From Spirochaetales bacterium (GTDB taxonomy: Bacteria; Spirochaetota; Spirochaetia; DSM-2461), in the NCBI GenBank assembly GCA_016936295.1, contig JAFGYD010000215.1, positions 1-64,000 on the forward strand: a stretch of DNA of 64,000 nt. The letters run 5' to 3'. The first letter of the stretch is position 1; each line of letters starts with the position of its first letter. The notes beneath the pieces are model-generated. The model saw nothing but the letters and a program-made list of their open reading frames with translations, had not been told where the DNA came from and ran no database searches. Shown here piece after piece: positions 1-64,000 of the stretch. Both the position numbers and the translations under genes were made by a program.

Positions 1-894
1 CTTCCATTGGAAAATAGAAGTTCTTTAGGCTATGATTTGAAAAAAGGGAATTGGATAGAAACTGTAGAACTTGTCTCTCCTATGGGGGCCGATATTTCAG
101 TTTTTATGAAGAGGGTAAAAGCTCTTGAAGAAGCAGGTATAAAGTATATTAATATTCCAGATGGCCCAAGAGCATCTTCAAGAATGTCAGCTTTTGCTAC
201 AGCTTTACACATTAAACAACAGACAAAAGTTGAGCCAATCCTTCATGTTTGTGGTAGAGATAAAAATCTAATAGCAATGCAGGCTGATTTTTTAGGTGCT
301 GAATCTTTTGGTTTAAGGGATATGTTACTTGTTACGGGCGATCCACCTAAAGTTGGAAAATATCCCCATGTAACAGGGGTATTTGACGTAGACTCTGTTG
401 GAATGCTGCAAATGACAAAACGATTGAATGGATGTGTTGATATTGGAGGAGAAAAACTTTCAAGTGGGACATCTATGGTAAGTGGGGCAGGAATAAATCC
501 TGTAGCTCCATTTATAGATAGAGAGATTGAGCGGGCATTTCAAAAAGCAGAAGCTGGAGCAGAATACTTTATATCGCAACCTGTATATGATATAGAACTT
601 CTATCTAATTTTATTGATAAAATAAAACAGACTAATGTGCCTGTAATTATAGGTGTATGGCCATTAGCATCTTATAGAAATGCTCTATTTTTACAAAATG
701 AGGTGCCTGGAGTAGAAATTCCAAAATATATCCTGGATAGGATGGAAAAACATACCGACAAAGAACAGGCTAGAATTGATGGTGTTGAGATAGCAAAAGA
801 GATTATTTCTACCCTAAAAGACAAGATTGCAGGGGTTCAGGTAAGCCCTCCATTTGGTAATATTTTAACAGCGATAGAAGTATTACAGAAATAG
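1..894 (+). CDS. Methylenetetrahydrofolate reductase domain, probably the C-terminal part of a bifunctional homocysteine S-methyltransferase/MTHFR; truncated at window start
   Basis: Frame is open to base 1; the listed start is TTG at 7. Protein contains VELVSPMGAD, HVCGRDKN, LLVTGDPPK and SQPVYD, as in MetF-type reductases. Confidence 0.8.
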   Translation, partial: LPLENRSSLGYDLKKGNWIETVELVSPMGADISVFMKRVKALEEAGIKYINIPDGPRASSRMSAFATALHIKQQTKVEPILHVCGRDKNLIAMQADFLGAESFGLRDMLLVTGDPPKVGKYPHVTGVFDVDSVGMLQMTKRLNGCVDIGGEKLSSGTSMVSGAGINPVAPFIDREIERAFQKAEAGAEYFISQPVYDIELLSNFIDKIKQTNVPVIIGVWPLASYRNALFLQNEVPGVEIPKYILDRMEKHTDKEQARIDGVEIAKEIISTLKDKIAGVQVSPPFGNILTAIEVLQK

Positions 895-900
895 ATTAAA

Positions 901-936
901 AGTTACATTGTGTAAAAGCAATGTAACTATTTTTTA
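901..936 (+). terminator. Rho-independent terminator
   Basis: AGTTACATTG-TGTAAAAG-CAATGTAACT (10-bp perfect stem) followed by ATTTTTTAT. Confidence 0.9.
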
Positions 937-974
937 TACTATTAAAAAATGTAAAAAAAAATTATTATATAATT

Positions 975-1991
975 GTGAAATCACTATTTCTTTTTATTTT
1001 AAATTTAACTGTCTATTCTCTATTTAGCCAAGAAATAATAAAAATTAATAGTTACGATTTTGATAAACAGATGAATTTTTATAATGTTCCAGGCATATCC
1101 ATATCTATAATAAATAATGATAACCCACAGTTTTATAATTGGGGAAAAGGCATTTCCCAAGATACTCTTTTTAATGTTGGAACAGTAGGACATTTAGTTG
1201 TAGGGTTGGCAATTGGACAATTAGTTGATATGGGTTTAGTTGACTTGGATAGAGATGTTAATGATTACCTTGAATCTTGGAAAATTAGAGAAAGTTTAAC
1301 AACAGAAAATAGAAAAGTAACCCTAAGATTGTTACTATCCCATATGGCAGGAATTTCTGAGTCGCAACCGAAAGGATTTGATGTCGCTCCTGAAACAGAG
1401 ATACAACCCCCGTATATAAGGTTCTATCCCGGTTTAAAAAGAAGATTTTCATGGTCTGGATATTATATAGTCCAAAAAGTTATTGAACAGGTAACTAATA
1501 AAGATTTTAATACATATATTAATGAATCCGTATTTGCTCCACTAGGAATGAAAGACAGCACTTTCAAGCATGATTTTTCTTCTAAAAATATTGCTATTGG
1601 ACATGATCTTTTTGGTAAAGAGGTTGGATTTAAATATTATTCCGAAATAGCTAGCCTGGGTTTTTGGACGACAACCAAAGATTTATCTACTTTAGTTATA
1701 GAGATAAATAAAATAATTAATTCTGACTATACCGGTATCTTTAGTAGAGATAGTCTTTTAAAAATGCTCACTTATCAGAAGGGTGGTTGGGGACTTGGTC
1801 CATCATTGAAGTTTGATAATAGGGAGCAAGTTTTTAGACAAACAGGATTTACTTACGGTTTTGTTAGTAATTTAATTGTAAGGCCATATAGTGAAGAATC
1901 AATTATCATTTTGGCAAATGGCGAGAATGCTTGGAAGGTAATACTAGAATTAATACATACAATAGATGATTATAAAAAATGGGGGCTTTAA
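975..1991 (+). CDS. Beta-lactamase/serine-hydrolase-fold protein, catalytic motifs apparently degenerate
   Basis: GTG start, signal-like N-terminus, family landmarks (LFNVGTVGHL...LVDMGLVDLDRDVNDYL, LLLSHMAGI, VFAPLGMKDSTF). Confidence 0.75.
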   Translation: MKSLFLFILNLTVYSLFSQEIIKINSYDFDKQMNFYNVPGISISIINNDNPQFYNWGKGISQDTLFNVGTVGHLVVGLAIGQLVDMGLVDLDRDVNDYLESWKIRESLTTENRKVTLRLLLSHMAGISESQPKGFDVAPETEIQPPYIRFYPGLKRRFSWSGYYIVQKVIEQVTNKDFNTYINESVFAPLGMKDSTFKHDFSSKNIAIGHDLFGKEVGFKYYSEIASLGFWTTTKDLSTLVIEINKIINSDYTGIFSRDSLLKMLTYQKGGWGLGPSLKFDNREQVFRQTGFTYGFVSNLIVRPYSEESIIILANGENAWKVILELIHTIDDYKKWGL

Positions 1992-2548
1992 TGGATGTTG
2001 TACACTGGTCATTAGAAGGAAGAGATGCAAAAGGACAGTTATGGATAATAATCCTTGATACATATCCATTTATTATTGGTCGGGGTGATAATTCAAATCT
2101 TCTTCTTGCAAAACCAGGCGTTAGTAGACAACATGCTCTTATAGAGACTATTAAGAGTGAACTCTTTATTTCTGACCTTAATAGTACAAATGGAACTCTT
2201 TTAAATGATAGGGTTTTGAAAGAAAAAAAAAGATTTTTAGAGGGTGATAAGATCTCTATTTGTGAATACTCTTTTAAGCTTTCAAGGGTAAAAGATGATA
2301 TAGGAAGTGAAAAAACAATAATTACGAGTTCAAGTAATAGTGCCGATGAATTTGTACAAAAATATAACTTAACAGCCAGAGAATCAGAACTTTTATCCTA
2401 TTTAATTAAAGGGATATCTACAAAAGAAATTGCAGATTCAATGTTTATTTCTGCTGGAACAGCAAAAAATCATGTATTAAATCTTTTGAAAAAAACAGGA
2501 ACTCACTCTAGACTTGAATTGATAACTCTTTATAAGGAGTTAATATGA
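1991..2548 (+). CDS. FHA domain - LuxR-type HTH regulator
   Basis: FHA signature IIGRGDNSNLLL..VSRQHALI..DLNSTNGT; C-terminal LTARESELLSYLIKGISTKEIADSMFIS..TAKNHV. The ATG at 1991 overlaps the previous stop (TAATG); the ORF track start at 1979 is an alternative. Confidence 0.85.
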   Translation: MDVVHWSLEGRDAKGQLWIIILDTYPFIIGRGDNSNLLLAKPGVSRQHALIETIKSELFISDLNSTNGTLLNDRVLKEKKRFLEGDKISICEYSFKLSRVKDDIGSEKTIITSSSNSADEFVQKYNLTARESELLSYLIKGISTKEIADSMFISAGTAKNHVLNLLKKTGTHSRLELITLYKELI

Positions 2549-3789
2549 TAATTTTACATATTAATAAATTTAGTCCCGATCCAATTTTTGAAAATAGTTT
2601 AAAAGCTTTGGGGAACATTACATTTGTTCATTTATCCTCAATGGAGAAGGCTATTAAATTTTTAAACTCGAATATCGTCTGTGTATTAATTGTTGGAGAG
2701 TTTTTAACCGATGAGTTAGGAATAAAATTAATAGAAAAGATTAATAATTCGGAATTTTTCAAAATACCAATAATTTACATAGTAGAAGATAGTAGCAATA
2801 ATTTACTTGAACACTACTCTACAATGGGTATTAAGGACTGTCTTTTAAGGTCAGATTTAACTTTTACAAGAATTAATACCATTATTGACTCTTTAATAAA
2901 ACAGAAACAGTTGGACGTAGGCATGAGTTCCCTCTCTGTAGCTATTGTTGATGACAGTGAATTATCCCTTAAAGTTGTGCATAATATTCTTAAAGATGAA
3001 AATTTTACAAGTGTAACACTGTTTAGTAATCCAGTAGAACTGTTGAAAAACTATGCGTATTATGATCTTTTTTTTGTGGATATTGTAATGCCTTCTATTT
3101 CTGGAGACAAATTAGTTGGAATGATTAGAAAGATGTCGCCAAATAGTATTGTTATAGCTATGTCAACAGTTGATAATGTCAAAACAATTTCTCATGTTTT
3201 AAACGCAGGAGCAGATGATTATGTTGTTAAACCAATAAATAAGGTAGAATTATTAGCAAGAATACGAACGAACTATCGTTCCTTTATGCTTTTAAAAGAA
3301 CTTGAAAGGGTGGCAAGTACAGATAGTTTAACAGGTGCCTTAAACCATGGAAATATATTTAAAACCGTTAGAGAAGAGTTGAAAAAAGCTAAAAGTAATA
3401 ATAGTATAATCTCAATGGCACTACTTGATTTAGATCATTTTAAGGATATTAACGATACTTTTGGGCACTTAGTTGGCGATGATGTTCTTGTTGTATTTTC
3501 TCAGCATGTACAGAGAAATTTAGATAATCGATATTTTTTTGGTAGGTATGGAGGTGAAGAATTTCTTATCTTAATGCCGGACACTACTCTAAAAAATGCA
3601 TTTAGTTTCTCAGATAAACTAAGAGAGGATTTCTCCAGACTAAAAATTAATGGAATTTCAAGTCCAGTTACATTTAGTGGTGGTATTGTTCAATGGGATG
3701 GACAGGAAGATTTTAGCACCTTCTTAAAGCGATCAGATGATTTATTGTATGAATCAAAGGATATGGGACGAAATAAAATCTCATTTTAA
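2545..3789 (+). CDS. Response regulator with two receiver-like domains and a GGDEF (diguanylate cyclase) domain
   Basis: Second receiver intact (AIVDDSE..FFVDIVMPSISG..VVKP); GGEEF in RYGGEEFLILMPD. ATGA overlap with upstream gene. Confidence 0.9.
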   Translation: MIILHINKFSPDPIFENSLKALGNITFVHLSSMEKAIKFLNSNIVCVLIVGEFLTDELGIKLIEKINNSEFFKIPIIYIVEDSSNNLLEHYSTMGIKDCLLRSDLTFTRINTIIDSLIKQKQLDVGMSSLSVAIVDDSELSLKVVHNILKDENFTSVTLFSNPVELLKNYAYYDLFFVDIVMPSISGDKLVGMIRKMSPNSIVIAMSTVDNVKTISHVLNAGADDYVVKPINKVELLARIRTNYRSFMLLKELERVASTDSLTGALNHGNIFKTVREELKKAKSNNSIISMALLDLDHFKDINDTFGHLVGDDVLVVFSQHVQRNLDNRYFFGRYGGEEFLILMPDTTLKNAFSFSDKLREDFSRLKINGISSPVTFSGGIVQWDGQEDFSTFLKRSDDLLYESKDMGRNKISF

Positions 3790-3799
3790 ATATTAAAAT

Positions 3800-3828
3800 T
3801 TGACAAAGCATTTAATATATACTAATCT
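3800..3828 (+). promoter_or_regulatory. Predicted sigma70 promoter of the tetR-ABC operon
   Basis: TTGACA (3800-3805), 17-nt spacer, TAATCT (3823-3828). Confidence 0.6.
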
Positions 3829-3832
3829 TATT

Positions 3833-3857
3833 CAATAGACCGACCGTCGGTCTGTTG
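3833..3857. promoter_or_regulatory. TetR-family operator-like palindrome
   Basis: CAAtAGACCGAC-C-GTCGGTCTgTTG: perfect 8-bp arms, 11/12 paired when extended, between the predicted -10 and the tetR start. Confidence 0.75.
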
Positions 3858-3871
3858 ATTGGAGAGTCAAT

Positions 3872-4549
3872 ATGGAAGAAGATTGCAGTAAAAAGAGTGA
3901 TATTATTAAAATTTCTAGGCAGCTATTTTACACTAAAGGTTACAGTAATACTTCAATTCAAAATATTATAGATATTGCAAATATTGCGAAAGGAACATTC
4001 TATCACTATTTTAAATCTAAAGAAGATCTTCTTAACCAGTTAACCGATATTGATGTTGATGGTTTATATTCTGTCATAGAAAAAATTGAAAAAATGCAAA
4101 TCGATGCAAAATCTAAACTTATAAAAATATTTCAATCCGCAACTAGTTGGAAAAACGATAATATTTCAGCTTTAAAACCACTAATTAAAGTAATTATTTC
4201 TGATTCCAACCTAATTCTTAGAAATAATATTCTACAGCATCAGAATTCAAAGTTAGCCCCCCTCTATGCCCGGATAATCAGTCAGGGAGTAGACGAGGGT
4301 GTTTTTCATGTAAGAGATAAAGAATATACATCCAAATTTCTTATATGTAGTTTTGATTATTACGGAAATCAAGTTTATAAATTTTTTGAACAATCAACAT
4401 ATTCTAAAGTTATAGAGGATGAATTTATTAATTTGTTAAGGAACTTTGAAGATACAATTGAACGTCTTTTGGGAACTCATTCAGGTAGTATAAAAATTGC
4501 AGAAGATGAAATTGTAAGAAATTTATATAGAGGGTTAATGGAGGCCTAA
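3872..4549 (+). CDS. TetR/AcrR family transcriptional regulator
   Basis: N-terminal HTH: IIKISRQLFYTKGYSNTSIQNIIDIANIAKGTFYHYFKSKEDLL. Confidence 0.92.
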   Translation: MEEDCSKKSDIIKISRQLFYTKGYSNTSIQNIIDIANIAKGTFYHYFKSKEDLLNQLTDIDVDGLYSVIEKIEKMQIDAKSKLIKIFQSATSWKNDNISALKPLIKVIISDSNLILRNNILQHQNSKLAPLYARIISQGVDEGVFHVRDKEYTSKFLICSFDYYGNQVYKFFEQSTYSKVIEDEFINLLRNFEDTIERLLGTHSGSIKIAEDEIVRNLYRGLMEA

Positions 4550-4550
4550 A

Positions 4551-5231
4551 ATGATAGAAATTAAAAATTTGACCAAAGATTATCAATCTGGAGCGACAGT
4601 TGTTAAAGCCTTAAGGGGAATAACAGTAGATATAGATTCGGGTGAATTTACAGCAATAGCTGGACCTTCTGGTTCAGGAAAGACAACAATGCTAAATATT
4701 ATTGGCTGTATTGATAGTCTTGATTCTGGCACTGTGAAAATAGGAGATCAAGAGGTTTCAACTATGGCAAAAGTAGAAAAATCTTATTTTAGAAGAGAGA
4801 ATCTAGGGTTTATTTTTCAATCATACAATTTAATTCCTGTTCTTACAGCTTATGAGAATGTAGCTTTTCCATTAAATCTTTTAGGATTATCAGAAAAAGA
4901 GATTAAACCAAGAGTAATGCAAATATTAAAAGAAGTTGGACTGGAAGGTATGGAAAACAGGATTCCTTCCAAACTATCAGGTGGTCAGCAACAACGTGTT
5001 TCAATAGCCAGAGCACTGGTTAAAAACCCAAAATTAGTATTAGCAGATGAACCAACAGCCAATCTTGATTCTAATACAGGAAGAGAGATATTGGATTTAA
5101 TGCTAAAAATGAATGAAAAACACAATACAACCTTTATATTCTCCACCCACGATCAAATGGTAATGGAGTGTGCAAAAAGATTACTATATCTTCATGACGG
5201 AGCAATTATTAGGGATGAAAGGAGGGAATAA
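4551..5231 (+). CDS. ABC transporter ATP-binding protein (LolD/MacB-like)
   Basis: Walker A GPSGSGKTT, signature LSGGQQQR, Walker B LVLADEPT, H-loop. Confidence 0.95.
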   Translation: MIEIKNLTKDYQSGATVVKALRGITVDIDSGEFTAIAGPSGSGKTTMLNIIGCIDSLDSGTVKIGDQEVSTMAKVEKSYFRRENLGFIFQSYNLIPVLTAYENVAFPLNLLGLSEKEIKPRVMQILKEVGLEGMENRIPSKLSGGQQQRVSIARALVKNPKLVLADEPTANLDSNTGREILDLMLKMNEKHNTTFIFSTHDQMVMECAKRLLYLHDGAIIRDERRE

Positions 5232-6493
5232 TGTTTCTTTTGAAATTTTCCTGGAAAAATTTAACCAGACATAAAAGGCGTACTGTAATAACCGCAATTT
5301 CCCTAGCTGTTGGTCTAATGATGTTTATATTAATGGATTCAATGCTAGTTGGTGCTTTTGAAATTTCTAACCGGAACTTAATGGATGCCGAGACAGGACA
5401 TGGAAAGATATTAACAAATTTAGCATTTGAAGATATGAAATTTTCTCCTTTGAGTAATCGAATTGAAAATCCCGATTCTATTATTAAACTTGTAGAGAGT
5501 AATGGAGCAAAGGCTTCAAAGCGTGTTGTGATAAATGGAGAGATTATATACTCAAATGAGTATTTCCCTAAAGAAGGTTCGACTCAAGTTCTTTTTACTG
5601 CAGTGGATTTGGATAGTGACAATAATGTTTTTAACGTTATGCACGAAAAGAATCTTGTCGATGGGCGGTTTATGGAGAATGGATCCGATGAAGTAGTTAT
5701 TGGGTCGTGGTTGGCAGAGGATATTGGAGCTAAGGTTGGTTCTGTTTTTACTCTCTCTCTAAGAACTGCTTCGGAAGGGGATGACCCTGGTTTTTATCAA
5801 ACTATAGATGTAGAGATAGTGGGTATTGTTAATGTTGAGAGCCCAAATGTAAATAGGAGGGTTGTATATTTCCCTTTGGATATGGCTGATTTTTATTTAG
5901 ACTTAAATGGTTCCGTTACTGAAGTTGCAGTTAAGCTACCTCTTAATGAAACAATAGATTCATTTAATAAAAAAATCGAGTCTACTCTACCTGAAGGGTA
6001 TGGTTTTTTTACCTGGAGAGAGATAGGTGCTGATTATTTAGCTTTAACTGAAGCTAAAAGTGGTGGAAGTTCAATCATGATGATGCTTGTAATATTTATA
6101 GCTATAGTAGGAATAACAAACACTATTTTAATGACTATTAACGAAAGACAGAGAGAATTGGGTATGATGAGAGCTCTGGGTATGTCGGATAAATCAATTA
6201 AATTGGCATTTATGATAGAGGCTGCTGGAATAGGCTTGATTGGAGCAATTTCTGGTGTAATTTTAGGTTGTCTAGCTAATATTCCAATGGTAAATATTGG
6301 AATAGATTTTTCATCGTATATGAGACATACAGATATTGGATATAGAATTAGTAATGTAATGTACGGGGTTTGGAATTTTAGTGCAATATTTAAAGCATTT
6401 ATTGGAGGAATTATTATTCCAGTAATAGTAGCCTATTTCCCAACTAGATCTGCAACTAAAAAATCAATCCCTGATTGTATTCATGGAAGGTAG
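5231..6493 (+). CDS. ABC transporter permease, FtsX/LolCE-like (permease A, copy 1)
   Basis: N-terminal TM then large extracytoplasmic domain then C-terminal FtsX-like TMs (NTILMTINERQRELGMMRALGMS). Confidence 0.92.
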   Translation: MFLLKFSWKNLTRHKRRTVITAISLAVGLMMFILMDSMLVGAFEISNRNLMDAETGHGKILTNLAFEDMKFSPLSNRIENPDSIIKLVESNGAKASKRVVINGEIIYSNEYFPKEGSTQVLFTAVDLDSDNNVFNVMHEKNLVDGRFMENGSDEVVIGSWLAEDIGAKVGSVFTLSLRTASEGDDPGFYQTIDVEIVGIVNVESPNVNRRVVYFPLDMADFYLDLNGSVTEVAVKLPLNETIDSFNKKIESTLPEGYGFFTWREIGADYLALTEAKSGGSSIMMMLVIFIAIVGITNTILMTINERQRELGMMRALGMSDKSIKLAFMIEAAGIGLIGAISGVILGCLANIPMVNIGIDFSSYMRHTDIGYRISNVMYGVWNFSAIFKAFIGGIIIPVIVAYFPTRSATKKSIPDCIHGR

Positions 6494-6501
6494 GAGGATA
6501 T

Positions 6502-7734
6502 ATGAAACTAGGTAAAATAGCTTTACGAAACCTGAAACGGAATAAAAAAAGAAGTATCCTATCTCTTGGAGCAACTATGATTGCGACTTATGCTATTGTT
6601 TTTATGTTCTCATTTATTGGAGGTCTAAATGTCGATATGCAAAACGTGGCCAAGAATTATAACTCAGGGGAGATTCTTTTGAGAAATGTAGAGTATGATG
6701 ATGTATCTTTCTCTCTATCCAGGTCTGTTTCCAATTATAATGAAATTATAAACTTACTTAAAAAAGAGTTTCCTCTCTATGAATTTTCTCCTAGATTAAA
6801 GTTCCCATCAACGGTTTTTGATAATAATAATAGTGATAGATCATATATTAGCATTGGAATAGGGGTTAACTTTCAACTTGAAAAAGTATATTTGAATATA
6901 GAAGATAAAATAGTAGAAGGAACACTTCCGCAAAACTCCAGGGAAGTTCTTATGGGTATTGGTTTAGCTAATGAGTTAGGACTTGGTGTTGGAGATAAAT
7001 TTACCCCCATAACAATGACAAAAGGGGGTGCAAGTACTGGAATTACCTTTAAAGTTTCTGGATTAGCTAGATATGAAGATGCTGGTTTTACAAATAAAAC
7101 ATTTTTAGCACCCCTGGATGAGTTGCCAAATATGCTAAAAATGGAGGGAAGTGTTACAGATATTCTAATTAAGAATGTAGGTGATGAAAATCTTGAAGAA
7201 TCAATAACTGAGATAAACTCAGTTTTACAGAAAAATGGATATACAGAGATAATTGCAAATTCATGGAAAGATATTGGTATAGGTTATTCCTGGATGCAAA
7301 TGGCTAGTTTTGCTTACACCATTATTGGAACTGTATTTTTTCTACTAGCAAGTACTGTTATTGCAAATACAATGCTAATGGTTGTTTTTGAGAGAAGAAA
7401 AGAGATAGGAACAATAACTGCATTGGGTATGACAGAGGTGGAAGTAATTAGATTGTTTTTTACAGAAGCTCTCATGTTAGGTTTGATTGGAGCAGCTTTA
7501 GGCGTTATTTTGGGTGTTATTACAATAATTCCACTATCTTTTATTGGTTTAGATTTATCATCTGCAACAGGTGATATAGATATAGGATCATCCTTCTTTA
7601 TCTACCCTAAAATTAAAATTACAACATTAATTTCAATCTTTTTGTACTCTGTGTTTATTGCTTCCTTTGTCTCTTTTTTCCCATCCAAGGGTGCTGCAAA
7701 GGTAGATCCAATAGTTGCATTAAGGTCTGAATAA
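6502..7734 (+). CDS. ABC transporter permease, FtsX/LolCE-like (permease B, copy 1)
   Basis: ATG at 6502 preceded by TAGGAGG; ANTMLMVVFERRKEIGTITALGMTEVEV. ORF track extends to 6475. Confidence 0.92.
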   Translation: MKLGKIALRNLKRNKKRSILSLGATMIATYAIVFMFSFIGGLNVDMQNVAKNYNSGEILLRNVEYDDVSFSLSRSVSNYNEIINLLKKEFPLYEFSPRLKFPSTVFDNNNSDRSYISIGIGVNFQLEKVYLNIEDKIVEGTLPQNSREVLMGIGLANELGLGVGDKFTPITMTKGGASTGITFKVSGLARYEDAGFTNKTFLAPLDELPNMLKMEGSVTDILIKNVGDENLEESITEINSVLQKNGYTEIIANSWKDIGIGYSWMQMASFAYTIIGTVFFLLASTVIANTMLMVVFERRKEIGTITALGMTEVEVIRLFFTEALMLGLIGAALGVILGVITIIPLSFIGLDLSSATGDIDIGSSFFIYPKIKITTLISIFLYSVFIASFVSFFPSKGAAKVDPIVALRSE

Positions 7735-7743
7735 GGAGTTTAT

Positions 7744-8457
7744 ATGAATAAAATATTACTAGTTTTATGTTTAATTATTACAACAGGTTTAATTTCTCAA
7801 GATGCAGAAAGTATTATTAAAAAAGTAGATGCAAATAATACTTTTGAATCGTATAAAGGAAGCGGGAAAGTCATTATTGAGGGCAAATATGGAAAGAGAA
7901 CAAGCGAATATTTAGCCTATGCAAAGGGTACAGATGACTCTCTTATAGAATTTTTATCGGGAGAAGAAGAGGGGCAAAAGATATTTAAAACAGCAGATGA
8001 TTTATATATTAAGTATCCTTATGCCGAAGAGATTCAAAGATTATCCCGTAAAAAAACTTTAGGTGCCGTTTCATACGATGAGATGTCGGGGGAACGGGAT
8101 ACATTAAAAAACTATGATGTAAAACTTTTAAGAGAAGATGAAGTAGATGGAAATCCTGTATATGTAATTGAATTAATTGCAAAAACATCAAAGGTTGCCC
8201 ACTATAAGCAAGAAATCTTTGTGGATAAAAATAGTTATGCAGTTTGGAAAGTTCTATATTATTCAAAGTCTAATAAACTTACAAAAGAGATGTTAACTAT
8301 TGAGATGGAAAAAGTTGGTAATAAAACAGTTGCAGTCCATTCATTAATTACAGATAAGCTAAAAAAGAATAATAGTACAGAAAATATTATTACCGATATT
8401 CAAATTGATATAGATCTAAGTGATTCTTTATTTAGTTTGGATGAGCTGTCATGGTAA
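7744..8457 (+). CDS. LolA-like outer-membrane lipoprotein-sorting/periplasmic protein
   Basis: Signal peptide; arrangement and sequence (YKGSGKVIIEGKYGKRTSEYLAYAKG...VIELIAKTSKVAHYKQEIFVDK) resemble the LolA-like family linked to FtsX-type ABC systems. Confidence 0.7.
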   Translation: MNKILLVLCLIITTGLISQDAESIIKKVDANNTFESYKGSGKVIIEGKYGKRTSEYLAYAKGTDDSLIEFLSGEEEGQKIFKTADDLYIKYPYAEEIQRLSRKKTLGAVSYDEMSGERDTLKNYDVKLLREDEVDGNPVYVIELIAKTSKVAHYKQEIFVDKNSYAVWKVLYYSKSNKLTKEMLTIEMEKVGNKTVAVHSLITDKLKKNNSTENIITDIQIDIDLSDSLFSLDELSW

Positions 8458-9494
8458 AAAGATTATTTTTATTTCTTTGTATAGGATCTATCCCATTATT
8501 TGCTGAAGTTAATTTAGATGCATCAATTTCAGCTATATTAGCAGCAAATAGAGTTGATAATGAGGATTTTACAACTTCAGGCATGGCAAAAGGTAATTTA
8601 AATATTAAATCTGAGGGAGATTCTAATGTAAAGTCCCAACTTACTCTAGATTTTATCTATATGAGAAATGTTGGATCCTTAAGTATAAGTAAGGCATGGA
8701 TAAAATTTAGATTCCCTATCCTAAGGGTTACAATAGGAAAAAATAGAATTACATGGGGCGAAGGTGTAGCATTTAATGCTGGAGATGTTATTTTCGACGA
8801 CTACTCCCTATCTGGTGGAGAGGGGGAAGAGGTTGATTTAACAGCTTCGGAGTTAAAAAGTTTGAATAGAACAATGGGGTTAGTAACATTTCCCCTTGGT
8901 AGATATACATTTACCGAATTAATCTATCTCCCATACGATTTTTTACTCGACGGCGATTTATCAAGTCTTAGTAAAGGTTTAGCACCACAGGAGTTAGAGA
9001 TATATAAACACTCTGGTGGTGGACGTTTTGTTACTCAGGTTGGAGGTGTTAAACTTGAGACCGGTTATATATATAACGGTTTTACAAGTATGCACAAACC
9101 CTATGTAAGTTTTAACGGGAGTTTAGGGTTAGATTACCAGCTGTCTGCATCTGTAAAAATTGATCAGGATAATATAGATGGAGACGATATTGCAGAGAGC
9201 TTAAAGATATCTGGTGGAATAATTTATCTTTTTGATTTAGAAAATGATAAAAGTTTAACATTGCGCCTGGAAACCCAATGGGAAAGAGATAATTTACAGT
9301 TCTACCCTGAAATTGCTTTTGTTCCAACCGAGACAATATCTCTGTTTGGAAGATCAATAATCGAAGTTGATAATGAATCTGCTAAAACAACCGTTGGATT
9401 AAATTGGAAAACTTACCAAGGTTTTGTGATAGGTTCTTATATAACTTACAATAAAGATATAAATGTAAGTGTTATAATTACACATAGTTTTTAA
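8451..9494 (+). CDS. Predicted outer-membrane beta-barrel protein
   Basis: Signal peptide, alternating amphipathic strands (FIYMRNVGSLSISKAWIKFRFPILRVTIGKNRITWGEGVAFN), C-terminus VSVIITHSF ending in an aromatic residue. Confidence 0.65.
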   Translation: MVKRLFLFLCIGSIPLFAEVNLDASISAILAANRVDNEDFTTSGMAKGNLNIKSEGDSNVKSQLTLDFIYMRNVGSLSISKAWIKFRFPILRVTIGKNRITWGEGVAFNAGDVIFDDYSLSGGEGEEVDLTASELKSLNRTMGLVTFPLGRYTFTELIYLPYDFLLDGDLSSLSKGLAPQELEIYKHSGGGRFVTQVGGVKLETGYIYNGFTSMHKPYVSFNGSLGLDYQLSASVKIDQDNIDGDDIAESLKISGGIIYLFDLENDKSLTLRLETQWERDNLQFYPEIAFVPTETISLFGRSIIEVDNESAKTTVGLNWKTYQGFVIGSYITYNKDINVSVIITHSF

Positions 9495-9514
9495 AAATGT
9501 TTATGGGATGATGT

Positions 9515-10774
9515 ATGTTTCTACTAAAGTTAGCATTTAAGAATTTAACAAGACATAAAAGAAGGACTTTACTCACTTCTTCAGCATTAGCTGTAGGGTT
9601 AGTTATGTATATACTACTCGATTCTTTACTTGTTGGAATGTTTTCTGAATCAAATAGAAATCTAAAGGATGCAGAAACTGCAGATGGTAAAATATTGACA
9701 GTAGAGACATTTAAAGATATAAAATTCCTCCCACTAAATAGTAGAATAGAAGAACCGAACTCTATCATTAAATTAGTAGAGTCTTATGGAGGTAAAGCAT
9801 CCCCAAGGGTTTTAATAAATGGGGATATGATTTTTACCGATGAATACTTTCCTGTTTCAGGATCACTACCCATACTTTTAACCTGTATAGATATGGAAAA
9901 AGATAACAATGCCTTTAATGTTTTAAAAGAGAGAAATCTTGTGGAAGGACGATTTATGACTCCTGGATTAGATGAGGTTGTTATTGGCTCCTGGCTTGCC
10001 GAAGATATTGGAGCAGAAATAGGGGACTGGATAACAATAGCTGTTAAAACAGCATCTAATGGTGATGATCCTGGATTTTATCAAACAATTGATGTTGAAA
10101 TTGTTGGTTTTTTAAAGGTTGAAAATCCTATGATAAACAGAAGAGTCGTTTATCTTTCCCTTGATATGGCGGATTTTTATCTTGATCTATTTAACACCGT
10201 TTCTGAAATAGGTATAAGGATCCCTCGTGGATATACTTTGGAAACATTTAAAAAAGCAATTAATGATAATCTGCCAGTTGGAACTTTTTTTTATACATGG
10301 AAAGAGGTTGCTGCAGACTATGTAAAGCTTCTAGAAGCGGAAACCGGAGGTAGTACTGTAATTCTATTCTTAATTGTATTAATAGCTTTAGTGGGTATTA
10401 CAAACACTATGTTAATGACAATAAACGAGAGGCAGATGGAGCTGGGAATGATGAGAGCTTTAGGAATGACTACTAAGGATATTAGAATTGCTTTTTTATT
10501 TGAAGCTGCGGGAATTGGGATTATTGGTGTAATTATGGGGCTTTTACTAGGATTTATTATAAATATCCCAATAGTTTCGATAGGAATTGATTTTTCGTTA
10601 TGGATGCGTAATATGGACATGGGGTATAAGATAAGCTCTATTATGAGGGGTGCCTGGCACTGGCAGGCCTTTATTATAGCCTGTGTATTTGGAATTCTTG
10701 TTCCAGTTATAGTTGCTCTCTTTCCTACTAGAAAAGCTATTAGAAAGAGTATTACTGATTGTTTATATAGATAG
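9515..10774 (+). CDS. ABC transporter permease, FtsX/LolCE-like (permease A, copy 2)
   Basis: Strong colinear similarity to 5231-6493 (LTRHKRRT, NRNLxDAET, SNGDDPGFYQTIDVEIVG). Confidence 0.92.
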   Translation: MFLLKLAFKNLTRHKRRTLLTSSALAVGLVMYILLDSLLVGMFSESNRNLKDAETADGKILTVETFKDIKFLPLNSRIEEPNSIIKLVESYGGKASPRVLINGDMIFTDEYFPVSGSLPILLTCIDMEKDNNAFNVLKERNLVEGRFMTPGLDEVVIGSWLAEDIGAEIGDWITIAVKTASNGDDPGFYQTIDVEIVGFLKVENPMINRRVVYLSLDMADFYLDLFNTVSEIGIRIPRGYTLETFKKAINDNLPVGTFFYTWKEVAADYVKLLEAETGGSTVILFLIVLIALVGITNTMLMTINERQMELGMMRALGMTTKDIRIAFLFEAAGIGIIGVIMGLLLGFIINIPIVSIGIDFSLWMRNMDMGYKISSIMRGAWHWQAFIIACVFGILVPVIVALFPTRKAIRKSITDCLYR

Positions 10775-10783
10775 GAGAATTTT

Positions 10784-12007
10784 GTGAAACTTTGGAATAT
10801 CGCTTTAAGAAATATAAGCAGAAATAAAAAAAGATCTATTCTTTCCATAATCTCCACAGCAATTGCAACATTTTCAATTGTTGCACTTTTTTCATATATA
10901 GAAGGAATGGAAAAAGATATGAAGAATATTGCTTTTAACTACGATTCTGGTGAGATCCTAATTAGAAATAGTGAATTTGATGATAAGATTTACAGCTTGG
11001 AAAAATCGGTTTCTAATTATTCTAAAGTATTAAATATATTAAAAAAAGAGATGCCATATTTAGAACTCTCTCCTAGATTAAGATTTCCTTCTACAGTTAT
11101 AAAAGATGATAGAACAAATATATGTTTTGGAGTTGCAGTTGATTTTACTACTGAGATAAAGTACCTAGGTTTAAACTCAAAAATAATTGAGGGTGAAATC
11201 CCTAAAAATTCCAGAGACGTTTTAATGGGTATTGGCTTGGCAGAAGAGTTAGGATTAAAAATAGGAGATAAATTTACCCCCATTACAACTACAAAAAAAG
11301 GAGCAAGTTCAGGGATAACCTTTGTTGTTACAGGTTTTGCAAAATTTTCCAGTGGAGCCTTTACTAACAAAACCTTTTTAGTTCCACTAACTGAAATTCC
11401 AGGCATATTAAGAATGGAAGGGGAAATATCTGAAATCTTAATAAAAAATGTTAAAGAAGATTTATTGAATGAAGAGACAAAACATATAAATAATATTCTT
11501 AAAAATAATAATTTTAACGATATTGCAGCAACTCCTTGGACTAAGATTGGATTAGGAGCTGCAATGTTAAAAATGGCCGATGTTTCGTACTCATTAATGG
11601 CTATTTTCTTCTTTATACTATCTAGTACAGTTATTGCAAATACAATGCTTATGGTAGTATTTGAGAGGAAAAAAGAGATAGGAACCTTAACAGCAATGGG
11701 TATGACCTCGTTAGAAGTTACAAGGCTCTTTTTTATTGAAGCCTTCTATTTAGGAATTTTAGGTGCATTTTGGGGTTTGATTTTAGGAATTATAATAGTT
11801 CTTCCTCTATCTTATTTTGGTCTTGATATGTCAGAAATGGGAGAAAATATAGATTTTGGAGTTTCCTGGATTATATATCCTCAGTTATCTCCCAAATCTA
11901 CCCTTCTTGTTTTCATCTACTCTGTATTTGTTGCATCCTTTATATCTTTTTTCCCTTCAAAATCGGCTTCGAAGGTAGACCCGGCAGTTGCATTAAGATC
12001 TATTTAG
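10784..12007 (+). CDS. ABC transporter permease, FtsX/LolCE-like (permease B, copy 2)
   Basis: GTG start; strong colinear similarity to 6502-7734 (NKKRSILS, SRDVLMGIGLAEELGL, ANTMLMVVFERKKEIGTLTAMGMT). Confidence 0.92.
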   Translation: MKLWNIALRNISRNKKRSILSIISTAIATFSIVALFSYIEGMEKDMKNIAFNYDSGEILIRNSEFDDKIYSLEKSVSNYSKVLNILKKEMPYLELSPRLRFPSTVIKDDRTNICFGVAVDFTTEIKYLGLNSKIIEGEIPKNSRDVLMGIGLAEELGLKIGDKFTPITTTKKGASSGITFVVTGFAKFSSGAFTNKTFLVPLTEIPGILRMEGEISEILIKNVKEDLLNEETKHINNILKNNNFNDIAATPWTKIGLGAAMLKMADVSYSLMAIFFFILSSTVIANTMLMVVFERKKEIGTLTAMGMTSLEVTRLFFIEAFYLGILGAFWGLILGIIIVLPLSYFGLDMSEMGENIDFGVSWIIYPQLSPKSTLLVFIYSVFVASFISFFPSKSASKVDPAVALRSI

Positions 12008-14341
12008 TTTCCCTTTAAATTTAGAAAGGTAGTAAACAGCTAGTAGAATGTCCATTTTTATTACTTCATCCGATGAATCTGCAATAAATTCTTCTGCCTG
12101 TGTCATTAACCACCACCAAATACCTGTTTTTGAATCCATAGGGTATAGCTTTTCTAAATATTCACACTGCTCCAACTCTTCTTTAGGGTCTACTATAGCA
12201 GAAACTACTAGAGTTATTCCTCTCTTTAAATAATTAAAGGATTCCAGATATTTGTCCTCTGAGAATAGATCTTCACTCTTTTTAAATTTTTGAGCTATTC
12301 GTTTCTTTATATCAGAGTTGAGTTTGGTATTATTAGTTTCTAAGGATAGTTTTTCACAACTTTTAACAATATCTGAAAATAGATTTTTTATCTGATTATC
12401 CCTACTTGCATCATTCCCTGTTATGTATTTATAAAATTCACCAGGTGTTCCAAGTAGATTCCCTATAGAAATAGCTAGTTGCCCTGTTAGAACTGGGTTA
12501 TTACAGTTATGAAGCTGTGGAATAATATCCCATGCTGCTTCCAGTGCTCCTAGTTGAGAAATAGCAACAGCTCCTGTTGCAGTTAAAGTAGATGGCGCAT
12601 TTCGAAAGAGTTTTAATAAATTTTTTACAGATTCATCAGTCCCTAACATTCCCAATGCATTAATAATTGATCTTTGTAGCTCATCGGAGGCCGACTCTAA
12701 TTCTGTAAATAGGGGATGAAGTGCCCTATGATCCCCTATTTTACCAAGGGCCACTGCTGCCTGACTTCTTATAGTTGACTCTGGATCTTGTAGTTCTTTA
12801 ATAAGTGCAGGAATAGCATCTGTACTTTTTATTCGTCCTAAAGCTCTTGCCGCCTCTTCTCTAACTTCTGAGTCTGGATCATATAAACGCTCTATAATAT
12901 CATCTACTGCTATATCATCTGAGTCACTATCTATTGATCGCAGAGATTTTTCAATTTTATTTGAGTTAGCCGAACCACTAAGTCTTCCCATATTTGTAAA
13001 TGTTCTAAAAATACCTGGTCTAACAACTCTACTAACAACAAAGCGTAGAGGCCTACTCTTATTCTCTTTAACAGTAGACAAAAGTAGTAGCCCCAATACA
13101 ATGAGTACTAATGATAATAAAAGAATTATATGTATATTATTTATTGGCATACCAATAGGAAGTTGAATACTTATTCCCTCTGTCGCATCCTTAAGGGCTC
13201 CTCCTACATAGGCTCCACCTGCAGAAACCAGACCTACAATTGTGGTATTCCATGCAATATATGCGGTTCTATTTTTGGTAGGTGTTAGAGATAGCATCAT
13301 CTGATTTATTCCATCCCATAGTGCAGGGGCTAGTAACCCTCCGGATATTGCAATTAAGGGTAGTATAAAAGTGTAGTTATTTGGGGTTAATATCATGTAA
13401 AACAGGTTAGAAAATGTGGAGACACAACCTATCATTAAAACTGGTTTTCTCCCAAATTTATCCATAATTATTCCCCAGGATGGAGAGACCAATATCCATG
13501 TTAACTGAGAAATTACAAACATAATACCAAGCCATGTGTTTGGAGCTCCAATTGCACTTTTAGCAGTAATATATGGGGCTGTAAAAGGAGCAAAAACATT
13601 TATTGCAAATACAGTTATTCCAATTCCTACAGAAAAGATTATAAAATTTTTTTCTTTTAATGGTTCAAAAAAATTATCAAGTGATAACTGTTCTTTCTCC
13701 TTCTGCTTTGGTTCAGGAACCCAAATAAAAAGTACTATATCAAGTAAACCACCTATAGACGCAATTGAGAATATAATACCGTAAACAGTAAATAGATTAA
13801 CACTAGTCCAAGTATCTAAAACAACGGTTATACCCATGAACCAAACAATATTGACTATATTCATTATTGATGATCTTTGACCGAAAAAAGATGCTCGAAT
13901 ATTATCCGGGATAAGGTCAGCCATCCAGCTCCACCAACCAGCACCACTACTATTCGATAGCATCCAGCTTAGTGCAAATCCTATAATTATTACTTTAATT
14001 GCAAACTGATTATTTCCTGTCTTTGCTACGTAAAAACTAACAAAGGCCAGGAGAATTCCAAGGAATCTATGAATTATATGCATTACAGTGAAATATGTTT
14101 TTCTGGTTTCCAGTTTTCCATAAACAATTATGCCAAGAATATTAAAAAGGGTTGCTAGTTGCACAATACCAATTAGTAGACCTAACTGGCTCGATGTTGC
14201 ACCTAAATGATTTGTAAAAAAAACATTAAAAATAGGTTGGGGTGAACAGACAGAGAACCATATAGTAAATGTACATCCACCTAAAATTGTAATTTTTAAA
14301 GATCGATCAAATTCTTTTTTAGTTATTTTATTACTGGTCAT
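11993..14341 (-). CDS. MFS transporter fused to C-terminal HEAT/PBS-lyase-type repeats
   Basis: About 12 hydrophobic segments followed by repeats: DPDSEVREEAARALGRIKSTDAIPALIKELQDPESTIRSQAAVALGKIGDHRALHPL. Confidence 0.88.
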   Translation of the reverse strand: MTSNKITKKEFDRSLKITILGGCTFTIWFSVCSPQPIFNVFFTNHLGATSSQLGLLIGIVQLATLFNILGIIVYGKLETRKTYFTVMHIIHRFLGILLAFVSFYVAKTGNNQFAIKVIIIGFALSWMLSNSSGAGWWSWMADLIPDNIRASFFGQRSSIMNIVNIVWFMGITVVLDTWTSVNLFTVYGIIFSIASIGGLLDIVLFIWVPEPKQKEKEQLSLDNFFEPLKEKNFIIFSVGIGITVFAINVFAPFTAPYITAKSAIGAPNTWLGIMFVISQLTWILVSPSWGIIMDKFGRKPVLMIGCVSTFSNLFYMILTPNNYTFILPLIAISGGLLAPALWDGINQMMLSLTPTKNRTAYIAWNTTIVGLVSAGGAYVGGALKDATEGISIQLPIGMPINNIHIILLLSLVLIVLGLLLLSTVKENKSRPLRFVVSRVVRPGIFRTFTNMGRLSGSANSNKIEKSLRSIDSDSDDIAVDDIIERLYDPDSEVREEAARALGRIKSTDAIPALIKELQDPESTIRSQAAVALGKIGDHRALHPLFTELESASDELQRSIINALGMLGTDESVKNLLKLFRNAPSTLTATGAVAISQLGALEAAWDIIPQLHNCNNPVLTGQLAISIGNLLGTPGEFYKYITGNDASRDNQIKNLFSDIVKSCEKLSLETNNTKLNSDIKKRIAQKFKKSEDLFSEDKYLESFNYLKRGITLVVSAIVDPKEELEQCEYLEKLYPMDSKTGIWWWLMTQAEEFIADSSDEVIKMDILLAVYYLSKFKGKLNRS

Positions 14342-14392
14342 ACATACTGTTTAATCACTATCAAACCATAGGTCAAGATGTTTTATGAAAAA

Positions 14393-15877
14393 CTATATAA
14401 ATCCTTCATCTCTATATAAAATTTCTGATAATTGATTAAGTTTATTCATTTTTTCGTATACAATTTTTTTATGTAATGATTTTGAAATGCCCGAAATATT
14501 TAAATGAATTTCATTGCTTTTGTTATACTTTGGGATATAAATTTTATTTATTGTAGCAGGCTGAGCAAAGGATTTTGCACCACTTTCGTTAAGATTTAAT
14601 AACTGATCTTTATATATTTTTGAATTCATAATACCGGAAATAAAAAAAGCTTCATCTTCAGAATCTGTTGAGATATAACAGTTCATAGCCTGATTAGGAA
14701 TTACATTATAAGTTACAGAAACTAATAATTCTTTAGCTCCTAGACCTCTCCACACAACCTTATACTCCTTTTCTGTATATTCTCCAACTCCAAAAAGCCC
14801 ATACCAGCATTTATTAACAAATCTGGATTTCCTATTTGACAAAGTCTCTTTGTTTTTAAATAAATAGTTATACTCATTGGAGTAATTTTTTTTTAAATCT
14901 TCTTCGGCTATTGGCTTTCCATTTTTATATGGATAAAGGATAAAGTAACTAGGAGTACAGTTAAACCCCGTAATATCGGAACTTTTTAGTAGGGGTTTAA
15001 TAAGATCTGATTTAAATGGTGGCTGAGATTTAAATATAAATATAGAATTTGCTCCAAGAGTATTTACTCCTTGTCTTGCTGTATATTCCGATTTTTTTAA
15101 TATAGCTCGTCCATCTTCAACAAGATCGCTACCCGATTTTATTAAGTTTACTTCTCTGTCTTGTGTAAAATATTTTATAGGATACTGGGTGTTTAATCCT
15201 TTTTCTCCTAGTATAAAAAAGCAGTTTCTTTCTGTATTATCAAATGGATTGCTTTTACTTATATCAACTAATTTATTAACTTTTATATTATTAAACTCTC
15301 GAAACCCAGCCGAAGCTGAATTCCCTTTTATTAATGAATTTGGAAGAATAACTCCCATCTCTCCACCTTCTTTTAAGTAGAGTTCTACACTATGGGCAAA
15401 GATTAATTGAGCAATATCACCTCTGCTTTCTCCTAAAAGCATTTTAAATCCCTTTGAATTAGGAAAATAGTTAAGCCAAAGAGGTTTGATGTCATTTCTG
15501 TAATTTTCGCATAGATCTGAAAAATTAATAAATGGGGGATTCCCTAAATAAAGATCGCATTTAGGAATAGGAAATCTATCTAATAAAATATCTCCGTTAA
15601 AATAGTATATGTTGGGAATATTTTTTATTTCTTTAAGTACTGCTTTATAGATTATAGGGTTTTTCTCAACACCATAAAACTTTTTTTGAGGAAATCTTAT
15701 AGCCAAATCTATTAAAAAATTACAAGAACCTGCAGCACTATCTATAACAGTTTCTATATTAGTAAAATCAAAATTAGATTCAATCATCTTCACAATATGA
15801 TGTTTGGTAAAAAATATACCCTGTTCTAATCTGCTTTTCTTATCTATGCTATCTTCTATATCCATTATCTCTAACAC
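14393..15877 (-). CDS. N6-adenine DNA methyltransferase (TaqI/Eco57I-like)
   Basis: SAM motif DSAAGSCNFLIDLA and catalytic NPPF (DLYLGNPPFINF), ILPNSLIKG motif. Confidence 0.85.
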   Translation of the reverse strand: MLEIMDIEDSIDKKSRLEQGIFFTKHHIVKMIESNFDFTNIETVIDSAAGSCNFLIDLAIRFPQKKFYGVEKNPIIYKAVLKEIKNIPNIYYFNGDILLDRFPIPKCDLYLGNPPFINFSDLCENYRNDIKPLWLNYFPNSKGFKMLLGESRGDIAQLIFAHSVELYLKEGGEMGVILPNSLIKGNSASAGFREFNNIKVNKLVDISKSNPFDNTERNCFFILGEKGLNTQYPIKYFTQDREVNLIKSGSDLVEDGRAILKKSEYTARQGVNTLGANSIFIFKSQPPFKSDLIKPLLKSSDITGFNCTPSYFILYPYKNGKPIAEEDLKKNYSNEYNYLFKNKETLSNRKSRFVNKCWYGLFGVGEYTEKEYKVVWRGLGAKELLVSVTYNVIPNQAMNCYISTDSEDEAFFISGIMNSKIYKDQLLNLNESGAKSFAQPATINKIYIPKYNKSNEIHLNISGISKSLHKKIVYEKMNKLNQLSEILYRDEGFI

Positions 15878-15945
15878 TTCTATTATTTTTAATAAATCTT
15901 ACATTTATATCTATTAAAATTCAAATGTTAGATAGATAATACAGT

Positions 15946-16581
15946 ATGATTGAGTATTTGTTTGAACATAGTATAGATAATCGGATAATTAGAAAAGCAG
16001 ATGCAATTTTAAAACAGGGTGGTTTAGTAGCTTTCCCTACTGAATCCAGCTGGTCTATTGGGTGTAGTATTAATTCCAAAGATGGTTTGGAAAAATTAAG
16101 AAAATTAAAAGGGGAGAGTAAAACAAAATCAATAAGTGTGTTATGCTCTTCAATAACTCAGATTCAAGAGATGGCTACCCTATCAAATAGTAATTTTAAA
16201 CTTATAAAAAGACATATACCTGGGCCCTATGTTTTTATTCTTTCTGCTAAGCCTGGAATTGAAAAAGTTATTAATATGAAACGTGCTGAAGTTGGGGTTC
16301 GAATTCCCGGGAATAAAATTCCTTTTGAATTAATAGAGTATCACGGCTCTCCACTATTTGTTATTACAGCTGCAAGGGTTATGACAGAAGGTGAAAACTG
16401 GGATTATAATTTTACAGAAGAAAATTTATTTAAATATGGTTGGGAGGTTGAGGATATTCCAGGCTTGGATATTGTTTTAGATACCGGGGAAGAACTACCT
16501 ACTAATTTATCTACAGTTGTGAGATTAACCGAAGATGAACCAGAGATAATAAGAGAGGGAGTCTCTCCTATTATTCTATAG
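15946..16581 (+). CDS. Sua5/YciO/YrdC family protein (threonylcarbamoyl-AMP synthase-like)
   Basis: [45 protein letters not shown]. Confidence 0.85.
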
Positions 16582-18394
16582 AATTTAAATCTTCATCAAT
16601 TTGAAATGTGGATATTTTATCAATCAAATGTTTTACATTCTCTTGATTTTTCTTACCTAAGCTTCTTGTTGTATTACTGTTTTCTACAATAATTTTAGAA
16701 CTTTTAGATATATCGGTTATTTTTGTATTTATTTCGTTAGTAATTGTTTCAAACGTATTCATTTTTGTATAAACATCTTTACTATTCTCCTTAATTTTAA
16801 TTGAGAAGTCTTGTACTCTTTGGGTTACATTTGTAATCTCTCTCATGGCATTTAGTATCTCTGTTCCACCAGTATTTTGTTCTTCCATAGCACTTTTAAT
16901 TAAAGATTCCTGGTCACTTACAATATTTGATAAATTAAAAATTTCTTCGAACTGTTTTTGTGTTGTTTCGGTATATCCAGATACTTGTACAATTGAATCT
17001 CTGAATTTATCCAGTATCTTATTAATTGCTACTACTTGAGAGTTTGAATCCTCGGCTAATTTTCTAATTTCATCGGCAACAACAGCAAATCCTTTTCCTG
17101 CATCTCCTGCATGGGCTGCTTCAATGGCCGCATTCATTGCTAATAGATTTGTTTGACTAGATATATTTTTTATTATATCTGTCGCCTCTATTAAAGTTGC
17201 AGACTCATTTGTTAGGTCCATTATATGATCAGAAACTTCCTTCATACCCTCTTTCCCAAGTTCTGTTGCTTTTTGTAACTGATTAACCGAGTGGGTGTTG
17301 GTTGTTAAGGCATTATTAACAGAATTTATATTAGCTACCATCTGTTCTACAGAGGATGATGATTCTGCAACACTTGCGGACTGATTTTCAATTTCATAAC
17401 TCAACTGTTCAATTTCAGATACTATTTCGTTTACTGTCTCTTTTGTCTCTGTAACTTGCATAGCCTGTTCGTTAATTCTGGAGTTTATATAATTTATATT
17501 ACTATTTATTTCACCAATTGATTGATCGGTTGTTTTCATATTGATATATAATTCTTCTACAAGTTTTGATAAATTCCCTAAGGTTTTTTTTACATCAATT
17601 ATAATATTCCCCATGCTTTCCAGTAAGTTATTAAGGAATTTCCCAATTGTGCCAAGTTCATCTTTGTTTAAACCTGTAACTCTAACTCTTAAATCCCCTG
17701 TAGATGATGTTTTAAAACCTTCCAGAACCTTTTTCATAGATCCTGTAATTGTAGTTGTTACTATTACACCTATTAAAATAATAACTGCATAGAAGAAAAA
17801 TGGAATTGTAAACATAACTATTTTATATAATTTAAGAAGGTTATCTGTCTTATTTTCAAGGTTGCTACTAATATTTTTAGCCTCTTTAACACCGCTTTCA
17901 ATAAATCTCTTATGTTCCTGGAAAATTGGAGATAGAGTTTGGTTTAAAATTAATTTTGCAGTTACAATATCCTTCGATTTAATTGCTGGTAGAAACTCTT
18001 TGTTTACTATTTTGTAAAATCTATCGGCAGAGTTGTAGGCTTGAACCGTAACACTGTTTTTTAGGTTTCCTTCGGGTAATTTTTCAATCCAGTATTGGTA
18101 TTTGGATCTATATGTTTTCTCCTGGGTCTTCATCTCTTCCAGGTAGTAATTTAAATTCATGCTATTGTAAAATGTAAGAATTTCATAGGCGGTTAGGTAT
18201 GACTCGGTTATGTAAAACGTAGGTGGATTTATATCTGCTGTTAAGCTGTTATTAGATGAAATTTCGTTATATAGATCACCATTTACCTTAATTTTATTTG
18301 TATATATATAAGCTGTACCGTTTATTATGATCATACCTAATAGTGCTAATACTATTAATAGACGAGTTTTTGTTGTTATTTTAAGATTTTTCAT
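16571..18394 (-). CDS. Methyl-accepting chemotaxis protein
   Basis: Two TMs, HAMP, signalling hairpin [42 protein letters not shown]. Confidence 0.95.
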
Positions 18395-18580
18395 AAAGTG
18401 AGTGTATATAAAAAAAATAATTTAATCAATTATGCCATTTATTATATGGAGAAATAGCCTTTTTATTGTTACTTATTTGTAGGGCTCGATGTTTTTGAAA
18501 CTTTATTAAGGTTTTAGTGAATAATACTCTTGTTTGGTTTTAAAAGGTTGAATATAATTTGTATCTCAAGGAGGCTATAT

Positions 18581-18838
18581 ATGGCTAACGTTATAATGTA
18601 TTCTAAAAAAGTATGTCCTTATTGTGTTAAAGCAAAGGGTTTATTAAAATCTAAAGGCGTAAATATACATGAAATTTCAATAGAAAATAGTAATGAGTTA
18701 AGAGAAGAGATGCTCTCTAAATCCAATGGACAGATGACTGTTCCACAAATTTTTATTAACGATTTTCATGTAGGTGGTTGCGACGATCTATATGCTTTAG
18801 ATGCTAAAGGTGAATTAGATATACTTCTAAACAAATAA
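18581..18838 (+). CDS. Glutaredoxin
   Basis: CPYC active site, TVPQIFIN, GGCDDL; ATG at 18581 preceded by AAGGAGG (ORF track start 18530 is unlikely). Confidence 0.92.
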   Translation: MANVIMYSKKVCPYCVKAKGLLKSKGVNIHEISIENSNELREEMLSKSNGQMTVPQIFINDFHVGGCDDLYALDAKGELDILLNK

Positions 18839-19609
18839 ATTTCTTTTAACAAATGTACAAGTAATAAATCGTTTTAGAACTTTTGGAGTTGTTAACCATT
18901 TAATTGAAACTCCATTTTTTTTATTTGATAGAATTTTATTTACAAGAAAAGATGTAACAATATCTGGTTTGTCTGCTAGTATATTGTACATTTTTATCTG
19001 CCGATCCCTTTCCTGGCTATTTTCCGGAAGGGATTTTTTTAACAGATCTGTGATTACTATACCTGGGCTTAAAAGTCCAATTTTTACCTTTGAGTCTTTA
19101 TACTCTTTAGATACTGACTGTGTAAAATATGTAACAGCTCTTTTAGTTGCTCCATAAACAGGCATTTTTTCAGTCATCATATTATTACTTCCATATCCTT
19201 CCATATTGTAAATAAACCCACCACGATCTTTCATGTTTTTTATTGCCACCTGTGTTCCGTAAATTGTGGCTTTAAGGTTTAAATCGATTACTTGTGAAAT
19301 ATTAGTATTTGTCTGATTTTCTATAGTTTCATGTTCCTGATTCATTCCTGCGTTATTAATCCATATATCAACTTTGCCAAAAAATCTTTCTGCTTCCCAA
19401 AACATTCTATCTACAGAATTATAGCAAGTTACATCGCAGGCATATATATGAATAAGGTTCCTGGGGTAGTGGTTGTGTAACTCTCTGTATAGCTCTCCGC
19501 AAAACATTCTGTCTCTTCCATTTATTAATACATTGTGACCATTATTTAGAAAAGCTTTTGCTAAACCAAGTCCAATTCCTCGTGTACTCCCTGTTATAAC
19601 TATATTCAT
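18827..19609 (-). CDS. Short-chain dehydrogenase/reductase
   Basis: TGSTRGIGLGLA, NNAGMN, YGATKRA. Confidence 0.92.
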   Translation of the reverse strand: MNIVITGSTRGIGLGLAKAFLNNGHNVLINGRDRMFCGELYRELHNHYPRNLIHIYACDVTCYNSVDRMFWEAERFFGKVDIWINNAGMNQEHETIENQTNTNISQVIDLNLKATIYGTQVAIKNMKDRGGFIYNMEGYGSNNMMTEKMPVYGATKRAVTYFTQSVSKEYKDSKVKIGLLSPGIVITDLLKKSLPENSQERDRQIKMYNILADKPDIVTSFLVNKILSNKKNGVSIKWLTTPKVLKRFITCTFVKRNLFV

Positions 19610-21525
19610 TCTTTTTCCTTATACTTGTTGATTTTACTTTTTAATTCTAAATATTGCTCATTACTACTTATAATTTCTTGAACTCTGTTGTTTATCTCGT
19701 TTTGTGCCGTATTTGATAGAGCCCAACCTAGAGGTGCTTTATTTGTTAAGCTGTTATTGTCTAACGAAAAAGTGTAAAAATTTCCATCCAGCGTATTAAC
19801 TAGTGTCTCCAATTTGTTCAAGGAGTTAAAAGTATGGGCATCTCTTGTTTGTACCATTGTGTATATTGGAGCCATTAGCTGATAAAAAAGTGATTTGCCT
19901 GATTTTGAAAGATCCAGAGTCTCGTTATTATTAGTTATATATATTACAATTGGATTTTTTATTTTAGCTTCCATTATTATATCATATATTGTATTTGCTC
20001 CAGAATTATCAAAGTATCCTCCATCGACAAGACCAAGGACTTCATTTGTTGGACTATGCAAAATTCCTGCTGGTCCTACATAGGGAAATCTTGCAGAAAG
20101 TAGAGATGCAGTACTTACTTTAAAGCTTTTGTTTTGTTCTAAGTAGTTATAACTGTATAGATCTTCAATTAATGTGTTTTTTAGTTTCAGGCTACCTATA
20201 CTAAATGGTATCCCATTTTCAACACGTGTTATATTTATAAAAAGTGATGGAGTGTAACCATCTCCTTCCCACAAACTTTCAATTGGTTGCTTAAACTGAC
20301 TACTGTTTGTCTCTTTTTCCCAGAACTCTTCCCAAACTCTTTCAAAAACCTTTGCGTGGTCAAAACTTTGTATTGGTACCGGAAGTAATAGTTGTAATAC
20401 TCCCCGGGTAAACATCGCAGCAATAACAGGGGAGAGATAATCTTTCCCAACAACTTTTTTTACAATTCTCTCATAATCTTTGGTATCAATATTTTTATTA
20501 TTTAAAAGAGATAGATATACAGTTGCGCCAAAAGTTCCTCCGGAAACACCACTAATACCGTAAATAAAATTATTAAAGCCTTCAATATTATTTGTAATTC
20601 CTGCAAGTAGAGAACTACTCCAATAAGCAGCTCTAATTCCCCCTCCTTCCGACAGAATAAAAACTGTAGGTTTACTATTACTAAAATTACTACTATAAAA
20701 TTGTGAAACTGTTTCCCTCTCTCTCTTGTCTCCATCTATTTTTGTTAATTGTTTATTTCCGTTAAAATTACTAAATATAAATATAATAAGACCCAGAATT
20801 AAAAATGTTGACTTCCTAAATCTTAATCCTAAATATTTTATCCAATACAATGGAGGAATCCATACTGTAAAAATAATAACCAGGAGTGTTGCCGCATCCC
20901 CAAGAAACTGTGTAGACTTAATTGGAGCTACAGTTATTAATAGTAGTAATATTGCTGAAATCAGGGTTGAGTATAACAATATTAATTTTGAACTTTTTGG
21001 TAAATTTTTAAAAGGAATTATTCCATTTACTTCCTGCAGGTTTGAAGTTGTCTCTCCAATTGTACCTAAATTTAAAAAATTTCTTCGATAAGTTACAAAG
21101 AGTATAAAAAGCACACCTAAAATTAGATAGATTATACCTATAATGAAAAGAGGAACTCTTCCATCATTGATACTTGGAATATTTATACCCTGGGTAATTG
21201 TTGCAATTGATATTAAAAAGAGGGGAAATGAACCAGTTATTCTAGGTATAATTTTTATAACAATGATATCCAATTCCGAGAGGTGTCTCTCTTTATGATA
21301 CTCCATATAATAAAAGACTCTTGGCCAATACCAGTTAAATAATGCCCAAATTATTCCAATTAATGAGAAGAAGAAATATTGAAAGAAATTCCCAAAGTTT
21401 CCAAGAGCAATAATGGCATCCTTAGCTTGTGGTACTTTTAAAAAAATAATTGCCATTAATAAACATATTGATAATGATATTTTTGATATAGATAATATTC
21501 TAAAAAATTTTTGCAATCGAGTCAT
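19606..21525 (-). CDS. Membrane-anchored patatin-like phospholipase domain protein
   Basis: N-terminal multi-TM region, then LSEGGGIRAAYW, GVSGG nucleophile elbow and LVDGGYFDNSG (DGG). Confidence 0.8.
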   Translation of the reverse strand: MTRLQKFFRILSISKISLSICLLMAIIFLKVPQAKDAIIALGNFGNFFQYFFFSLIGIIWALFNWYWPRVFYYMEYHKERHLSELDIIVIKIIPRITGSFPLFLISIATITQGINIPSINDGRVPLFIIGIIYLILGVLFILFVTYRRNFLNLGTIGETTSNLQEVNGIIPFKNLPKSSKLILLYSTLISAILLLLITVAPIKSTQFLGDAATLLVIIFTVWIPPLYWIKYLGLRFRKSTFLILGLIIFIFSNFNGNKQLTKIDGDKRERETVSQFYSSNFSNSKPTVFILSEGGGIRAAYWSSSLLAGITNNIEGFNNFIYGISGVSGGTFGATVYLSLLNNKNIDTKDYERIVKKVVGKDYLSPVIAAMFTRGVLQLLLPVPIQSFDHAKVFERVWEEFWEKETNSSQFKQPIESLWEGDGYTPSLFINITRVENGIPFSIGSLKLKNTLIEDLYSYNYLEQNKSFKVSTASLLSARFPYVGPAGILHSPTNEVLGLVDGGYFDNSGANTIYDIIMEAKIKNPIVIYITNNNETLDLSKSGKSLFYQLMAPIYTMVQTRDAHTFNSLNKLETLVNTLDGNFYTFSLDNNSLTNKAPLGWALSNTAQNEINNRVQEIISSNEQYLELKSKINKYKEKE

Positions 21526-21572
21526 GGGACATTATAAGTGTAAAACCCAAATAATTTCCAGTTTTTTATAAA

Positions 21573-21600
21573 TAAAAAACCGTCAGTATATTTCTGACGG
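21573..21600 (-). terminator. Rho-independent terminator downstream of serA
   Basis: Minus strand: CCGTCAG-AAATATA-CTGACGG-TTTTTTATT. Confidence 0.9.
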
Positions 21601-21621
21601 CTTTCATGTAATTTATATTAA

Positions 21622-22779
21622 TTAGATTGCTCTAGCTAGAACTACTCCATTAAGTTTCTTAACTTTCTCTTCTACAGATTTAGCATCCTTATCGGTATTA
21701 ACTATTACATAGGTAACATCCCCTCTTGTTTTACTAATCATGTCTGTAGATGATATCCCAGCGGATTTTAATTCTGCTGTTACATCTGTCAGAAGCTCGG
21801 AATTTCCTTTTGCACAAGCTGTGATTCTTTTCCCATTTACAGGAAGAGTTACATTAGGAAAGTTTACAGAATTAATAACATTTCCAGTTTCCAGATAAAT
21901 AGAAACTTGATTTACAACCATTTTTGCACAATTTTCTTCAGATTCAGGAGATGATGCACCTAAGTGTGGTATCGGTATAATATTATCAACATTTAAAAGT
22001 GCTTCTGTAGGGAAATCGGTAATATATTTTGCTACTTTACCTGATTTAACTGCTGCTACCATATCTGCATCTTTTATTAATCCGCCTCTAGCAAAGTTAA
22101 CTATTCTAATACCTTCTTTACATTTCTCGAATAAAGCAGCATTAAACATCCCTTTTGTGTCACTATTAACAGGAAGGTGAAGAGATAGGTAATCTGCTAC
22201 TGCAAATATCTCCTCCATTGTCTCTTTTATAACAACATTTGAACTTAAATTAGCCTTAGCTTCAGGTGATATAAATGGATCATAACCCAATACTTTCATA
22301 CCAAGTGCATCACATGCATTTGCAACTAAACCACCAATAGCTCCTAAACCAATAACTCCAATTGTTTTTTCCATTATTTCTGGACCTTCGAAGTTAGATT
22401 TTCCTTTTTCTACTTGTGCTGGAACATCTGTTTCACCATCTTTTAATGTTTGAGCCCAGGTAATAGATTCGTAAACTCTTCTAGATGACATAAAAAGTGC
22501 AGCCAATACCAACTCTTTAACAGCGTTCGCATTTGCTCCTGGTGCATTAAAAACTACTATCCCTTGGTCTGTACATCTATCAGAAGGCACATTGTTTGTT
22601 CCAGCTCCAGCTCGACCAATAGCTTTAATTGTTGATGGAAATTCTGTTTCTAATAAATTGTAACTTCTTAAAATAATTCCATCTGCATCTTTGTGGTTTT
22701 CATTTATATCATATTTCGCTTTGTCAAAAAGTGACAAACCTTTATCTGAAATTTTATTATATGTTTGAATCTTGTACAT
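21622..22779 (-). CDS. serA: D-3-phosphoglycerate dehydrogenase
   Basis: GRAGAGTNNVP, VIGLGAIGGLVANA, HLGASSPESEENCA, C-terminal ACT-like region; adjacent to serC. Confidence 0.93.
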   Translation of the reverse strand: MYKIQTYNKISDKGLSLFDKAKYDINENHKDADGIILRSYNLLETEFPSTIKAIGRAGAGTNNVPSDRCTDQGIVVFNAPGANANAVKELVLAALFMSSRRVYESITWAQTLKDGETDVPAQVEKGKSNFEGPEIMEKTIGVIGLGAIGGLVANACDALGMKVLGYDPFISPEAKANLSSNVVIKETMEEIFAVADYLSLHLPVNSDTKGMFNAALFEKCKEGIRIVNFARGGLIKDADMVAAVKSGKVAKYITDFPTEALLNVDNIIPIPHLGASSPESEENCAKMVVNQVSIYLETGNVINSVNFPNVTLPVNGKRITACAKGNSELLTDVTAELKSAGISSTDMISKTRGDVTYVIVNTDKDAKSVEEKVKKLNGVVLARAI

Positions 22780-22790
22780 TATTATTCCTT

Positions 22791-23867
22791 TTAGCTGTTT
22801 GCTTTCTCAAATTCTTTCATAAAGTTTACTAGTTTTTCTACACCTTCATAAGGCATAGCATTATAGATCGATGCTCTCATACCACCAACAGATCTGTGTC
22901 CTTTTAGTGTAGTTAAGCCTTGTGCTGTAGCTTCTTTTATAAATTTTGCATCCAGTTCTTCATTTCCTGTTACAAACGGAACATTCATTAAAGATCTATC
23001 CTCTTTTTTTGCTGTACCTTTGAACATTTTTGATTCGTCCAGGAAGTTATATAGTAGATTTGCTTTTTTCAGGTTATTTTCGTAAATACCTTGAATCCCA
23101 CCCTTTGATTTAATCCATTTTAAAACTTTTCCTAAAATATATATGGCATAAGTTGGAGGTGTATTATACATAGATTCATTTTCTTCGTGAATTTTATATT
23201 GTAACATTGTAGGTGTACCTTCTACATGTTTTCCTATTAAATCCTCTCTAACTATTACAAGAGTTACACCTGCAGGACCCAAGTTTTTTTGAGCACCAGC
23301 AAAAATCAAGCCAAAATCAGCAACATTTACAGGTTCAGACATAATATTTGAAGACATGTCTGCAACCAATGGGATATTTCCTGTTTTGGGGAATTCTGTA
23401 AATCTTGTTCCATAAATTGTATTGTTAGACGCAACATACACATAGTCTGCATCATTGGATAATGTGTATTCTTTTGGTATATATGTAAAAGTATCAGCTT
23501 CGGAGGATGCTACAACATTAGCTTTTCCTATAAATCCAATCTCTTTAATCGCTTTTTTTGTCCACGCACCAGTATTTATTACGTCAACTTTTCCACCTTT
23601 TTTCATAAGGTTTGCCGGAATCATAGCAAATTGAGTTGATGCTCCACCTTGTAAAAATAAAACTTTGTAATTGTCTGGAACATTCATTACTTCTCTTACA
23701 AGTTTTTCTGCTTCTTCGTAGATAGCAACAAACTCTTTGGATCTGTGACTCATTTCCATTACCGACATACCAGAGCCTTGGTAGTCTAGCATTTCTGATG
23801 CTGCTTCTTTTAATACTTCTTCTGGTAGCATTGCAGGTCCTGCGGCAAAATTAAAAACTCTTTTCAT
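22791..23867 (-). CDS. serC: Phosphoserine aminotransferase
   Basis: NFAAGPAMLPEEVL, LFLQGGASTQFAMIP, GAQKNLGPAGVTLVIVR. Confidence 0.96.
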   Translation of the reverse strand: MKRVFNFAAGPAMLPEEVLKEAASEMLDYQGSGMSVMEMSHRSKEFVAIYEEAEKLVREVMNVPDNYKVLFLQGGASTQFAMIPANLMKKGGKVDVINTGAWTKKAIKEIGFIGKANVVASSEADTFTYIPKEYTLSNDADYVYVASNNTIYGTRFTEFPKTGNIPLVADMSSNIMSEPVNVADFGLIFAGAQKNLGPAGVTLVIVREDLIGKHVEGTPTMLQYKIHEENESMYNTPPTYAIYILGKVLKWIKSKGGIQGIYENNLKKANLLYNFLDESKMFKGTAKKEDRSLMNVPFVTGNEELDAKFIKEATAQGLTTLKGHRSVGGMRASIYNAMPYEGVEKLVNFMKEFEKANS

Positions 23868-23876
23868 ATTACTCTC

Positions 23877-24530
23877 CTAAAGTTTGTTTTTTTCATATTG
23901 TGATATAAATGCTGATAAAATATTAAATTCACCAGCAATAAATATATTTCTAATAAAAACATCATCCCTGTTTATCTCTATTAATACCGGGGAGAAGTTT
24001 ATAATACCTTTAATGCCACAATCTATTAAATCGTGGGCTACTTTTCTGGCACTATCCTGTGGAACTGTGATAATCCCAATTTTTATATTCTCTCTTTCTA
24101 TAACTTCTTTAAGTTTCGCCATTGGATAAAGATCCATATCTGTTCTTGTGGATTTTAGTTTTTCCGGGTTATTATCAAAACCGGCAATAACAGCGTACTG
24201 ATTTGAGTAGAATCCATTTTTTGTGGTTATTACATTTCCAAGTCTACCCATTCCAACAATACAAGCCTTTTTATACTTATTAAACCCTAGGTATTCGGCA
24301 ATTATGTTTTTAAGGATAGATATTTCATAGCCATTACCTGTACCTGCTTGTCTGAGAAAACTAATATCTTTTCTAATTGTATGGGATGGGACTCCCAGAA
24401 GTTTACCTATTTCGGCTGAAAAAATTTTGGTTTTTCCTTCCTGTTCCAGGTTTTCTAAAAGCACATAAAGAGTTGATAACCTTACAATAGCAGGTTTAGG
24501 AATGATAACTTTGTCTACATCCTTTTTCAT
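23877..24530 (-). CDS. rex: Redox-sensing transcriptional repressor Rex
   Basis: Winged helix (IPKPAIVRLSTLYVLLENLEQEG..VPSHTIRKDISFL) plus Rossmann ACIVGMGRLGNVI. ATG at 24530 with GGAG upstream; the ORF track 24593 start is TTG. Confidence 0.9.
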   Translation of the reverse strand: MKKDVDKVIIPKPAIVRLSTLYVLLENLEQEGKTKIFSAEIGKLLGVPSHTIRKDISFLRQAGTGNGYEISILKNIIAEYLGFNKYKKACIVGMGRLGNVITTKNGFYSNQYAVIAGFDNNPEKLKSTRTDMDLYPMAKLKEVIERENIKIGIITVPQDSARKVAHDLIDCGIKGIINFSPVLIEINRDDVFIRNIFIAGEFNILSAFISQYEKNKL

Positions 24531-24538
24531 ATCAACTC

Positions 24539-24556
24539 CAGTGAATAATTTCACGA
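24539..24556. promoter_or_regulatory. Candidate Rex-binding palindrome upstream of rex-serC-serA
   Basis: CAGTGAA-TAAT-TTCACGA resembles TTGTGAA-N4-TTCACAA; adjacent to the rex RBS. Confidence 0.5.
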
Positions 24557-24666
24557 TATCACAATAATATAAAAATATATCGAAAGCTGTCAATGAGAAT
24601 TATAAATATTTGATTCAAAATTCTTTACTTGACAATTAAGATAAAATGTCTTTAATATGAAATAAA

Positions 24667-24797
24667 ATTTTCAGGGTCGGGTGAGTCTTTTTGACAAATC
24701 CCAACTGGTGGTTACAGTCCACGACTCCGTAAAAAACTTTTACGGACTGATCTGGTGAAATTCCAGAACCAACGGTATAGTCCGGATGGAAGAAAAT
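24667..24797 (+). ncRNA. FMN riboswitch (RFN element)
   Basis: Conserved blocks TCAGGGTCGGGTGA, AATCCCAACTGGTGGT, ACAGTCCACGACTCCG, CCGTAAAAaacTTTTACGG variable hairpin, GATCTGGTGAAATTCCAGAACCAACGGTATAGTCCGGATGGAAGAAAA; immediately upstream of rib genes. Confidence 0.97.
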
Positions 24798-24852
24798 GAC
24801 AATATAATCATATCTATTTCTTTTTATCATGCCCTATAACAGGAGGTCCTCT

Positions 24853-25887
24853 TTGGACAAGAAATTTATGTTAAGGGCAGTTGATCTTGCCCTAAATGGC
24901 AAGGGTAAAGTTTCTCCAAATCCTTTAGTTGGTTCAGTTATAGTAAAAAATGGTTCTATTATAGGTGAAGGATTTCACGGTTTCTACGGTGATTCTCATG
25001 CAGAAATTAATGCATTAAATTCATGTACTGAATCACCTAAGGGTGGAACACTATACTGCAATTTAGAACCATGTTCTACTTCCTATCCAGGGAAAATAAA
25101 TCCACCATGTTGCGAAGCTATAATTAAAGCTGAAATTAAAAGGGTTGTTATTGGACAGATAGATCCAAATCCAATGGTCTCCGGGGCTGGTATTAACATC
25201 TTGAAAGCGGCAGGAATAGGCGTGATTACCGGGATTGAGCTGGAAGAGTGTTTAAAGCTAAATACAGGTTTTAACTGCGTTATGTTAAATAACAGACCTT
25301 TTGTACATTTAAAATGGGCTCAAACTCTGGATGGTAGAATTGCATCTAAAAATGGTGAATCAAAATGGATTACAAACCTAGATTGCAGGATCGATTCACA
25401 TTTACATCGTTCAAATTCAGATTCTATACTTGTTGGAACAAAAACACTTATAAATGATAACCCAACATTAACAACACGTTACGGTTTCGCGCCATCACCC
25501 AGACCTATTATTTTAAGTAAGGAAATTACCGGGACTAGTAATTTGGAAGTATGTAAAAATAATCCCTTATATCTCAATTACAGTCACAATACGAATCCGC
25601 CAATATCAAAAATTTTAGAGGATATAAAAAAAGAAGGGTTAAACTCTGTTTTTGTAGAAGGGGGTGCTTCTTTAATAACATCTTTTCTAAACAGTAACTT
25701 ATGGGACCGGATAACAGTATACACAGCACCCAGGATTTTAGGAGAAGGTTTAAACTCTGTTGGAGATCTTAATATCTTACATCCCGACTCGTCTATTACA
25801 TTTAGCAGAACTGAGATTCGTATAATTGATAATCATATTATTTTTAATGGCTGGAATAAAGGGAGTTTTCTATGTTTACAGGATTAG
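24853..25887 (+). CDS. ribD: Riboflavin biosynthesis deaminase/reductase
   Basis: HAEIN, PCSTSYPGKINPPCCEAI (zinc deaminase), HLKWAQTLDGRIA. Likely TTG start at 24853, 6 nt after AGGAGG; ORF track start 24829. Confidence 0.93.
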   Translation: MDKKFMLRAVDLALNGKGKVSPNPLVGSVIVKNGSIIGEGFHGFYGDSHAEINALNSCTESPKGGTLYCNLEPCSTSYPGKINPPCCEAIIKAEIKRVVIGQIDPNPMVSGAGINILKAAGIGVITGIELEECLKLNTGFNCVMLNNRPFVHLKWAQTLDGRIASKNGESKWITNLDCRIDSHLHRSNSDSILVGTKTLINDNPTLTTRYGFAPSPRPIILSKEITGTSNLEVCKNNPLYLNYSHNTNPPISKILEDIKKEGLNSVFVEGGASLITSFLNSNLWDRITVYTAPRILGEGLNSVGDLNILHPDSSITFSRTEIRIIDNHIIFNGWNKGSFLCLQD

Positions 25888-26495
25888 TTCAAGAAGTTGG
25901 AAAAGTTCTTAATAGAGTAAATCTGCATAATGCTGTCCGGCTAACTATTAGCGCAAGTAAAGTTATACAAAATTGTAATACAGGAGATTCCATAGCTATA
26001 AATGGTGTCTGTCAGACTGTAACTCTATTTGATAAAACCTCTTTCTCCGTTGATGTTTTAAGTGAATCTCTAAGAAAAACAAATTTAAAAACATTAAAAA
26101 TTGGGAGTATTGTCAATCTTGAATCATCTTTAACTGTTGGGGATAAAATTGGAGGACATTTCGTTTTGGGACATGTTCAGGATACTGGAACCGTAGTAAA
26201 AATTATTAAATCTGGTATAAATACCTTTTTAGAGATTAAGGTTTCTAAAAATCTTATGGAATATATGTTAGCTGAAGGGTCTGTTTGTATAGATGGATTA
26301 AGTTTGACAATTTCGAGGATTTATTTCGATTCAATACAAATTAATATAATTCCCCATACTTTATTAAATACTAAAGTAGCTAATTACAAAGTAGGGGATT
26401 TAGTAAATATTGAACCGGATATATTGATTAAAGGTATTAAAAACAATCATCAAAGTTCTTTAACTGTAGAGAAACTATTAAGTTGGGGGTATTAA
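25872..26495 (+). CDS. ribE: Riboflavin synthase alpha subunit
   Basis: MFTGLVQEVGKV; duplicated barrel domains; NGVCQTV and GLSLTI. Confidence 0.95.
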   Translation: MFTGLVQEVGKVLNRVNLHNAVRLTISASKVIQNCNTGDSIAINGVCQTVTLFDKTSFSVDVLSESLRKTNLKTLKIGSIVNLESSLTVGDKIGGHFVLGHVQDTGTVVKIIKSGINTFLEIKVSKNLMEYMLAEGSVCIDGLSLTISRIYFDSIQINIIPHTLLNTKVANYKVGDLVNIEPDILIKGIKNNHQSSLTVEKLLSWGY

Positions 26496-26498
26496 ATA

Positions 26499-27668
26499 AT
26501 GAGAAACAGTATAGAAGAAGCATTAGAAGATATTAAAAATGGGCGAATGATAGTTGTTACCGATTCTGAGAATAGAGAAAATGAGGGTGATCTTGTAATG
26601 GCTGCTGATTTTGTAACAGCAGAACATATAAATTTTATGTCAATATATGGAAAAGGGTTAATTTGTGCCCCCATTAATAAAGATATAGCTAATCAGTTTA
26701 ATTTAACTCCCATGATAAACGAAGAAGATAAACATGGAACAGCATTTACAGTCTCCTGCGATTTAAGAATTGGAACAACCACCGGAATATCTGCCATGGA
26801 CAGAGCTATAACAATTAAAGCCCTAACGAATAAAGATCTAACTAAAAGTGATTTTGTAAGACCGGGACATATATTTCCACTTATTGCAAAGGAGGGTGGG
26901 GTACTAGAACGGGAAGGGCATACCGAGGCTGCAGTAGATTTAGCTTCTCTTGCAGGCTGTTCTCCTTGTGGAGTTATTTGTGAAATCATCAATGACGATG
27001 GAACTATGGCAAGAGGTAGGGATTTAGAATATTTTTGTAAAAAACACAAACTTAAATGGATCACTATAGAGGCTTTAAAGGAGTATAAGAAAGAGCTTTT
27101 TACCAAGAAACCAATACTTATTCCAACTGAATATGGGGATTTTTATATGGAGACAATAGATAATCCTAATAATAGAGATATGCCACATCTATTTATATAC
27201 AAAGAGTTGAATTCTACACCATTAAATGTACGTATTCACTCTGAATGTTTAACAGGAGACCTTTTTGGATCTTTAAGATGCGATTGTGGCAAACAGCTAA
27301 AAGAGTCCTTTAAATATATAAGCCATTATGGAGGGGCTATTCTTTATTTAAGGCAAGAGGGTAGGGGTATAGGTTTGGTTAATAAATTAAGGGCTTATAA
27401 TTTACAGGATAATGGTCTTGATACCCTGGATGCTAATTTAAAATTAGGTTTCAAAGCAGACGAAAGAGAGTATTCAATTGCATGTGACGCACTTAAAACC
27501 CGGGGATATTCCCAGGTGAATTTAATTACAAATAATCCTGAAAAAGTTAAAGGAGTAGAAACGCATGGGATTAGGGTTGTAAATAGAATTCCCTTGAAAA
27601 TGGAATCGTGCAAAAGTAACCAGAAATATTTAAATACAAAGAGAGATAGGATGGGACATCTTCTCTAG
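26499..27668 (+). CDS. ribBA: Bifunctional DHBP synthase/GTP cyclohydrolase II
   Basis: [42 protein letters not shown]. Confidence 0.96.
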
Positions 27669-27682
27669 TTATAGGAGTTTAT

Positions 27683-28144
27683 ATGAAAGAGTTAAATGGA
27701 AATTTAAATGCAAATGGAATTAGATTTGGAATAATTGTTGCCAGATTTAATAGTTTTATTACTGAAAGATTACTTGAAGGAGCCATTGACTGTATAAAAC
27801 GTCATGGAGGAAATGATTCTTTAATTGATGTTGCCAGAGTTCCTGGAGCATTTGAGATTCCATTAGCATCTAGTAAAATGGCTAAAAGTGGAAATTATGA
27901 CGCTATAATCTGTTTAGGTGCGGTTATTCGAGGAGCAACAAGTCATTACGATTATGTTTGTAATGAGGCTGTAAAAGGAATCTCTCAAGTTTCTCTACAA
28001 AATACAATTCCTGTTATGTTTGGAATATTAACAACAGATACAATAGAGCAGGCAATAGAGAGGGCTGGAACTAAAGCAGGTAATAAAGGTTTTGATTCAG
28101 CACTAGGTGCTATAGAAATGGTTAATTTACTAAGAGAATTTTGA
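27683..28144 (+). CDS. ribH: 6,7-dimethyl-8-ribityllumazine synthase
   Basis: [41 protein letters not shown]. Confidence 0.97.
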
Positions 28145-28148
28145 ACTG

Positions 28149-28180
28149 TTGTAGTAGAGGTTTATACCTCTACTACAGTT
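28149..28180 (+). terminator. Rho-independent terminator after ribH
   Basis: GTAGTAGAGGT-TTAT-ACCTCTACTAC followed by AGTTTTTTTATTTT. Confidence 0.93.
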
Positions 28181-28183
28181 TTT

Positions 28184-29962
28184 TTATTTTTCTTTAACAG
28201 GAATTTCTATTTTTAATGAAAGTTCTCTTATTTGTTCCGGATCCACTTCAGCAGGGCAATCATCCATTGGTGACATTGCCATTGCATTCTTAGGGAATGG
28301 AATAACTTCCCTAATAGACTCTTCTCCAGCCATAATCATAACAAGTCTGTCTAATCCTGGAGCAATACCTCCATGTGGTGGAGCACCAAATTTGAAAGAC
28401 TCTAAAAGGAACCCGAATTTTTCCATTGCTTCCTCTTCTTTTATCCCTACAATAGAGAAAATTCGTTTCTGGATTTCAGGGTCATGAACCCTTATAGAAC
28501 CGGAAGCAAGCTCGTAACCATTTAAAACAAGGTCGTATAAGTCACCTTTTACTTCTCCTGGGTTCTCTTCCATAGTATCGAGGTAGTGATCTTGTGGCAT
28601 ACTGAAAAGATGGTGACAAGCTTCCCAGTTTCCTTCATCATTTTTCTCAAATAGAGGGAAGTCCACTATCCAGCAGAAGTGGAATGTTGAAGGATCATAT
28701 AGTTTTCTATCAATTCCTATCTGTTTTCTTACAGCACCTAAAGATGTAACCGAAGTCTTCCAGTCTGCACCCATTAGAAGAATAAGGTCGTTATTTTTTG
28801 CTGAAAGTCCATTGCAAATTTCTGTAAATTGGTTATTGTAAAATTTAGCAACTCCACCATCAAAACCTTCTGGAGTTACCTTCATCCATGCAAGACCATT
28901 AGCTCCATACTGTTTTGCTATCTCTTCTAGCTCCGTAATTTTTTTTCTGGAGTAATCTGGAGCAGCATCTGGAACAACAATAGCTCTTACAGCACCTTTA
29001 TTATCCAACACAGTTTTAAATACAGAAAAGTCAGAATTAGGTACATAAGATGAAAAATCCTGTAACTTCATATCAAATCTTAGTTCAGGTTTATCACTAC
29101 CATATGTATTCATTGCATCCATATATGTTAAACGTTGAAATTGAGTAGGTAGTTCAATATTCATAGTTTTTTTGAAAATATGACACATTAAACCTTCGGT
29201 CATTTTATAAATATCGTTGGCAGATACAAAGCTTTGTTCTATATCAATTTGGGTAAATTCCAGTTGTCTATCACCCCTTGCATCTTCATCTCTGTAGCAT
29301 CGTGCAATTTGAAAATATTTATCAAAGTTTGATACCATTAATATTTGTTTGTATAGCTGTGGTGATTGTGGTAAAGCAAAGAACTTTCCAGGATGAATTC
29401 TTGAAGGAACCAGGAAATCTCTAGCTCCCTCGGGAGTTGCTTTAATTAGTGTTGGAGTTTCAATCTCCATAAAACCTTGACTATTAAGATATTCCCTTGT
29501 TGCATAAGCGACATCACTTCTTAATTTAATTCTTTTTTGCATACCATCGGATCTTAAATCCAAATATCTATATTTTAATCTAAGAGTTTCGTTTGCTTTA
29601 CTTTCTTCTTCAATCATGAAAGGGAGCGTGTCACATTTATTTAATATAACTATCTCTTTAGCAGAAACCTCTATTTCTCCTGTTTTCATATCAGGATTAA
29701 TCATGCTATCTGGTCGTTTTCTAACAATACCTTTAATTGCTACACAGTATTCATATTTTAAATCATTAGCAATATTCAGAATGTCTTCTGAAGCGTCTTC
29801 ATCTATAACAACCTGGGTTACACCATATTTGTCCCTTAAGTTTATAAAATGAACACCACCATGGTTTCTGTTTTTATGAACCCATCCGTTTAATATAATT
29901 TCTTTACCATCAAATTCTTTTCGAAGTTCTCCGCATGTTACGGTTCTCTGCATCTCTTTCAT
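28184..29962 (-). CDS. aspS: Aspartyl-tRNA synthetase
   Basis: Class II synthetase motifs: QSPQLYKQILM, FQIARCYRDEDARGDRQLEFTQID, GIAPGLDRLVM. Confidence 0.96.
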   Translation of the reverse strand: MKEMQRTVTCGELRKEFDGKEIILNGWVHKNRNHGGVHFINLRDKYGVTQVVIDEDASEDILNIANDLKYEYCVAIKGIVRKRPDSMINPDMKTGEIEVSAKEIVILNKCDTLPFMIEEESKANETLRLKYRYLDLRSDGMQKRIKLRSDVAYATREYLNSQGFMEIETPTLIKATPEGARDFLVPSRIHPGKFFALPQSPQLYKQILMVSNFDKYFQIARCYRDEDARGDRQLEFTQIDIEQSFVSANDIYKMTEGLMCHIFKKTMNIELPTQFQRLTYMDAMNTYGSDKPELRFDMKLQDFSSYVPNSDFSVFKTVLDNKGAVRAIVVPDAAPDYSRKKITELEEIAKQYGANGLAWMKVTPEGFDGGVAKFYNNQFTEICNGLSAKNNDLILLMGADWKTSVTSLGAVRKQIGIDRKLYDPSTFHFCWIVDFPLFEKNDEGNWEACHHLFSMPQDHYLDTMEENPGEVKGDLYDLVLNGYELASGSIRVHDPEIQKRIFSIVGIKEEEAMEKFGFLLESFKFGAPPHGGIAPGLDRLVMIMAGEESIREVIPFPKNAMAMSPMDDCPAEVDPEQIRELSLKIEIPVKEK

Positions 29963-29986
29963 AACTTAAGAGAATAACATTTTTTA

Positions 29987-31624
29987 CTATTTAAAGTCTA
30001 GAATTATTGCACCATCCCAGGACTCCGGAGGGTTAATTAAAAATTTTTTACATCTGTTTATATATATTTCCACAATTCTGTCGGAGGGTAACAAGCTGTA
30101 ACATATATTAAAATAGTCCAGAGCAAAGTTCCAATTCCCCAGGGAAAACATTTTTATACCTTTATTGTAAGTATGTATAAAATTCTCAGGATAAAAATTT
30201 AAATCTTCTGCAGAGTATATAGTAGTTGCTTCTTTTTTCCCCTGAACCATAACTGTGTCCACAATTCTAAACTCCGTTTTGGAATTTTTTCTCTTACAAG
30301 CCTCAAAAACTGTATTTGAAACCAAGATATTTACATTGTAATACTTACATAAAGACTCTAATCGGGCTGCTAGATTAATTGTATCACCTATAGCTGTATA
30401 ATCGAAATTATCTTCGGAGCCAATATTTCCAATAATTGCTTTACCAATATGTATTCCTATTCCTATTTTATAATTTTCTGGACATGACTCAACAAACTCA
30501 ATCATCTCTTTTGCCGCATTTAAAGCCCTTTCTTCGTTATCATTAAAACTTAAAGGTGCTCCAACCATTGCAAAAACTGCATCTCCAATAAATTTGTTAA
30601 TCTCTCCTCCATAGGATTTAATTCTGGTGGATAATCCTGAAAAATGTTTATTGAGAAAGTTAACTACACCTTCTGCAGAAAGGGTTTCTTCTAACTCATT
30701 AAATTTCTTAATATGAGAAAATATAACGGCTACTTCTCTTTTTTCTCCAGTCATTAAACTCTTTGTTGTTTTTCTATTTAATAAATCATCTACAACTTTT
30801 TCTGGAAGAAAATTTTTAAAAAGATAGTTTAACTTTTGAGCTTTCTCTACGTTGTAATTATATCTGTAGTTTTCGTGTAAAATTTTAGTAATAACATCTA
30901 ATGCAAATTTTAGATTATATTCTTCCTCTTTTGATTCAGATAAAAATTCTATAAAAATTGAAATATTATCCTTCTCTATTTTAAATTTTTGATACTCATT
31001 CTTATAATTATTAAACTTTTCAAAAGTTTTTTTATAATTTTTATTACCAAAATTAATATTTAGACTTGATAGAGTAAATGACGAAAAGAGTATAGTAAAA
31101 AAACTTTCAATTAGTATATCCATTGTTTCGAGAATAAGAAAATTTTCTAAAAGTTTTTTTACAAAGATGTTTTGAATGTCTCTATTTTGGTAAATTTTAT
31201 CAATATCAAGAAGAATTTCAGTTTCACTTTTTGAAATACTTTCAGGAGTTGAGATTCCATCTATTTTGCTGTATTTATCAACTTCGTTAATAATTTTTTG
31301 TGCAAAATTTTCATCTCTTCGAATAAAGGAATCTGCTTTATTAAAATAAATATCATTCATTGTATTTGTTACTGTAGAATACATAATTACAGGTATAGAT
31401 GCTAAATATTTATCATTTTTAATATATTCTAGGGCATCGGCTCCCCTTAAATCCTTTAATAACGAACTAATAATTAAAAGATTGGGAGGATTTTTATGTA
31501 TCTCTATAATGCCTTCTATGGCATGGCTAAAGCACTCTACTTCAAAATCTTCTTTTGACTTTAATTCAGTAATTAGAGTTTTTGATAGGGATTTTGAATT
31601 TTCAAGACAGATAATTTTAATCAT
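29987..31624 (-). CDS. Pseudo-receiver + class III nucleotide cyclase (C2-like: metal Asp-1 replaced by His)
   Basis: Cyclase core VAVIFSHIKKF..INKFIGDAVFAMVGAP..DYTAIGDTINLAARLES; N-terminal receiver-like fold with PNLLIISSLL. Confidence 0.88.
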   Translation of the reverse strand: MIKIICLENSKSLSKTLITELKSKEDFEVECFSHAIEGIIEIHKNPPNLLIISSLLKDLRGADALEYIKNDKYLASIPVIMYSTVTNTMNDIYFNKADSFIRRDENFAQKIINEVDKYSKIDGISTPESISKSETEILLDIDKIYQNRDIQNIFVKKLLENFLILETMDILIESFFTILFSSFTLSSLNINFGNKNYKKTFEKFNNYKNEYQKFKIEKDNISIFIEFLSESKEEEYNLKFALDVITKILHENYRYNYNVEKAQKLNYLFKNFLPEKVVDDLLNRKTTKSLMTGEKREVAVIFSHIKKFNELEETLSAEGVVNFLNKHFSGLSTRIKSYGGEINKFIGDAVFAMVGAPLSFNDNEERALNAAKEMIEFVESCPENYKIGIGIHIGKAIIGNIGSEDNFDYTAIGDTINLAARLESLCKYYNVNILVSNTVFEACKRKNSKTEFRIVDTVMVQGKKEATTIYSAEDLNFYPENFIHTYNKGIKMFSLGNWNFALDYFNICYSLLPSDRIVEIYINRCKKFLINPPESWDGAIILDFK

Positions 31625-31626
31625 TT

Positions 31627-33186
31627 TTAATCTATTACAGAGTGTAAACTATACTCTTTCCCATCTATATTTTTTTTCTCTAAAAAAGTTCCATTACAAA
31701 ATTTTGCAACTTCTCCTGTTATAAGTATTGGTGTCTTATATTTTTTTGTTAGACTTTCAAGTTCTTCTGCAACCGATGCTATTTCTCCAATAGAAGTATA
31801 TGCCTTTTTTTCTTTAGAACCGATATTTCCAACTATTGAGTCTCCTACATGTAGACCAATTCCAATGTTAAACCCTATAGGAGGTAGAACTATATTATTC
31901 GTATTTACTTGTGAAATAGAACTTATCATTTTTTTTGCAGCATTTACCGCTCTTTGTTCTATATTATCCATGTTTTCCGGTGCTCCAAAAATTGCCATAA
32001 TAGCATCACCTATAAATTTATCAATAATACCACCTTCGTCTTTTATACATTTTACCATAATATTAAAGTAGTTATTTAGTAAGCTTACAACATTTTCGGC
32101 ACTGTTCTTTTCCGAAATTGTAGTAAAAGATCTAATATCAGAAAATAGAATACATATTCTTCTTACTTCTCCAGTTCTATTAATTTCTCCCTGGGCAAGT
32201 AACCTTTCTATCAGTTTTTTAGGTATAAATTTTGAAAAAACATTTAATGTGTTCTCATTTCTATTCTGGGCTATTCTGTATTCAACCCCATTATGTAGTA
32301 GTGATCCAATACTATAAAAGTGTTCAGTTAAAATCTCTCTAATCTCACTATTGTTAAAATAGTTATTAATAAAGTTTCCAACATGTATGGTTCCTATAGT
32401 TTCTCCATTAGGATTGTATAAAGGTGAGTAAAAATATGAACTAATTTTGTAATTTTCTAAATCCATTGAATTAAACTCTTGGGATGAAATATTGCTTATA
32501 AATGTGTTCTTTATTCCCTCTAAATTTATACCATGAAAATTCTCGTAATGATTATGTAGGCAGAAGTTATTAAAATCATCAAAACTTACTTTTTTAATTT
32601 TATTAGAAATCCAGGAGTAAGATTTTGTCTCTCTACCTTCTTTTAGTATAATAATTATTATATCATTAGGTGTAATTGTGTTTAATGACTTAACTAAATA
32701 AGAGATGGTTTTTTCAATAGATTCAATTTCATACCCAGCATTCAAAAGATAGTTATTTATAGTATTCTGTCTTGAGTTGTGGCTAAAAACAAGTTTTGTT
32801 ACAATTTCAATTTCTGTTGTTTTATTATATGGTTCTCTTCTCTTGCTCTCCATGTTTTGTTTAGCAAAAAAGTCTTGGATATATTCCGGTGTAAATTGAC
32901 TATATGTCACATAGTCATTGTAATTAGTAAGTTTGAATTGAAGTAGATCAAAGTTCCTTATATATTTAGCCACTATAACTATTGGAATATTAATTAAGCA
33001 TGGGATGTTGTTTATTAATCTAAGCAACTGAAGGATATTACTACTATTATCCTCTCTATCAATGCAGATCATCCCTATGTTTTTAAATATCTTTGTTGTT
33101 AATACATTGAAATCAGGTTTTATTCGCTTGTATGGATGTTCTGTTTCAATATTTTTAGTATTGCTAATAATAAGAATTTCATTCAT
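31627..33186 (-). CDS. Sensor-like N-terminus + class III nucleotide cyclase (C1-like: transition-state Asn/Arg replaced)
   Basis: Cyclase core ICILFSDIRSFT..IDKFIGDAIMAIFGAP..AYTSIGEIASVAEELES; central GAF-like region. Confidence 0.88.
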   Translation of the reverse strand: MNEILIISNTKNIETEHPYKRIKPDFNVLTTKIFKNIGMICIDREDNSSNILQLLRLINNIPCLINIPIVIVAKYIRNFDLLQFKLTNYNDYVTYSQFTPEYIQDFFAKQNMESKRREPYNKTTEIEIVTKLVFSHNSRQNTINNYLLNAGYEIESIEKTISYLVKSLNTITPNDIIIIILKEGRETKSYSWISNKIKKVSFDDFNNFCLHNHYENFHGINLEGIKNTFISNISSQEFNSMDLENYKISSYFYSPLYNPNGETIGTIHVGNFINNYFNNSEIREILTEHFYSIGSLLHNGVEYRIAQNRNENTLNVFSKFIPKKLIERLLAQGEINRTGEVRRICILFSDIRSFTTISEKNSAENVVSLLNNYFNIMVKCIKDEGGIIDKFIGDAIMAIFGAPENMDNIEQRAVNAAKKMISSISQVNTNNIVLPPIGFNIGIGLHVGDSIVGNIGSKEKKAYTSIGEIASVAEELESLTKKYKTPILITGEVAKFCNGTFLEKKNIDGKEYSLHSVID

Positions 33187-35200
33187 TAATACTTCCTAGG
33201 AGTTCTTTTACGTTTTTAAGCAGCTTATCTCTATTAAAATTAGATTTTAAATAGACTGCTTTTGCCCCTATATCCATGAATTTATCAATTTCCTTATGGG
33301 TTTTTGAAGATGATAGAACAATAATTGGGGTATCCCCATACCCCTTTTCTTTTTTTAGGTTTTCAATAAATGTTGCACCATCCATTCTTGGCATATCAGA
33401 ATCTGTAATTATTAAGTGGAAATAATCTTCCTTTATCTTTTGCAATGCATCAATACCATCGTTAGCCATTTCTACAGAGAAACCACTTCTTGAAAACATA
33501 TTTTGTACAATGCTTCTGTTTATTGAACTATCGTCAATTATTAAAATCTTTTTGTAATCGACACTATCTTTTGCATATCTTGTATTAAATTCTATATTTC
33601 TTATACATTTGAGTTGATCTGTAATTTTAGGAATATAGAGAATATTTACAATATTAAATTCCTCATCAAAAACCACCCCTTGTATTGAACTTAAACCCTC
33701 AATATTATTGGGAAGTCTTTTGTAAATTGCAGAGGAGTGGTATAAAATTTCATCTATAACTATACCAATACTTTCATTGTTGATTTTGCATATAATAATA
33801 AAAAGTTTATTTGCCGGTTTTGATGTTTTATCATCCAAAATACCAGAAAGAGGATAAATAGGAACAATTTCATCCCTTAGTTTAACAGCTTGCCTGGTAA
33901 CAAGGTCTAATATATTTTCTTTTTGAACAGTAATGATTTCATTTATATAGGCCGATGGGATAAAAAACTTTTCTCCACCAGAAACTATAAAATATCCTGT
34001 TATTGTAGTTAGTGATTTAGGAACTGTAATTTTTACCATTACTCCAGAACCTCTATCTGAAAAGACGTTAATAGAACCCTTAATATTTTTTATGCAATCT
34101 TCAGCATTAGAAAGCCCCATCCCTTGAAATTTTTTACTTGATGAGACTCCCTCCATAAATGCAAATCTTAAAAGCTCATTTTCTGTTAATTCCAATATTC
34201 CTTCTTTATCGTGGGGGAAAATCTCAATACTTCTCTTTCTTATTTTTTCAAAGTCTATACCGCATCCATTATCACTTATTTCAACTGTAATTTTTCCACT
34301 TTCCTCTATATATTCAATATTAATTTCTCCTGTAGTCTCAATGCCATGGATAATACTATTATTGATTATATTTATTATTGGGGACTGAATATTTTGAAGT
34401 ATAAGTTTATCAATTATTATAACCTTATTAGGTAGATTAACTTTTATATCTTTACCAGATTCTTTTATAGTTTTGTTAACACCCTCTAAGATATCATTAT
34501 GTATAATTGATATAGGAAGCATTCTAAGGGCTAAAATTTCATCTTGAAGATTATTAGATCCTAACTCTATTTTAAGAATTTGAGATTTAATACTGTTGTT
34601 AATCTCGTTGTATGTTCTTTGATGTTTTGGTTCTATTTCTATCTGTTCAATTTTTTCTATAGTTGTTTTTAGTTGGTACTGATTTAATATTAATTCATTT
34701 ATATTTTTAATCATTGAATCTATTTTATTTAATGTAACACTTACTTCTTTTGAACTATCTAATTTAATCTCCCCGGAATTTATTGAAATTTTACTTTGAG
34801 TTTTTATAATGTCATTAACATAGGATTTATTTATATCTGTTGGTTCTTCGGAAGCAATACCACTATAGGTTTCCATAATATGCTTTATAGAGAAATTATT
34901 ACTCTCCTTATTATTGGTTCCTAAAATTTTTTTAATATATTCACATGTTACAAGAAGAACCTGTTTATGTTTTGCAGAGAATGAAAATCTTCCGCCATGT
35001 AGACCATCTAGTACCTTTAGTAATCCATGGAGTAACTCTTCTATTTTGGGGTAGTTATAAACCTTGGATATACCCATAATTGTAACAATTATTGTGTGTA
35101 TTTTCTTTAAATCAACTTTTTCCTGGTCTTTAATATTAATTAAGACAGTAAGTTCTCCAATATAATCGAGAATTTCTTGTTCGAAGTTATTTTCGGGCAT
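33179..35200 (-). CDS. CheA-like histidine kinase with C-terminal receiver domain
   Basis: Degenerate HPt (KKIHTIIVTIMGI), HATPase (NNSIIHG, SDNGCGIDF, GMGLSNAEDC), CheW-like domain, intact REC (IIDDSS..IITDSDMPRMDG..LKS). Confidence 0.88.
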   Translation of the reverse strand: MPENNFEQEILDYIGELTVLINIKDQEKVDLKKIHTIIVTIMGISKVYNYPKIEELLHGLLKVLDGLHGGRFSFSAKHKQVLLVTCEYIKKILGTNNKESNNFSIKHIMETYSGIASEEPTDINKSYVNDIIKTQSKISINSGEIKLDSSKEVSVTLNKIDSMIKNINELILNQYQLKTTIEKIEQIEIEPKHQRTYNEINNSIKSQILKIELGSNNLQDEILALRMLPISIIHNDILEGVNKTIKESGKDIKVNLPNKVIIIDKLILQNIQSPIINIINNSIIHGIETTGEINIEYIEESGKITVEISDNGCGIDFEKIRKRSIEIFPHDKEGILELTENELLRFAFMEGVSSSKKFQGMGLSNAEDCIKNIKGSINVFSDRGSGVMVKITVPKSLTTITGYFIVSGGEKFFIPSAYINEIITVQKENILDLVTRQAVKLRDEIVPIYPLSGILDDKTSKPANKLFIIICKINNESIGIVIDEILYHSSAIYKRLPNNIEGLSSIQGVVFDEEFNIVNILYIPKITDQLKCIRNIEFNTRYAKDSVDYKKILIIDDSSINRSIVQNMFSRSGFSVEMANDGIDALQKIKEDYFHLIITDSDMPRMDGATFIENLKKEKGYGDTPIIVLSSSKTHKEIDKFMDIGAKAVYLKSNFNRDKLLKNVKELLGSINE

Positions 35201-36024
35201 TAAGAATTCCCCCTTTTTATAAAATAAAATGATTTTCCATTTTGAAGAAGTTCCAATTTGGGGTGGGATGTTGTTGCAGTATTCGAACTGGAAACAAAGA
35301 GGTAGCCATTATCATCTAATACTTCAACTGCCTTATCTATAATTAATTCCCTGATTTCTGGTTCCATATAGATTAGAACATTGCACAAAAATATTATTTT
35401 AGGTTTAGTTTTAAAAAGAGGTTTATAATCATCGATGATTAAATTGAGTTTTACAGTATGTATAGAGTCCAGAATTTTTTTATTTAAAGAGAAATTTTTT
35501 CCATCGGTAGTACTGCAATTATGTAGCAGATAGTGAAAGTCTTTTCCATCTTCTCTAAAGGAATTGGGAGTATATATGTTTTTATTAATTTGATTCATGG
35601 AGTTAATGTCAATATCTGTAGCGATAACTGGTCTGTTTATATAATTTGAACTATTCCAGAATTTATTAATTAGCAGAGATAGGGATATTGCTTCCTCTCC
35701 TGTGGAGGCTGCACCACTCCAGACTGTAGGTGGTGTTGAATACCTCTCTCTCATTTCGGGGAGAATTATGCTATCTAAAAGTTTAAAATATTTTTCTTCT
35801 CTAAAGAAATACGTTTCATTAATAGTAATGGCATTTATTAATTGATAAAATTCCGTTTCACTTTTTTTTATTATTTGAATATATCTATCCATAGAATTTT
35901 CAAGATTTTCAAGTTTGGATTTTAAAAATCTTTTGGTAGCATTGATATTTGATTCAGGTACAACTATTCCTGTTTCATTTAAAATAAATTGGCTAAGAAT
36001 ATTGAATTCATCTGCTTCATTCAT
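35200..36024 (-). CDS. cheR: Chemotaxis protein methyltransferase CheR
   Basis: NETYFFRE, WSGAASTGEEAISL, IIFLCNVLIYM. Confidence 0.92.
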   Translation of the reverse strand: MNEADEFNILSQFILNETGIVVPESNINATKRFLKSKLENLENSMDRYIQIIKKSETEFYQLINAITINETYFFREEKYFKLLDSIILPEMRERYSTPPTVWSGAASTGEEAISLSLLINKFWNSSNYINRPVIATDIDINSMNQINKNIYTPNSFREDGKDFHYLLHNCSTTDGKNFSLNKKILDSIHTVKLNLIIDDYKPLFKTKPKIIFLCNVLIYMEPEIRELIIDKAVEVLDDNGYLFVSSSNTATTSHPKLELLQNGKSFYFIKRGNS

Positions 36025-36995
36025 TTTATTTCCTTTTGGGTGACACTAATTAAATATTCTGCAATTTTGTCCAGCGGTAGTATAACACTAGCGGCTCCTA
36101 GTTCGATTGCAGCTTTAGGCATTCCAAATACTGTAGATGTTGCTTCATCCTGTACAATTGTTTTTCCCCCGTGTTTTAGAATTTCAACACAACCTTTAGC
36201 GCCATCTCTTCCCATCCCAGTCAATAGAACACCTAAAAGGTTTTCTTTGTAAGATTTTGCTGCAGTAGTAAATAGAACATCAACTGCGGGTTTTTGAAAT
36301 TCAACCTTATCCTCATCGGTATAGTAAAATACTTTATTTCTAACAGAGAGGTGCTTTCCTTGTTCTCCCATTATTATTTCTCCTGGTAGGGGAGTGTCTT
36401 TATCCCTGGCCATTCTTACTTTAAGTTTACAACTTTTGTTAAGCCAGGTAGCCAAACCCTCTTCATGTCCCTCTTCCATATGCTGAACTATGGATATTGG
36501 AATTGAAAAATCTTCGGGCAGTTCATCTAAAACTTTTTTTAATGCATTTGGGCCTCCTGTAGAGGAACCAATTACTATATGTTCAATTTTAGATTTAGAT
36601 ATTTTCTGGTGAACCTTTCTGGTTTTTTCATGTTTTTCTGCAGTACTAACTAACTCTTTAATTAGCTCATTATGATAATTTTTATCTGATAATTTATCCA
36701 TTTGTGGCTTAGGTATAATTTTATCTGGTACTGCTTCTCCCAGAGTTTCAGAACCACCCATAACTACAATAGGTATATGAGTATCTTTTTGTAGTGATAA
36801 AATTATATCTTTCTCAGATGCGTGTGACAGGTTTTCTCCTAATATAACCAGATCTGTGTCGCAGGTTTTGGCTATTCTTATAATTTCTTCACCATCCGAT
36901 GTTAAGCATATTATATCGTTTCCGGCTTCGGTTAATATTTCACTTAGCATATTTCTTAAAATTACAGAGTTATTACCAATTATTATGTTCATCAT
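36021..36995 (-). CDS. cheB: CheB-type protein-glutamate methylesterase with degenerate receiver
   Basis: Methylesterase triad in GSSTGGP, VQHM, LTGMGRDG; receiver lacks the acidic residues. Probable ATG near 36995 or 36992; ORF track start 37013. Confidence 0.9.
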   Translation of the reverse strand: MMNIIIGNNSVILRNMLSEILTEAGNDIICLTSDGEEIIRIAKTCDTDLVILGENLSHASEKDIILSLQKDTHIPIVVMGGSETLGEAVPDKIIPKPQMDKLSDKNYHNELIKELVSTAEKHEKTRKVHQKISKSKIEHIVIGSSTGGPNALKKVLDELPEDFSIPISIVQHMEEGHEEGLATWLNKSCKLKVRMARDKDTPLPGEIIMGEQGKHLSVRNKVFYYTDEDKVEFQKPAVDVLFTTAAKSYKENLLGVLLTGMGRDGAKGCVEILKHGGKTIVQDEATSTVFGMPKAAIELGAASVILPLDKIAEYLISVTQKEIK

Positions 36996-37524
36996 TTCCT
37001 CCGGTTTGACCAATTGAATTTAAAAGAATCTTGTCTATGTCTATAAAATATTGAATTCTGTCATTTTCGAAAAAACAGTACTGTATTCCCTTTTCTTCGA
37101 ATTGATCTTTATATATTTTAGATAGGGATTTAAAGGCATGAATACTATTTTTTTTTATTTCAGATTTACTTGTAATAGAGAATGATATTAGTTCTCTTGT
37201 AATAGATTCATTGCACTTACTAAAGATTTTTTTTAATAATTCCTGGGTTTTAATAGAGAACTGATCTATCTTGGAGATTATGCAGATCTTTGATAATGAA
37301 TCGATCTCAATTTTAAAAATATCTTCAAGGTATTGATCCAGGTTAAAATTAAGGATTTTCTCCTGTCCATATTCAATTACATCCTTAAGATACTTTGAAT
37401 CTATATCTACATCCATTTTTTTGTTGAAGGAGACACTACTGGAAAACCTGTTTCTATCAACAATAAAATCTTTATATTTATAATGTATAAATAAAAAGTC
37501 CCTATAGACACTATTTGATATCAT
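36973..37524 (-). CDS. Uncharacterised protein embedded in the chemosensory operon
   Basis: ORF of 183 aa overlapping both neighbours; no recognised domain. Confidence 0.65.
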   Translation of the reverse strand: MISNSVYRDFLFIHYKYKDFIVDRNRFSSSVSFNKKMDVDIDSKYLKDVIEYGQEKILNFNLDQYLEDIFKIEIDSLSKICIISKIDQFSIKTQELLKKIFSKCNESITRELISFSITSKSEIKKNSIHAFKSLSKIYKDQFEEKGIQYCFFENDRIQYFIDIDKILLNSIGQTGGNDEHNNW

Positions 37525-37960
37525 GTTTTATTTTCCTAATAACAGATTCAATTTCCAGAATTGGAATTTCCACCCCTTCTATGGAGATAGAGTTGTTAAA
37601 AAAATCTCCACCTTCGGAGTGGGAAGTTATAGGATGAATTTCTTTTTGATCAATATTAACGATCTTAGAAATTTCAGTTATAATTAAGGCCAATTTATCG
37701 GTTTCATCCCTAATAATAATATATTTCTCGGCTTCTAATCGCTCTTGTTCAAAAAGAACCTTTATATCAACAACAGTGTATGGTTCTCCATGCCTATTAA
37801 TTAGACCACGGATATAACCAGGGATGAAAGGGAGATAGTATACTTTATACCCAATTATTATCTCTCTAACCATATTCCCCGGTAGAGCATAAACCTTTTG
37901 ATCTATATTAAAAATTACAAACTTAACTAACTCAATATTTTCGCTGGTTTTATCACTCAA
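37511..37960 (-). CDS. cheW: CheW-like adaptor
   Basis: KFVIFNIDQKVYALPGNMVREII..PFIPGYIRGLINRHGEPYTVVDIK. Likely TTG start at 37960 overlapping the MCP stop; ORF track start 38032. Confidence 0.85.
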   Translation of the reverse strand: MSDKTSENIELVKFVIFNIDQKVYALPGNMVREIIIGYKVYYLPFIPGYIRGLINRHGEPYTVVDIKVLFEQERLEAEKYIIIRDETDKLALIITEISKIVNIDQKEIHPITSHSEGGDFFNNSISIEGVEIPILEIESVIRKIKHDIK

Positions 37961-39959
37961 GATCTGTCCCTTCCATTTTATTTTCCAATTTATACTTGGA
38001 TAAGATATTTTCAAGCTTTTCAGAAACACCAACTAAAGAATCAGATGCACCTGCTGTCTCTCTAGTTGCCCCTGCAATATTATCAACACCTTCAGATATC
38101 TGTTTAATTGCGATTAATATCTGCTCAAATGTCACAACTTGCTGGTTAATAGATTTTGAAATTTGTTTAGTAGAGTCGCTAGAGGTTTCTGCTGTACTTA
38201 AAATATCTTTAAACATTGAATTTATGTCTTTTGTAAGATTATTACCCTCTTTTATTTTTTCTGTTCCATCTTCTGAGGTTAGAATTAATTGGTCTGAAGA
38301 TTTCTGAATTTCTGTAATTCTCTCTTTTATTTCATTTGTAGAGTGTACCGTACTGTCTGCTAGTCTTCTAATTTCTGTAGCTACAATTTGGAAATTCTTA
38401 CCAGCTTCTCCTGCTGCAGATGCTTCTAGCTCCGCATTAAAAGCAATTATTTTTGTTTGATCTGCAATTCCATTTATCATGTTAACTATATTCCAAATGT
38501 TATCTATCTGCTCACTTAGAAATTTAATACCATTTATTGTAACTTTATTAGCATCATTTATCTCTTCCATTTTAGTAATGCTTTCTGTTACCTTTTCAAA
38601 TCCGCTTTTTACAATTGTTTGAGTATTATCTGCAATATTTGTTATTTCCTGAATTTTTTTCTCAATGGATTTTGAAAGCTGATCTACATCTTCCATTGTG
38701 CTAACAATTTCTTTTACTGCGGCTGCCTGCTGATTAGCTATAGAAGAAGTCTCTTGGGAGGATGAAGATAGATTTTGAATAAGTTCAACAATTTTATCTG
38801 TTATAGCTCTAAGGTTATTTAGAACTTCTTTATATCCACCAATGAAATTATTAAAATCTAATCCCATTATATCAATTTCATCCCTAAAGATTGGGTAGGC
38901 TGTAGATTGATAGGTTGGAGTAAGGTCTCCTTTATTGGAAATTTCAAAAATAGTTTGAAATTTATTTATTTTATTTGAAATCATTTTTCCAATTATTATT
39001 GATAATCCAAGAAATATAATAATTGCTACTATACAACCAATAACAATGAGTAGATTTACAAAATTTAAAGGCTCATACAGTATCGATTTTACAACACCAA
39101 CGCAAACAAGCCAATCAAGTTCTTCTACATAGGAAAAATACATTATTCTCAGTGTTGGTTCTTCTTCTTCTGTGTTTGCCCACAAATATTCCAATCTTCC
39201 ATTTTTTTGTAGCAACATTTTTTTAACAAAATCGTAATTACTTATATTTTCGTTCTCTTTTTCTTTATGGGCAATTAGAGTTCCTGTTCCATCCAGTACA
39301 TAGGAATAGCCTCCAAAAAGTGTTCCTACATTTAGTAATTCCTCTTTAAAATCGTTAATATCTATTAAGCTTTTAAACTCAGATTTATAACTTGCCGGCC
39401 AGATTATTAAATCCCATGGTTCAAAATATGTAATATATCCTACTTTTTTTCTTGGGGCTGTTTCATCGGTATTCTGCCAGTCGTACTCAAAATAACCCTC
39501 TTTGTCTTTTGAATTTAACGATTCCTGAACTTTAGGCCAAAAAGAAGCTCCTGAAACATTAACACCTTCGGATTTAGGATGAACTGCAAGAACACCATTC
39601 CCGGAAACTATTGCTAAATATCCAGTATCTCCAACTTTACCAAATTGTGGATCGAGTACAATTTTTCTAATCTCTTCCATAGCTTGGTCTTTAGTTAATT
39701 CTCCCTGTAAAAACTTGTTATAATAGTGTTCAACAATGTTTTTACCCTTATCACTTGCAGTTTTAAGAGTCTTTTTTGTCGAAACATCGATAATATTAAC
39801 TAGCTCTTGCCTTGCCATTATAGAACCTGATTTAAGATGCTCTTCCTGCAGTGTTAAAATTGTATTTTTAACAACTAATTGAAGAATAAATCCTACTAAT
39901 ACAAAAATTACTAATGATGCTCCTCCAAAAATATAAATCATCTTACTGCTTGTTTTCAT
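37953..39959 (-). CDS. Methyl-accepting chemotaxis protein with tandem Cache-type sensor
   Basis: N-terminal TM, extracytoplasmic region with GDTGYLAIVSGNGVLAVHP and SYVLDGTGTLIAHKE, HAMP, signalling region NGIADQTKIIAFNAELEASAAGEAGKNFQIVATEIRRLADST. Confidence 0.93.
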   Translation of the reverse strand: MKTSSKMIYIFGGASLVIFVLVGFILQLVVKNTILTLQEEHLKSGSIMARQELVNIIDVSTKKTLKTASDKGKNIVEHYYNKFLQGELTKDQAMEEIRKIVLDPQFGKVGDTGYLAIVSGNGVLAVHPKSEGVNVSGASFWPKVQESLNSKDKEGYFEYDWQNTDETAPRKKVGYITYFEPWDLIIWPASYKSEFKSLIDINDFKEELLNVGTLFGGYSYVLDGTGTLIAHKEKENENISNYDFVKKMLLQKNGRLEYLWANTEEEEPTLRIMYFSYVEELDWLVCVGVVKSILYEPLNFVNLLIVIGCIVAIIIFLGLSIIIGKMISNKINKFQTIFEISNKGDLTPTYQSTAYPIFRDEIDIMGLDFNNFIGGYKEVLNNLRAITDKIVELIQNLSSSSQETSSIANQQAAAVKEIVSTMEDVDQLSKSIEKKIQEITNIADNTQTIVKSGFEKVTESITKMEEINDANKVTINGIKFLSEQIDNIWNIVNMINGIADQTKIIAFNAELEASAAGEAGKNFQIVATEIRRLADSTVHSTNEIKERITEIQKSSDQLILTSEDGTEKIKEGNNLTKDINSMFKDILSTAETSSDSTKQISKSINQQVVTFEQILIAIKQISEGVDNIAGATRETAGASDSLVGVSEKLENILSKYKLENKMEGTDLE

Positions 39960-40096
39960 ATGTGCCCCTATAACTATTATTATTTAATTATTGTGTGGTC
40001 AAAACTGTAAGTCAATAAATCTTTCCTAATATTATGACTTCTATTGTTGCCCAATAGTTAAAAAATTATTATTATAAAATTATAGAAAATTAAATA

Positions 40097-41311
<1,215 letters not shown>

Positions 41312-41312
41312 T

Positions 41313-42263
41313 ATGGCAAAAAATGATTTAGTTGGTGGATCTTTATGGGATAATTATTCAGATAAAGTATCTGAGAGAATGAATAATCCAAAACATATGG
41401 GTGAACTATCGGAAGCTGAAGCTAAAGAACTTAGTGGGAAATTAATCGTTGCAGATTTTGGTGCAGAATCCTGTGGAGATGCTGTAAGATTATACTGGAT
41501 AGTTGATCCAAAAACCGACATTATTTTAAAGTCAAAATTTAAAAGTTTTGGTTGCGGTACCGCTATTGCTTCAAGTGAAACAATGGCTGAACTATGTTTA
41601 GGAAAAACTGTTGATGAAGCAACTAAAATTACAAACATAGATGTTGAATTTGCCATGAGAGATAACCCTGAAACACCTGCAGTTCCACCACAAAAGATGC
41701 ATTGTAGTGTAATGGCATACGATGTTATTAAACAGGCAGCAGCTAATTATAAGGGTGTTGATTTTTCCACACTTGAGGACCATGAAATAGTTTGTGAGTG
41801 TGCTAGAGTTAGCATGAGTACAATTAAAGATGCCATAAGAATAAATAATTTAACCACTGTTGAAGAGATAACACAGTACACTAAAGCAGGAGCTTTTTGT
41901 AAATCTTGCATTAAGCCTGGTGGTCATGAGAAAAAAGAGTACTATCTCGTTGATATTTTAAGGGATACTTTGGCAGAGATTGCTAAGGAAAAAAATCAAG
42001 AACAAGATTACTCAACTTTAAGTAATTTTAAGAAAACTGTAGCAATAGAAAAGGTTTTTGATGGAGACATAAGACCATTATTAGTTAGTGATGGTGGAAA
42101 TGTTGAAGTAGAGGATATTTATTTTGATCCTGACTATACATTAGTCTCTATTCGATATAAAGGAGCGTGTGCGGGTTGTGCTTCTTCAACAACAGGTACT
42201 CTTCAGTTTATTCAATCAAAACTTCAAGAACTTGATGAATCCATTTCTGTTAGAATGGTATAA
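41313..42263 (+). CDS. nifU: NifU Fe-S cluster scaffold, three-domain
   Basis: N-terminal IscU-like domain (GCGTAIASSE, MHCSVMA), central CECARV..FCKSCI, C-terminal GACAGCASS. Confidence 0.94.
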   Translation: MAKNDLVGGSLWDNYSDKVSERMNNPKHMGELSEAEAKELSGKLIVADFGAESCGDAVRLYWIVDPKTDIILKSKFKSFGCGTAIASSETMAELCLGKTVDEATKITNIDVEFAMRDNPETPAVPPQKMHCSVMAYDVIKQAAANYKGVDFSTLEDHEIVCECARVSMSTIKDAIRINNLTTVEEITQYTKAGAFCKSCIKPGGHEKKEYYLVDILRDTLAEIAKEKNQEQDYSTLSNFKKTVAIEKVFDGDIRPLLVSDGGNVEVEDIYFDPDYTLVSIRYKGACAGCASSTTGTLQFIQSKLQELDESISVRMV

Positions 42264-42289
42264 AAGAGATTAAACAATCAGTTAAATAA

Positions 42290-42339
42290 AACCTACTATC
42301 ATCTGTAACAGTCATTGCCTGTTATTTTGATTGTAGGTT
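42290..42339. other. Nested imperfect stem-loop downstream of nifU
   Basis: AACCTAC-t-ATCA-tct-GTAACAG-TCATTGC-CTGTTAT-tt-TGAT-t-GTAGGTT. Confidence 0.6.
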
Positions 42340-42553
42340 CATTTCCTTATATCTTGACCATAATTTCCAATTAGAGTTCCAAATGAGTCATTTTTACATT
42401 ATAAACAATATCTCCTATGAAAGAATCTAAGGTATAAAATAATTAATTTCTATAATTTAATGGATACGCCTAGGAAAAATATATTAATAATACTTCTCTT
42501 CCTAAAAAGTCGAATACTTTGGAGTTGTATAAAAAACATAAATGTAAGATTCC

Positions 42554-42591
42554 TGAAATATTACTGAAATTTATTGAAATTTAGTTGAAAT
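42554..42591 (+). promoter_or_regulatory. Four direct TGAAAT repeats on a 10-11 bp period
   Basis: TGAAAT at 42554, 42565, 42575 and 42586; the last overlaps a TTGAAA -35-like box with TATTAT at 42607. Confidence 0.65.
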
Positions 42592-42635
42592 ATCACAGTA
42601 ATGGTTTATTATTAAATTACAAAAAAGGAGAAGTT

Positions 42636-44219
42636 ATGAAATTAAATGGAAAATTTCTAGGAGTTTTAACAGCAGTATTATTACTTGCTGGTTGTATGTC
42701 TGGTCCTATTAAGGAAAAAGGAGTTGAACATGAATTGGTAATTTTACATACAAATGACCATCATGGGCACCCTATTGCTTTCTATGATTATCCAGCTTCA
42801 GATCAGGGGGGACTTCCTGCCAGATCTACTTATGTGAAGTCGGTAAGAGCAGCAAATAGTAATGTTCTTGTTTTAGATGCCGGAGATTTTAATACAGGTA
42901 GACCAGAGTCTAATTTTTTTAAAACAGAGCCGGATATTATTGGATATAACATGATTGGTTATGATGCAGTTACAATGGGTAACCATGAATTTGATAATAA
43001 CTGGGAAATTATGCAACAGCAAATTGCTATGTCGGATTTTCCATGGTTATGTGCAAATGTTAAAAAAGATGGTGAATACATTAATAATGTAAAACCTTAT
43101 ATTATTAAAGAGTATGATGGTTTTAAAGTTGCTATATTAGGTTTAATGACTAGAGAGACTGAATCTACTGGTAACCCTGAATATATTAAAGGTTTAACAT
43201 TTGAAGATGAAGTTAAAGTGGCTAATGAATTAGTTCCAATGTTAAAAAAGCAGGCTGATATTGTCATTGCTTTAGTTCATATGGGTCTTTATGATAACGA
43301 CATGAAAGGTTCCAGAAAAATTGCTGCAAATGTTCCAGGTGTTTCATTAGTAATAGATGGACATTCACATACAATGATTAATGAACCTGTTATGGTAAAT
43401 GGTGTTCCTATTGTACAGGCAAGGCACTGGGGACTATACATGGGTAACGGAACTTTAAAATTCAAAGATGGTGAAGTAACATCTTTTGACTGGAAGTTAG
43501 ACCCTATTAATGTACAGTACAAAGATAAAGATGCTGATGGAAATAGTATCTTTAAATATGTATCTGAAGAGATTGCAAAAGATGAAGCAGTTTTAGCTGA
43601 ATTACAGCCATTTGCAGATAAAGTAGATGACGTTTTAAGTGAAGTTATTGGTAATGCTGCAGATGTATTTTTAAATGATAACACAAGAAAAATGGAAACA
43701 GCTATTGGTGATATTGTAACAGATTCTCAAGAGTGGTTCTTAGAGCAAATGGATATGGATATTGATTTTGCGTTCCAAAATGGTGGTGGTATTAGAGCTA
43801 CTTTAGGTGCTGGAGAAATTCAGAAACAGACTATATATGAAATTCTTCCTTTTGATAACTCTATTGCTTTAGTTACATTAAGTGGTAAAGATGTTATTGC
43901 TTTATTTGATAAAGCTGCTACCAATATCGGTGCTGGTGCAATGGCTCAGGTTTCATCAAGTGTTAAAGTTACATTTAATGCAGAGACAAAAACAGTTGAA
44001 GAGTTATTAATTTACGGTGCACCTGTTGATCCTGCAAAAGATTATAATATTGCAGTAAATTCTTATCTTGCATCTGGTGGAGATGGGTACGATGTTTTTA
44101 ATAACAAAACTAATTACTATGATTCTTCTTTAATGCAAAGGGACGCTTTTATTGATTATATTATCTATTTAGGCGGAGAAATTACTCCAATAACAGATGG
44201 ACGAATTACAATTAAGTAG
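42636..44219 (+). CDS. 5'-nucleotidase/2',3'-cyclic phosphodiesterase family lipoprotein (UshA-like)
   Basis: Lipobox LLAGC; ILHTNDHHGH, DAGDFNTG, MGNHEFDN, DGHSH, QNGGGIRA. ATG at 42636 after AAAGGAG. Confidence 0.92.
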   Translation: MKLNGKFLGVLTAVLLLAGCMSGPIKEKGVEHELVILHTNDHHGHPIAFYDYPASDQGGLPARSTYVKSVRAANSNVLVLDAGDFNTGRPESNFFKTEPDIIGYNMIGYDAVTMGNHEFDNNWEIMQQQIAMSDFPWLCANVKKDGEYINNVKPYIIKEYDGFKVAILGLMTRETESTGNPEYIKGLTFEDEVKVANELVPMLKKQADIVIALVHMGLYDNDMKGSRKIAANVPGVSLVIDGHSHTMINEPVMVNGVPIVQARHWGLYMGNGTLKFKDGEVTSFDWKLDPINVQYKDKDADGNSIFKYVSEEIAKDEAVLAELQPFADKVDDVLSEVIGNAADVFLNDNTRKMETAIGDIVTDSQEWFLEQMDMDIDFAFQNGGGIRATLGAGEIQKQTIYEILPFDNSIALVTLSGKDVIALFDKAATNIGAGAMAQVSSSVKVTFNAETKTVEELLIYGAPVDPAKDYNIAVNSYLASGGDGYDVFNNKTNYYDSSLMQRDAFIDYIIYLGGEITPITDGRITIK

Positions 44220-44233
44220 ACTATAGATAATAT

Positions 44234-44273
44234 ACCCTCTTGAAATAATGGTTCTATTCAGGAGGGTGTTTTC
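44234..44273 (+). terminator. Rho-independent terminator after the nucleotidase
   Basis: ACCCTC...GAGGGT stem extended by TTGAAATA/TATTCAG pairing, followed by GTTTTCT. Confidence 0.7.
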
Positions 44274-44303
44274 TAAATAATTATTAAATTAAACGAAGTA
44301 ACG

Positions 44304-44356
44304 TCTACAATTCCCTGCAATTCTAATTCATTTATAGAATTACAGGATATTGTAGA
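44304..44356. other. Long imperfect palindrome between convergent genes
   Basis: TCTACAAT-tc-CCTG-c-AATTCTA-loop-TAGAATT-a-CAGG-at-ATTGTAGA. Confidence 0.65.
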
Positions 44357-44375
44357 AGATTATTTAGACTAGTTT

Positions 44376-46121
44376 CTAAAGTTTACCAGTTACACTTAAT
44401 ACTTCTTCGTGTAGCATTAAGTCAATTTTTTCTTTAAGGAATTTTGTTATTCCTTCTAATTTAAGTGTAGTATTTATCTTTCCACATCTGGTTTTAAATT
44501 CAACTTCTTCAGTCTCTAAAGACTTATCTCCAACAATAATTCTTAGTGGGATTCCAAAAAGGTCAGCATCTTTAAATTTTACACCAGCTCTTTCTTTTGT
44601 TCTATCATCAAATAAAACTTCAATACCTTCATCTATAAATGAGGTATAAAGTTCTTCAGCTTTTTCAGTGTTTTTACTTAAGTTAATTAAATGAACCTGG
44701 TATGGTGAAACAGACATAGGCCAGATTATTCCATTTTCATCGTGGTGCTCTTCTACAATACTTGCAAGAAGACGTCCTACTCCAATTCCGTAAGAACCCA
44801 TAATTACAGGCTTCTCTTTACCATCTATATCATTAAATACTGCACCCACAGATTCTGAATATTTAGTACCCAATTTAAATATGTTACCTACTTCTACACC
44901 TCTGGAGAAAATAAGTTGTTTGCCACAGCAGCTACAAATAGCCCCTTCAACAGCATTAGCTATATCTGTAATAAAATCTGGAGTAAAGTCTCTTCCTAAA
45001 CGTGCCCCAGTTAAGTGATAATTTACTTTATTTGCACCTACTATATAGTTTCTGTTTTTTTGTATTGAATCATCAGCAACTACAACTGCATTTTTTATTC
45101 CAATTGCTGAACCGTAACCGGCAACACAGCCAACCCCTTCAATCTCTTCCACAGCTGCAGGTCTTAAAGCTTTTGCTTTTATAGCATTTTGAATTTTTGT
45201 CTCATTTACTTGAAGGTCACCCCTAATTTGGGCTATTACAAGTTTTTCAAACTCATCTTCACCCTTCTGAAATGTCCCTATATAAAATACAGCCTTTACA
45301 GTATCTGTAGAATTTACACCTAAAAACTTGGATAGATCTTCAATGGATTCAGTTCCCGGAGTTTCAATTTCTTTTAATTCCACTTCGTCCTGAGAAGCTA
45401 AAAATTCTTTTTTAAAAACAGCAACTTCACTGTTTGCTGTATATCCGCAATCACAGGTAACAAGACTATCCTCACCCATGGACGTTAGGTACATAAATTC
45501 ATGTGCCATTTTCCCGCCCATCATTCCTAAATCGGACTGAACCGTAATTACTGGAAGTCCACATCTATTGAACATTTTAAAATAAGCATGGAAATGTTCT
45601 TCGTATTGTTTGTCTAATTGTTCCCAATTTGCAGCAGCAGAGTAACTATCTTTCATGGTAAACTCTCGAACCCTAATTAATCCTGCCCTAGGCCTTGCAT
45701 CATCTCTCCATTTTGTTTGGATTTGATAAATTGTTTGAGGAAGCTGCTTGTAGGATATTATTTCACTTTTGATAAGTGTAGTAGCGATCTCTTCATGGGT
45801 CATGGCGAGAACCATATCCCGACCCCATCTATCGTTAAATTTAGTTAGTTCTTTGTCTATCTCAAAATATCTGTTAGTCTCTTTCCATGTATCAGCAGGG
45901 TGAACAACGGGCATTGTAATCTCTTGCCCTCCTATTCGATCCATTTCTTCCCTAATGATATTTTCAATTTTATTAATTGATCTTTGTGCTATAGGAAGAT
46001 AGCTGTAAATTCCTGCTGCAAGTTGTCTAATAAAACCTGCTCTAACTAGAAATTCAGCACTTGCTGTTTCATCTTTACCTGTTGGTCGTAAAGTTCTCGA
46101 AAAGAGTTGACTCATTCTCAT
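44376..46121 (-). CDS. proS: Prolyl-tRNA synthetase (bacterial type)
   Basis: MSQLFSRTLRP, RAGFIRQLAAGIYSYLPIA, YGIGVGRLLASIVEEHHDENGIIWP. Start set at the ATG downstream of GAGGGG; ORF track start 46205. Confidence 0.95.
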   Translation of the reverse strand: MRMSQLFSRTLRPTGKDETASAEFLVRAGFIRQLAAGIYSYLPIAQRSINKIENIIREEMDRIGGQEITMPVVHPADTWKETNRYFEIDKELTKFNDRWGRDMVLAMTHEEIATTLIKSEIISYKQLPQTIYQIQTKWRDDARPRAGLIRVREFTMKDSYSAAANWEQLDKQYEEHFHAYFKMFNRCGLPVITVQSDLGMMGGKMAHEFMYLTSMGEDSLVTCDCGYTANSEVAVFKKEFLASQDEVELKEIETPGTESIEDLSKFLGVNSTDTVKAVFYIGTFQKGEDEFEKLVIAQIRGDLQVNETKIQNAIKAKALRPAAVEEIEGVGCVAGYGSAIGIKNAVVVADDSIQKNRNYIVGANKVNYHLTGARLGRDFTPDFITDIANAVEGAICSCCGKQLIFSRGVEVGNIFKLGTKYSESVGAVFNDIDGKEKPVIMGSYGIGVGRLLASIVEEHHDENGIIWPMSVSPYQVHLINLSKNTEKAEELYTSFIDEGIEVLFDDRTKERAGVKFKDADLFGIPLRIIVGDKSLETEEVEFKTRCGKINTTLKLEGITKFLKEKIDLMLHEEVLSVTGKL

Positions 46122-46243
46122 AATAGTAATTACCCCTCTTGTTTTTTTACTACACCACTTCCATAAGTTCTGGTAGTAAATATAATGGCTACCATAAAGT
46201 ATCATTATAGAGAGGCATTCGTCAATTTTTTATTGATTAAATA

Positions 46244-47470
46244 TTACTTTTTAACAAAAATAAGTGAAGAAATACAGTTGTTGTCAACTTTCTCAATAGA
46301 CCAGTGTCCCTCTTCTGTTTCTATGGTCGTACCAGACTTTGGAAAGTTTCCCATCTTTTCTGTTAAGTAACCATTTATAGTCTGTGTTCCAAGATCGTGG
46401 GGAATATCTAAACCTATAATATCTTCTATATCATAAAAGGAAGTGTCACCTGCAACCTTCCATGTTTTATTGTTAAGTTTTACAATCGAAGCCTCTTCAA
46501 AGGTTTCGTTTTCATCGTACATCTCTCCAAAAATTTCTTCGAGAATATCTTCACGGGTAACAATACCATCTAAACCGCCATACTCATCCAGAACTATTGC
46601 TATGTTTAGCTTTTCAACCTTAAATCTAATAAAAAGTTCATTTACTTTATTACTTCCAGGGACAAAAATAGGTTTATATGAAAAGTCCTTTAAGGGTTTG
46701 CAAATTTCATCCTCTTCTAATTTAACAATGTCTTTAAAGAGAAGAATCCCGGTAATATTTTCATCGCTATTTTCATAAACAGGAATTCGTGAAAAACCCT
46801 CTAGTAAAATACTGGGAAGTGCTTCTTTTACAGTTAAGGATGCGTCTAGTCTAAAAACATCTTTTCTGTGGGTCATTATTCCATGTATAGGTGTATCATT
46901 AATTCTAAAAACATCTTTTACCATTTGTGATTCGTAATGCTCAACAACACCCATTTTACTACCCGCCTCAACTAAATTTAGTAGACTTTCTTCGGTTAGC
47001 TCCATAGGTGAATTTTTTACAAATATCTTGGTTATTAGATTACTTATTAATGATATAATAAAAATTAAAGGTTTAAAAAGAATTGAGAAAAAAATAATAA
47101 AATTAACACTGTGGTAACAAATGGATTCATTTTTGCCCATTGCAATTTGCTTCGGTGTAACTTCTCCAAAAATCAGGATAAATAAAATAAGAATTCCACT
47201 CGAAATACCTAAGTAGACATTTCCAAAGTATTTAATTACAAGTGTTGTAGTTAGTGTTGTTGCACCAATATTAACAATATTGTTTCCAATTAATATTGTT
47301 GTAAGAAGGATTTGAGGTTTATTAATAAGTTTCTCAATTTTGTGACCACGTTTTTTATTTCTCTTAATTAAAGTATGAATAGAAGTAAGGGATAAAGATG
47401 TAAAAGCAGTCTCTGTGCCGGAAAAGAATCCTGAAAGGATTAATAAACAACTAAGGGCTACTATTTCCAT
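46244..47470 (-). CDS. HlyC/CorC-family CBS-domain membrane protein (CNNM domain)
   Basis: N-terminal TMs (GFFSGTETAFTSL), MTHRKDVFRLDAS CBS pair, LDEYGGLDGIVTREDILEEIFGE. Confidence 0.92.
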   Translation of the reverse strand: MEIVALSCLLILSGFFSGTETAFTSLSLTSIHTLIKRNKKRGHKIEKLINKPQILLTTILIGNNIVNIGATTLTTTLVIKYFGNVYLGISSGILILFILIFGEVTPKQIAMGKNESICYHSVNFIIFFSILFKPLIFIISLISNLITKIFVKNSPMELTEESLLNLVEAGSKMGVVEHYESQMVKDVFRINDTPIHGIMTHRKDVFRLDASLTVKEALPSILLEGFSRIPVYENSDENITGILLFKDIVKLEEDEICKPLKDFSYKPIFVPGSNKVNELFIRFKVEKLNIAIVLDEYGGLDGIVTREDILEEIFGEMYDENETFEEASIVKLNNKTWKVAGDTSFYDIEDIIGLDIPHDLGTQTINGYLTEKMGNFPKSGTTIETEEGHWSIEKVDNNCISSLIFVKK

Positions 47471-47590
47471 TTTTTTACCTTAGTTGAAAAATATAATACC
47501 CACGAAAAGGGGTCAGGGTCATCGTTTGTTTCTGTTTTGTTCATGGAAATATTATAGATGATCTTTTTTATAGATTCAATATTTATATAA

Positions 47591-48751
47591 CTATAATATT
47601 TTAGCTGTTACTACAGTAACATCATCTACAAAGGTATCATTTTCTTGTAATAGTTTAAAATGTTTGTAAATCTTTTCCGCTGGATTATCTTTTAAATCTA
47701 AAGTAAGAAGGATTCCCTCAATTCTTTTGCTATTTATTATTGTTCTACTTTTTTCAGACTCTATAAGACCATCGGTAAACATAATAATTAAATCATTTTG
47801 CTCTATTGGCTCTATAATATTTTTATATTCTGAATCGTGGATAAATCCAAGAACAATATTCTCATCTTTAATAGCAATTAAATTGTCCTTTCTTAAAATA
47901 TATAGAGGAAGATTCCCTGCACCCGAAATATCTATTATCTTTTTTTCCAAATCAATGTAGACAACAGAGAATGTAACAAGAATATCCCTTATATTTCCAA
48001 GGGAATTTAATAGTCCTTTGTTAATGAATTCTACAATTTCGGCAGTACTAATGTTTTTTTTATAAAATTCAGGTTTTAACATAGAACAAAGAACTTTTAA
48101 CATCGATGTTACAAAAGCTGGTTTTATACCATGTCCTGCAACATCTCCAATCATCAATATCTTTTTATTTTCATCAATATTGTAAACGTGATAAAAATCT
48201 CCACCGCATTTAATAGTTTCTATAGGGTTGTACTCTATGTTTACTTCAATGTTTCCATTAATAATATCGGTACTTGATAAAATTGCTTTCTGAAATTGGC
48301 TTGCAGTTAATAAATTTTGATCAACTTCATCTTTCAGTTCCCTGTTTTTCTTTTGTAGTAAATAAATTTCCAGTGCATTTTCAATATCTGTTCGAAGTCC
48401 ATTATGATCCCAGGGTTTTAGTAGTAATCTTGCAATTGAAGCTTTAATAGCGTCCTGGATATCGTCAATATCTGAATGTGCAGTTAGTAAAAATAATTTT
48501 ATTTCTGGGTACAGTTTATTAACTTGTTCAAGAAATTTACTCCCTTTAATTTCAGGCATTCTTAAGTCTGAAATTACAAGAAATACCGATTTATGGTTAT
48601 GGGAAAGAAAAAGTAATGCTTCCTTAGCCGATGGAAATGTTTCAATTTCTAGGTTCTTTTCCTCCACCCATGGCTCTAACTCCCTTTTAAGGGATTTTAA
48701 GATCATTGGTTCATCATCTACAATAACTAGTTTTATTTTTAAATTGTTCAT
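47591..48751 (-). CDS. Response regulator with PP2C/SpoIIE-type phosphatase output (RsbU-like)
   Basis: REC: IVDDEP..LVISDLRMP; PP2C: GGDFYHVYNID, MIGDVAGHGIKPAFVTSM, MFTDGLIES. Confidence 0.92.
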   Translation of the reverse strand: MNNLKIKLVIVDDEPMILKSLKRELEPWVEEKNLEIETFPSAKEALLFLSHNHKSVFLVISDLRMPEIKGSKFLEQVNKLYPEIKLFLLTAHSDIDDIQDAIKASIARLLLKPWDHNGLRTDIENALEIYLLQKKNRELKDEVDQNLLTASQFQKAILSSTDIINGNIEVNIEYNPIETIKCGGDFYHVYNIDENKKILMIGDVAGHGIKPAFVTSMLKVLCSMLKPEFYKKNISTAEIVEFINKGLLNSLGNIRDILVTFSVVYIDLEKKIIDISGAGNLPLYILRKDNLIAIKDENIVLGFIHDSEYKNIIEPIEQNDLIIMFTDGLIESEKSRTIINSKRIEGILLTLDLKDNPAEKIYKHFKLLQENDTFVDDVTVVTAKIL

Positions 48752-48822
48752 TAATTTCCTCTTATTTAATTAAATACTACTTATAACAATGACAAAGGGC
48801 AAGGGTTTAGGTATCATAAATA

Positions 48823-50646
48823 ATGGACTATTTATTTTATAAATTTCTAGCGCCTCTTACTAGCTGTTTTCTATTACTCTCTATTGGAATAACTTTTAAA
48901 TATAAAAAAAATGGTACAGCAATTTATTTAATGTTTTATCAAATATTTGCACTGCTTTTTTTAATATCAAACTACTTGGAATTTATTACATCAAATCCTT
49001 TACTTATTGTCTTTTTCTCCCAGATTCAACATTTTTTTCTTATTGCTATCTCTCTATCATGGTTTGCTTTTGCCAGAAATTACAGTGGGTATAAAGAGAT
49101 CGTTACCATTCCTATGAGGCTAGTGATTTATTTAATTGCACTATTTCTAATTATTATAATTTTTACTAATCAGCAGCACCATCTTTTTTGGGAAGATATA
49201 AATTTTTTGGAGAAAAAAGGAGTAATAAAACTTGACCCAACATACGGACCGTTGTTCTGGGTAATTTCCGGCTTTGATTATACTTTTTTCATAGCTGGTG
49301 TTGTTTTTATTATTGTTGCTTTCGTTAGCGGAGGCTCACTCTTTAAGCATCAGGCAAAATTTATTATTTCTGGATTTGTTTTTCCTCTAATTTTTAATTT
49401 TATCTATATTTTTAAATTAATACCTAACTTTAATAAGGATTATTCTGCTATAGCATTTGGTCTAACAGGGTTACTTTTATTTATAGGAATTTACCGGTTT
49501 AAGCTTTTGCATTTTTCCCCTGTTTCTAGAAATATAGTACTTAATGATCTTTTAGAGGGGGTAGTAACCTTAGATTCTTATATGGCTATTATAGATTATA
49601 ACGAAGTGGCATCTAGAATTTTTAATTTAAATGAAACTTTGCTGGGATGCAATGTTGAGAATACAGATCTTGGAAAATTTCTTGGAGATAAATTAGTTTC
49701 GTTCATTGGTGATAATTCTATAAGTTTTACTAAAGAGTATAATTTAGAAACTTTTGATGTAAGAATAAAAACTATTTTATCTGCTACTAAAAAAAATAGA
49801 GTATATTTATTAAGTTTTAATGATATTACTGAACAAATGAAACTTTACAGGGAGTTAGAAAAAGCAAATTACCAGTTAAAAGAGATTCAATTGCAGTTAG
49901 TTCAAAATGAAAAAATGGCTCTTTTAGGGGAAGTTTCTGCTGGAATTGCCCACGAAATAAATAACCCATTAAGTTTTGTAAAGAGTAATTTTAGGGTTTT
50001 GGATAGATATATTGGGAAAATAGAAGAGCTATGCTGTGATGAAGATAGTTTAAAAAGTAAAAAATTGCATGAATTTACTAATGAGTTACGGGAAATAACC
50101 CAGGATTCAAACGAAGGAATAAATAGAATAAGCGATGTAGTAACAAATTTTTTAGGATTTTCCATGGGAAAAAGTAGTAGTAAAAATACTCTTTATAATA
50201 TTAATACGGGAATTAAAAGTACTCTTCTCATTGCTAAAAATATATTGAATAATATTGAAGTTACAACAGAATTAGAAACTGTCCCATCCTTTTATACTAC
50301 AGGGAATGAAATAAATCAGGTTTTACTTAATTTATTTACAAATGCAGCACAGGCTATAGATTCAAAGGTTGATGGTGGAGTTATAAAAGTTAAAACTTTT
50401 TTTGTTAATAATAGAATTATCTGTGAAGTCTCTGATAATGGGTCTCCTATTAAGGATAAAATTAAAGAGGATATTTTTAAACCTTTCTATACTACTAAAA
50501 TAGAAACTCATGGAACAGGGTTGGGTCATAGTCTTTCTCGTAATATTCTTGAAAAATCGTATAATGGTAAACTCTATCTTAAGGATTGTGTAGAAAAGGT
50601 CTTTGTCATAGAGATACCGTATCAAAACGATACGGTATCGGAGTAG
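48823..50646 (+). CDS. Membrane histidine kinase (7TM-type sensor, HisKA, HATPase)
   Basis: N-terminal multi-TM; GEVSAGIAHEINNPLSFVKSN H-box; NQVLLNLFTNAAQAI N-box; THGTGLGHSLSRNI. Confidence 0.92.
   Translation: MDYLFYKFLAPLTSCFLLLSIGITFKYKKNGTAIYLMFYQIFALLFLISNYLEFITSNPLLIVFFSQIQHFFLIAISLSWFAFARNYSGYKEIVTIPMRLVIYLIALFLIIIIFTNQQHHLFWEDINFLEKKGVIKLDPTYGPLFWVISGFDYTFFIAGVVFIIVAFVSGGSLFKHQAKFIISGFVFPLIFNFIYIFKLIPNFNKDYSAIAFGLTGLLLFIGIYRFKLLHFSPVSRNIVLNDLLEGVVTLDSYMAIIDYNEVASRIFNLNETLLGCNVENTDLGKFLGDKLVSFIGDNSISFTKEYNLETFDVRIKTILSATKKNRVYLLSFNDITEQMKLYRELEKANYQLKEIQLQLVQNEKMALLGEVSAGIAHEINNPLSFVKSNFRVLDRYIGKIEELCCDEDSLKSKKLHEFTNELREITQDSNEGINRISDVVTNFLGFSMGKSSSKNTLYNINTGIKSTLLIAKNILNNIEVTTELETVPSFYTTGNEINQVLLNLFTNAAQAIDSKVDGGVIKVKTFFVNNRIICEVSDNGSPIKDKIKEDIFKPFYTTKIETHGTGLGHSLSRNILEKSYNGKLYLKDCVEKVFVIEIPYQNDTVSE
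50613..50639. repeat. Perfect inverted repeat / tandem GATACNGTATC
   Basis: GATACCGTATC-AAAAC-GATACGGTATC at the 3' end of the kinase ORF. Confidence 0.85.
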
Positions 50647-50648
50647 TT

Positions 50649-51428
50649 TTACATACTTTTATGATAGTGATAAAATCTCTCTTCTATTTCACTAGGAGAT
50701 GGCATTGGATAATATTTATACTCATTCTCTGATGCAAAAGCAAAACCATGTCTTATTAATCTGGAAGGAAATTCATGAAATGAGGAATGAAGTCTAATTC
50801 CCTTGGAAATTTTATTTGGATTAGTCATAATTTCATCTATTGCATTATTTAATATTGCAGGATGAACTCCTGTAACAGGTGAAGGAATTAATGGGTGTTC
50901 TTTAAAATCCTTTTGAAACTCAATAGCGTCGAATTCAATCTGTGTATAAAAGCATTTTGGAGCACCCTTAGTTGGGTTTTTAGCTAAATTTTGCCCATAC
51001 TCTATAAAACTTTCTGTTGAAACAGCAAGTATTTTTAGTGGAGTTATACCTGCGAATATTTTAAAAGCCGAAGGGTTTTTATGTGCTTCATACGGTGCAG
51101 ATTCCAGTTCCATAACTGCACCTGTAGAGTTTGCTAAATATAATTTTTTTATTGCGGAAAATTCTATATGTTCCAAAACTCTGTAGGCAGATATAAACTT
51201 TGTTGCTTTAGGTCGCCCATCATCGTGTGGAACTAATTGATCTAATGCCCAATCAATTTTAAAGTATGGGTTTCTGTACTCTACATCAATTTCAGCAAAA
51301 ATAAGTCTCCCATTGTAGTGCTGACTGCTTCCAGTTAAGTAGTGCTTTCCTAATTGTTCGGGATGAAGACTCGATGCTATTAGAAAATTATTCGGATGAA
51401 GAATCATGTATAAATGTTTTTCACTCAT
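50649..51428 (-). CDS. Conserved-looking protein of unknown function
   Basis: Long ORF between well-supported genes; no recognised domain. Confidence 0.75.
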
Positions 51429-51431
51429 TTT

Positions 51432-53492
51432 TTACCCCCAAAATACATTTAACATAGGTGCAATTACTAATGAAATTACAGCCATAAGTTTAATTAAAAT
51501 ATTAAGTGATGGACCTGCAGTATCTTTAAATGGATCTCCCACAGTATCCCCTACAACTGAAGCTTTATACATCTCTTCTGTTTTTTGAACAGTTTTATCT
51601 GCCTCAATCATTTTTTTTGCGTTATCCCACGCACCCCCGGAATTCGACATAAAGGTAGCCATTAGTACACCAGAAGCAGTTACTCCTACAAGAAGTCCCG
51701 CTAACATATTTGGTCCACCAGTAAAACCAATTAAAACTGGGGTTAATATAGCAATAATTCCAGGAGGCATCATTTTGTTTAACGCGGATTTTGTACTAAT
51801 ATCTACACATTTTTTGTAATCAGGGATCTCTGTTCCCTCGATAATCCCTTTTTTCTCTTTAAATTGTCTTCTAACCTCTTCAATCATATCAAATGCAGCT
51901 TTTCCTACAGCATCAATAGCTAGAGCGGAAAATAGAAAGGGAATCATAGCCCCAATAAAGACTCCTGCAAGAACTTTTGTATCTATAAGGTTAATAACCT
52001 CTATTCCGCATATTTCCTGAAATGAAGCAAAAAGAATTATAGATGTTAATGCTGCAGAACCTATTGCAAATCCTTTTCCTATTGCGGCAGTTGTGTTTCC
52101 AACCGCATCAAGTTCATCGGTTCTCTCTCTAACTATTTTAGGAAATTCAGCCATTACTGCTAAACCACCAGCATTGTCGGCAATAGGTCCATAGGCATCG
52201 ACCGCAAGTTGTATGCTTAATGTTAAAAGCATTCCTAAAGCACTTATTCCTACACCATAGAATCCAGCTAATTTATGGGAAATTAAAATAGCCGCAGCAA
52301 TAATTAGAATAGGAGCTACAGTTGATAACATTCCTACTCCAAGTCCACTTATTATATTAGTTGCAGAACCTGTTTTACACGCTTTAACAATTTTTTTAAC
52401 AGGACCCGTTCCTGTACCAGTAAACATCTCGGTACTAATTCCTATGCATACTCCAGCTGCCAACCCGGTAATAGTTGCTACAAATATATCTAGGTAATTA
52501 GAACCACTATTAAAGGTTTCGTTTTTAAAAATTAAATATGAAACAGGAAGTATTATAATTGTTGTTAAAAAAGCAGCACCAAATGTTCCTGTGTTTAAAG
52601 CTTTTTGTGGAGATTTTCCATCTTTAACTTTCACAAAGTACATTCCAATAATTGATGCCACTGCACCAATTCCAACTATGATTAATGGAAAAAATGCCAA
52701 TTTTAATTGTATTGTATCCGATGCCACGGCACTAATTCCAAGGATCATAGCTCCAACAATTGAACCAACAAATGACTCAAATAAGTCTGCACCCATTCCC
52801 GCAACATCACCAACATTGTCACCAACATTATCCGCAATAGTCGCTGGATTTCTTGGATCATCTTCAGGTATACCAGCTTCTACTTTTCCAACCAAGTCTG
52901 CGCCTACATCTGCTGCTTTGGTATATATACCTCCACCAACACGGGCAAATAGAGCAACAGATGATGCTCCTAATGAGTATCCTGTTAAAATTGGAAAGAT
53001 TATATTTTTTAAAGTAGTATTCTCCATCCCTAACATTGTTGTTGTAATTACTAATATAATAAAAAGCCCAAGTAGTGCTAAACCTGTAACCGTTAATCCC
53101 ATTACAGAACCACCAGTAAATGCAACTTTTAAACCACTATTTAAACTTTTTTCAGCAGCTGTTGTTGTCCGTGAATTGCTGGCAGTTGCTACTTTCATTC
53201 CTATATAACCAGCAAATCCAGAACAAAATGCACCAAGCATAAAACTTATAAACTGAAGTTTGATATAACCTTTGTTTCCTATTCCAAGAAAAAGAGCTAC
53301 CACAAGAATAAAAGGGATTAGTATTTTATACTCCCGTTTTAAAAATGCCATAGCTCCATCAGAAATATGTCCTGCAATATCCTTTAATTTTCCCTCTTTT
53401 ATTGGCTGCTTATAGATCCATTTTGTCCTTAGTAAAGCAAAACCCAGGGTAATAATTGATGTTGCAAGGGCAATAAAAATAACCCAACTCAT
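51432..53492 (-). CDS. hppA: Membrane-bound ion-translocating pyrophosphatase, K+-dependent type predicted
   Basis: [45 protein letters not shown] (Ala in the position that is Lys in K+-independent enzymes). Start MSWV at 53492. Confidence 0.94.
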
Positions 53493-53618
53493 TTTTTTCT
53501 CCTTTATGTATTCATTATTAGTCGCACTAATACTATATATTAGGAATTCTAAATTTGCCAAAATAAAAATATATTAGTATATTCTGTTTAAATATAAATT
53601 AGAGAGGATTTCAAAGCG

Positions 53619-55481
53619 ATGTCACATCAGCAGTTTAAAACAGAAGTTAACGATCTGTTACAACTTATTACACACTCACTTTATTCACATAGTGAGATTT
53701 TTTTAAGAGAGTTAGTGTCAAACTCTTCAGATGCTCTAGACAAATTAAAATACCTTACATTGACAGATGAAAATTTAAAGAATTTGGAATTTGATCCAAG
53801 AATAGATATCGAGTTAGACGAAGCTAACCATAAGGTATTTACTGTTAGAGATAATGGTATCGGTATGAATAAAGAGGATTTAGTAAGTTCTTTAGGAACT
53901 ATAGCTAGATCGGGAACTAAAAACTTTTTAAAAAATCTTTCTGAAGAAGCAAAAAAAGATTCTAATTTAATTGGACAATTTGGGGTTGGTTTCTATTCTG
54001 TATTCATGATAGCAGATAAAGCTGAAGTTATTTCAAAAAAAGCAGGAGAAGAGCAGGCTTGGAAGTGGACAAGTGATGGAAAAACAGGTTTTGATATAGA
54101 AGAAGCTGAAAGAGATACCCACGGAACAACTATTATTCTTCATTTAAATGATAATGGAAAAGAGTACGATAACAGATGGCAAGTAGAACAGATAACTAAA
54201 AAATACTCTAACCATATAGCTTTCCCTATTTACCTGCATTATGAAAAAACTGAGTATGGAAAAGAAGGGGAAGAACCAACAAAAACCCCTACTGTTGAAC
54301 AAATTAACTCTGCTTCTGCTCTTTGGAGAAAGTCTAAAAATGATTTAAAACCAGAAGATTACAATGAATTTTACAAAACAATTTCTAACGATTACCAGGA
54401 CCCTATGCACCATATTCATACCAGAGCAGAAGGTCAGTTAGAGTATAATACACTATTTTACTTTCCAAAAAATGCACCTATGGATATGTTTCAAGCAGAC
54501 TATAGACCGGGTGTTAAATTATATGTTAAAAGAGTTTTTATTACAGATGATGATAAAGAACTTCTACCAACATATTTAAGATGGGTTAGGGGAATTATCG
54601 ATTCCGAAGATTTACCATTAAATGTAAGCAGGGAACTTTTACAAAAAAATAAAATATTATCTAATATTAAAACAGCTTCTACAAAAAAAATATTAGCAGA
54701 AATTCAAAAATTACAATCAAATGAGAGTAAATATAAAGAGTTTATTAATGAGTATAATAGACCATTAAAAGAAGGTTTATATTCAGACTATGCTAATAAA
54801 GATGTTCTGTTAGAAATTGTTCGATTTAAATCAACTGCGGTTGAAGGTTGGACAAGTTTTAAAGAGTATAAAGAGAGAATGCCTGAAGGTCAAAAATCAA
54901 TCTACTACATTACAGGTGATAATGAAACTTTATTAAGAAAATCTCCACTTCTAGAAGCTTATAGAAGCAAGAATATAGAAGTATTAATTATGGATAACGA
55001 GATTGATGAAGTTGTTATTCCTATGATTGGAAAATATGAAGATATTGATCTTAAGGCTGTAAATAAATCTGGTTCTACCGATGAATTAAAAACAGATGAG
55101 GACAAGAAAACTGAAAAGGAATTAGAACCTCTACTTAAAAAAATTAAAGATGTATTAGGTGATAACGTTAAAGATGTTGTAGCTTCTTCAAGATTAACAG
55201 ATTCTCCATCCTGTGTTGTTGCAGATGAAAATGATCCAACAGCACAAATGGCGCAAATGATGAAAGCTATGGGTCAGCCAATTCCTGATGTTGTACCAGT
55301 TCTGGAGATTAATCCAAACCATGAGATCATTAAAAAGTTAACAGACAGTTCTGATAAAGAACTTTTAGAAGACATAAGCTTCTTACTACTTGATCAGGCG
55401 CTTTTAGTAGAGGGAACTCCGCTTAAAGATCCATCGGCATTTAGTATCCGTCTAAATAAAATTCTTAAAATGGCTCTATAG
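53619..55481 (+). CDS. htpG: Hsp90-family chaperone HtpG
   Basis: QFKTEVNDLLQLITHSLYSHSEIFLRELVSNSSDALDKL; DNGIGM; GQFGVGFYS. Confidence 0.97.
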   Translation: MSHQQFKTEVNDLLQLITHSLYSHSEIFLRELVSNSSDALDKLKYLTLTDENLKNLEFDPRIDIELDEANHKVFTVRDNGIGMNKEDLVSSLGTIARSGTKNFLKNLSEEAKKDSNLIGQFGVGFYSVFMIADKAEVISKKAGEEQAWKWTSDGKTGFDIEEAERDTHGTTIILHLNDNGKEYDNRWQVEQITKKYSNHIAFPIYLHYEKTEYGKEGEEPTKTPTVEQINSASALWRKSKNDLKPEDYNEFYKTISNDYQDPMHHIHTRAEGQLEYNTLFYFPKNAPMDMFQADYRPGVKLYVKRVFITDDDKELLPTYLRWVRGIIDSEDLPLNVSRELLQKNKILSNIKTASTKKILAEIQKLQSNESKYKEFINEYNRPLKEGLYSDYANKDVLLEIVRFKSTAVEGWTSFKEYKERMPEGQKSIYYITGDNETLLRKSPLLEAYRSKNIEVLIMDNEIDEVVIPMIGKYEDIDLKAVNKSGSTDELKTDEDKKTEKELEPLLKKIKDVLGDNVKDVVASSRLTDSPSCVVADENDPTAQMAQMMKAMGQPIPDVVPVLEINPNHEIIKKLTDSSDKELLEDISFLLLDQALLVEGTPLKDPSAFSIRLNKILKMAL

Positions 55482-55488
55482 TTCATTA

Positions 55489-55514
55489 CCCCCCTTATTA
55501 TTGATAGGGGGGCT
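55489..55514 (+). terminator. Probable terminator after htpG
   Basis: CCCCCC-TTATTATTGATA-GGGGGG hairpin, only weak downstream T-richness. Confidence 0.55.
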
Positions 55515-55577
55515 CTATTACATTTATTTAAAAATTATGTTACTGTTTTATCGTTTTAAAACAAAACGGAGGGTTCT

Positions 55578-56120
55578 ATGAACTTAGCAAATAAATTAAC
55601 CTTAAGCAGAATATTTATGATTCCAATTTTCATATATTTTTTGCAATTAAATACAGACAATGGAATCCTTATTTCGGGTGTTGTATTTATTCTCGCATCA
55701 ATTACAGATTTTTTTGATGGTTACATTGCCAGATCTAGAAATATGGTAACAAAATTTGGGAAATTTATGGATCCTTTAGCTGATAAATTGTTAGTAATTT
55801 CTGCATTTATATATTTTGTAGCCCTGGGAATGGTTCCTGCTTGGGCCGTTATTCTTATTATTTCTAGAGAATTAATTGTATCAATTTTTAGAGCTATTGC
55901 AGCTGCAGATGGTGTTGTTATCGCCGCAGGATCACTTGGTAAATTTAAGACTGTAAGTCAAATGATTACAATAATTTCATACTGCCTACTTCCTCTTTAT
56001 AGAGACTATGTGCTTTTCCCTCTTCCTTTAATTTTATTCTATATTTGTACTTTTTTCACTATACTTTCGGGAATTGACTATATAGTAAGAAATAAAAATG
56101 TATTAAAAGATGTAAATTAG
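55578..56120 (+). CDS. pgsA: CDP-diacylglycerol-glycerol-3-phosphate 3-phosphatidyltransferase
   Basis: CDP-alcohol phosphotransferase motif DFFDGYIARSRNMVTKFGKFMDPLADKLL. Confidence 0.94.
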   Translation: MNLANKLTLSRIFMIPIFIYFLQLNTDNGILISGVVFILASITDFFDGYIARSRNMVTKFGKFMDPLADKLLVISAFIYFVALGMVPAWAVILIISRELIVSIFRAIAAADGVVIAAGSLGKFKTVSQMITIISYCLLPLYRDYVLFPLPLILFYICTFFTILSGIDYIVRNKNVLKDVN

Positions 56121-57190
56121 AAATTATTTTCCCTTACATATCTTTCTATTTCTCCTGCAATTTTATTTAGGGGTAGTACAATATTTGCTGCCCCGTATTC
56201 TACGGCTTTCCCTGGCATACCCCATACAATACTCGATTCCTGATCTTGAACAATGTTATAACTTCCGTTATCTTTCATCTCTTTCATAGCCTTTGAACCA
56301 TCGTCTCCCATTCCTGTAAGCATAACGCCAATAACATTTCGTCCTGCATAATTAGCAGCCGAGTTAAAAAGAACTGTAACAGAAGGGCAGTGATAATGGA
56401 CTTTGGGCCCTTTTCTTAATTTTATATAGTATTTTGCTCCTTTTGATTCAATAGAGCAATGCTCCTCACCAGGCGATATGTATACAAAACCTCTTTGTAT
56501 TCTATCTCCATCTTTGGCAAGTTTTACTGTAAGTTTTTTTACGGCATTATTTAATCTATCAGCAAATTGCTGTGAGAAATTAAGGGGTAGGTGTTGCACA
56601 ATCACAATTCCGGGTATATCTGCTGGTAAATCTTCCAATATGTCTTTAATTGCAGTTGTACCCCCAGTGGATGATCCAATAACAATAAGTTTTTCAGTTG
56701 TGTGTCTATTACTTGTAAATTCCTTAGATGACTCTTCACTTTTTCTTTCAATCTTGTTCTCTTGAGACTTATACTGTTTGATAAGTTTATTTTTTACGGT
56801 ACTAGATCCTGCGTTAAGAATTGCTTGTACAATATCCCCCTTTAAATTTTCTAATTGAAGTAGATCATCGGGTTTAGCAAGAACATCAAAAGCTCCTAGT
56901 TCAAAAGCTTGAAGTGTTATATTTGCGTTCTTTTGTGTTAAAGAAGATAGAATTATAACTGGAGTTGGTTTTGCCTGCATAAGTTTGTCTAAGAATGTTA
57001 ATCCATCCATTCTAGGCATCTCAATATCTAGTATTATTACATCTACATCGTATTTTTTTAACTTATCCACCGCAAATATAGGATCAAATGCTGTGTCTAC
57101 CAAATGCATTCCTGGCGATTCATTTATAATATCAGTTAGAACTCTTCTAACTAATGCCGAATCATCTACAACTAAAACTCTAATACTCAT
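56117..57190 (-). CDS. cheB: CheB methylesterase (canonical receiver)
   Basis: VVDDSALVR..VIILDIEMPRMDG; GSSTGGT; VQHLP; LTGMGDDG. Confidence 0.95.
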   Translation of the reverse strand: MSIRVLVVDDSALVRRVLTDIINESPGMHLVDTAFDPIFAVDKLKKYDVDVIILDIEMPRMDGLTFLDKLMQAKPTPVIILSSLTQKNANITLQAFELGAFDVLAKPDDLLQLENLKGDIVQAILNAGSSTVKNKLIKQYKSQENKIERKSEESSKEFTSNRHTTEKLIVIGSSTGGTTAIKDILEDLPADIPGIVIVQHLPLNFSQQFADRLNNAVKKLTVKLAKDGDRIQRGFVYISPGEEHCSIESKGAKYYIKLRKGPKVHYHCPSVTVLFNSAANYAGRNVIGVMLTGMGDDGSKAMKEMKDNGSYNIVQDQESSIVWGMPGKAVEYGAANIVLPLNKIAGEIERYVRENNF

Positions 57191-57192
57191 TT

Positions 57193-58011
57193 TTAAATCC
57201 TTTTATATATTGTTTTCCCTACTAGTGAAAACATGTCAGAAATACCAGCTAGTGTTTCACTATGGCCTAAAATAAGGTACCCACCAGGTTTTATATATTT
57301 ATGTAATTTATTTACTAAATTAATTTTTGTCTCTGAATCAAAGTATATAATTACGTTTCTAAGAAATATAACATCCATCAATGGTAGGTTATATGTATTG
57401 TCACTAAGATTTAGTCTAAAAAACTTAATTTTTTGTATTAATTCTGGTTTAATTAATACTAATCCTTCTTTTTCATTGTTGCCTTTTAGGAAATATTTAT
57501 TTCTTATTGGTGTAGGAATATTTTCAATCTCATTGATATCGTAAACTCCTGTAGATGCAGTTTTTAACACATTTCTTGAGATATCTGAAGCAAACAATGA
57601 GTAATTTAATTTTTTATTATTACCTAGTTCGTACTCTTTGATTGTCATTAGGATCGAATATATCTCCTGCCCTGTGGAAGATGCTGCTGACCATATATTT
57701 AAAGAATTTTGATTGTTTGGTAATATCTCTTCTCTTAAAAAATCGAAATGATGAGACTCTCTAAAAAATAGAGTGTAGTTAGTTGATATAATATCTATCA
57801 TTGTTTGGAATTCTTCACCATAATTATCTCTTTTTAAGAGCTCTATATATTCTGAAATTGTAGGTATCTCTAATTTTCTAATCCTTTTGGAAAGTCTGGA
57901 TAAAACAAGAGATTTCTTTTTTTCTGTTAGGTTTATATTTGCATAGGAGTAAACTTCTTTTGAAATGTAGTTAAAATCTTCGTCGGTTAGATGATACATA
58001 AATCTCCTCAA
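57193..58011 (-). CDS. cheR: CheR methyltransferase
   Basis: FFRESHHFDFLRE, WSAASSTGQEIYSI, VIFLRNVIIYF. Confidence 0.94.
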   Translation of the reverse strand: MRRFMYHLTDEDFNYISKEVYSYANINLTEKKKSLVLSRLSKRIRKLEIPTISEYIELLKRDNYGEEFQTMIDIISTNYTLFFRESHHFDFLREEILPNNQNSLNIWSAASSTGQEIYSILMTIKEYELGNNKKLNYSLFASDISRNVLKTASTGVYDINEIENIPTPIRNKYFLKGNNEKEGLVLIKPELIQKIKFFRLNLSDNTYNLPLMDVIFLRNVIIYFDSETKINLVNKLHKYIKPGGYLILGHSETLAGISDMFSLVGKTIYKRI

Positions 58012-58616
58012 TAAAGTGTAATATCTGGTTTGAATTTTAATTCTTTAAGTTTTTCTTTATACTTTAGCTCTTCTTTTATTACACGGTCTGTAATTATTTT
58101 CTTAACAAAAACAGAGCTTGTTCCTGTTAAAAAGTAAATTCTTCTCCCATAAGTATCGCTTACGCTTTCATTTTCAATCGTTATTTGTTCTGTATTTAAA
58201 TAGGATTTTGCAAATTTTATATTTTGCTCTCCTATAGATGGTTTTTTAGTCATGTTGCTAAGTATTTGTCCCCCACCAAAGATTTTTGCCCGTAAATTCC
58301 TTCTCTCTGCCCCTTTCTTCTGCATCATATAAATTAATACATCCATAGACTCAATACCATACATCATAGCTTTATCTGATATATGTGATATATTTAAATG
58401 AAGATCTTTAGTTATTAATTCATTTATATTTAAAGATCCCTCTGGCAACATAAAATGATTCATCCCTGCAATATTATTCTCTAAGTCGTATAAACACACA
58501 GCTACACAAGATCCAAGGATTGTTGTTATTATCTCCTTAGAACTACTTATATAATACTCTCCTGGGTAGATAGTTATAACTTCGCTTTTAAATCTATGAT
58601 CATAGGATTTATGCAT
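58008..58616 (-). CDS. cheD: CheD chemoreceptor deamidase
   Basis: TILGSCVAVCLYD, GMNHFMLPE, AKIFGGGQ. Confidence 0.92.
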   Translation of the reverse strand: MHKSYDHRFKSEVITIYPGEYYISSSKEIITTILGSCVAVCLYDLENNIAGMNHFMLPEGSLNINELITKDLHLNISHISDKAMMYGIESMDVLIYMMQKKGAERRNLRAKIFGGGQILSNMTKKPSIGEQNIKFAKSYLNTEQITIENESVSDTYGRRIYFLTGTSSVFVKKIITDRVIKEELKYKEKLKELKFKPDITLY

Positions 58617-60606
58617 TTATTAAACTTGGTATATCAACAATTAATGCAACTGTTCCATCTCCTAATATTGTTGCACTAGTTATATGATCCACTTTGCTAA
58701 AGTTTTTTTGCAGAGATTTTAATACTACCTGATACTGTTCTAAAACATAATCCACTAATATAGCAACTTTCAATCCAGCTGCATTTACAACTATTATTTG
58801 ACCTTCTGCTGGATCATTTATATATTGGGGAATATTGAAAACTGAGTGAAGTCTTAATAATGGAATATAGCTCCCCCTAAAAAGTACAACTTCTTTACCC
58901 CCGGATATAGTTTTCAGGTCTTTTTTCTCAGCCTTAAAAATTTCTAAAATTGATAATGTAGGAATGATATATTTTTCTTCACCAACAGAAGTCAGCATTC
59001 CGTCTAGTATAGCTAGAGTTAATGGTAAATTGAGTTTAAAGGTTGTACCTTCGCCCTCTATACTTGCTAGGTCTATTGTTCCGTGAAGTTCATTTATTGT
59101 ACTTTTTACCACATCCATACCAACTCCACGTCCAGATATATCAGTTACAACTTCTGCAGTTGAAAATCCAGGGTGAAAAATTAGTGATAATATTTCTAGA
59201 TCTGTTAATTTTGTCTCTGGTGTAATTATCTTACGTTCAATAGCCTTTGCAATTAGTTTTTCCCTATTGATACCTTTCCCATCGTCTGAAACTTCAATAA
59301 CTACTTTGCCGCTTTCCAGATATGCAGAGAGTTTTAATAAGCCCTCTTCCGGTTTTCCAGCATTTATTCTCTCCTCTGCTGTTTCAATTCCGTGATCGAT
59401 ACAATTTCTAACCAAGTGTTTCATTGGGTCATTTAGTTTTTCAATCATATTTTTATCAAGTTCTGTATCATGGCCTGAAAGTTCAAGCTTTATCTTTTTC
59501 CCCATATCGTTAGCCATATCTCGAACAACCCGTTTAAACCTGTCAAAGGTACTTCCTAAATTCATCATTCGTAGTGATGTGACCTGTTCCTGAAGTAGTT
59601 TATTCTGATTTCTAAGCGCATCCGTAACGGTTTCTAAACTGTCTGGTATAATATCGCTGTACTCCTCGACTAGAGTATTAAGTCGTGCTTGAGAAATTAA
59701 AAGTTCACTAACCGTATTAAATATCATTTCCAGTTTCTCTGTAGGAACCCTAATGTAGGATGATTCTGTTATTATAGGAGTTTTTACCAAATCGGATTCT
59801 GTTGTATTAGTAGTTTCATTTTTCACTATATTATAGTCTAAAATTGTTTTGTTATTTATTGTGTATTTAGATATAAGTTCTTTCTGATCTAATATATCCG
59901 ATAGGTTTACGAATTCAAGTTCCGATTCATCTATAACAAAACAAAAAATGTCTTTTAATTCGGCTATACTCTTGTTTGTTGAAAAAAATAGTTTCCAAGA
60001 CATATAGAATTTTTCTGGATCAAAATCTTCAGGATCGTAATCTTCGGTAAAATATTGATATATATCTATAATTTGCCCAATTTTTTTTAAGTCTGAAATG
60101 AACATTAAAGGATCTATCCCTACAAGGAAAATATTTGAGAAATAATGAAGTTTAATATAATATATATCCTCGTCTACCTTTTTCTCAATTTTTACTTCTG
60201 AATCATCAATTTTTTTTTCATTTTCTTTTAAAAGCATGTTGTTAATAGTTTCTTCTAAATTCTTTGTATTCACACCTTTTTCTGGACTTTCATTATTTTT
60301 TATATTTTCTAGCATTACCCTAATTATATCCATAGAGTTAAGAATTACAGATATAACTTCCTTTTCTATTTTTATTGACCCATTTCTGATGCTTTCAAAA
60401 AGATCTTCTACTATATGGGTAAAATCTTTCATATGGGTGAATCCTGCTAAACCAGCCCCACCTTTGATTGAGTGCATAGCTCTAAAAGCATCATTTATTT
60501 TAGTGTTATCATCAGGATTTTCTTCGATGTAAATAATCAAGGATTCCAGGACTTGTAAATTCTCATCTGCTTCTTGTATAAATATATCATGTAGTACATT
60601 TTCCAT
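58609..60606 (-). CDS. cheA: CheA histidine kinase
   Basis: HPt AMHSIKGGAGLAGF; LVRNCIDHGIE; GRGVGMDVVKS; C-terminal CheW-like domain. Confidence 0.96.
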   Translation of the reverse strand: MENVLHDIFIQEADENLQVLESLIIYIEENPDDNTKINDAFRAMHSIKGGAGLAGFTHMKDFTHIVEDLFESIRNGSIKIEKEVISVILNSMDIIRVMLENIKNNESPEKGVNTKNLEETINNMLLKENEKKIDDSEVKIEKKVDEDIYYIKLHYFSNIFLVGIDPLMFISDLKKIGQIIDIYQYFTEDYDPEDFDPEKFYMSWKLFFSTNKSIAELKDIFCFVIDESELEFVNLSDILDQKELISKYTINNKTILDYNIVKNETTNTTESDLVKTPIITESSYIRVPTEKLEMIFNTVSELLISQARLNTLVEEYSDIIPDSLETVTDALRNQNKLLQEQVTSLRMMNLGSTFDRFKRVVRDMANDMGKKIKLELSGHDTELDKNMIEKLNDPMKHLVRNCIDHGIETAEERINAGKPEEGLLKLSAYLESGKVVIEVSDDGKGINREKLIAKAIERKIITPETKLTDLEILSLIFHPGFSTAEVVTDISGRGVGMDVVKSTINELHGTIDLASIEGEGTTFKLNLPLTLAILDGMLTSVGEEKYIIPTLSILEIFKAEKKDLKTISGGKEVVLFRGSYIPLLRLHSVFNIPQYINDPAEGQIIVVNAAGLKVAILVDYVLEQYQVVLKSLQKNFSKVDHITSATILGDGTVALIVDIPSLINA

Positions 60607-60607
60607 A

Positions 60608-60979
60608 CTAAGCTCCTATAAAACGTTTTATAAGTTCTAGTAAAGTAGACGGCTCAAATGGTTTTACAATCCATCCACTTGCACCGGCTTTTTTACCTTC
60701 AATTTTCTTTGATTTTTGAGATTCAGTTGTTAAAAATAATATAGGTGTGTATTTATAAGTTTCTATTTTTCTAACATTGTTTATTAATGATATTCCATCC
60801 ATGTTTGGCATGTTTATATCAAATATAAATAGATCTATATCACCCTTGAAATTCTGTATTTTTTTTAATGCATCAACACCGTCGGAAGCTAATTGAACAT
60901 TAAAGTTTTCATTTTTAAGAGTTAATTCAATTGATGCACGAGCTGTAGGGGAATCATCTACAGCGAAAATAGTTTTCAA
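60608..60979 (-). CDS. cheY: CheY-like response regulator
   Basis: FAVDDSPT..LFIFDINMPNMDG..WIVKPF. Confidence 0.95.
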   Translation of the reverse strand: MKTIFAVDDSPTARASIELTLKNENFNVQLASDGVDALKKIQNFKGDIDLFIFDINMPNMDGISLINNVRKIETYKYTPILFLTTESQKSKKIEGKKAGASGWIVKPFEPSTLLELIKRFIGA

Positions 60980-60992
60980 AGATTTTCTCCTT

Positions 60993-61577
60993 TTATTGTC
61001 CTAATACCTTTACACTTTTTTCTAAAGCCTCAGCTTCTTTGTCTGTTAAAAATCGGTTTAAATTCATTAGAATAATCATTCTGGATCCAATTCTTCCTAT
61101 TTTATCAACAAAATTTATATCTATAGAGCTGTTAAAGTCAGGTGTTTCACTTAAGTTCTCGGCTGAGATACTTAATACGTCAGATACTGAATCAACAATA
61201 AATCCTACAGTTTTCCCATCTCCTATTTGTGCAATTATAACAATTGTGTTTTCATCAAGTTCTTTGACATCCAATTTAAATCTTCTTCTGAGCATATAGA
61301 GAGGAATAATGTTTCCCCGTAAATTAATAATTCCTGGAATATAGTCCGGAGCCCCGGGAATTCTAGTAAGATTAGGAATTGAGATAATCTCTTGTACAGA
61401 CAAAATAGGAACCCCATACTCCTCGTTTGCAAGTGAAAAAACTACATACTGATTGGTTATATCCATATTTAGCTGGGAGACTAATAAATCCTCTTCTTCT
61501 GAATCCTCATCAATATTGGAAATTTCTGATAAACGTTCATTTAACTGCTCAATATCTGTATTTTCAAATTCTTTCAT
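60993..61577 (-). CDS. cheW: CheW adaptor
   Basis: YVVFSLANEEYGVPILSVQEII..PDYIPGIINLRGNIIPLYMLR. Confidence 0.95.
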   Translation of the reverse strand: MKEFENTDIEQLNERLSEISNIDEDSEEEDLLVSQLNMDITNQYVVFSLANEEYGVPILSVQEIISIPNLTRIPGAPDYIPGIINLRGNIIPLYMLRRRFKLDVKELDENTIVIIAQIGDGKTVGFIVDSVSDVLSISAENLSETPDFNSSIDINFVDKIGRIGSRMIILMNLNRFLTDKEAEALEKSVKVLGQ

Positions 61578-61599
61578 AATAATTCCTTCCGCCCTTTAT

Positions 61600-62928
61600 T
61601 TAAAATTCCGAAAAATCAGAACTATCTGCCATTTCGGAGAATATTTCATAAGCCTCAGATTTTGGCTCATTTTTAACAACTGGTTTCTTTATCTTTACTT
61701 CTGGATTAACCGCAATTTTAACTTCTGGTTTCTTTATCTTTACTTCTGGATTAACCGCAATTTTAACTTCTGGTTTCTTCACCTTTACTTCTGGAGTAAC
61801 AACCTTCTTCATCTCTTTTGTGACTGTTTCCTTAGTTTTTTCTGTTTTAAAGAAATTTAATAATTCATTTAAGTTAAAAGAAAGATCCAGTAATTTACTT
61901 GTAGAAGAAGTGGCTTCTTTTGCAAGATGGGCATTCTCCTGGGCTGTTGAATCAAATTCAGAAATTGTTTTATCAATTAAATCTGCACTTGAAAGTTGTT
62001 CGTGGGACGAAGCAGAAATTTCACTAACTAAGGCTGTTACTTTTTTTACAGCCACACTTATTTGATCTAACATCTCTCCTGCGTTAGTTGCAATTTCTAC
62101 ACCTTCTATTACTTTTTTATTACTATCTTTTATTATATCAGCAATCTCTTTCGCTGCTTTATCAGATCTTTTAGCTAACTTTCTTACTTCAACAGCAACA
62201 ACTCCAAAGCCTTTTCCATGCTCACCAGCCCGTGCTGCTTCAATTGATGCATTTAAAGCTAAAAGATTAGTTTGAAAAGCTATGTTATTCATAACCAAAA
62301 TAATATCTGAAATTTTATCACTTGATTTATTAATATCATTCATGGATTTAATCATGGAATTAACAGCAGAAGTTCCATTATTCGTTTTATCAAGGGCATC
62401 TCGGGATAGTTGATCTGCAAGTCTTGTATTGTCTGCGTTTGATTTAATTGATGAATTCATCTGAATAATTGCTGAAGATGTTTGCTCTACAGATGATGCT
62501 TGAGTATTTGTTCTTTCTGTAAGATTTTTATTACCTTCAACAAGCTGTTTTGTTGTTATACTTATATCTGTTGAATTACTTTGAAGGGATTGTGCTATAT
62601 TAGAAAGATTTTTTCTTAAATCTTCTAAAGCTTGGTTAAATTGATCTATTTCACTTTTATCCGACGTTACTACTTTAGTAGAAAGATCTCCTGAAGATAA
62701 TTTTTTTGCTGTTGATATACTCTCATTAATTTTAGAAAGTATTTTATTTGCATTAAATAATATAAAAATAAAATAGAGAAATGATAATAGTATTAGTGTT
62801 ATTGGATAAATCATTCCATTTGAAGCACTACTTCTTAAATAAAAAATCAATGTAATTATTACATTTAACAAAATAAAAACAATAAAACTTAGAAATAGAT
62901 ATTTTTTATATTTTGAGTTAAGAATCAC
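61600..62928 (-). CDS. Methyl-accepting chemotaxis protein with minimal periplasmic loop and PEVK-like C-terminal linker
   Basis: [44 protein letters not shown]-terminus [15 protein letters not shown] repeats ending SSDFSEF. Confidence 0.94.
61681..61800 (-). repeat. Tandem repeat: two identical 45-bp units plus a diverged partial third
   Basis: TGGTTTCTTTATCTTTACTTCTGGATTAACCGCAATTTTAACTTC at 61681-61725 and 61726-61770; partial at 61771-61800. Confidence 0.95.
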
Positions 62929-63049
62929 ACTACACCCCTTTATTCTAATTATTTGTCATAAAAATTTATCTTGCAAGATTTTAATTAATTCATTTATGGA
63001 ATTTCAGGTGGAAGTGTTTTAATATTAAATAATTGGGAAAACTAGAAAA

Positions 63050-63736
63050 ATGAAATTTATTAATAAAATGATAACTATTTTAGTTGACTATAACGAAACA
63101 ATCTCAAACTTAATTAATAGTAAATTATACTATAAAGCTGATAGTATAGAGGATTCTATTCTATTTAATCTTGAATGTAATAATGTTGATTCTTATATCA
63201 TTAACTGTAATAACCAGGATATTACTCATTGGATTGAGAAAATTAGATATCTTAATTCGTATATTCCCATAGCTTTAATAAATTCTGACAAAACTAATAA
63301 AAAAGAGTTTAAAAATCTTTATATTTTGAAAAAAGCAGAAGATTATATGAATTTTTTTACTAAAATACCCGATGATCAAAGGGATGCGAACCGTTTGAAT
63401 TGGCCTCTAAAGGTAAATTTCAACTTCGATTCAGAGAGTAGTAGCACTAGTATAGGTTTAGTTCTTTCTCTATCTATTACTGGTTGCTATATGAAGATTT
63501 CAGGTTGTGAAAATCCTTCTGAAGGGGATATATGCTACATGGATTTTTCTTTTAATGAATATCTCTTTTATGCAGAGGGAAGAATAGTTAGATGCGATAA
63601 AGATGGAAGTGGTTTTGTTTCTGGTGTTGGGCTCGAGTTTGTGAACGTATCGCCTCAAACTATTAAAATTTTAAATAATATAATAAACGAAAAAATATTA
63701 TCGGAAATAATGTCTGAAATAGGTAAAGGTATATGA
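63050..63736 (+). CDS. PilZ-domain protein with receiver-like N-terminal region
   Basis: RDANR (RxxxR) followed by SLSITG (variant of D/NxSxxG) and C-terminal barrel GVGLEFVN. Confidence 0.65.
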   Translation: MKFINKMITILVDYNETISNLINSKLYYKADSIEDSILFNLECNNVDSYIINCNNQDITHWIEKIRYLNSYIPIALINSDKTNKKEFKNLYILKKAEDYMNFFTKIPDDQRDANRLNWPLKVNFNFDSESSSTSIGLVLSLSITGCYMKISGCENPSEGDICYMDFSFNEYLFYAEGRIVRCDKDGSGFVSGVGLEFVNVSPQTIKILNNIINEKILSEIMSEIGKGI

Positions 63737-64000
63737 ATATTGATAATTTAAATATGGATAATGGAAATTTATGGAGTCAACTTAAAGAGTTTACAGATAA
63801 TCTTAATGATTATATGAATGAATATGAGCAATTGACAATAATGATTTCTAGAAAGCTCCCTGAAATTGAAAGGAAGATAGATGAAAACATAGATTCTGCT
63901 ACTCAATTACAAAATATGATTAATAATTCCCAAAGCCGAAGTTCCGATTCAGGAATAGCGATGGAATTATCACAATTTAATAATCAGTTGAATTCTGTTA
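63733..64000 (+). CDS. Unknown protein, truncated at window end
   Basis: ATG overlaps the upstream stop (ATGA); frame open to the window end (MNIDNLNMDNGNLWSQLKEFTDNLNDYMNEYEQL...). Confidence 0.6.
   Translation, partial: MNIDNLNMDNGNLWSQLKEFTDNLNDYMNEYEQLTIMISRKLPEIERKIDENIDSATQLQNMINNSQSRSSDSGIAMELSQFNNQLNSV

Follow-up and report, generated by a model that had tools for sequence, protein, structure and literature searches.

The adjacent genes cycA and cycB, located in a 64,000-nucleotide stretch of DNA from a Spirochaetales bacterium (contig JAFGYD010000215.1; hereafter the window), probably encode the paired subunits of a single class III nucleotide cyclase that is an obligate heterodimer, as judged from their sequences. 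Class III cyclases build each active site from two chains, and in the mammalian adenylyl cyclases C1 supplies the metal-binding Asp residues and C2 the Asn and Arg. CycA and CycB have lost opposite halves of this site, the losses recur in distant relatives, and the ancestral version of the enzyme is a single intact gene, so that function by the mixed pair only is very probable.

Active-site residues of CycA and CycB

The gene for CycA (31627–33186, minus strand) precedes that for CycB (29987–31624, minus strand), with a two-base gap between them. The open frames lie on the minus strand, and the plus strand at these coordinates contains many stops. CycA is composed of a degenerate receiver-like domain, a GAF-like domain, a helical linker, and a class III cyclase domain that carries the metal-Asp half of a site; it lacks a C-terminal TPR-like tail. 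CycB folds similarly into a degenerate receiver domain, a GAF-like domain, a helical linker, and a class III cyclase domain that carries the Asn/Arg half, followed by a C-terminal TPR-like tail. The cyclase domains of the two products are recognized by the PF00211 profile with scores of 73.2 and 78.2 bits, against a cut-off of 21.9. In AlphaFold2 single-chain models (pLDDT 83.7 and 86.2), a receiver-like fold is followed by a GAF-like domain, a long linker helix, and a cyclase domain, and the PDB structures that match these models best are class III cyclases. Fold matches also relate CycA to the alpha chain and CycB to the beta chain of soluble guanylate cyclase (sGC), and sequence profiles pair CycA with mammalian adenylyl cyclase C1 and sGC-alpha, and CycB with C2 and sGC-beta.

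In terms of active-site residues, read as minus-strand codons on the DNA, CycA has the first metal Asp, Asp350 of the FSDI motif (32137–32139), Lys390 (32017–32019), the second metal Asp, Asp394 of the IGDA motif (32005–32007), and Thr464. Between Ser471 and Glu475 (31762–31776), the Asn position is occupied by Ser471 (31774–31776) and the Arg position by Glu475 (31762–31764). In CycB, His304 of the FSHI motif takes the place of the first metal Asp (30713–30715); Lys344, Asp348, and Thr410 are present, and the segment from Asn417 to Arg421 (30362–30376) keeps the ribose and transition-state residues, Asn417 (30374–30376) and Arg421 (30362–30364). These codons bear out a preliminary description of the two genes, according to which CycA keeps its metal Asp residues with Asn and Arg replaced by Ser and Glu, and CycB has exchanged the first Asp for His and kept Lys, Thr, Asn, and Arg. 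The complementarity that was proposed there stands insofar as opposite halves are lost, but it is not total, as the base-contact Lys and Thr stay in CycA and the second Asp stays in CycB. Lys together with Thr at the base-contact positions is the rule for class IIIb adenylate cyclases. The residues observed here agree with the class IIIb pattern that had been suggested from the Thr, and from this Thr a class IIIb adenylate cyclase is predicted as the most likely type of enzyme.

Neither CycA nor CycB contains the complete set of metal, Asn, and Arg residues that a single chain of the homodimeric bacterial type carries. The observed arrangement, with the two Asp residues and the Asn/Arg pair on different chains, is that of the C1/C2 or alpha/beta type and is kept in the orthologues. 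Among about 177 distinct catalytic domains, a set drawn mostly from Spirochaetota and biased to relatives of the CycA/CycB family, replacement of the first Asp by His, or of Asn and Arg together, is confined to members of the CycA/CycB pair; the only other clear loss of the metal Asp residues is in a fused sAC-like protein of the window's genome.

Orthologues and origin of the pair

Whole-genome searches reveal 13 CycA and 14 CycB orthologues, and genomes that carry the pair are spread over several families of Spirochaetota and over more than one of its classes. Twelve adjacent tandem pairs, each on one contig, are found in the window, G002 (the same genus as the window's organism), G004, G006, G009, G011, G014, G080, G411, G418, G438, and G455. 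In G085, which provides the thirteenth pair, CycA and CycB are on separate contigs, each at a contig end. Both Asp residues are kept and both Asn and Arg are lost in all 13 CycA sequences (S, T, A, G, E, or R at the Asn position; E in 11, otherwise L or A, at the Arg position), and in all 14 CycB sequences the first Asp is replaced by His, with Asn and Arg retained. The split is thus kept in every orthologous pair examined; close relatives with complete sets in both genes, which the preliminary description had named as evidence against the pair, are not among them. Co-occurrence across relatives, also raised there, was assessed in about 400 genomes of the class: nine have both genes, none has CycA alone, and one (G007) has CycB alone. 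This lone CycB counts against the pair, though it is seen on a truncated contig of 2.15 kb that starts inside CycB. Among named genomes, a first scan with the CycA sequence alone as the query gave no matches, and a second scan with an alignment as the query returned chiefly ordinary cyclases, together with G002 and the single-gene operons of Treponema.

A version of the operon with one cyclase is present in G041, G068, G281, G370, G436, Treponema records, and others (the contigs of G285 and G303 cover a partial operon or the cyclase alone). The residue set of these single-gene cyclases is complete, DDKTNR or DDKSNR, and they are composed of a receiver, a GAF-like domain, a linker, a cyclase domain, and a TPR-like tail, with the receiver intact in several. 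In a tree with the motifs included, all CycA sequences fall on one branch side and all CycB sequences on another (support 97/94 and 98/89), and with motif and trait columns masked and more pairs added, CycA forms one group (89/91) and CycB another (88/93). When only the catalytic domain was used with wide motif windows masked, the remaining 122 columns were too short an alignment to bring CycA and CycB each together; the grouping is regained when the linker is included and masking is limited to the motifs. The sister of the pair is G068 in the motif-included tree, a placement that is not stable in two motif-masked, linker-included trees. The subclades of CycA and CycB mirror each other (distance correlation r 0.91, Mantel p 2e-4), as would also be expected from co-inheritance alone. 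Tandem duplication of a single complete cyclase followed by complementary loss, with one duplication and joint inheritance, fits these sequence relationships. The operon may also have been transferred horizontally, given that the copy in the window clusters with those of other classes.

The chemosensory operon

CycA and CycB close a chemosensory operon, MCP-CheW-X-CheB-CheR-CheA-CycA-CycB, that was absent from the preliminary description. On the minus strand, the genes upstream of the cyclases encode an MCP chemoreceptor with a dCache_2 sensor (37953–39959), CheW (37511–38032), X, a conserved operon protein without a Pfam match (36973–37524), a CheB methylesterase in which the receiver phospho-Asp is replaced by Gly (36021–37013), a CheR methyltransferase (35200–36024), and a CheA-type protein with an intact C-terminal receiver, in which the phosphorylatable His of the HPt-like domain is replaced by Val (33179–35200). 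X is found in every pair operon with full context and in many single-cyclase operons too; its assignment as a degenerate CheW is unsupported by profile comparison (3.5 percent). Signaling through the chemoreceptor, CheW, and CheA presumably controls the cyclase. The cNMP-binding proteins encoded in the window's genome are possible receptors for a cAMP-type signal.

Loss of the HPt His from the operon CheA characterizes the window's subclade, with Val in the window, Thr in G002, and Glu in G080. The residue is also replaced, as judged by eye, by Gln in G418, Asp in G411, and Thr in G438, and is intact in the relatives G004, G006, G009, G011, and G014. In CheB, the window and G002 lack the receiver Asp. 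At 56117–62928, the window also has a second chemotaxis cluster, of canonical type, which encodes CheB, CheR, CheD, CheA with an intact HPt (58609–60606), CheY, CheW, and an MCP. The operon CheA-type protein is possibly turning into a CheV-like receiver that would be fed by another CheA. In a subset of Treponema with the single-gene cyclase (loci L083–L086, L179, L180, L182, L185, L188, and L190), the CheA homologue is about 500 amino acids long in complete copies, has no recognizable HPt His or ATPase, and keeps an intact receiver, and is in this sense CheV-like.

The degeneration of both cyclase receiver domains, together with the loss of the CheA His in the window's subclade and of the CheB Asp in the window and G002, would also be consistent with a pathway whose parts are being abandoned, in which CycA and CycB are both dead pseudoenzymes and serve the chemosensory array as outputs that bind nucleotides or act as scaffolds. 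We regard this as unlikely, however, as one full catalytic set is distributed across the two chains in 13 of the 13 genomes that have both, and purifying selection is strong where it was measured.

Constraint on the half-sites and relation to known cyclases

If one site is formed from the metal half of CycA and the Asn/Arg half of CycB, conservation of each half is expected only in the chain that uses it, and the pattern of sequence entropy agrees (9 CycA, 10 CycB, and 13 single-gene sequences). The loop of the first metal Asp (D1 loop) has an entropy of 0.44 in CycA, 1.05 in CycB, and 0.47 in the single-gene cyclases, and the Asn/Arg motif one of 0.77, 0.09, and 0.42, respectively; whole-domain entropy is similar across the three sets. 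Solved cyclase structures place the triphosphate-binding Arg and Lys on opposite chains (PMC2576301, PMC3591389), and two further positions were checked after these papers had pointed to such residues. The VKGK Lys, which belongs to the Asn/Arg chain, is present in 13 of 14 CycB sequences, the window's CycB being the one with Gln, and in 1 of 12 testable CycA sequences. On the metal chain, the loop Lys beside the Arg position, equated only approximately with adenylyl cyclase Arg484, is present in 13/13 CycA and 7/14 CycB sequences. Comparison of G004 with G009 gives dN/dS values of 0.044 for CycA, 0.050 for CycB, and 0.013 for the CycB catalytic domain, which are rough because dS is high and indicate purifying selection.

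The same residues can be read in another way, with CycA as a regulatory pseudo-subunit and CycB as an active homodimer in which the metal is bound by the His and the one Asp that is left. CycB retains Lys, the second Asp, Thr, Asn, Arg, and the C-terminal tail, the His could in principle bind metal, and its invariance (14/14) while its neighbors drift may reflect a role. Yet the whole D1 loop is relaxed in CycB relative to the single-gene cyclases (1.05 versus 0.47), the loop Lys is gone in half of the CycB sequences, and CycA has a fully conserved metal site that a regulator would not need, all of which makes an active CycB homodimer quite improbable. Gene decay or an assembly artefact after duplication, which the fragmented assembly of the window's genome (81 percent completeness) might bring to mind, is contradicted by conservation in orthologues, as the identical pattern recurs with intact frames in independent genomes (pairwise identity 0.38–0.92) and dN/dS is about 0.05 in the pair measured, and can be dismissed.

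In the heterodimer that we favor, CycA would bring the two metal Asp residues and CycB the Lys, Thr, Asn, and Arg, plus the triphosphate Lys in most relatives, to give exactly one complete site and a dead mirror-image site. Dimerization, activity, and product are inferred here from residues, conservation, adjacency, trees, and the pattern of constraint. A caution is that the Lys and Thr of CycA and the second Asp of CycB are not strictly required in an enzyme with one site, and the Gln at the VKGK Lys in the window's own CycB likewise counts against this reading. Because the Lys, Thr, and second Asp stay in place, the dead site may serve as an allosteric nucleotide pocket. A more elaborate proposal, which we consider doubtful though worth stating, is that an exchange of charges, with the Asp-to-His change of CycB facing the Arg-to-Glu change of CycA, has remodeled the dead site into a lock that favors the heterodimer or into an allosteric pocket, and that in one subclade the chemoreceptor array that drives the enzyme has a CheA that is no longer able to autophosphorylate at the usual His.

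The proposed arrangement is reminiscent of the mammalian transmembrane adenylyl cyclases, with CycA as the C1-like Asp/Asp chain, CycB as the C2-like Asn/Arg chain, and one site complete and the other dead; it differs in that CycA and CycB are separate soluble bacterial chains with the class IIIb Thr, receiver and GAF domains, and no membrane anchor, and in that the second Asp persists in CycB and the Lys in CycA. As in sGC alpha/beta, the chains are separate, the metal residues are on a different chain from Asn/Arg, homodimers are expected to be inactive, and the profile and fold matches have the corresponding orientation. Unlike sGC, CycA and CycB have residues typical of adenylate cyclase, sit in a chemosensory operon, would derive from an independent duplication, and have only receiver-like and GAF-like N-termini, with no H-NOX sensor domain as in mammalian sGC. 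The chytrid rhodopsin guanylyl cyclases form exclusively heterodimers of two paralogous cyclase chains (PMC8815786), but are eukaryotic, light-sensing membrane proteins. CyaC, CyaB, Cya2, and Rv1625c resemble CycA and CycB in catalytic fold and sequence and, unlike the proposed pair, homodimerize. Bacterial class III adenylyl cyclases in general are homodimers, and the C1/C2 form is attributed to duplication in eukaryotes (PMC9552081); a literature search of partial coverage yielded no description of a natural heterodimeric bacterial class III cyclase. As far as that search reaches, what would be new is an obligate pair of unfused chains that serves a chemosensory operon as its output and whose one-gene ancestor can still be recognized. 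It would appear to be an independent bacterial rerun of the duplication from homodimer to heteromer, and with the intact one-gene ancestor persisting in related operons, the step to an obligate heterodimer becomes testable by swapping or reconstituting natural proteins.

ADCY10-type proteins likewise show complementary losses between two cyclase domains, and differ from CycA and CycB, which are separate genes with one cyclase domain each, in being a single fused chain with a long C-terminal region. The window's genome encodes, outside the CycA/CycB operon, a 1412-residue ADCY10-like protein with two fused cyclase domains (L015:1348–3483, plus strand; L254, genome contig C168). Its first domain has both Asp residues without Asn/Arg, and its second domain lacks both Asp residues and keeps Asn/Arg. 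The principle of complementary loss is therefore not alien to bacteria, and the novelty lies in an unfused, operon-linked pair.

Follow-up and report, generated by a model that had tools for sequence, protein, structure and literature searches.

The locus considered here occupies positions 29987-39959 of a 64,000-nucleotide stretch of DNA (hereafter, the window) from a 2.85 Mb spirochaete MAG that is 81% complete. It is an uninterrupted minus-strand run of eight genes in the order MCP, CheW, Unk, CheB, CheR, CheA-REC, CycB and CycA, whose neighbouring members either overlap or lie 2 nt apart (Table 1). A preliminary description had listed the same eight genes, and ORF positions and Pfam matches bore out its coordinates, single strand and domain names. 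We would add that CheW2 probably starts at TTG 37960 and CheB2 at ATG 36992. Promoter-like matches such as TTGACT-17-AATAAT were no commoner than in shuffled sequence. The AspRS gene (28184-29962) follows CycA on the same strand after 24 nt and may be co-transcribed with the operon.

Table 1. Genes and other features of the chemosensory-cyclase operon, with the evidence for each
Feature	Position	Strand	Evidence
Chemoreceptor MCP2: dCache sensor and MCP signalling domain	37953..39959	-	Pfam dCache_2 2.3e-33, MCPsignal 6.3e-30
CheW2 coupling protein	37511..38032	-	Pfam CheW 3.3e-17
Unk, small protein in a conserved slot	36973..37524	-	Orthologues in the same slot
CheB2 methylesterase	36021..37013	-	Pfam CheB_methylest 2.3e-61
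CheR2 methyltransferase	35200..36024	-	Pfam CheR 3.6e-28
CheA2 with C-terminal receiver	33179..35200	-	Pfam HATPase_c, CheW, H-kinase_dim, Response_reg
CycB, predicted metal subunit	31627..33186	-	Pfam Guanylate_cyc 2.7e-20
CycA, predicted transition-state subunit	29987..31624	-	Pfam Guanylate_cyc 7.6e-22; Response_reg 9.4e-6, below cut-off
Possible operon promoter, weak consensus match TTGACT-17-AATAAT	39987..40015	-	Just upstream of MCP

The gene set for an array is complete in the operon (MCP, CheW, CheA, CheB and CheR). According to the gene list and Pfam, the operon contains no separate CheY-like regulator, no flagellar gene and no pilus genes; the preliminary description was correct in this respect for CheY and flagellar genes. 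The second che operon that it placed at 56117-62928 is real too, encoding MCP, CheW, CheA (CheA1), CheD, CheR and CheB, with an intact HPt (Pfam Hpt 1.9e-14) and intact ATPase motifs in CheA1; yet cheY is absent there as well.

Regarding the receptor, coupling and adaptation proteins, MCP2 shares 42-60% identity with its orthologue in five relatives. Unk of the window has no Pfam match. Proteins occupying its slot in termite-gut Treponema gave Pfam matches to CheW (4.6e-7 and 0.0023), as did the L047 protein at 0.03, and these relatives make it probable that Unk is another coupling protein, CheW-like but degenerate. The stronger proposal, that the window protein is a proven CheW, was rejected, given an hhalign probability of 3.4 against CheW, which is not significant, and a poor AF2 model (pLDDT 44). 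CheB2 retains its esterase motifs and has lost the acceptor Asp of its receiver (LVILGENL).

Starting from full-length CycB relatives in seven genomes and their surroundings, and then from wider searches, we found the order (MCP)-CheW-Unk-CheB-CheR-(MCP)-CheA-cyclase(s) in ~50 operons belonging to ~20 spirochaete families across the phylum. The preliminary description had suggested looking for such synteny, and it proved to be strongly conserved; judging by its recurrence in ~50 operons, the arrangement is not owed to chance. Most of these operons encode a single cyclase of ~600 residues, and 13 encode a pair, CycB followed by CycA. In the window's own family the pair is present in 7/26 genomes, and one genome (G280) carries both a single-cyclase operon and a pair operon. 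Among the single-cyclase relatives, 21 have an intact receiver at the N-terminus of the cyclase, next to a CheA with intact HPt His and N-box; in terms of predicted domains this is a Wsp-like layout with a WspR-like output. Taken together, these comparisons lend strong support to a link from array to cyclase.

The two cyclases of the window are both well above the curated cut-off of PF00211 (78 and 73 bits vs 21.9). CycB consists of a degenerate receiver-like N-terminus, a GAF-like region and a class III cyclase domain; its AF2 model (pLDDT 79.7) has a cyclase fold by Foldseek and resembles solved class III cyclases, with CyaC of S. platensis the best among isolated domains. CycA consists of a pseudo-receiver, in which the acceptor Asp is replaced by Ser, a linker and a class III cyclase domain. 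At the acceptor column an Asp still aligns in CycB of the window and in CycA of six other pairs, the pocket being otherwise mostly lost. The output cyclase of the window thus has no phosphorylatable receiver, as the acceptor is Ser in CycA and the pocket is lost in CycB.

In class III cyclases, one protomer provides the two Asp residues that bind metal; its partner provides the Lys/Thr that recognise the base, as well as the catalytic Asn and Arg. Their active sites lie at the dimer interface and combine residues of both protomers (PMC3591389, PMC9552081); in soluble guanylyl cyclase, the division of these residues between subunits leaves homodimers inactive (PMC3591389). Neither CycA nor CycB has the complete catalytic set in one chain. 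CycB keeps the metal Asps D350 and D394 but has S471 and E475, the latter preceded by E474, where the catalytic Asn and Arg would stand; CycA has His304 in place of the first metal Asp and keeps Lys, Thr, Asn417 and Arg421. A CycA homodimer may be weakly active, since the His at the metal position might bind some metal.

The same division recurs in all of the pairs. The first Asp of CycA is His in 13/13, and its Lys, Thr, second Asp, Asn and Arg are unchanged. Both Asps of CycB are present in 13/13; its Asn has been replaced in 13/13 (by Ser, Thr, Gly, Ala, Glu or Arg), and likewise its Arg, which is Glu in ten and otherwise Leu, Gly or Ala, the preceding residue being Glu in every pair. Single cyclases retain every catalytic residue (38/38 rows, 37 distinct). 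The same holds for seven further class III cyclases encoded by the window's genome whose motifs are readable. In 13/13 pairs, then, residues are reciprocally divided between two paralogous domains so as to leave one complete composite site, and, because each subunit retains what the other lost, the complete site would form only in a CycA-CycB heterodimer. CycA and CycB very probably work as a single enzyme with a single composite active site; the best reading of these residues is an obligate heterodimer comparable to mammalian adenylyl or soluble guanylyl cyclase. The wording of the preliminary description suggests two independent enzymes, against which the reciprocal losses argue. The second site of such a heterodimer would pair the CycA His with the CycB Glu, a swap of the usual Asp/Arg charges that may favour heterodimers. 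The Lys and Thr of CycA, as specificity residues, would point to ATP rather than GTP as the substrate, and five cNMP-binding matches over cut-off in the genome are possible readers of cAMP.

To trace the origin of the pair, we used a tree of cyclase domains built without the catalytic columns and rooted on generic spirochaetal cyclases. CycA formed one clade (100/98), as did CycB (97/92), and two single-copy genes lay beside CycA. One clade per subunit close to single-copy genes is what a single duplication with later complementary loss would give, and such a duplication likely gave rise to both subunits. Several independent origins of the pair were considered and find no support in this topology. 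In a smaller, earlier tree set CycB was weakly split, probably due to long branches. In the one close genome pair available, G004/G009, dN/dS was 0.044 for CycB and 0.054 for CycA, with dS near saturation; both subunits are under purifying selection in this pair.

The kinase of the window departs from the CheA norm. In alignments, Val39 of CheA2 stands in place of the HPt His (VTIMG for HSIKG) and Asn in place of the N-box His, and Pfam detects no Hpt domain. The ATP-site N, G1 Asp and G2 Gly residues are kept, as are the receiver Asp and Lys. We considered His35 as a shifted phospho-site, which is unlikely given the placement of Val39 at the site and the Pfam result. Judged by the HPt and N-box His residues, CheA2 would be unable to autophosphorylate, unlike five family members: both residues are gone in 7/12 assessable pair operons (G000, G002, G080, G280b, G408, G415 and G435) and kept in the other five, G452 being left out as its CheA is cut by the contig end. 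In the same seven operons the CheB receiver is degenerate (acceptor Asp gone in five, acidic pocket in two), and the esterase motifs stay. The CheB Asp is gone as well in G229, a single-cyclase operon with an intact kinase. As the kinase-lost seven are apart from the kinase-intact five in the cyclase tree, a single loss among the pairs would suffice. In five gut Treponema operons, CheA is ~500 residues long and its ATPase region is not detectable (Pfam-checked for one).

With the HPt His, the N-box His and the acceptors of both the CheB receiver and the CycA receiver missing, an ordinary phosphorelay from CheA2 to the cyclase could not work in this genome. Going by these residues, ordinary phosphotransfer cannot be the route in the window, though relatives keep what it needs. 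The CheA receiver Asp is nonetheless present in 51/51 rows; the receiver Lys is missing from G002 alone. That the Asp persists even beside dead kinases leaves room for phosphorylation by another kinase and suggests that phosphorylation still matters somewhere.

Such evidence leads us to favour, with moderate confidence, the view that these genes make up a self-contained array with a CycA-CycB heterodimer, probably making cAMP, as its output, and in which CheA2 would be a non-phosphorylating scaffold that signals by contact. Heterodimer assembly, the cAMP product, control by the array and the phosphate-free mechanism are what we infer. The array would be built from the Cache chemoreceptor, CheW, the probable second CheW-like protein and CheA2, with CheR and CheB tuning the receptor. 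A ligand on the Cache MCP would alter the array, and CheA2 would relay the change to CycA-CycB by contact, directly or via its receiver, which, being intact, could modulate contact signalling. Contact, or else the intact CheA2 receiver, is the probable means by which the array acts on the cyclase. In the heterodimer, metal would be bound by the two Asps of CycB, the base would be recognised by the Lys/Thr of CycA, and the catalytic Asn and Arg would also be those of CycA; the symmetry-related second site would be dead and free for regulation. A more specific proposal, namely that an array without phosphotransfer directly gates a C1/C2-type adenylyl cyclase whose dead His/Glu site enforces pairing or binds a regulator, is put forward tentatively, as we rate its chances at slightly below even. 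As for the preliminary description, its self-contained pathway from ligand to cyclic nucleotide gains from the synteny and the WspR-like relatives, whereas the phosphorelay that it implied is at odds with the lost His and Asp residues.

The most serious alternative keeps the same heterodimer and also keeps phosphorylation: CheA1, the third CheA or another kinase or HPt protein would phosphorylate the CheA2 receiver and so switch the cyclase. The receiver Asp present in all CheA compared and the Lys in all but one speak for it, and so do the ATP-site N, G1 and G2 residues of CheA2 and the two further CheA proteins encoded by the genome, of which CheA1 is intact in HPt and ATPase motifs. However, the operon has no conserved partner kinase, and neither the CheB receiver nor the CycA pseudo-receiver of the window has an acceptor. 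We regard this alternative as unlikely, though it deserves to be taken seriously.

The pair might otherwise be non-catalytic, either a pseudo-enzyme that binds nucleotides or a remnant in decay, as long tree branches and the loss of catalytic residues from both subunits and from CheA2 could suggest. Yet the complementary residues are invariant over very divergent pairs, purifying selection is seen in the one testable pair, and decay would not spare exactly one complete composite site, which makes this reading very improbable. Slightly less credible again is that CycA and CycB are independent homodimeric enzymes; although both have class III domains above the Pfam cut-off, each is without residues kept by 37/37 single-copy relatives, the losses are reciprocal in 13/13 pairs and the complete site is in neither, so that we rejected it. 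Finally, the case for coupling comes from sequence comparison, and the cyclases could merely adjoin the che genes without control by the array, but an order conserved over ~20 families, overlapping gene ends and the intact cyclase receivers of 21 relatives whose kinase is intact too leave this explanation almost no credence.

Returning to the array with a heterodimeric cyclase output, we would like to compare it with known systems. The Wsp system of Pseudomonas is a dedicated array whose output, WspR, is a receiver-diguanylate cyclase rather than CheY (PMC2270323). Here too the array output would be a nucleotide cyclase, and the single-cyclase relatives have a receiver-cyclase fusion like WspR; unlike in Wsp, the cyclase is class III and not GGDEF, it is paired, and in the window both the kinase and the cyclase receiver are degenerate. 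Another point of comparison is the Pil-Chp system of Pseudomonas aeruginosa, whose cyclase CyaB is encoded elsewhere. In that system PilG activates CyaB and cAMP goes up (PMC12632253). Here too a chemosensory system would raise cAMP; however, the Pil-Chp route runs via a separate response regulator, whereas here the cyclase pair is in the operon, which lacks a CheY-like regulator. The hallmarks of the Pil-Chp (Tfp) class are missing here: CheA2 is without detectable HPt, and the operon is without pilus genes.

A receiver is common on CheA (~35% of CheA), and the survey that gives this figure reports that no CheA homologue lacks P1, P3, P4 or P5 (PMC10782961). The operon resembles alternative-cellular-function (ACF) systems in being non-flagellar with a CheA that has a receiver, but P1 of CheA2 is degenerate and the gut Treponema relatives have no detectable P4. 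The catalytic domain of CyaC ranks with the best matches in both sequence and structure. We know of no CyaC-type cyanobacterial receiver-cyclase that is a member of a chemoreceptor operon, and CyaC is a single homodimeric chain as opposed to the pair here. Activation of CyaC by phosphotransfer has been reported (reference cited in PMC1183210).

The closest parallels to the pair itself come from eukaryotes. In mammalian transmembrane adenylyl cyclase, with its C1/C2 domains, and in soluble guanylyl cyclase, with its alpha/beta subunits, homologous but unequal domains form one site that works and one that is dead (PMC9552081, PMC3591389). CycA and CycB likewise share out active-site residues, as known here from sequence; they differ in being bacterial, encoded by two genes, without a membrane anchor on the cyclase and probably coupled to a receptor array, and they would stem from a separate duplication. 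Class III cyclases of bacteria have been described as homodimers (PMC9552081). Arrays with cyclase outputs (Wsp, Pil-Chp) and split-site cyclases from eukaryotes are already known. In the open-licence literature we found no report of a bacterial heterodimeric class III cyclase, of a CheA-cyclase operon or of a pseudokinase CheA, any of which a subscription-journal report could hold, and no description there of an array combined with a split-site cyclase.

The ~50 related operons present intact single cyclases, split pairs and kinase loss. With existing genes one can test how a homodimer became an obligate heterodimer, and likewise the step from a phosphorelay to a possibly phosphate-free array. 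If our reading is true, these spirochaetes would possess a chemoreceptor array whose CheA acts as a pseudokinase, a mode of output absent from the literature searched, and, on the more specific proposal above, a separately evolved bacterial counterpart of the receptor-controlled adenylyl cyclase of animals.

Judged by the MCP, the operon (window 29987-39959) is 58% identical to that of a same-genus genome, and lower, 42%, in the case of the family member G004. Three genomes assigned to other classes of the phylum (L191, L186 and L185) also carry it, with MCPs 56-60% identical to that of the window, nearly the value of the same-genus genome. No operon match was found in G001, a 96% complete genome of the window's genus. 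From such sequence comparisons, it is possible to suppose horizontal transfer of the operon.

In gut Treponema (L054-L057 and L178), the CheA homologues, adjoining a single intact cyclase, comprise about 500 residues and possess a receiver and a CheW-like domain, while no ATPase domain is detectable in them. In contrast, a published survey found this domain (P4) in all CheA (PMC10782961). In the window's own genome, a third CheA is a possible candidate for the phosphate donor to the receiver of CheA2, the operon's CheA. A 1412-residue protein of the same genome carries a tandem pair of weak class III cyclase domains and may be a one-chain pseudo-heterodimer.

AspRS may share a transcript with CycA, one of the paired cyclases. 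Elsewhere, window 5231-12007 is a gene run including four FtsX/MacB-type permease genes.

Features of the window, its genome and relatives
Feature	Location	Remark
PilZ-like gene	L049:13678-14073	Pfam 0.0015
PilZ-like gene	L050:890-1297	Pfam 9e-5
PilZ protein	window 63050-63736	
Diguanylate cyclase, receiver-GGDEF	window 2545-3789	
Third CheA	contig C89:724-918 of the window's genome (G000)	outside window
Tandem-cyclase protein	contig C168:27062-28264 of the window's genome (G000)	
AspRS	window 28184-29962	start 24 nt past CycA stop
FtsX/MacB-type permease genes	window 5231, 6475, 9515, 10784	

Finally, a small PilZ-like gene adjoins the operon in several relatives, a neighbourhood hinting at a c-di-GMP link of the operon. 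Given its receiver-GGDEF diguanylate cyclase, the window has both second-messenger systems.
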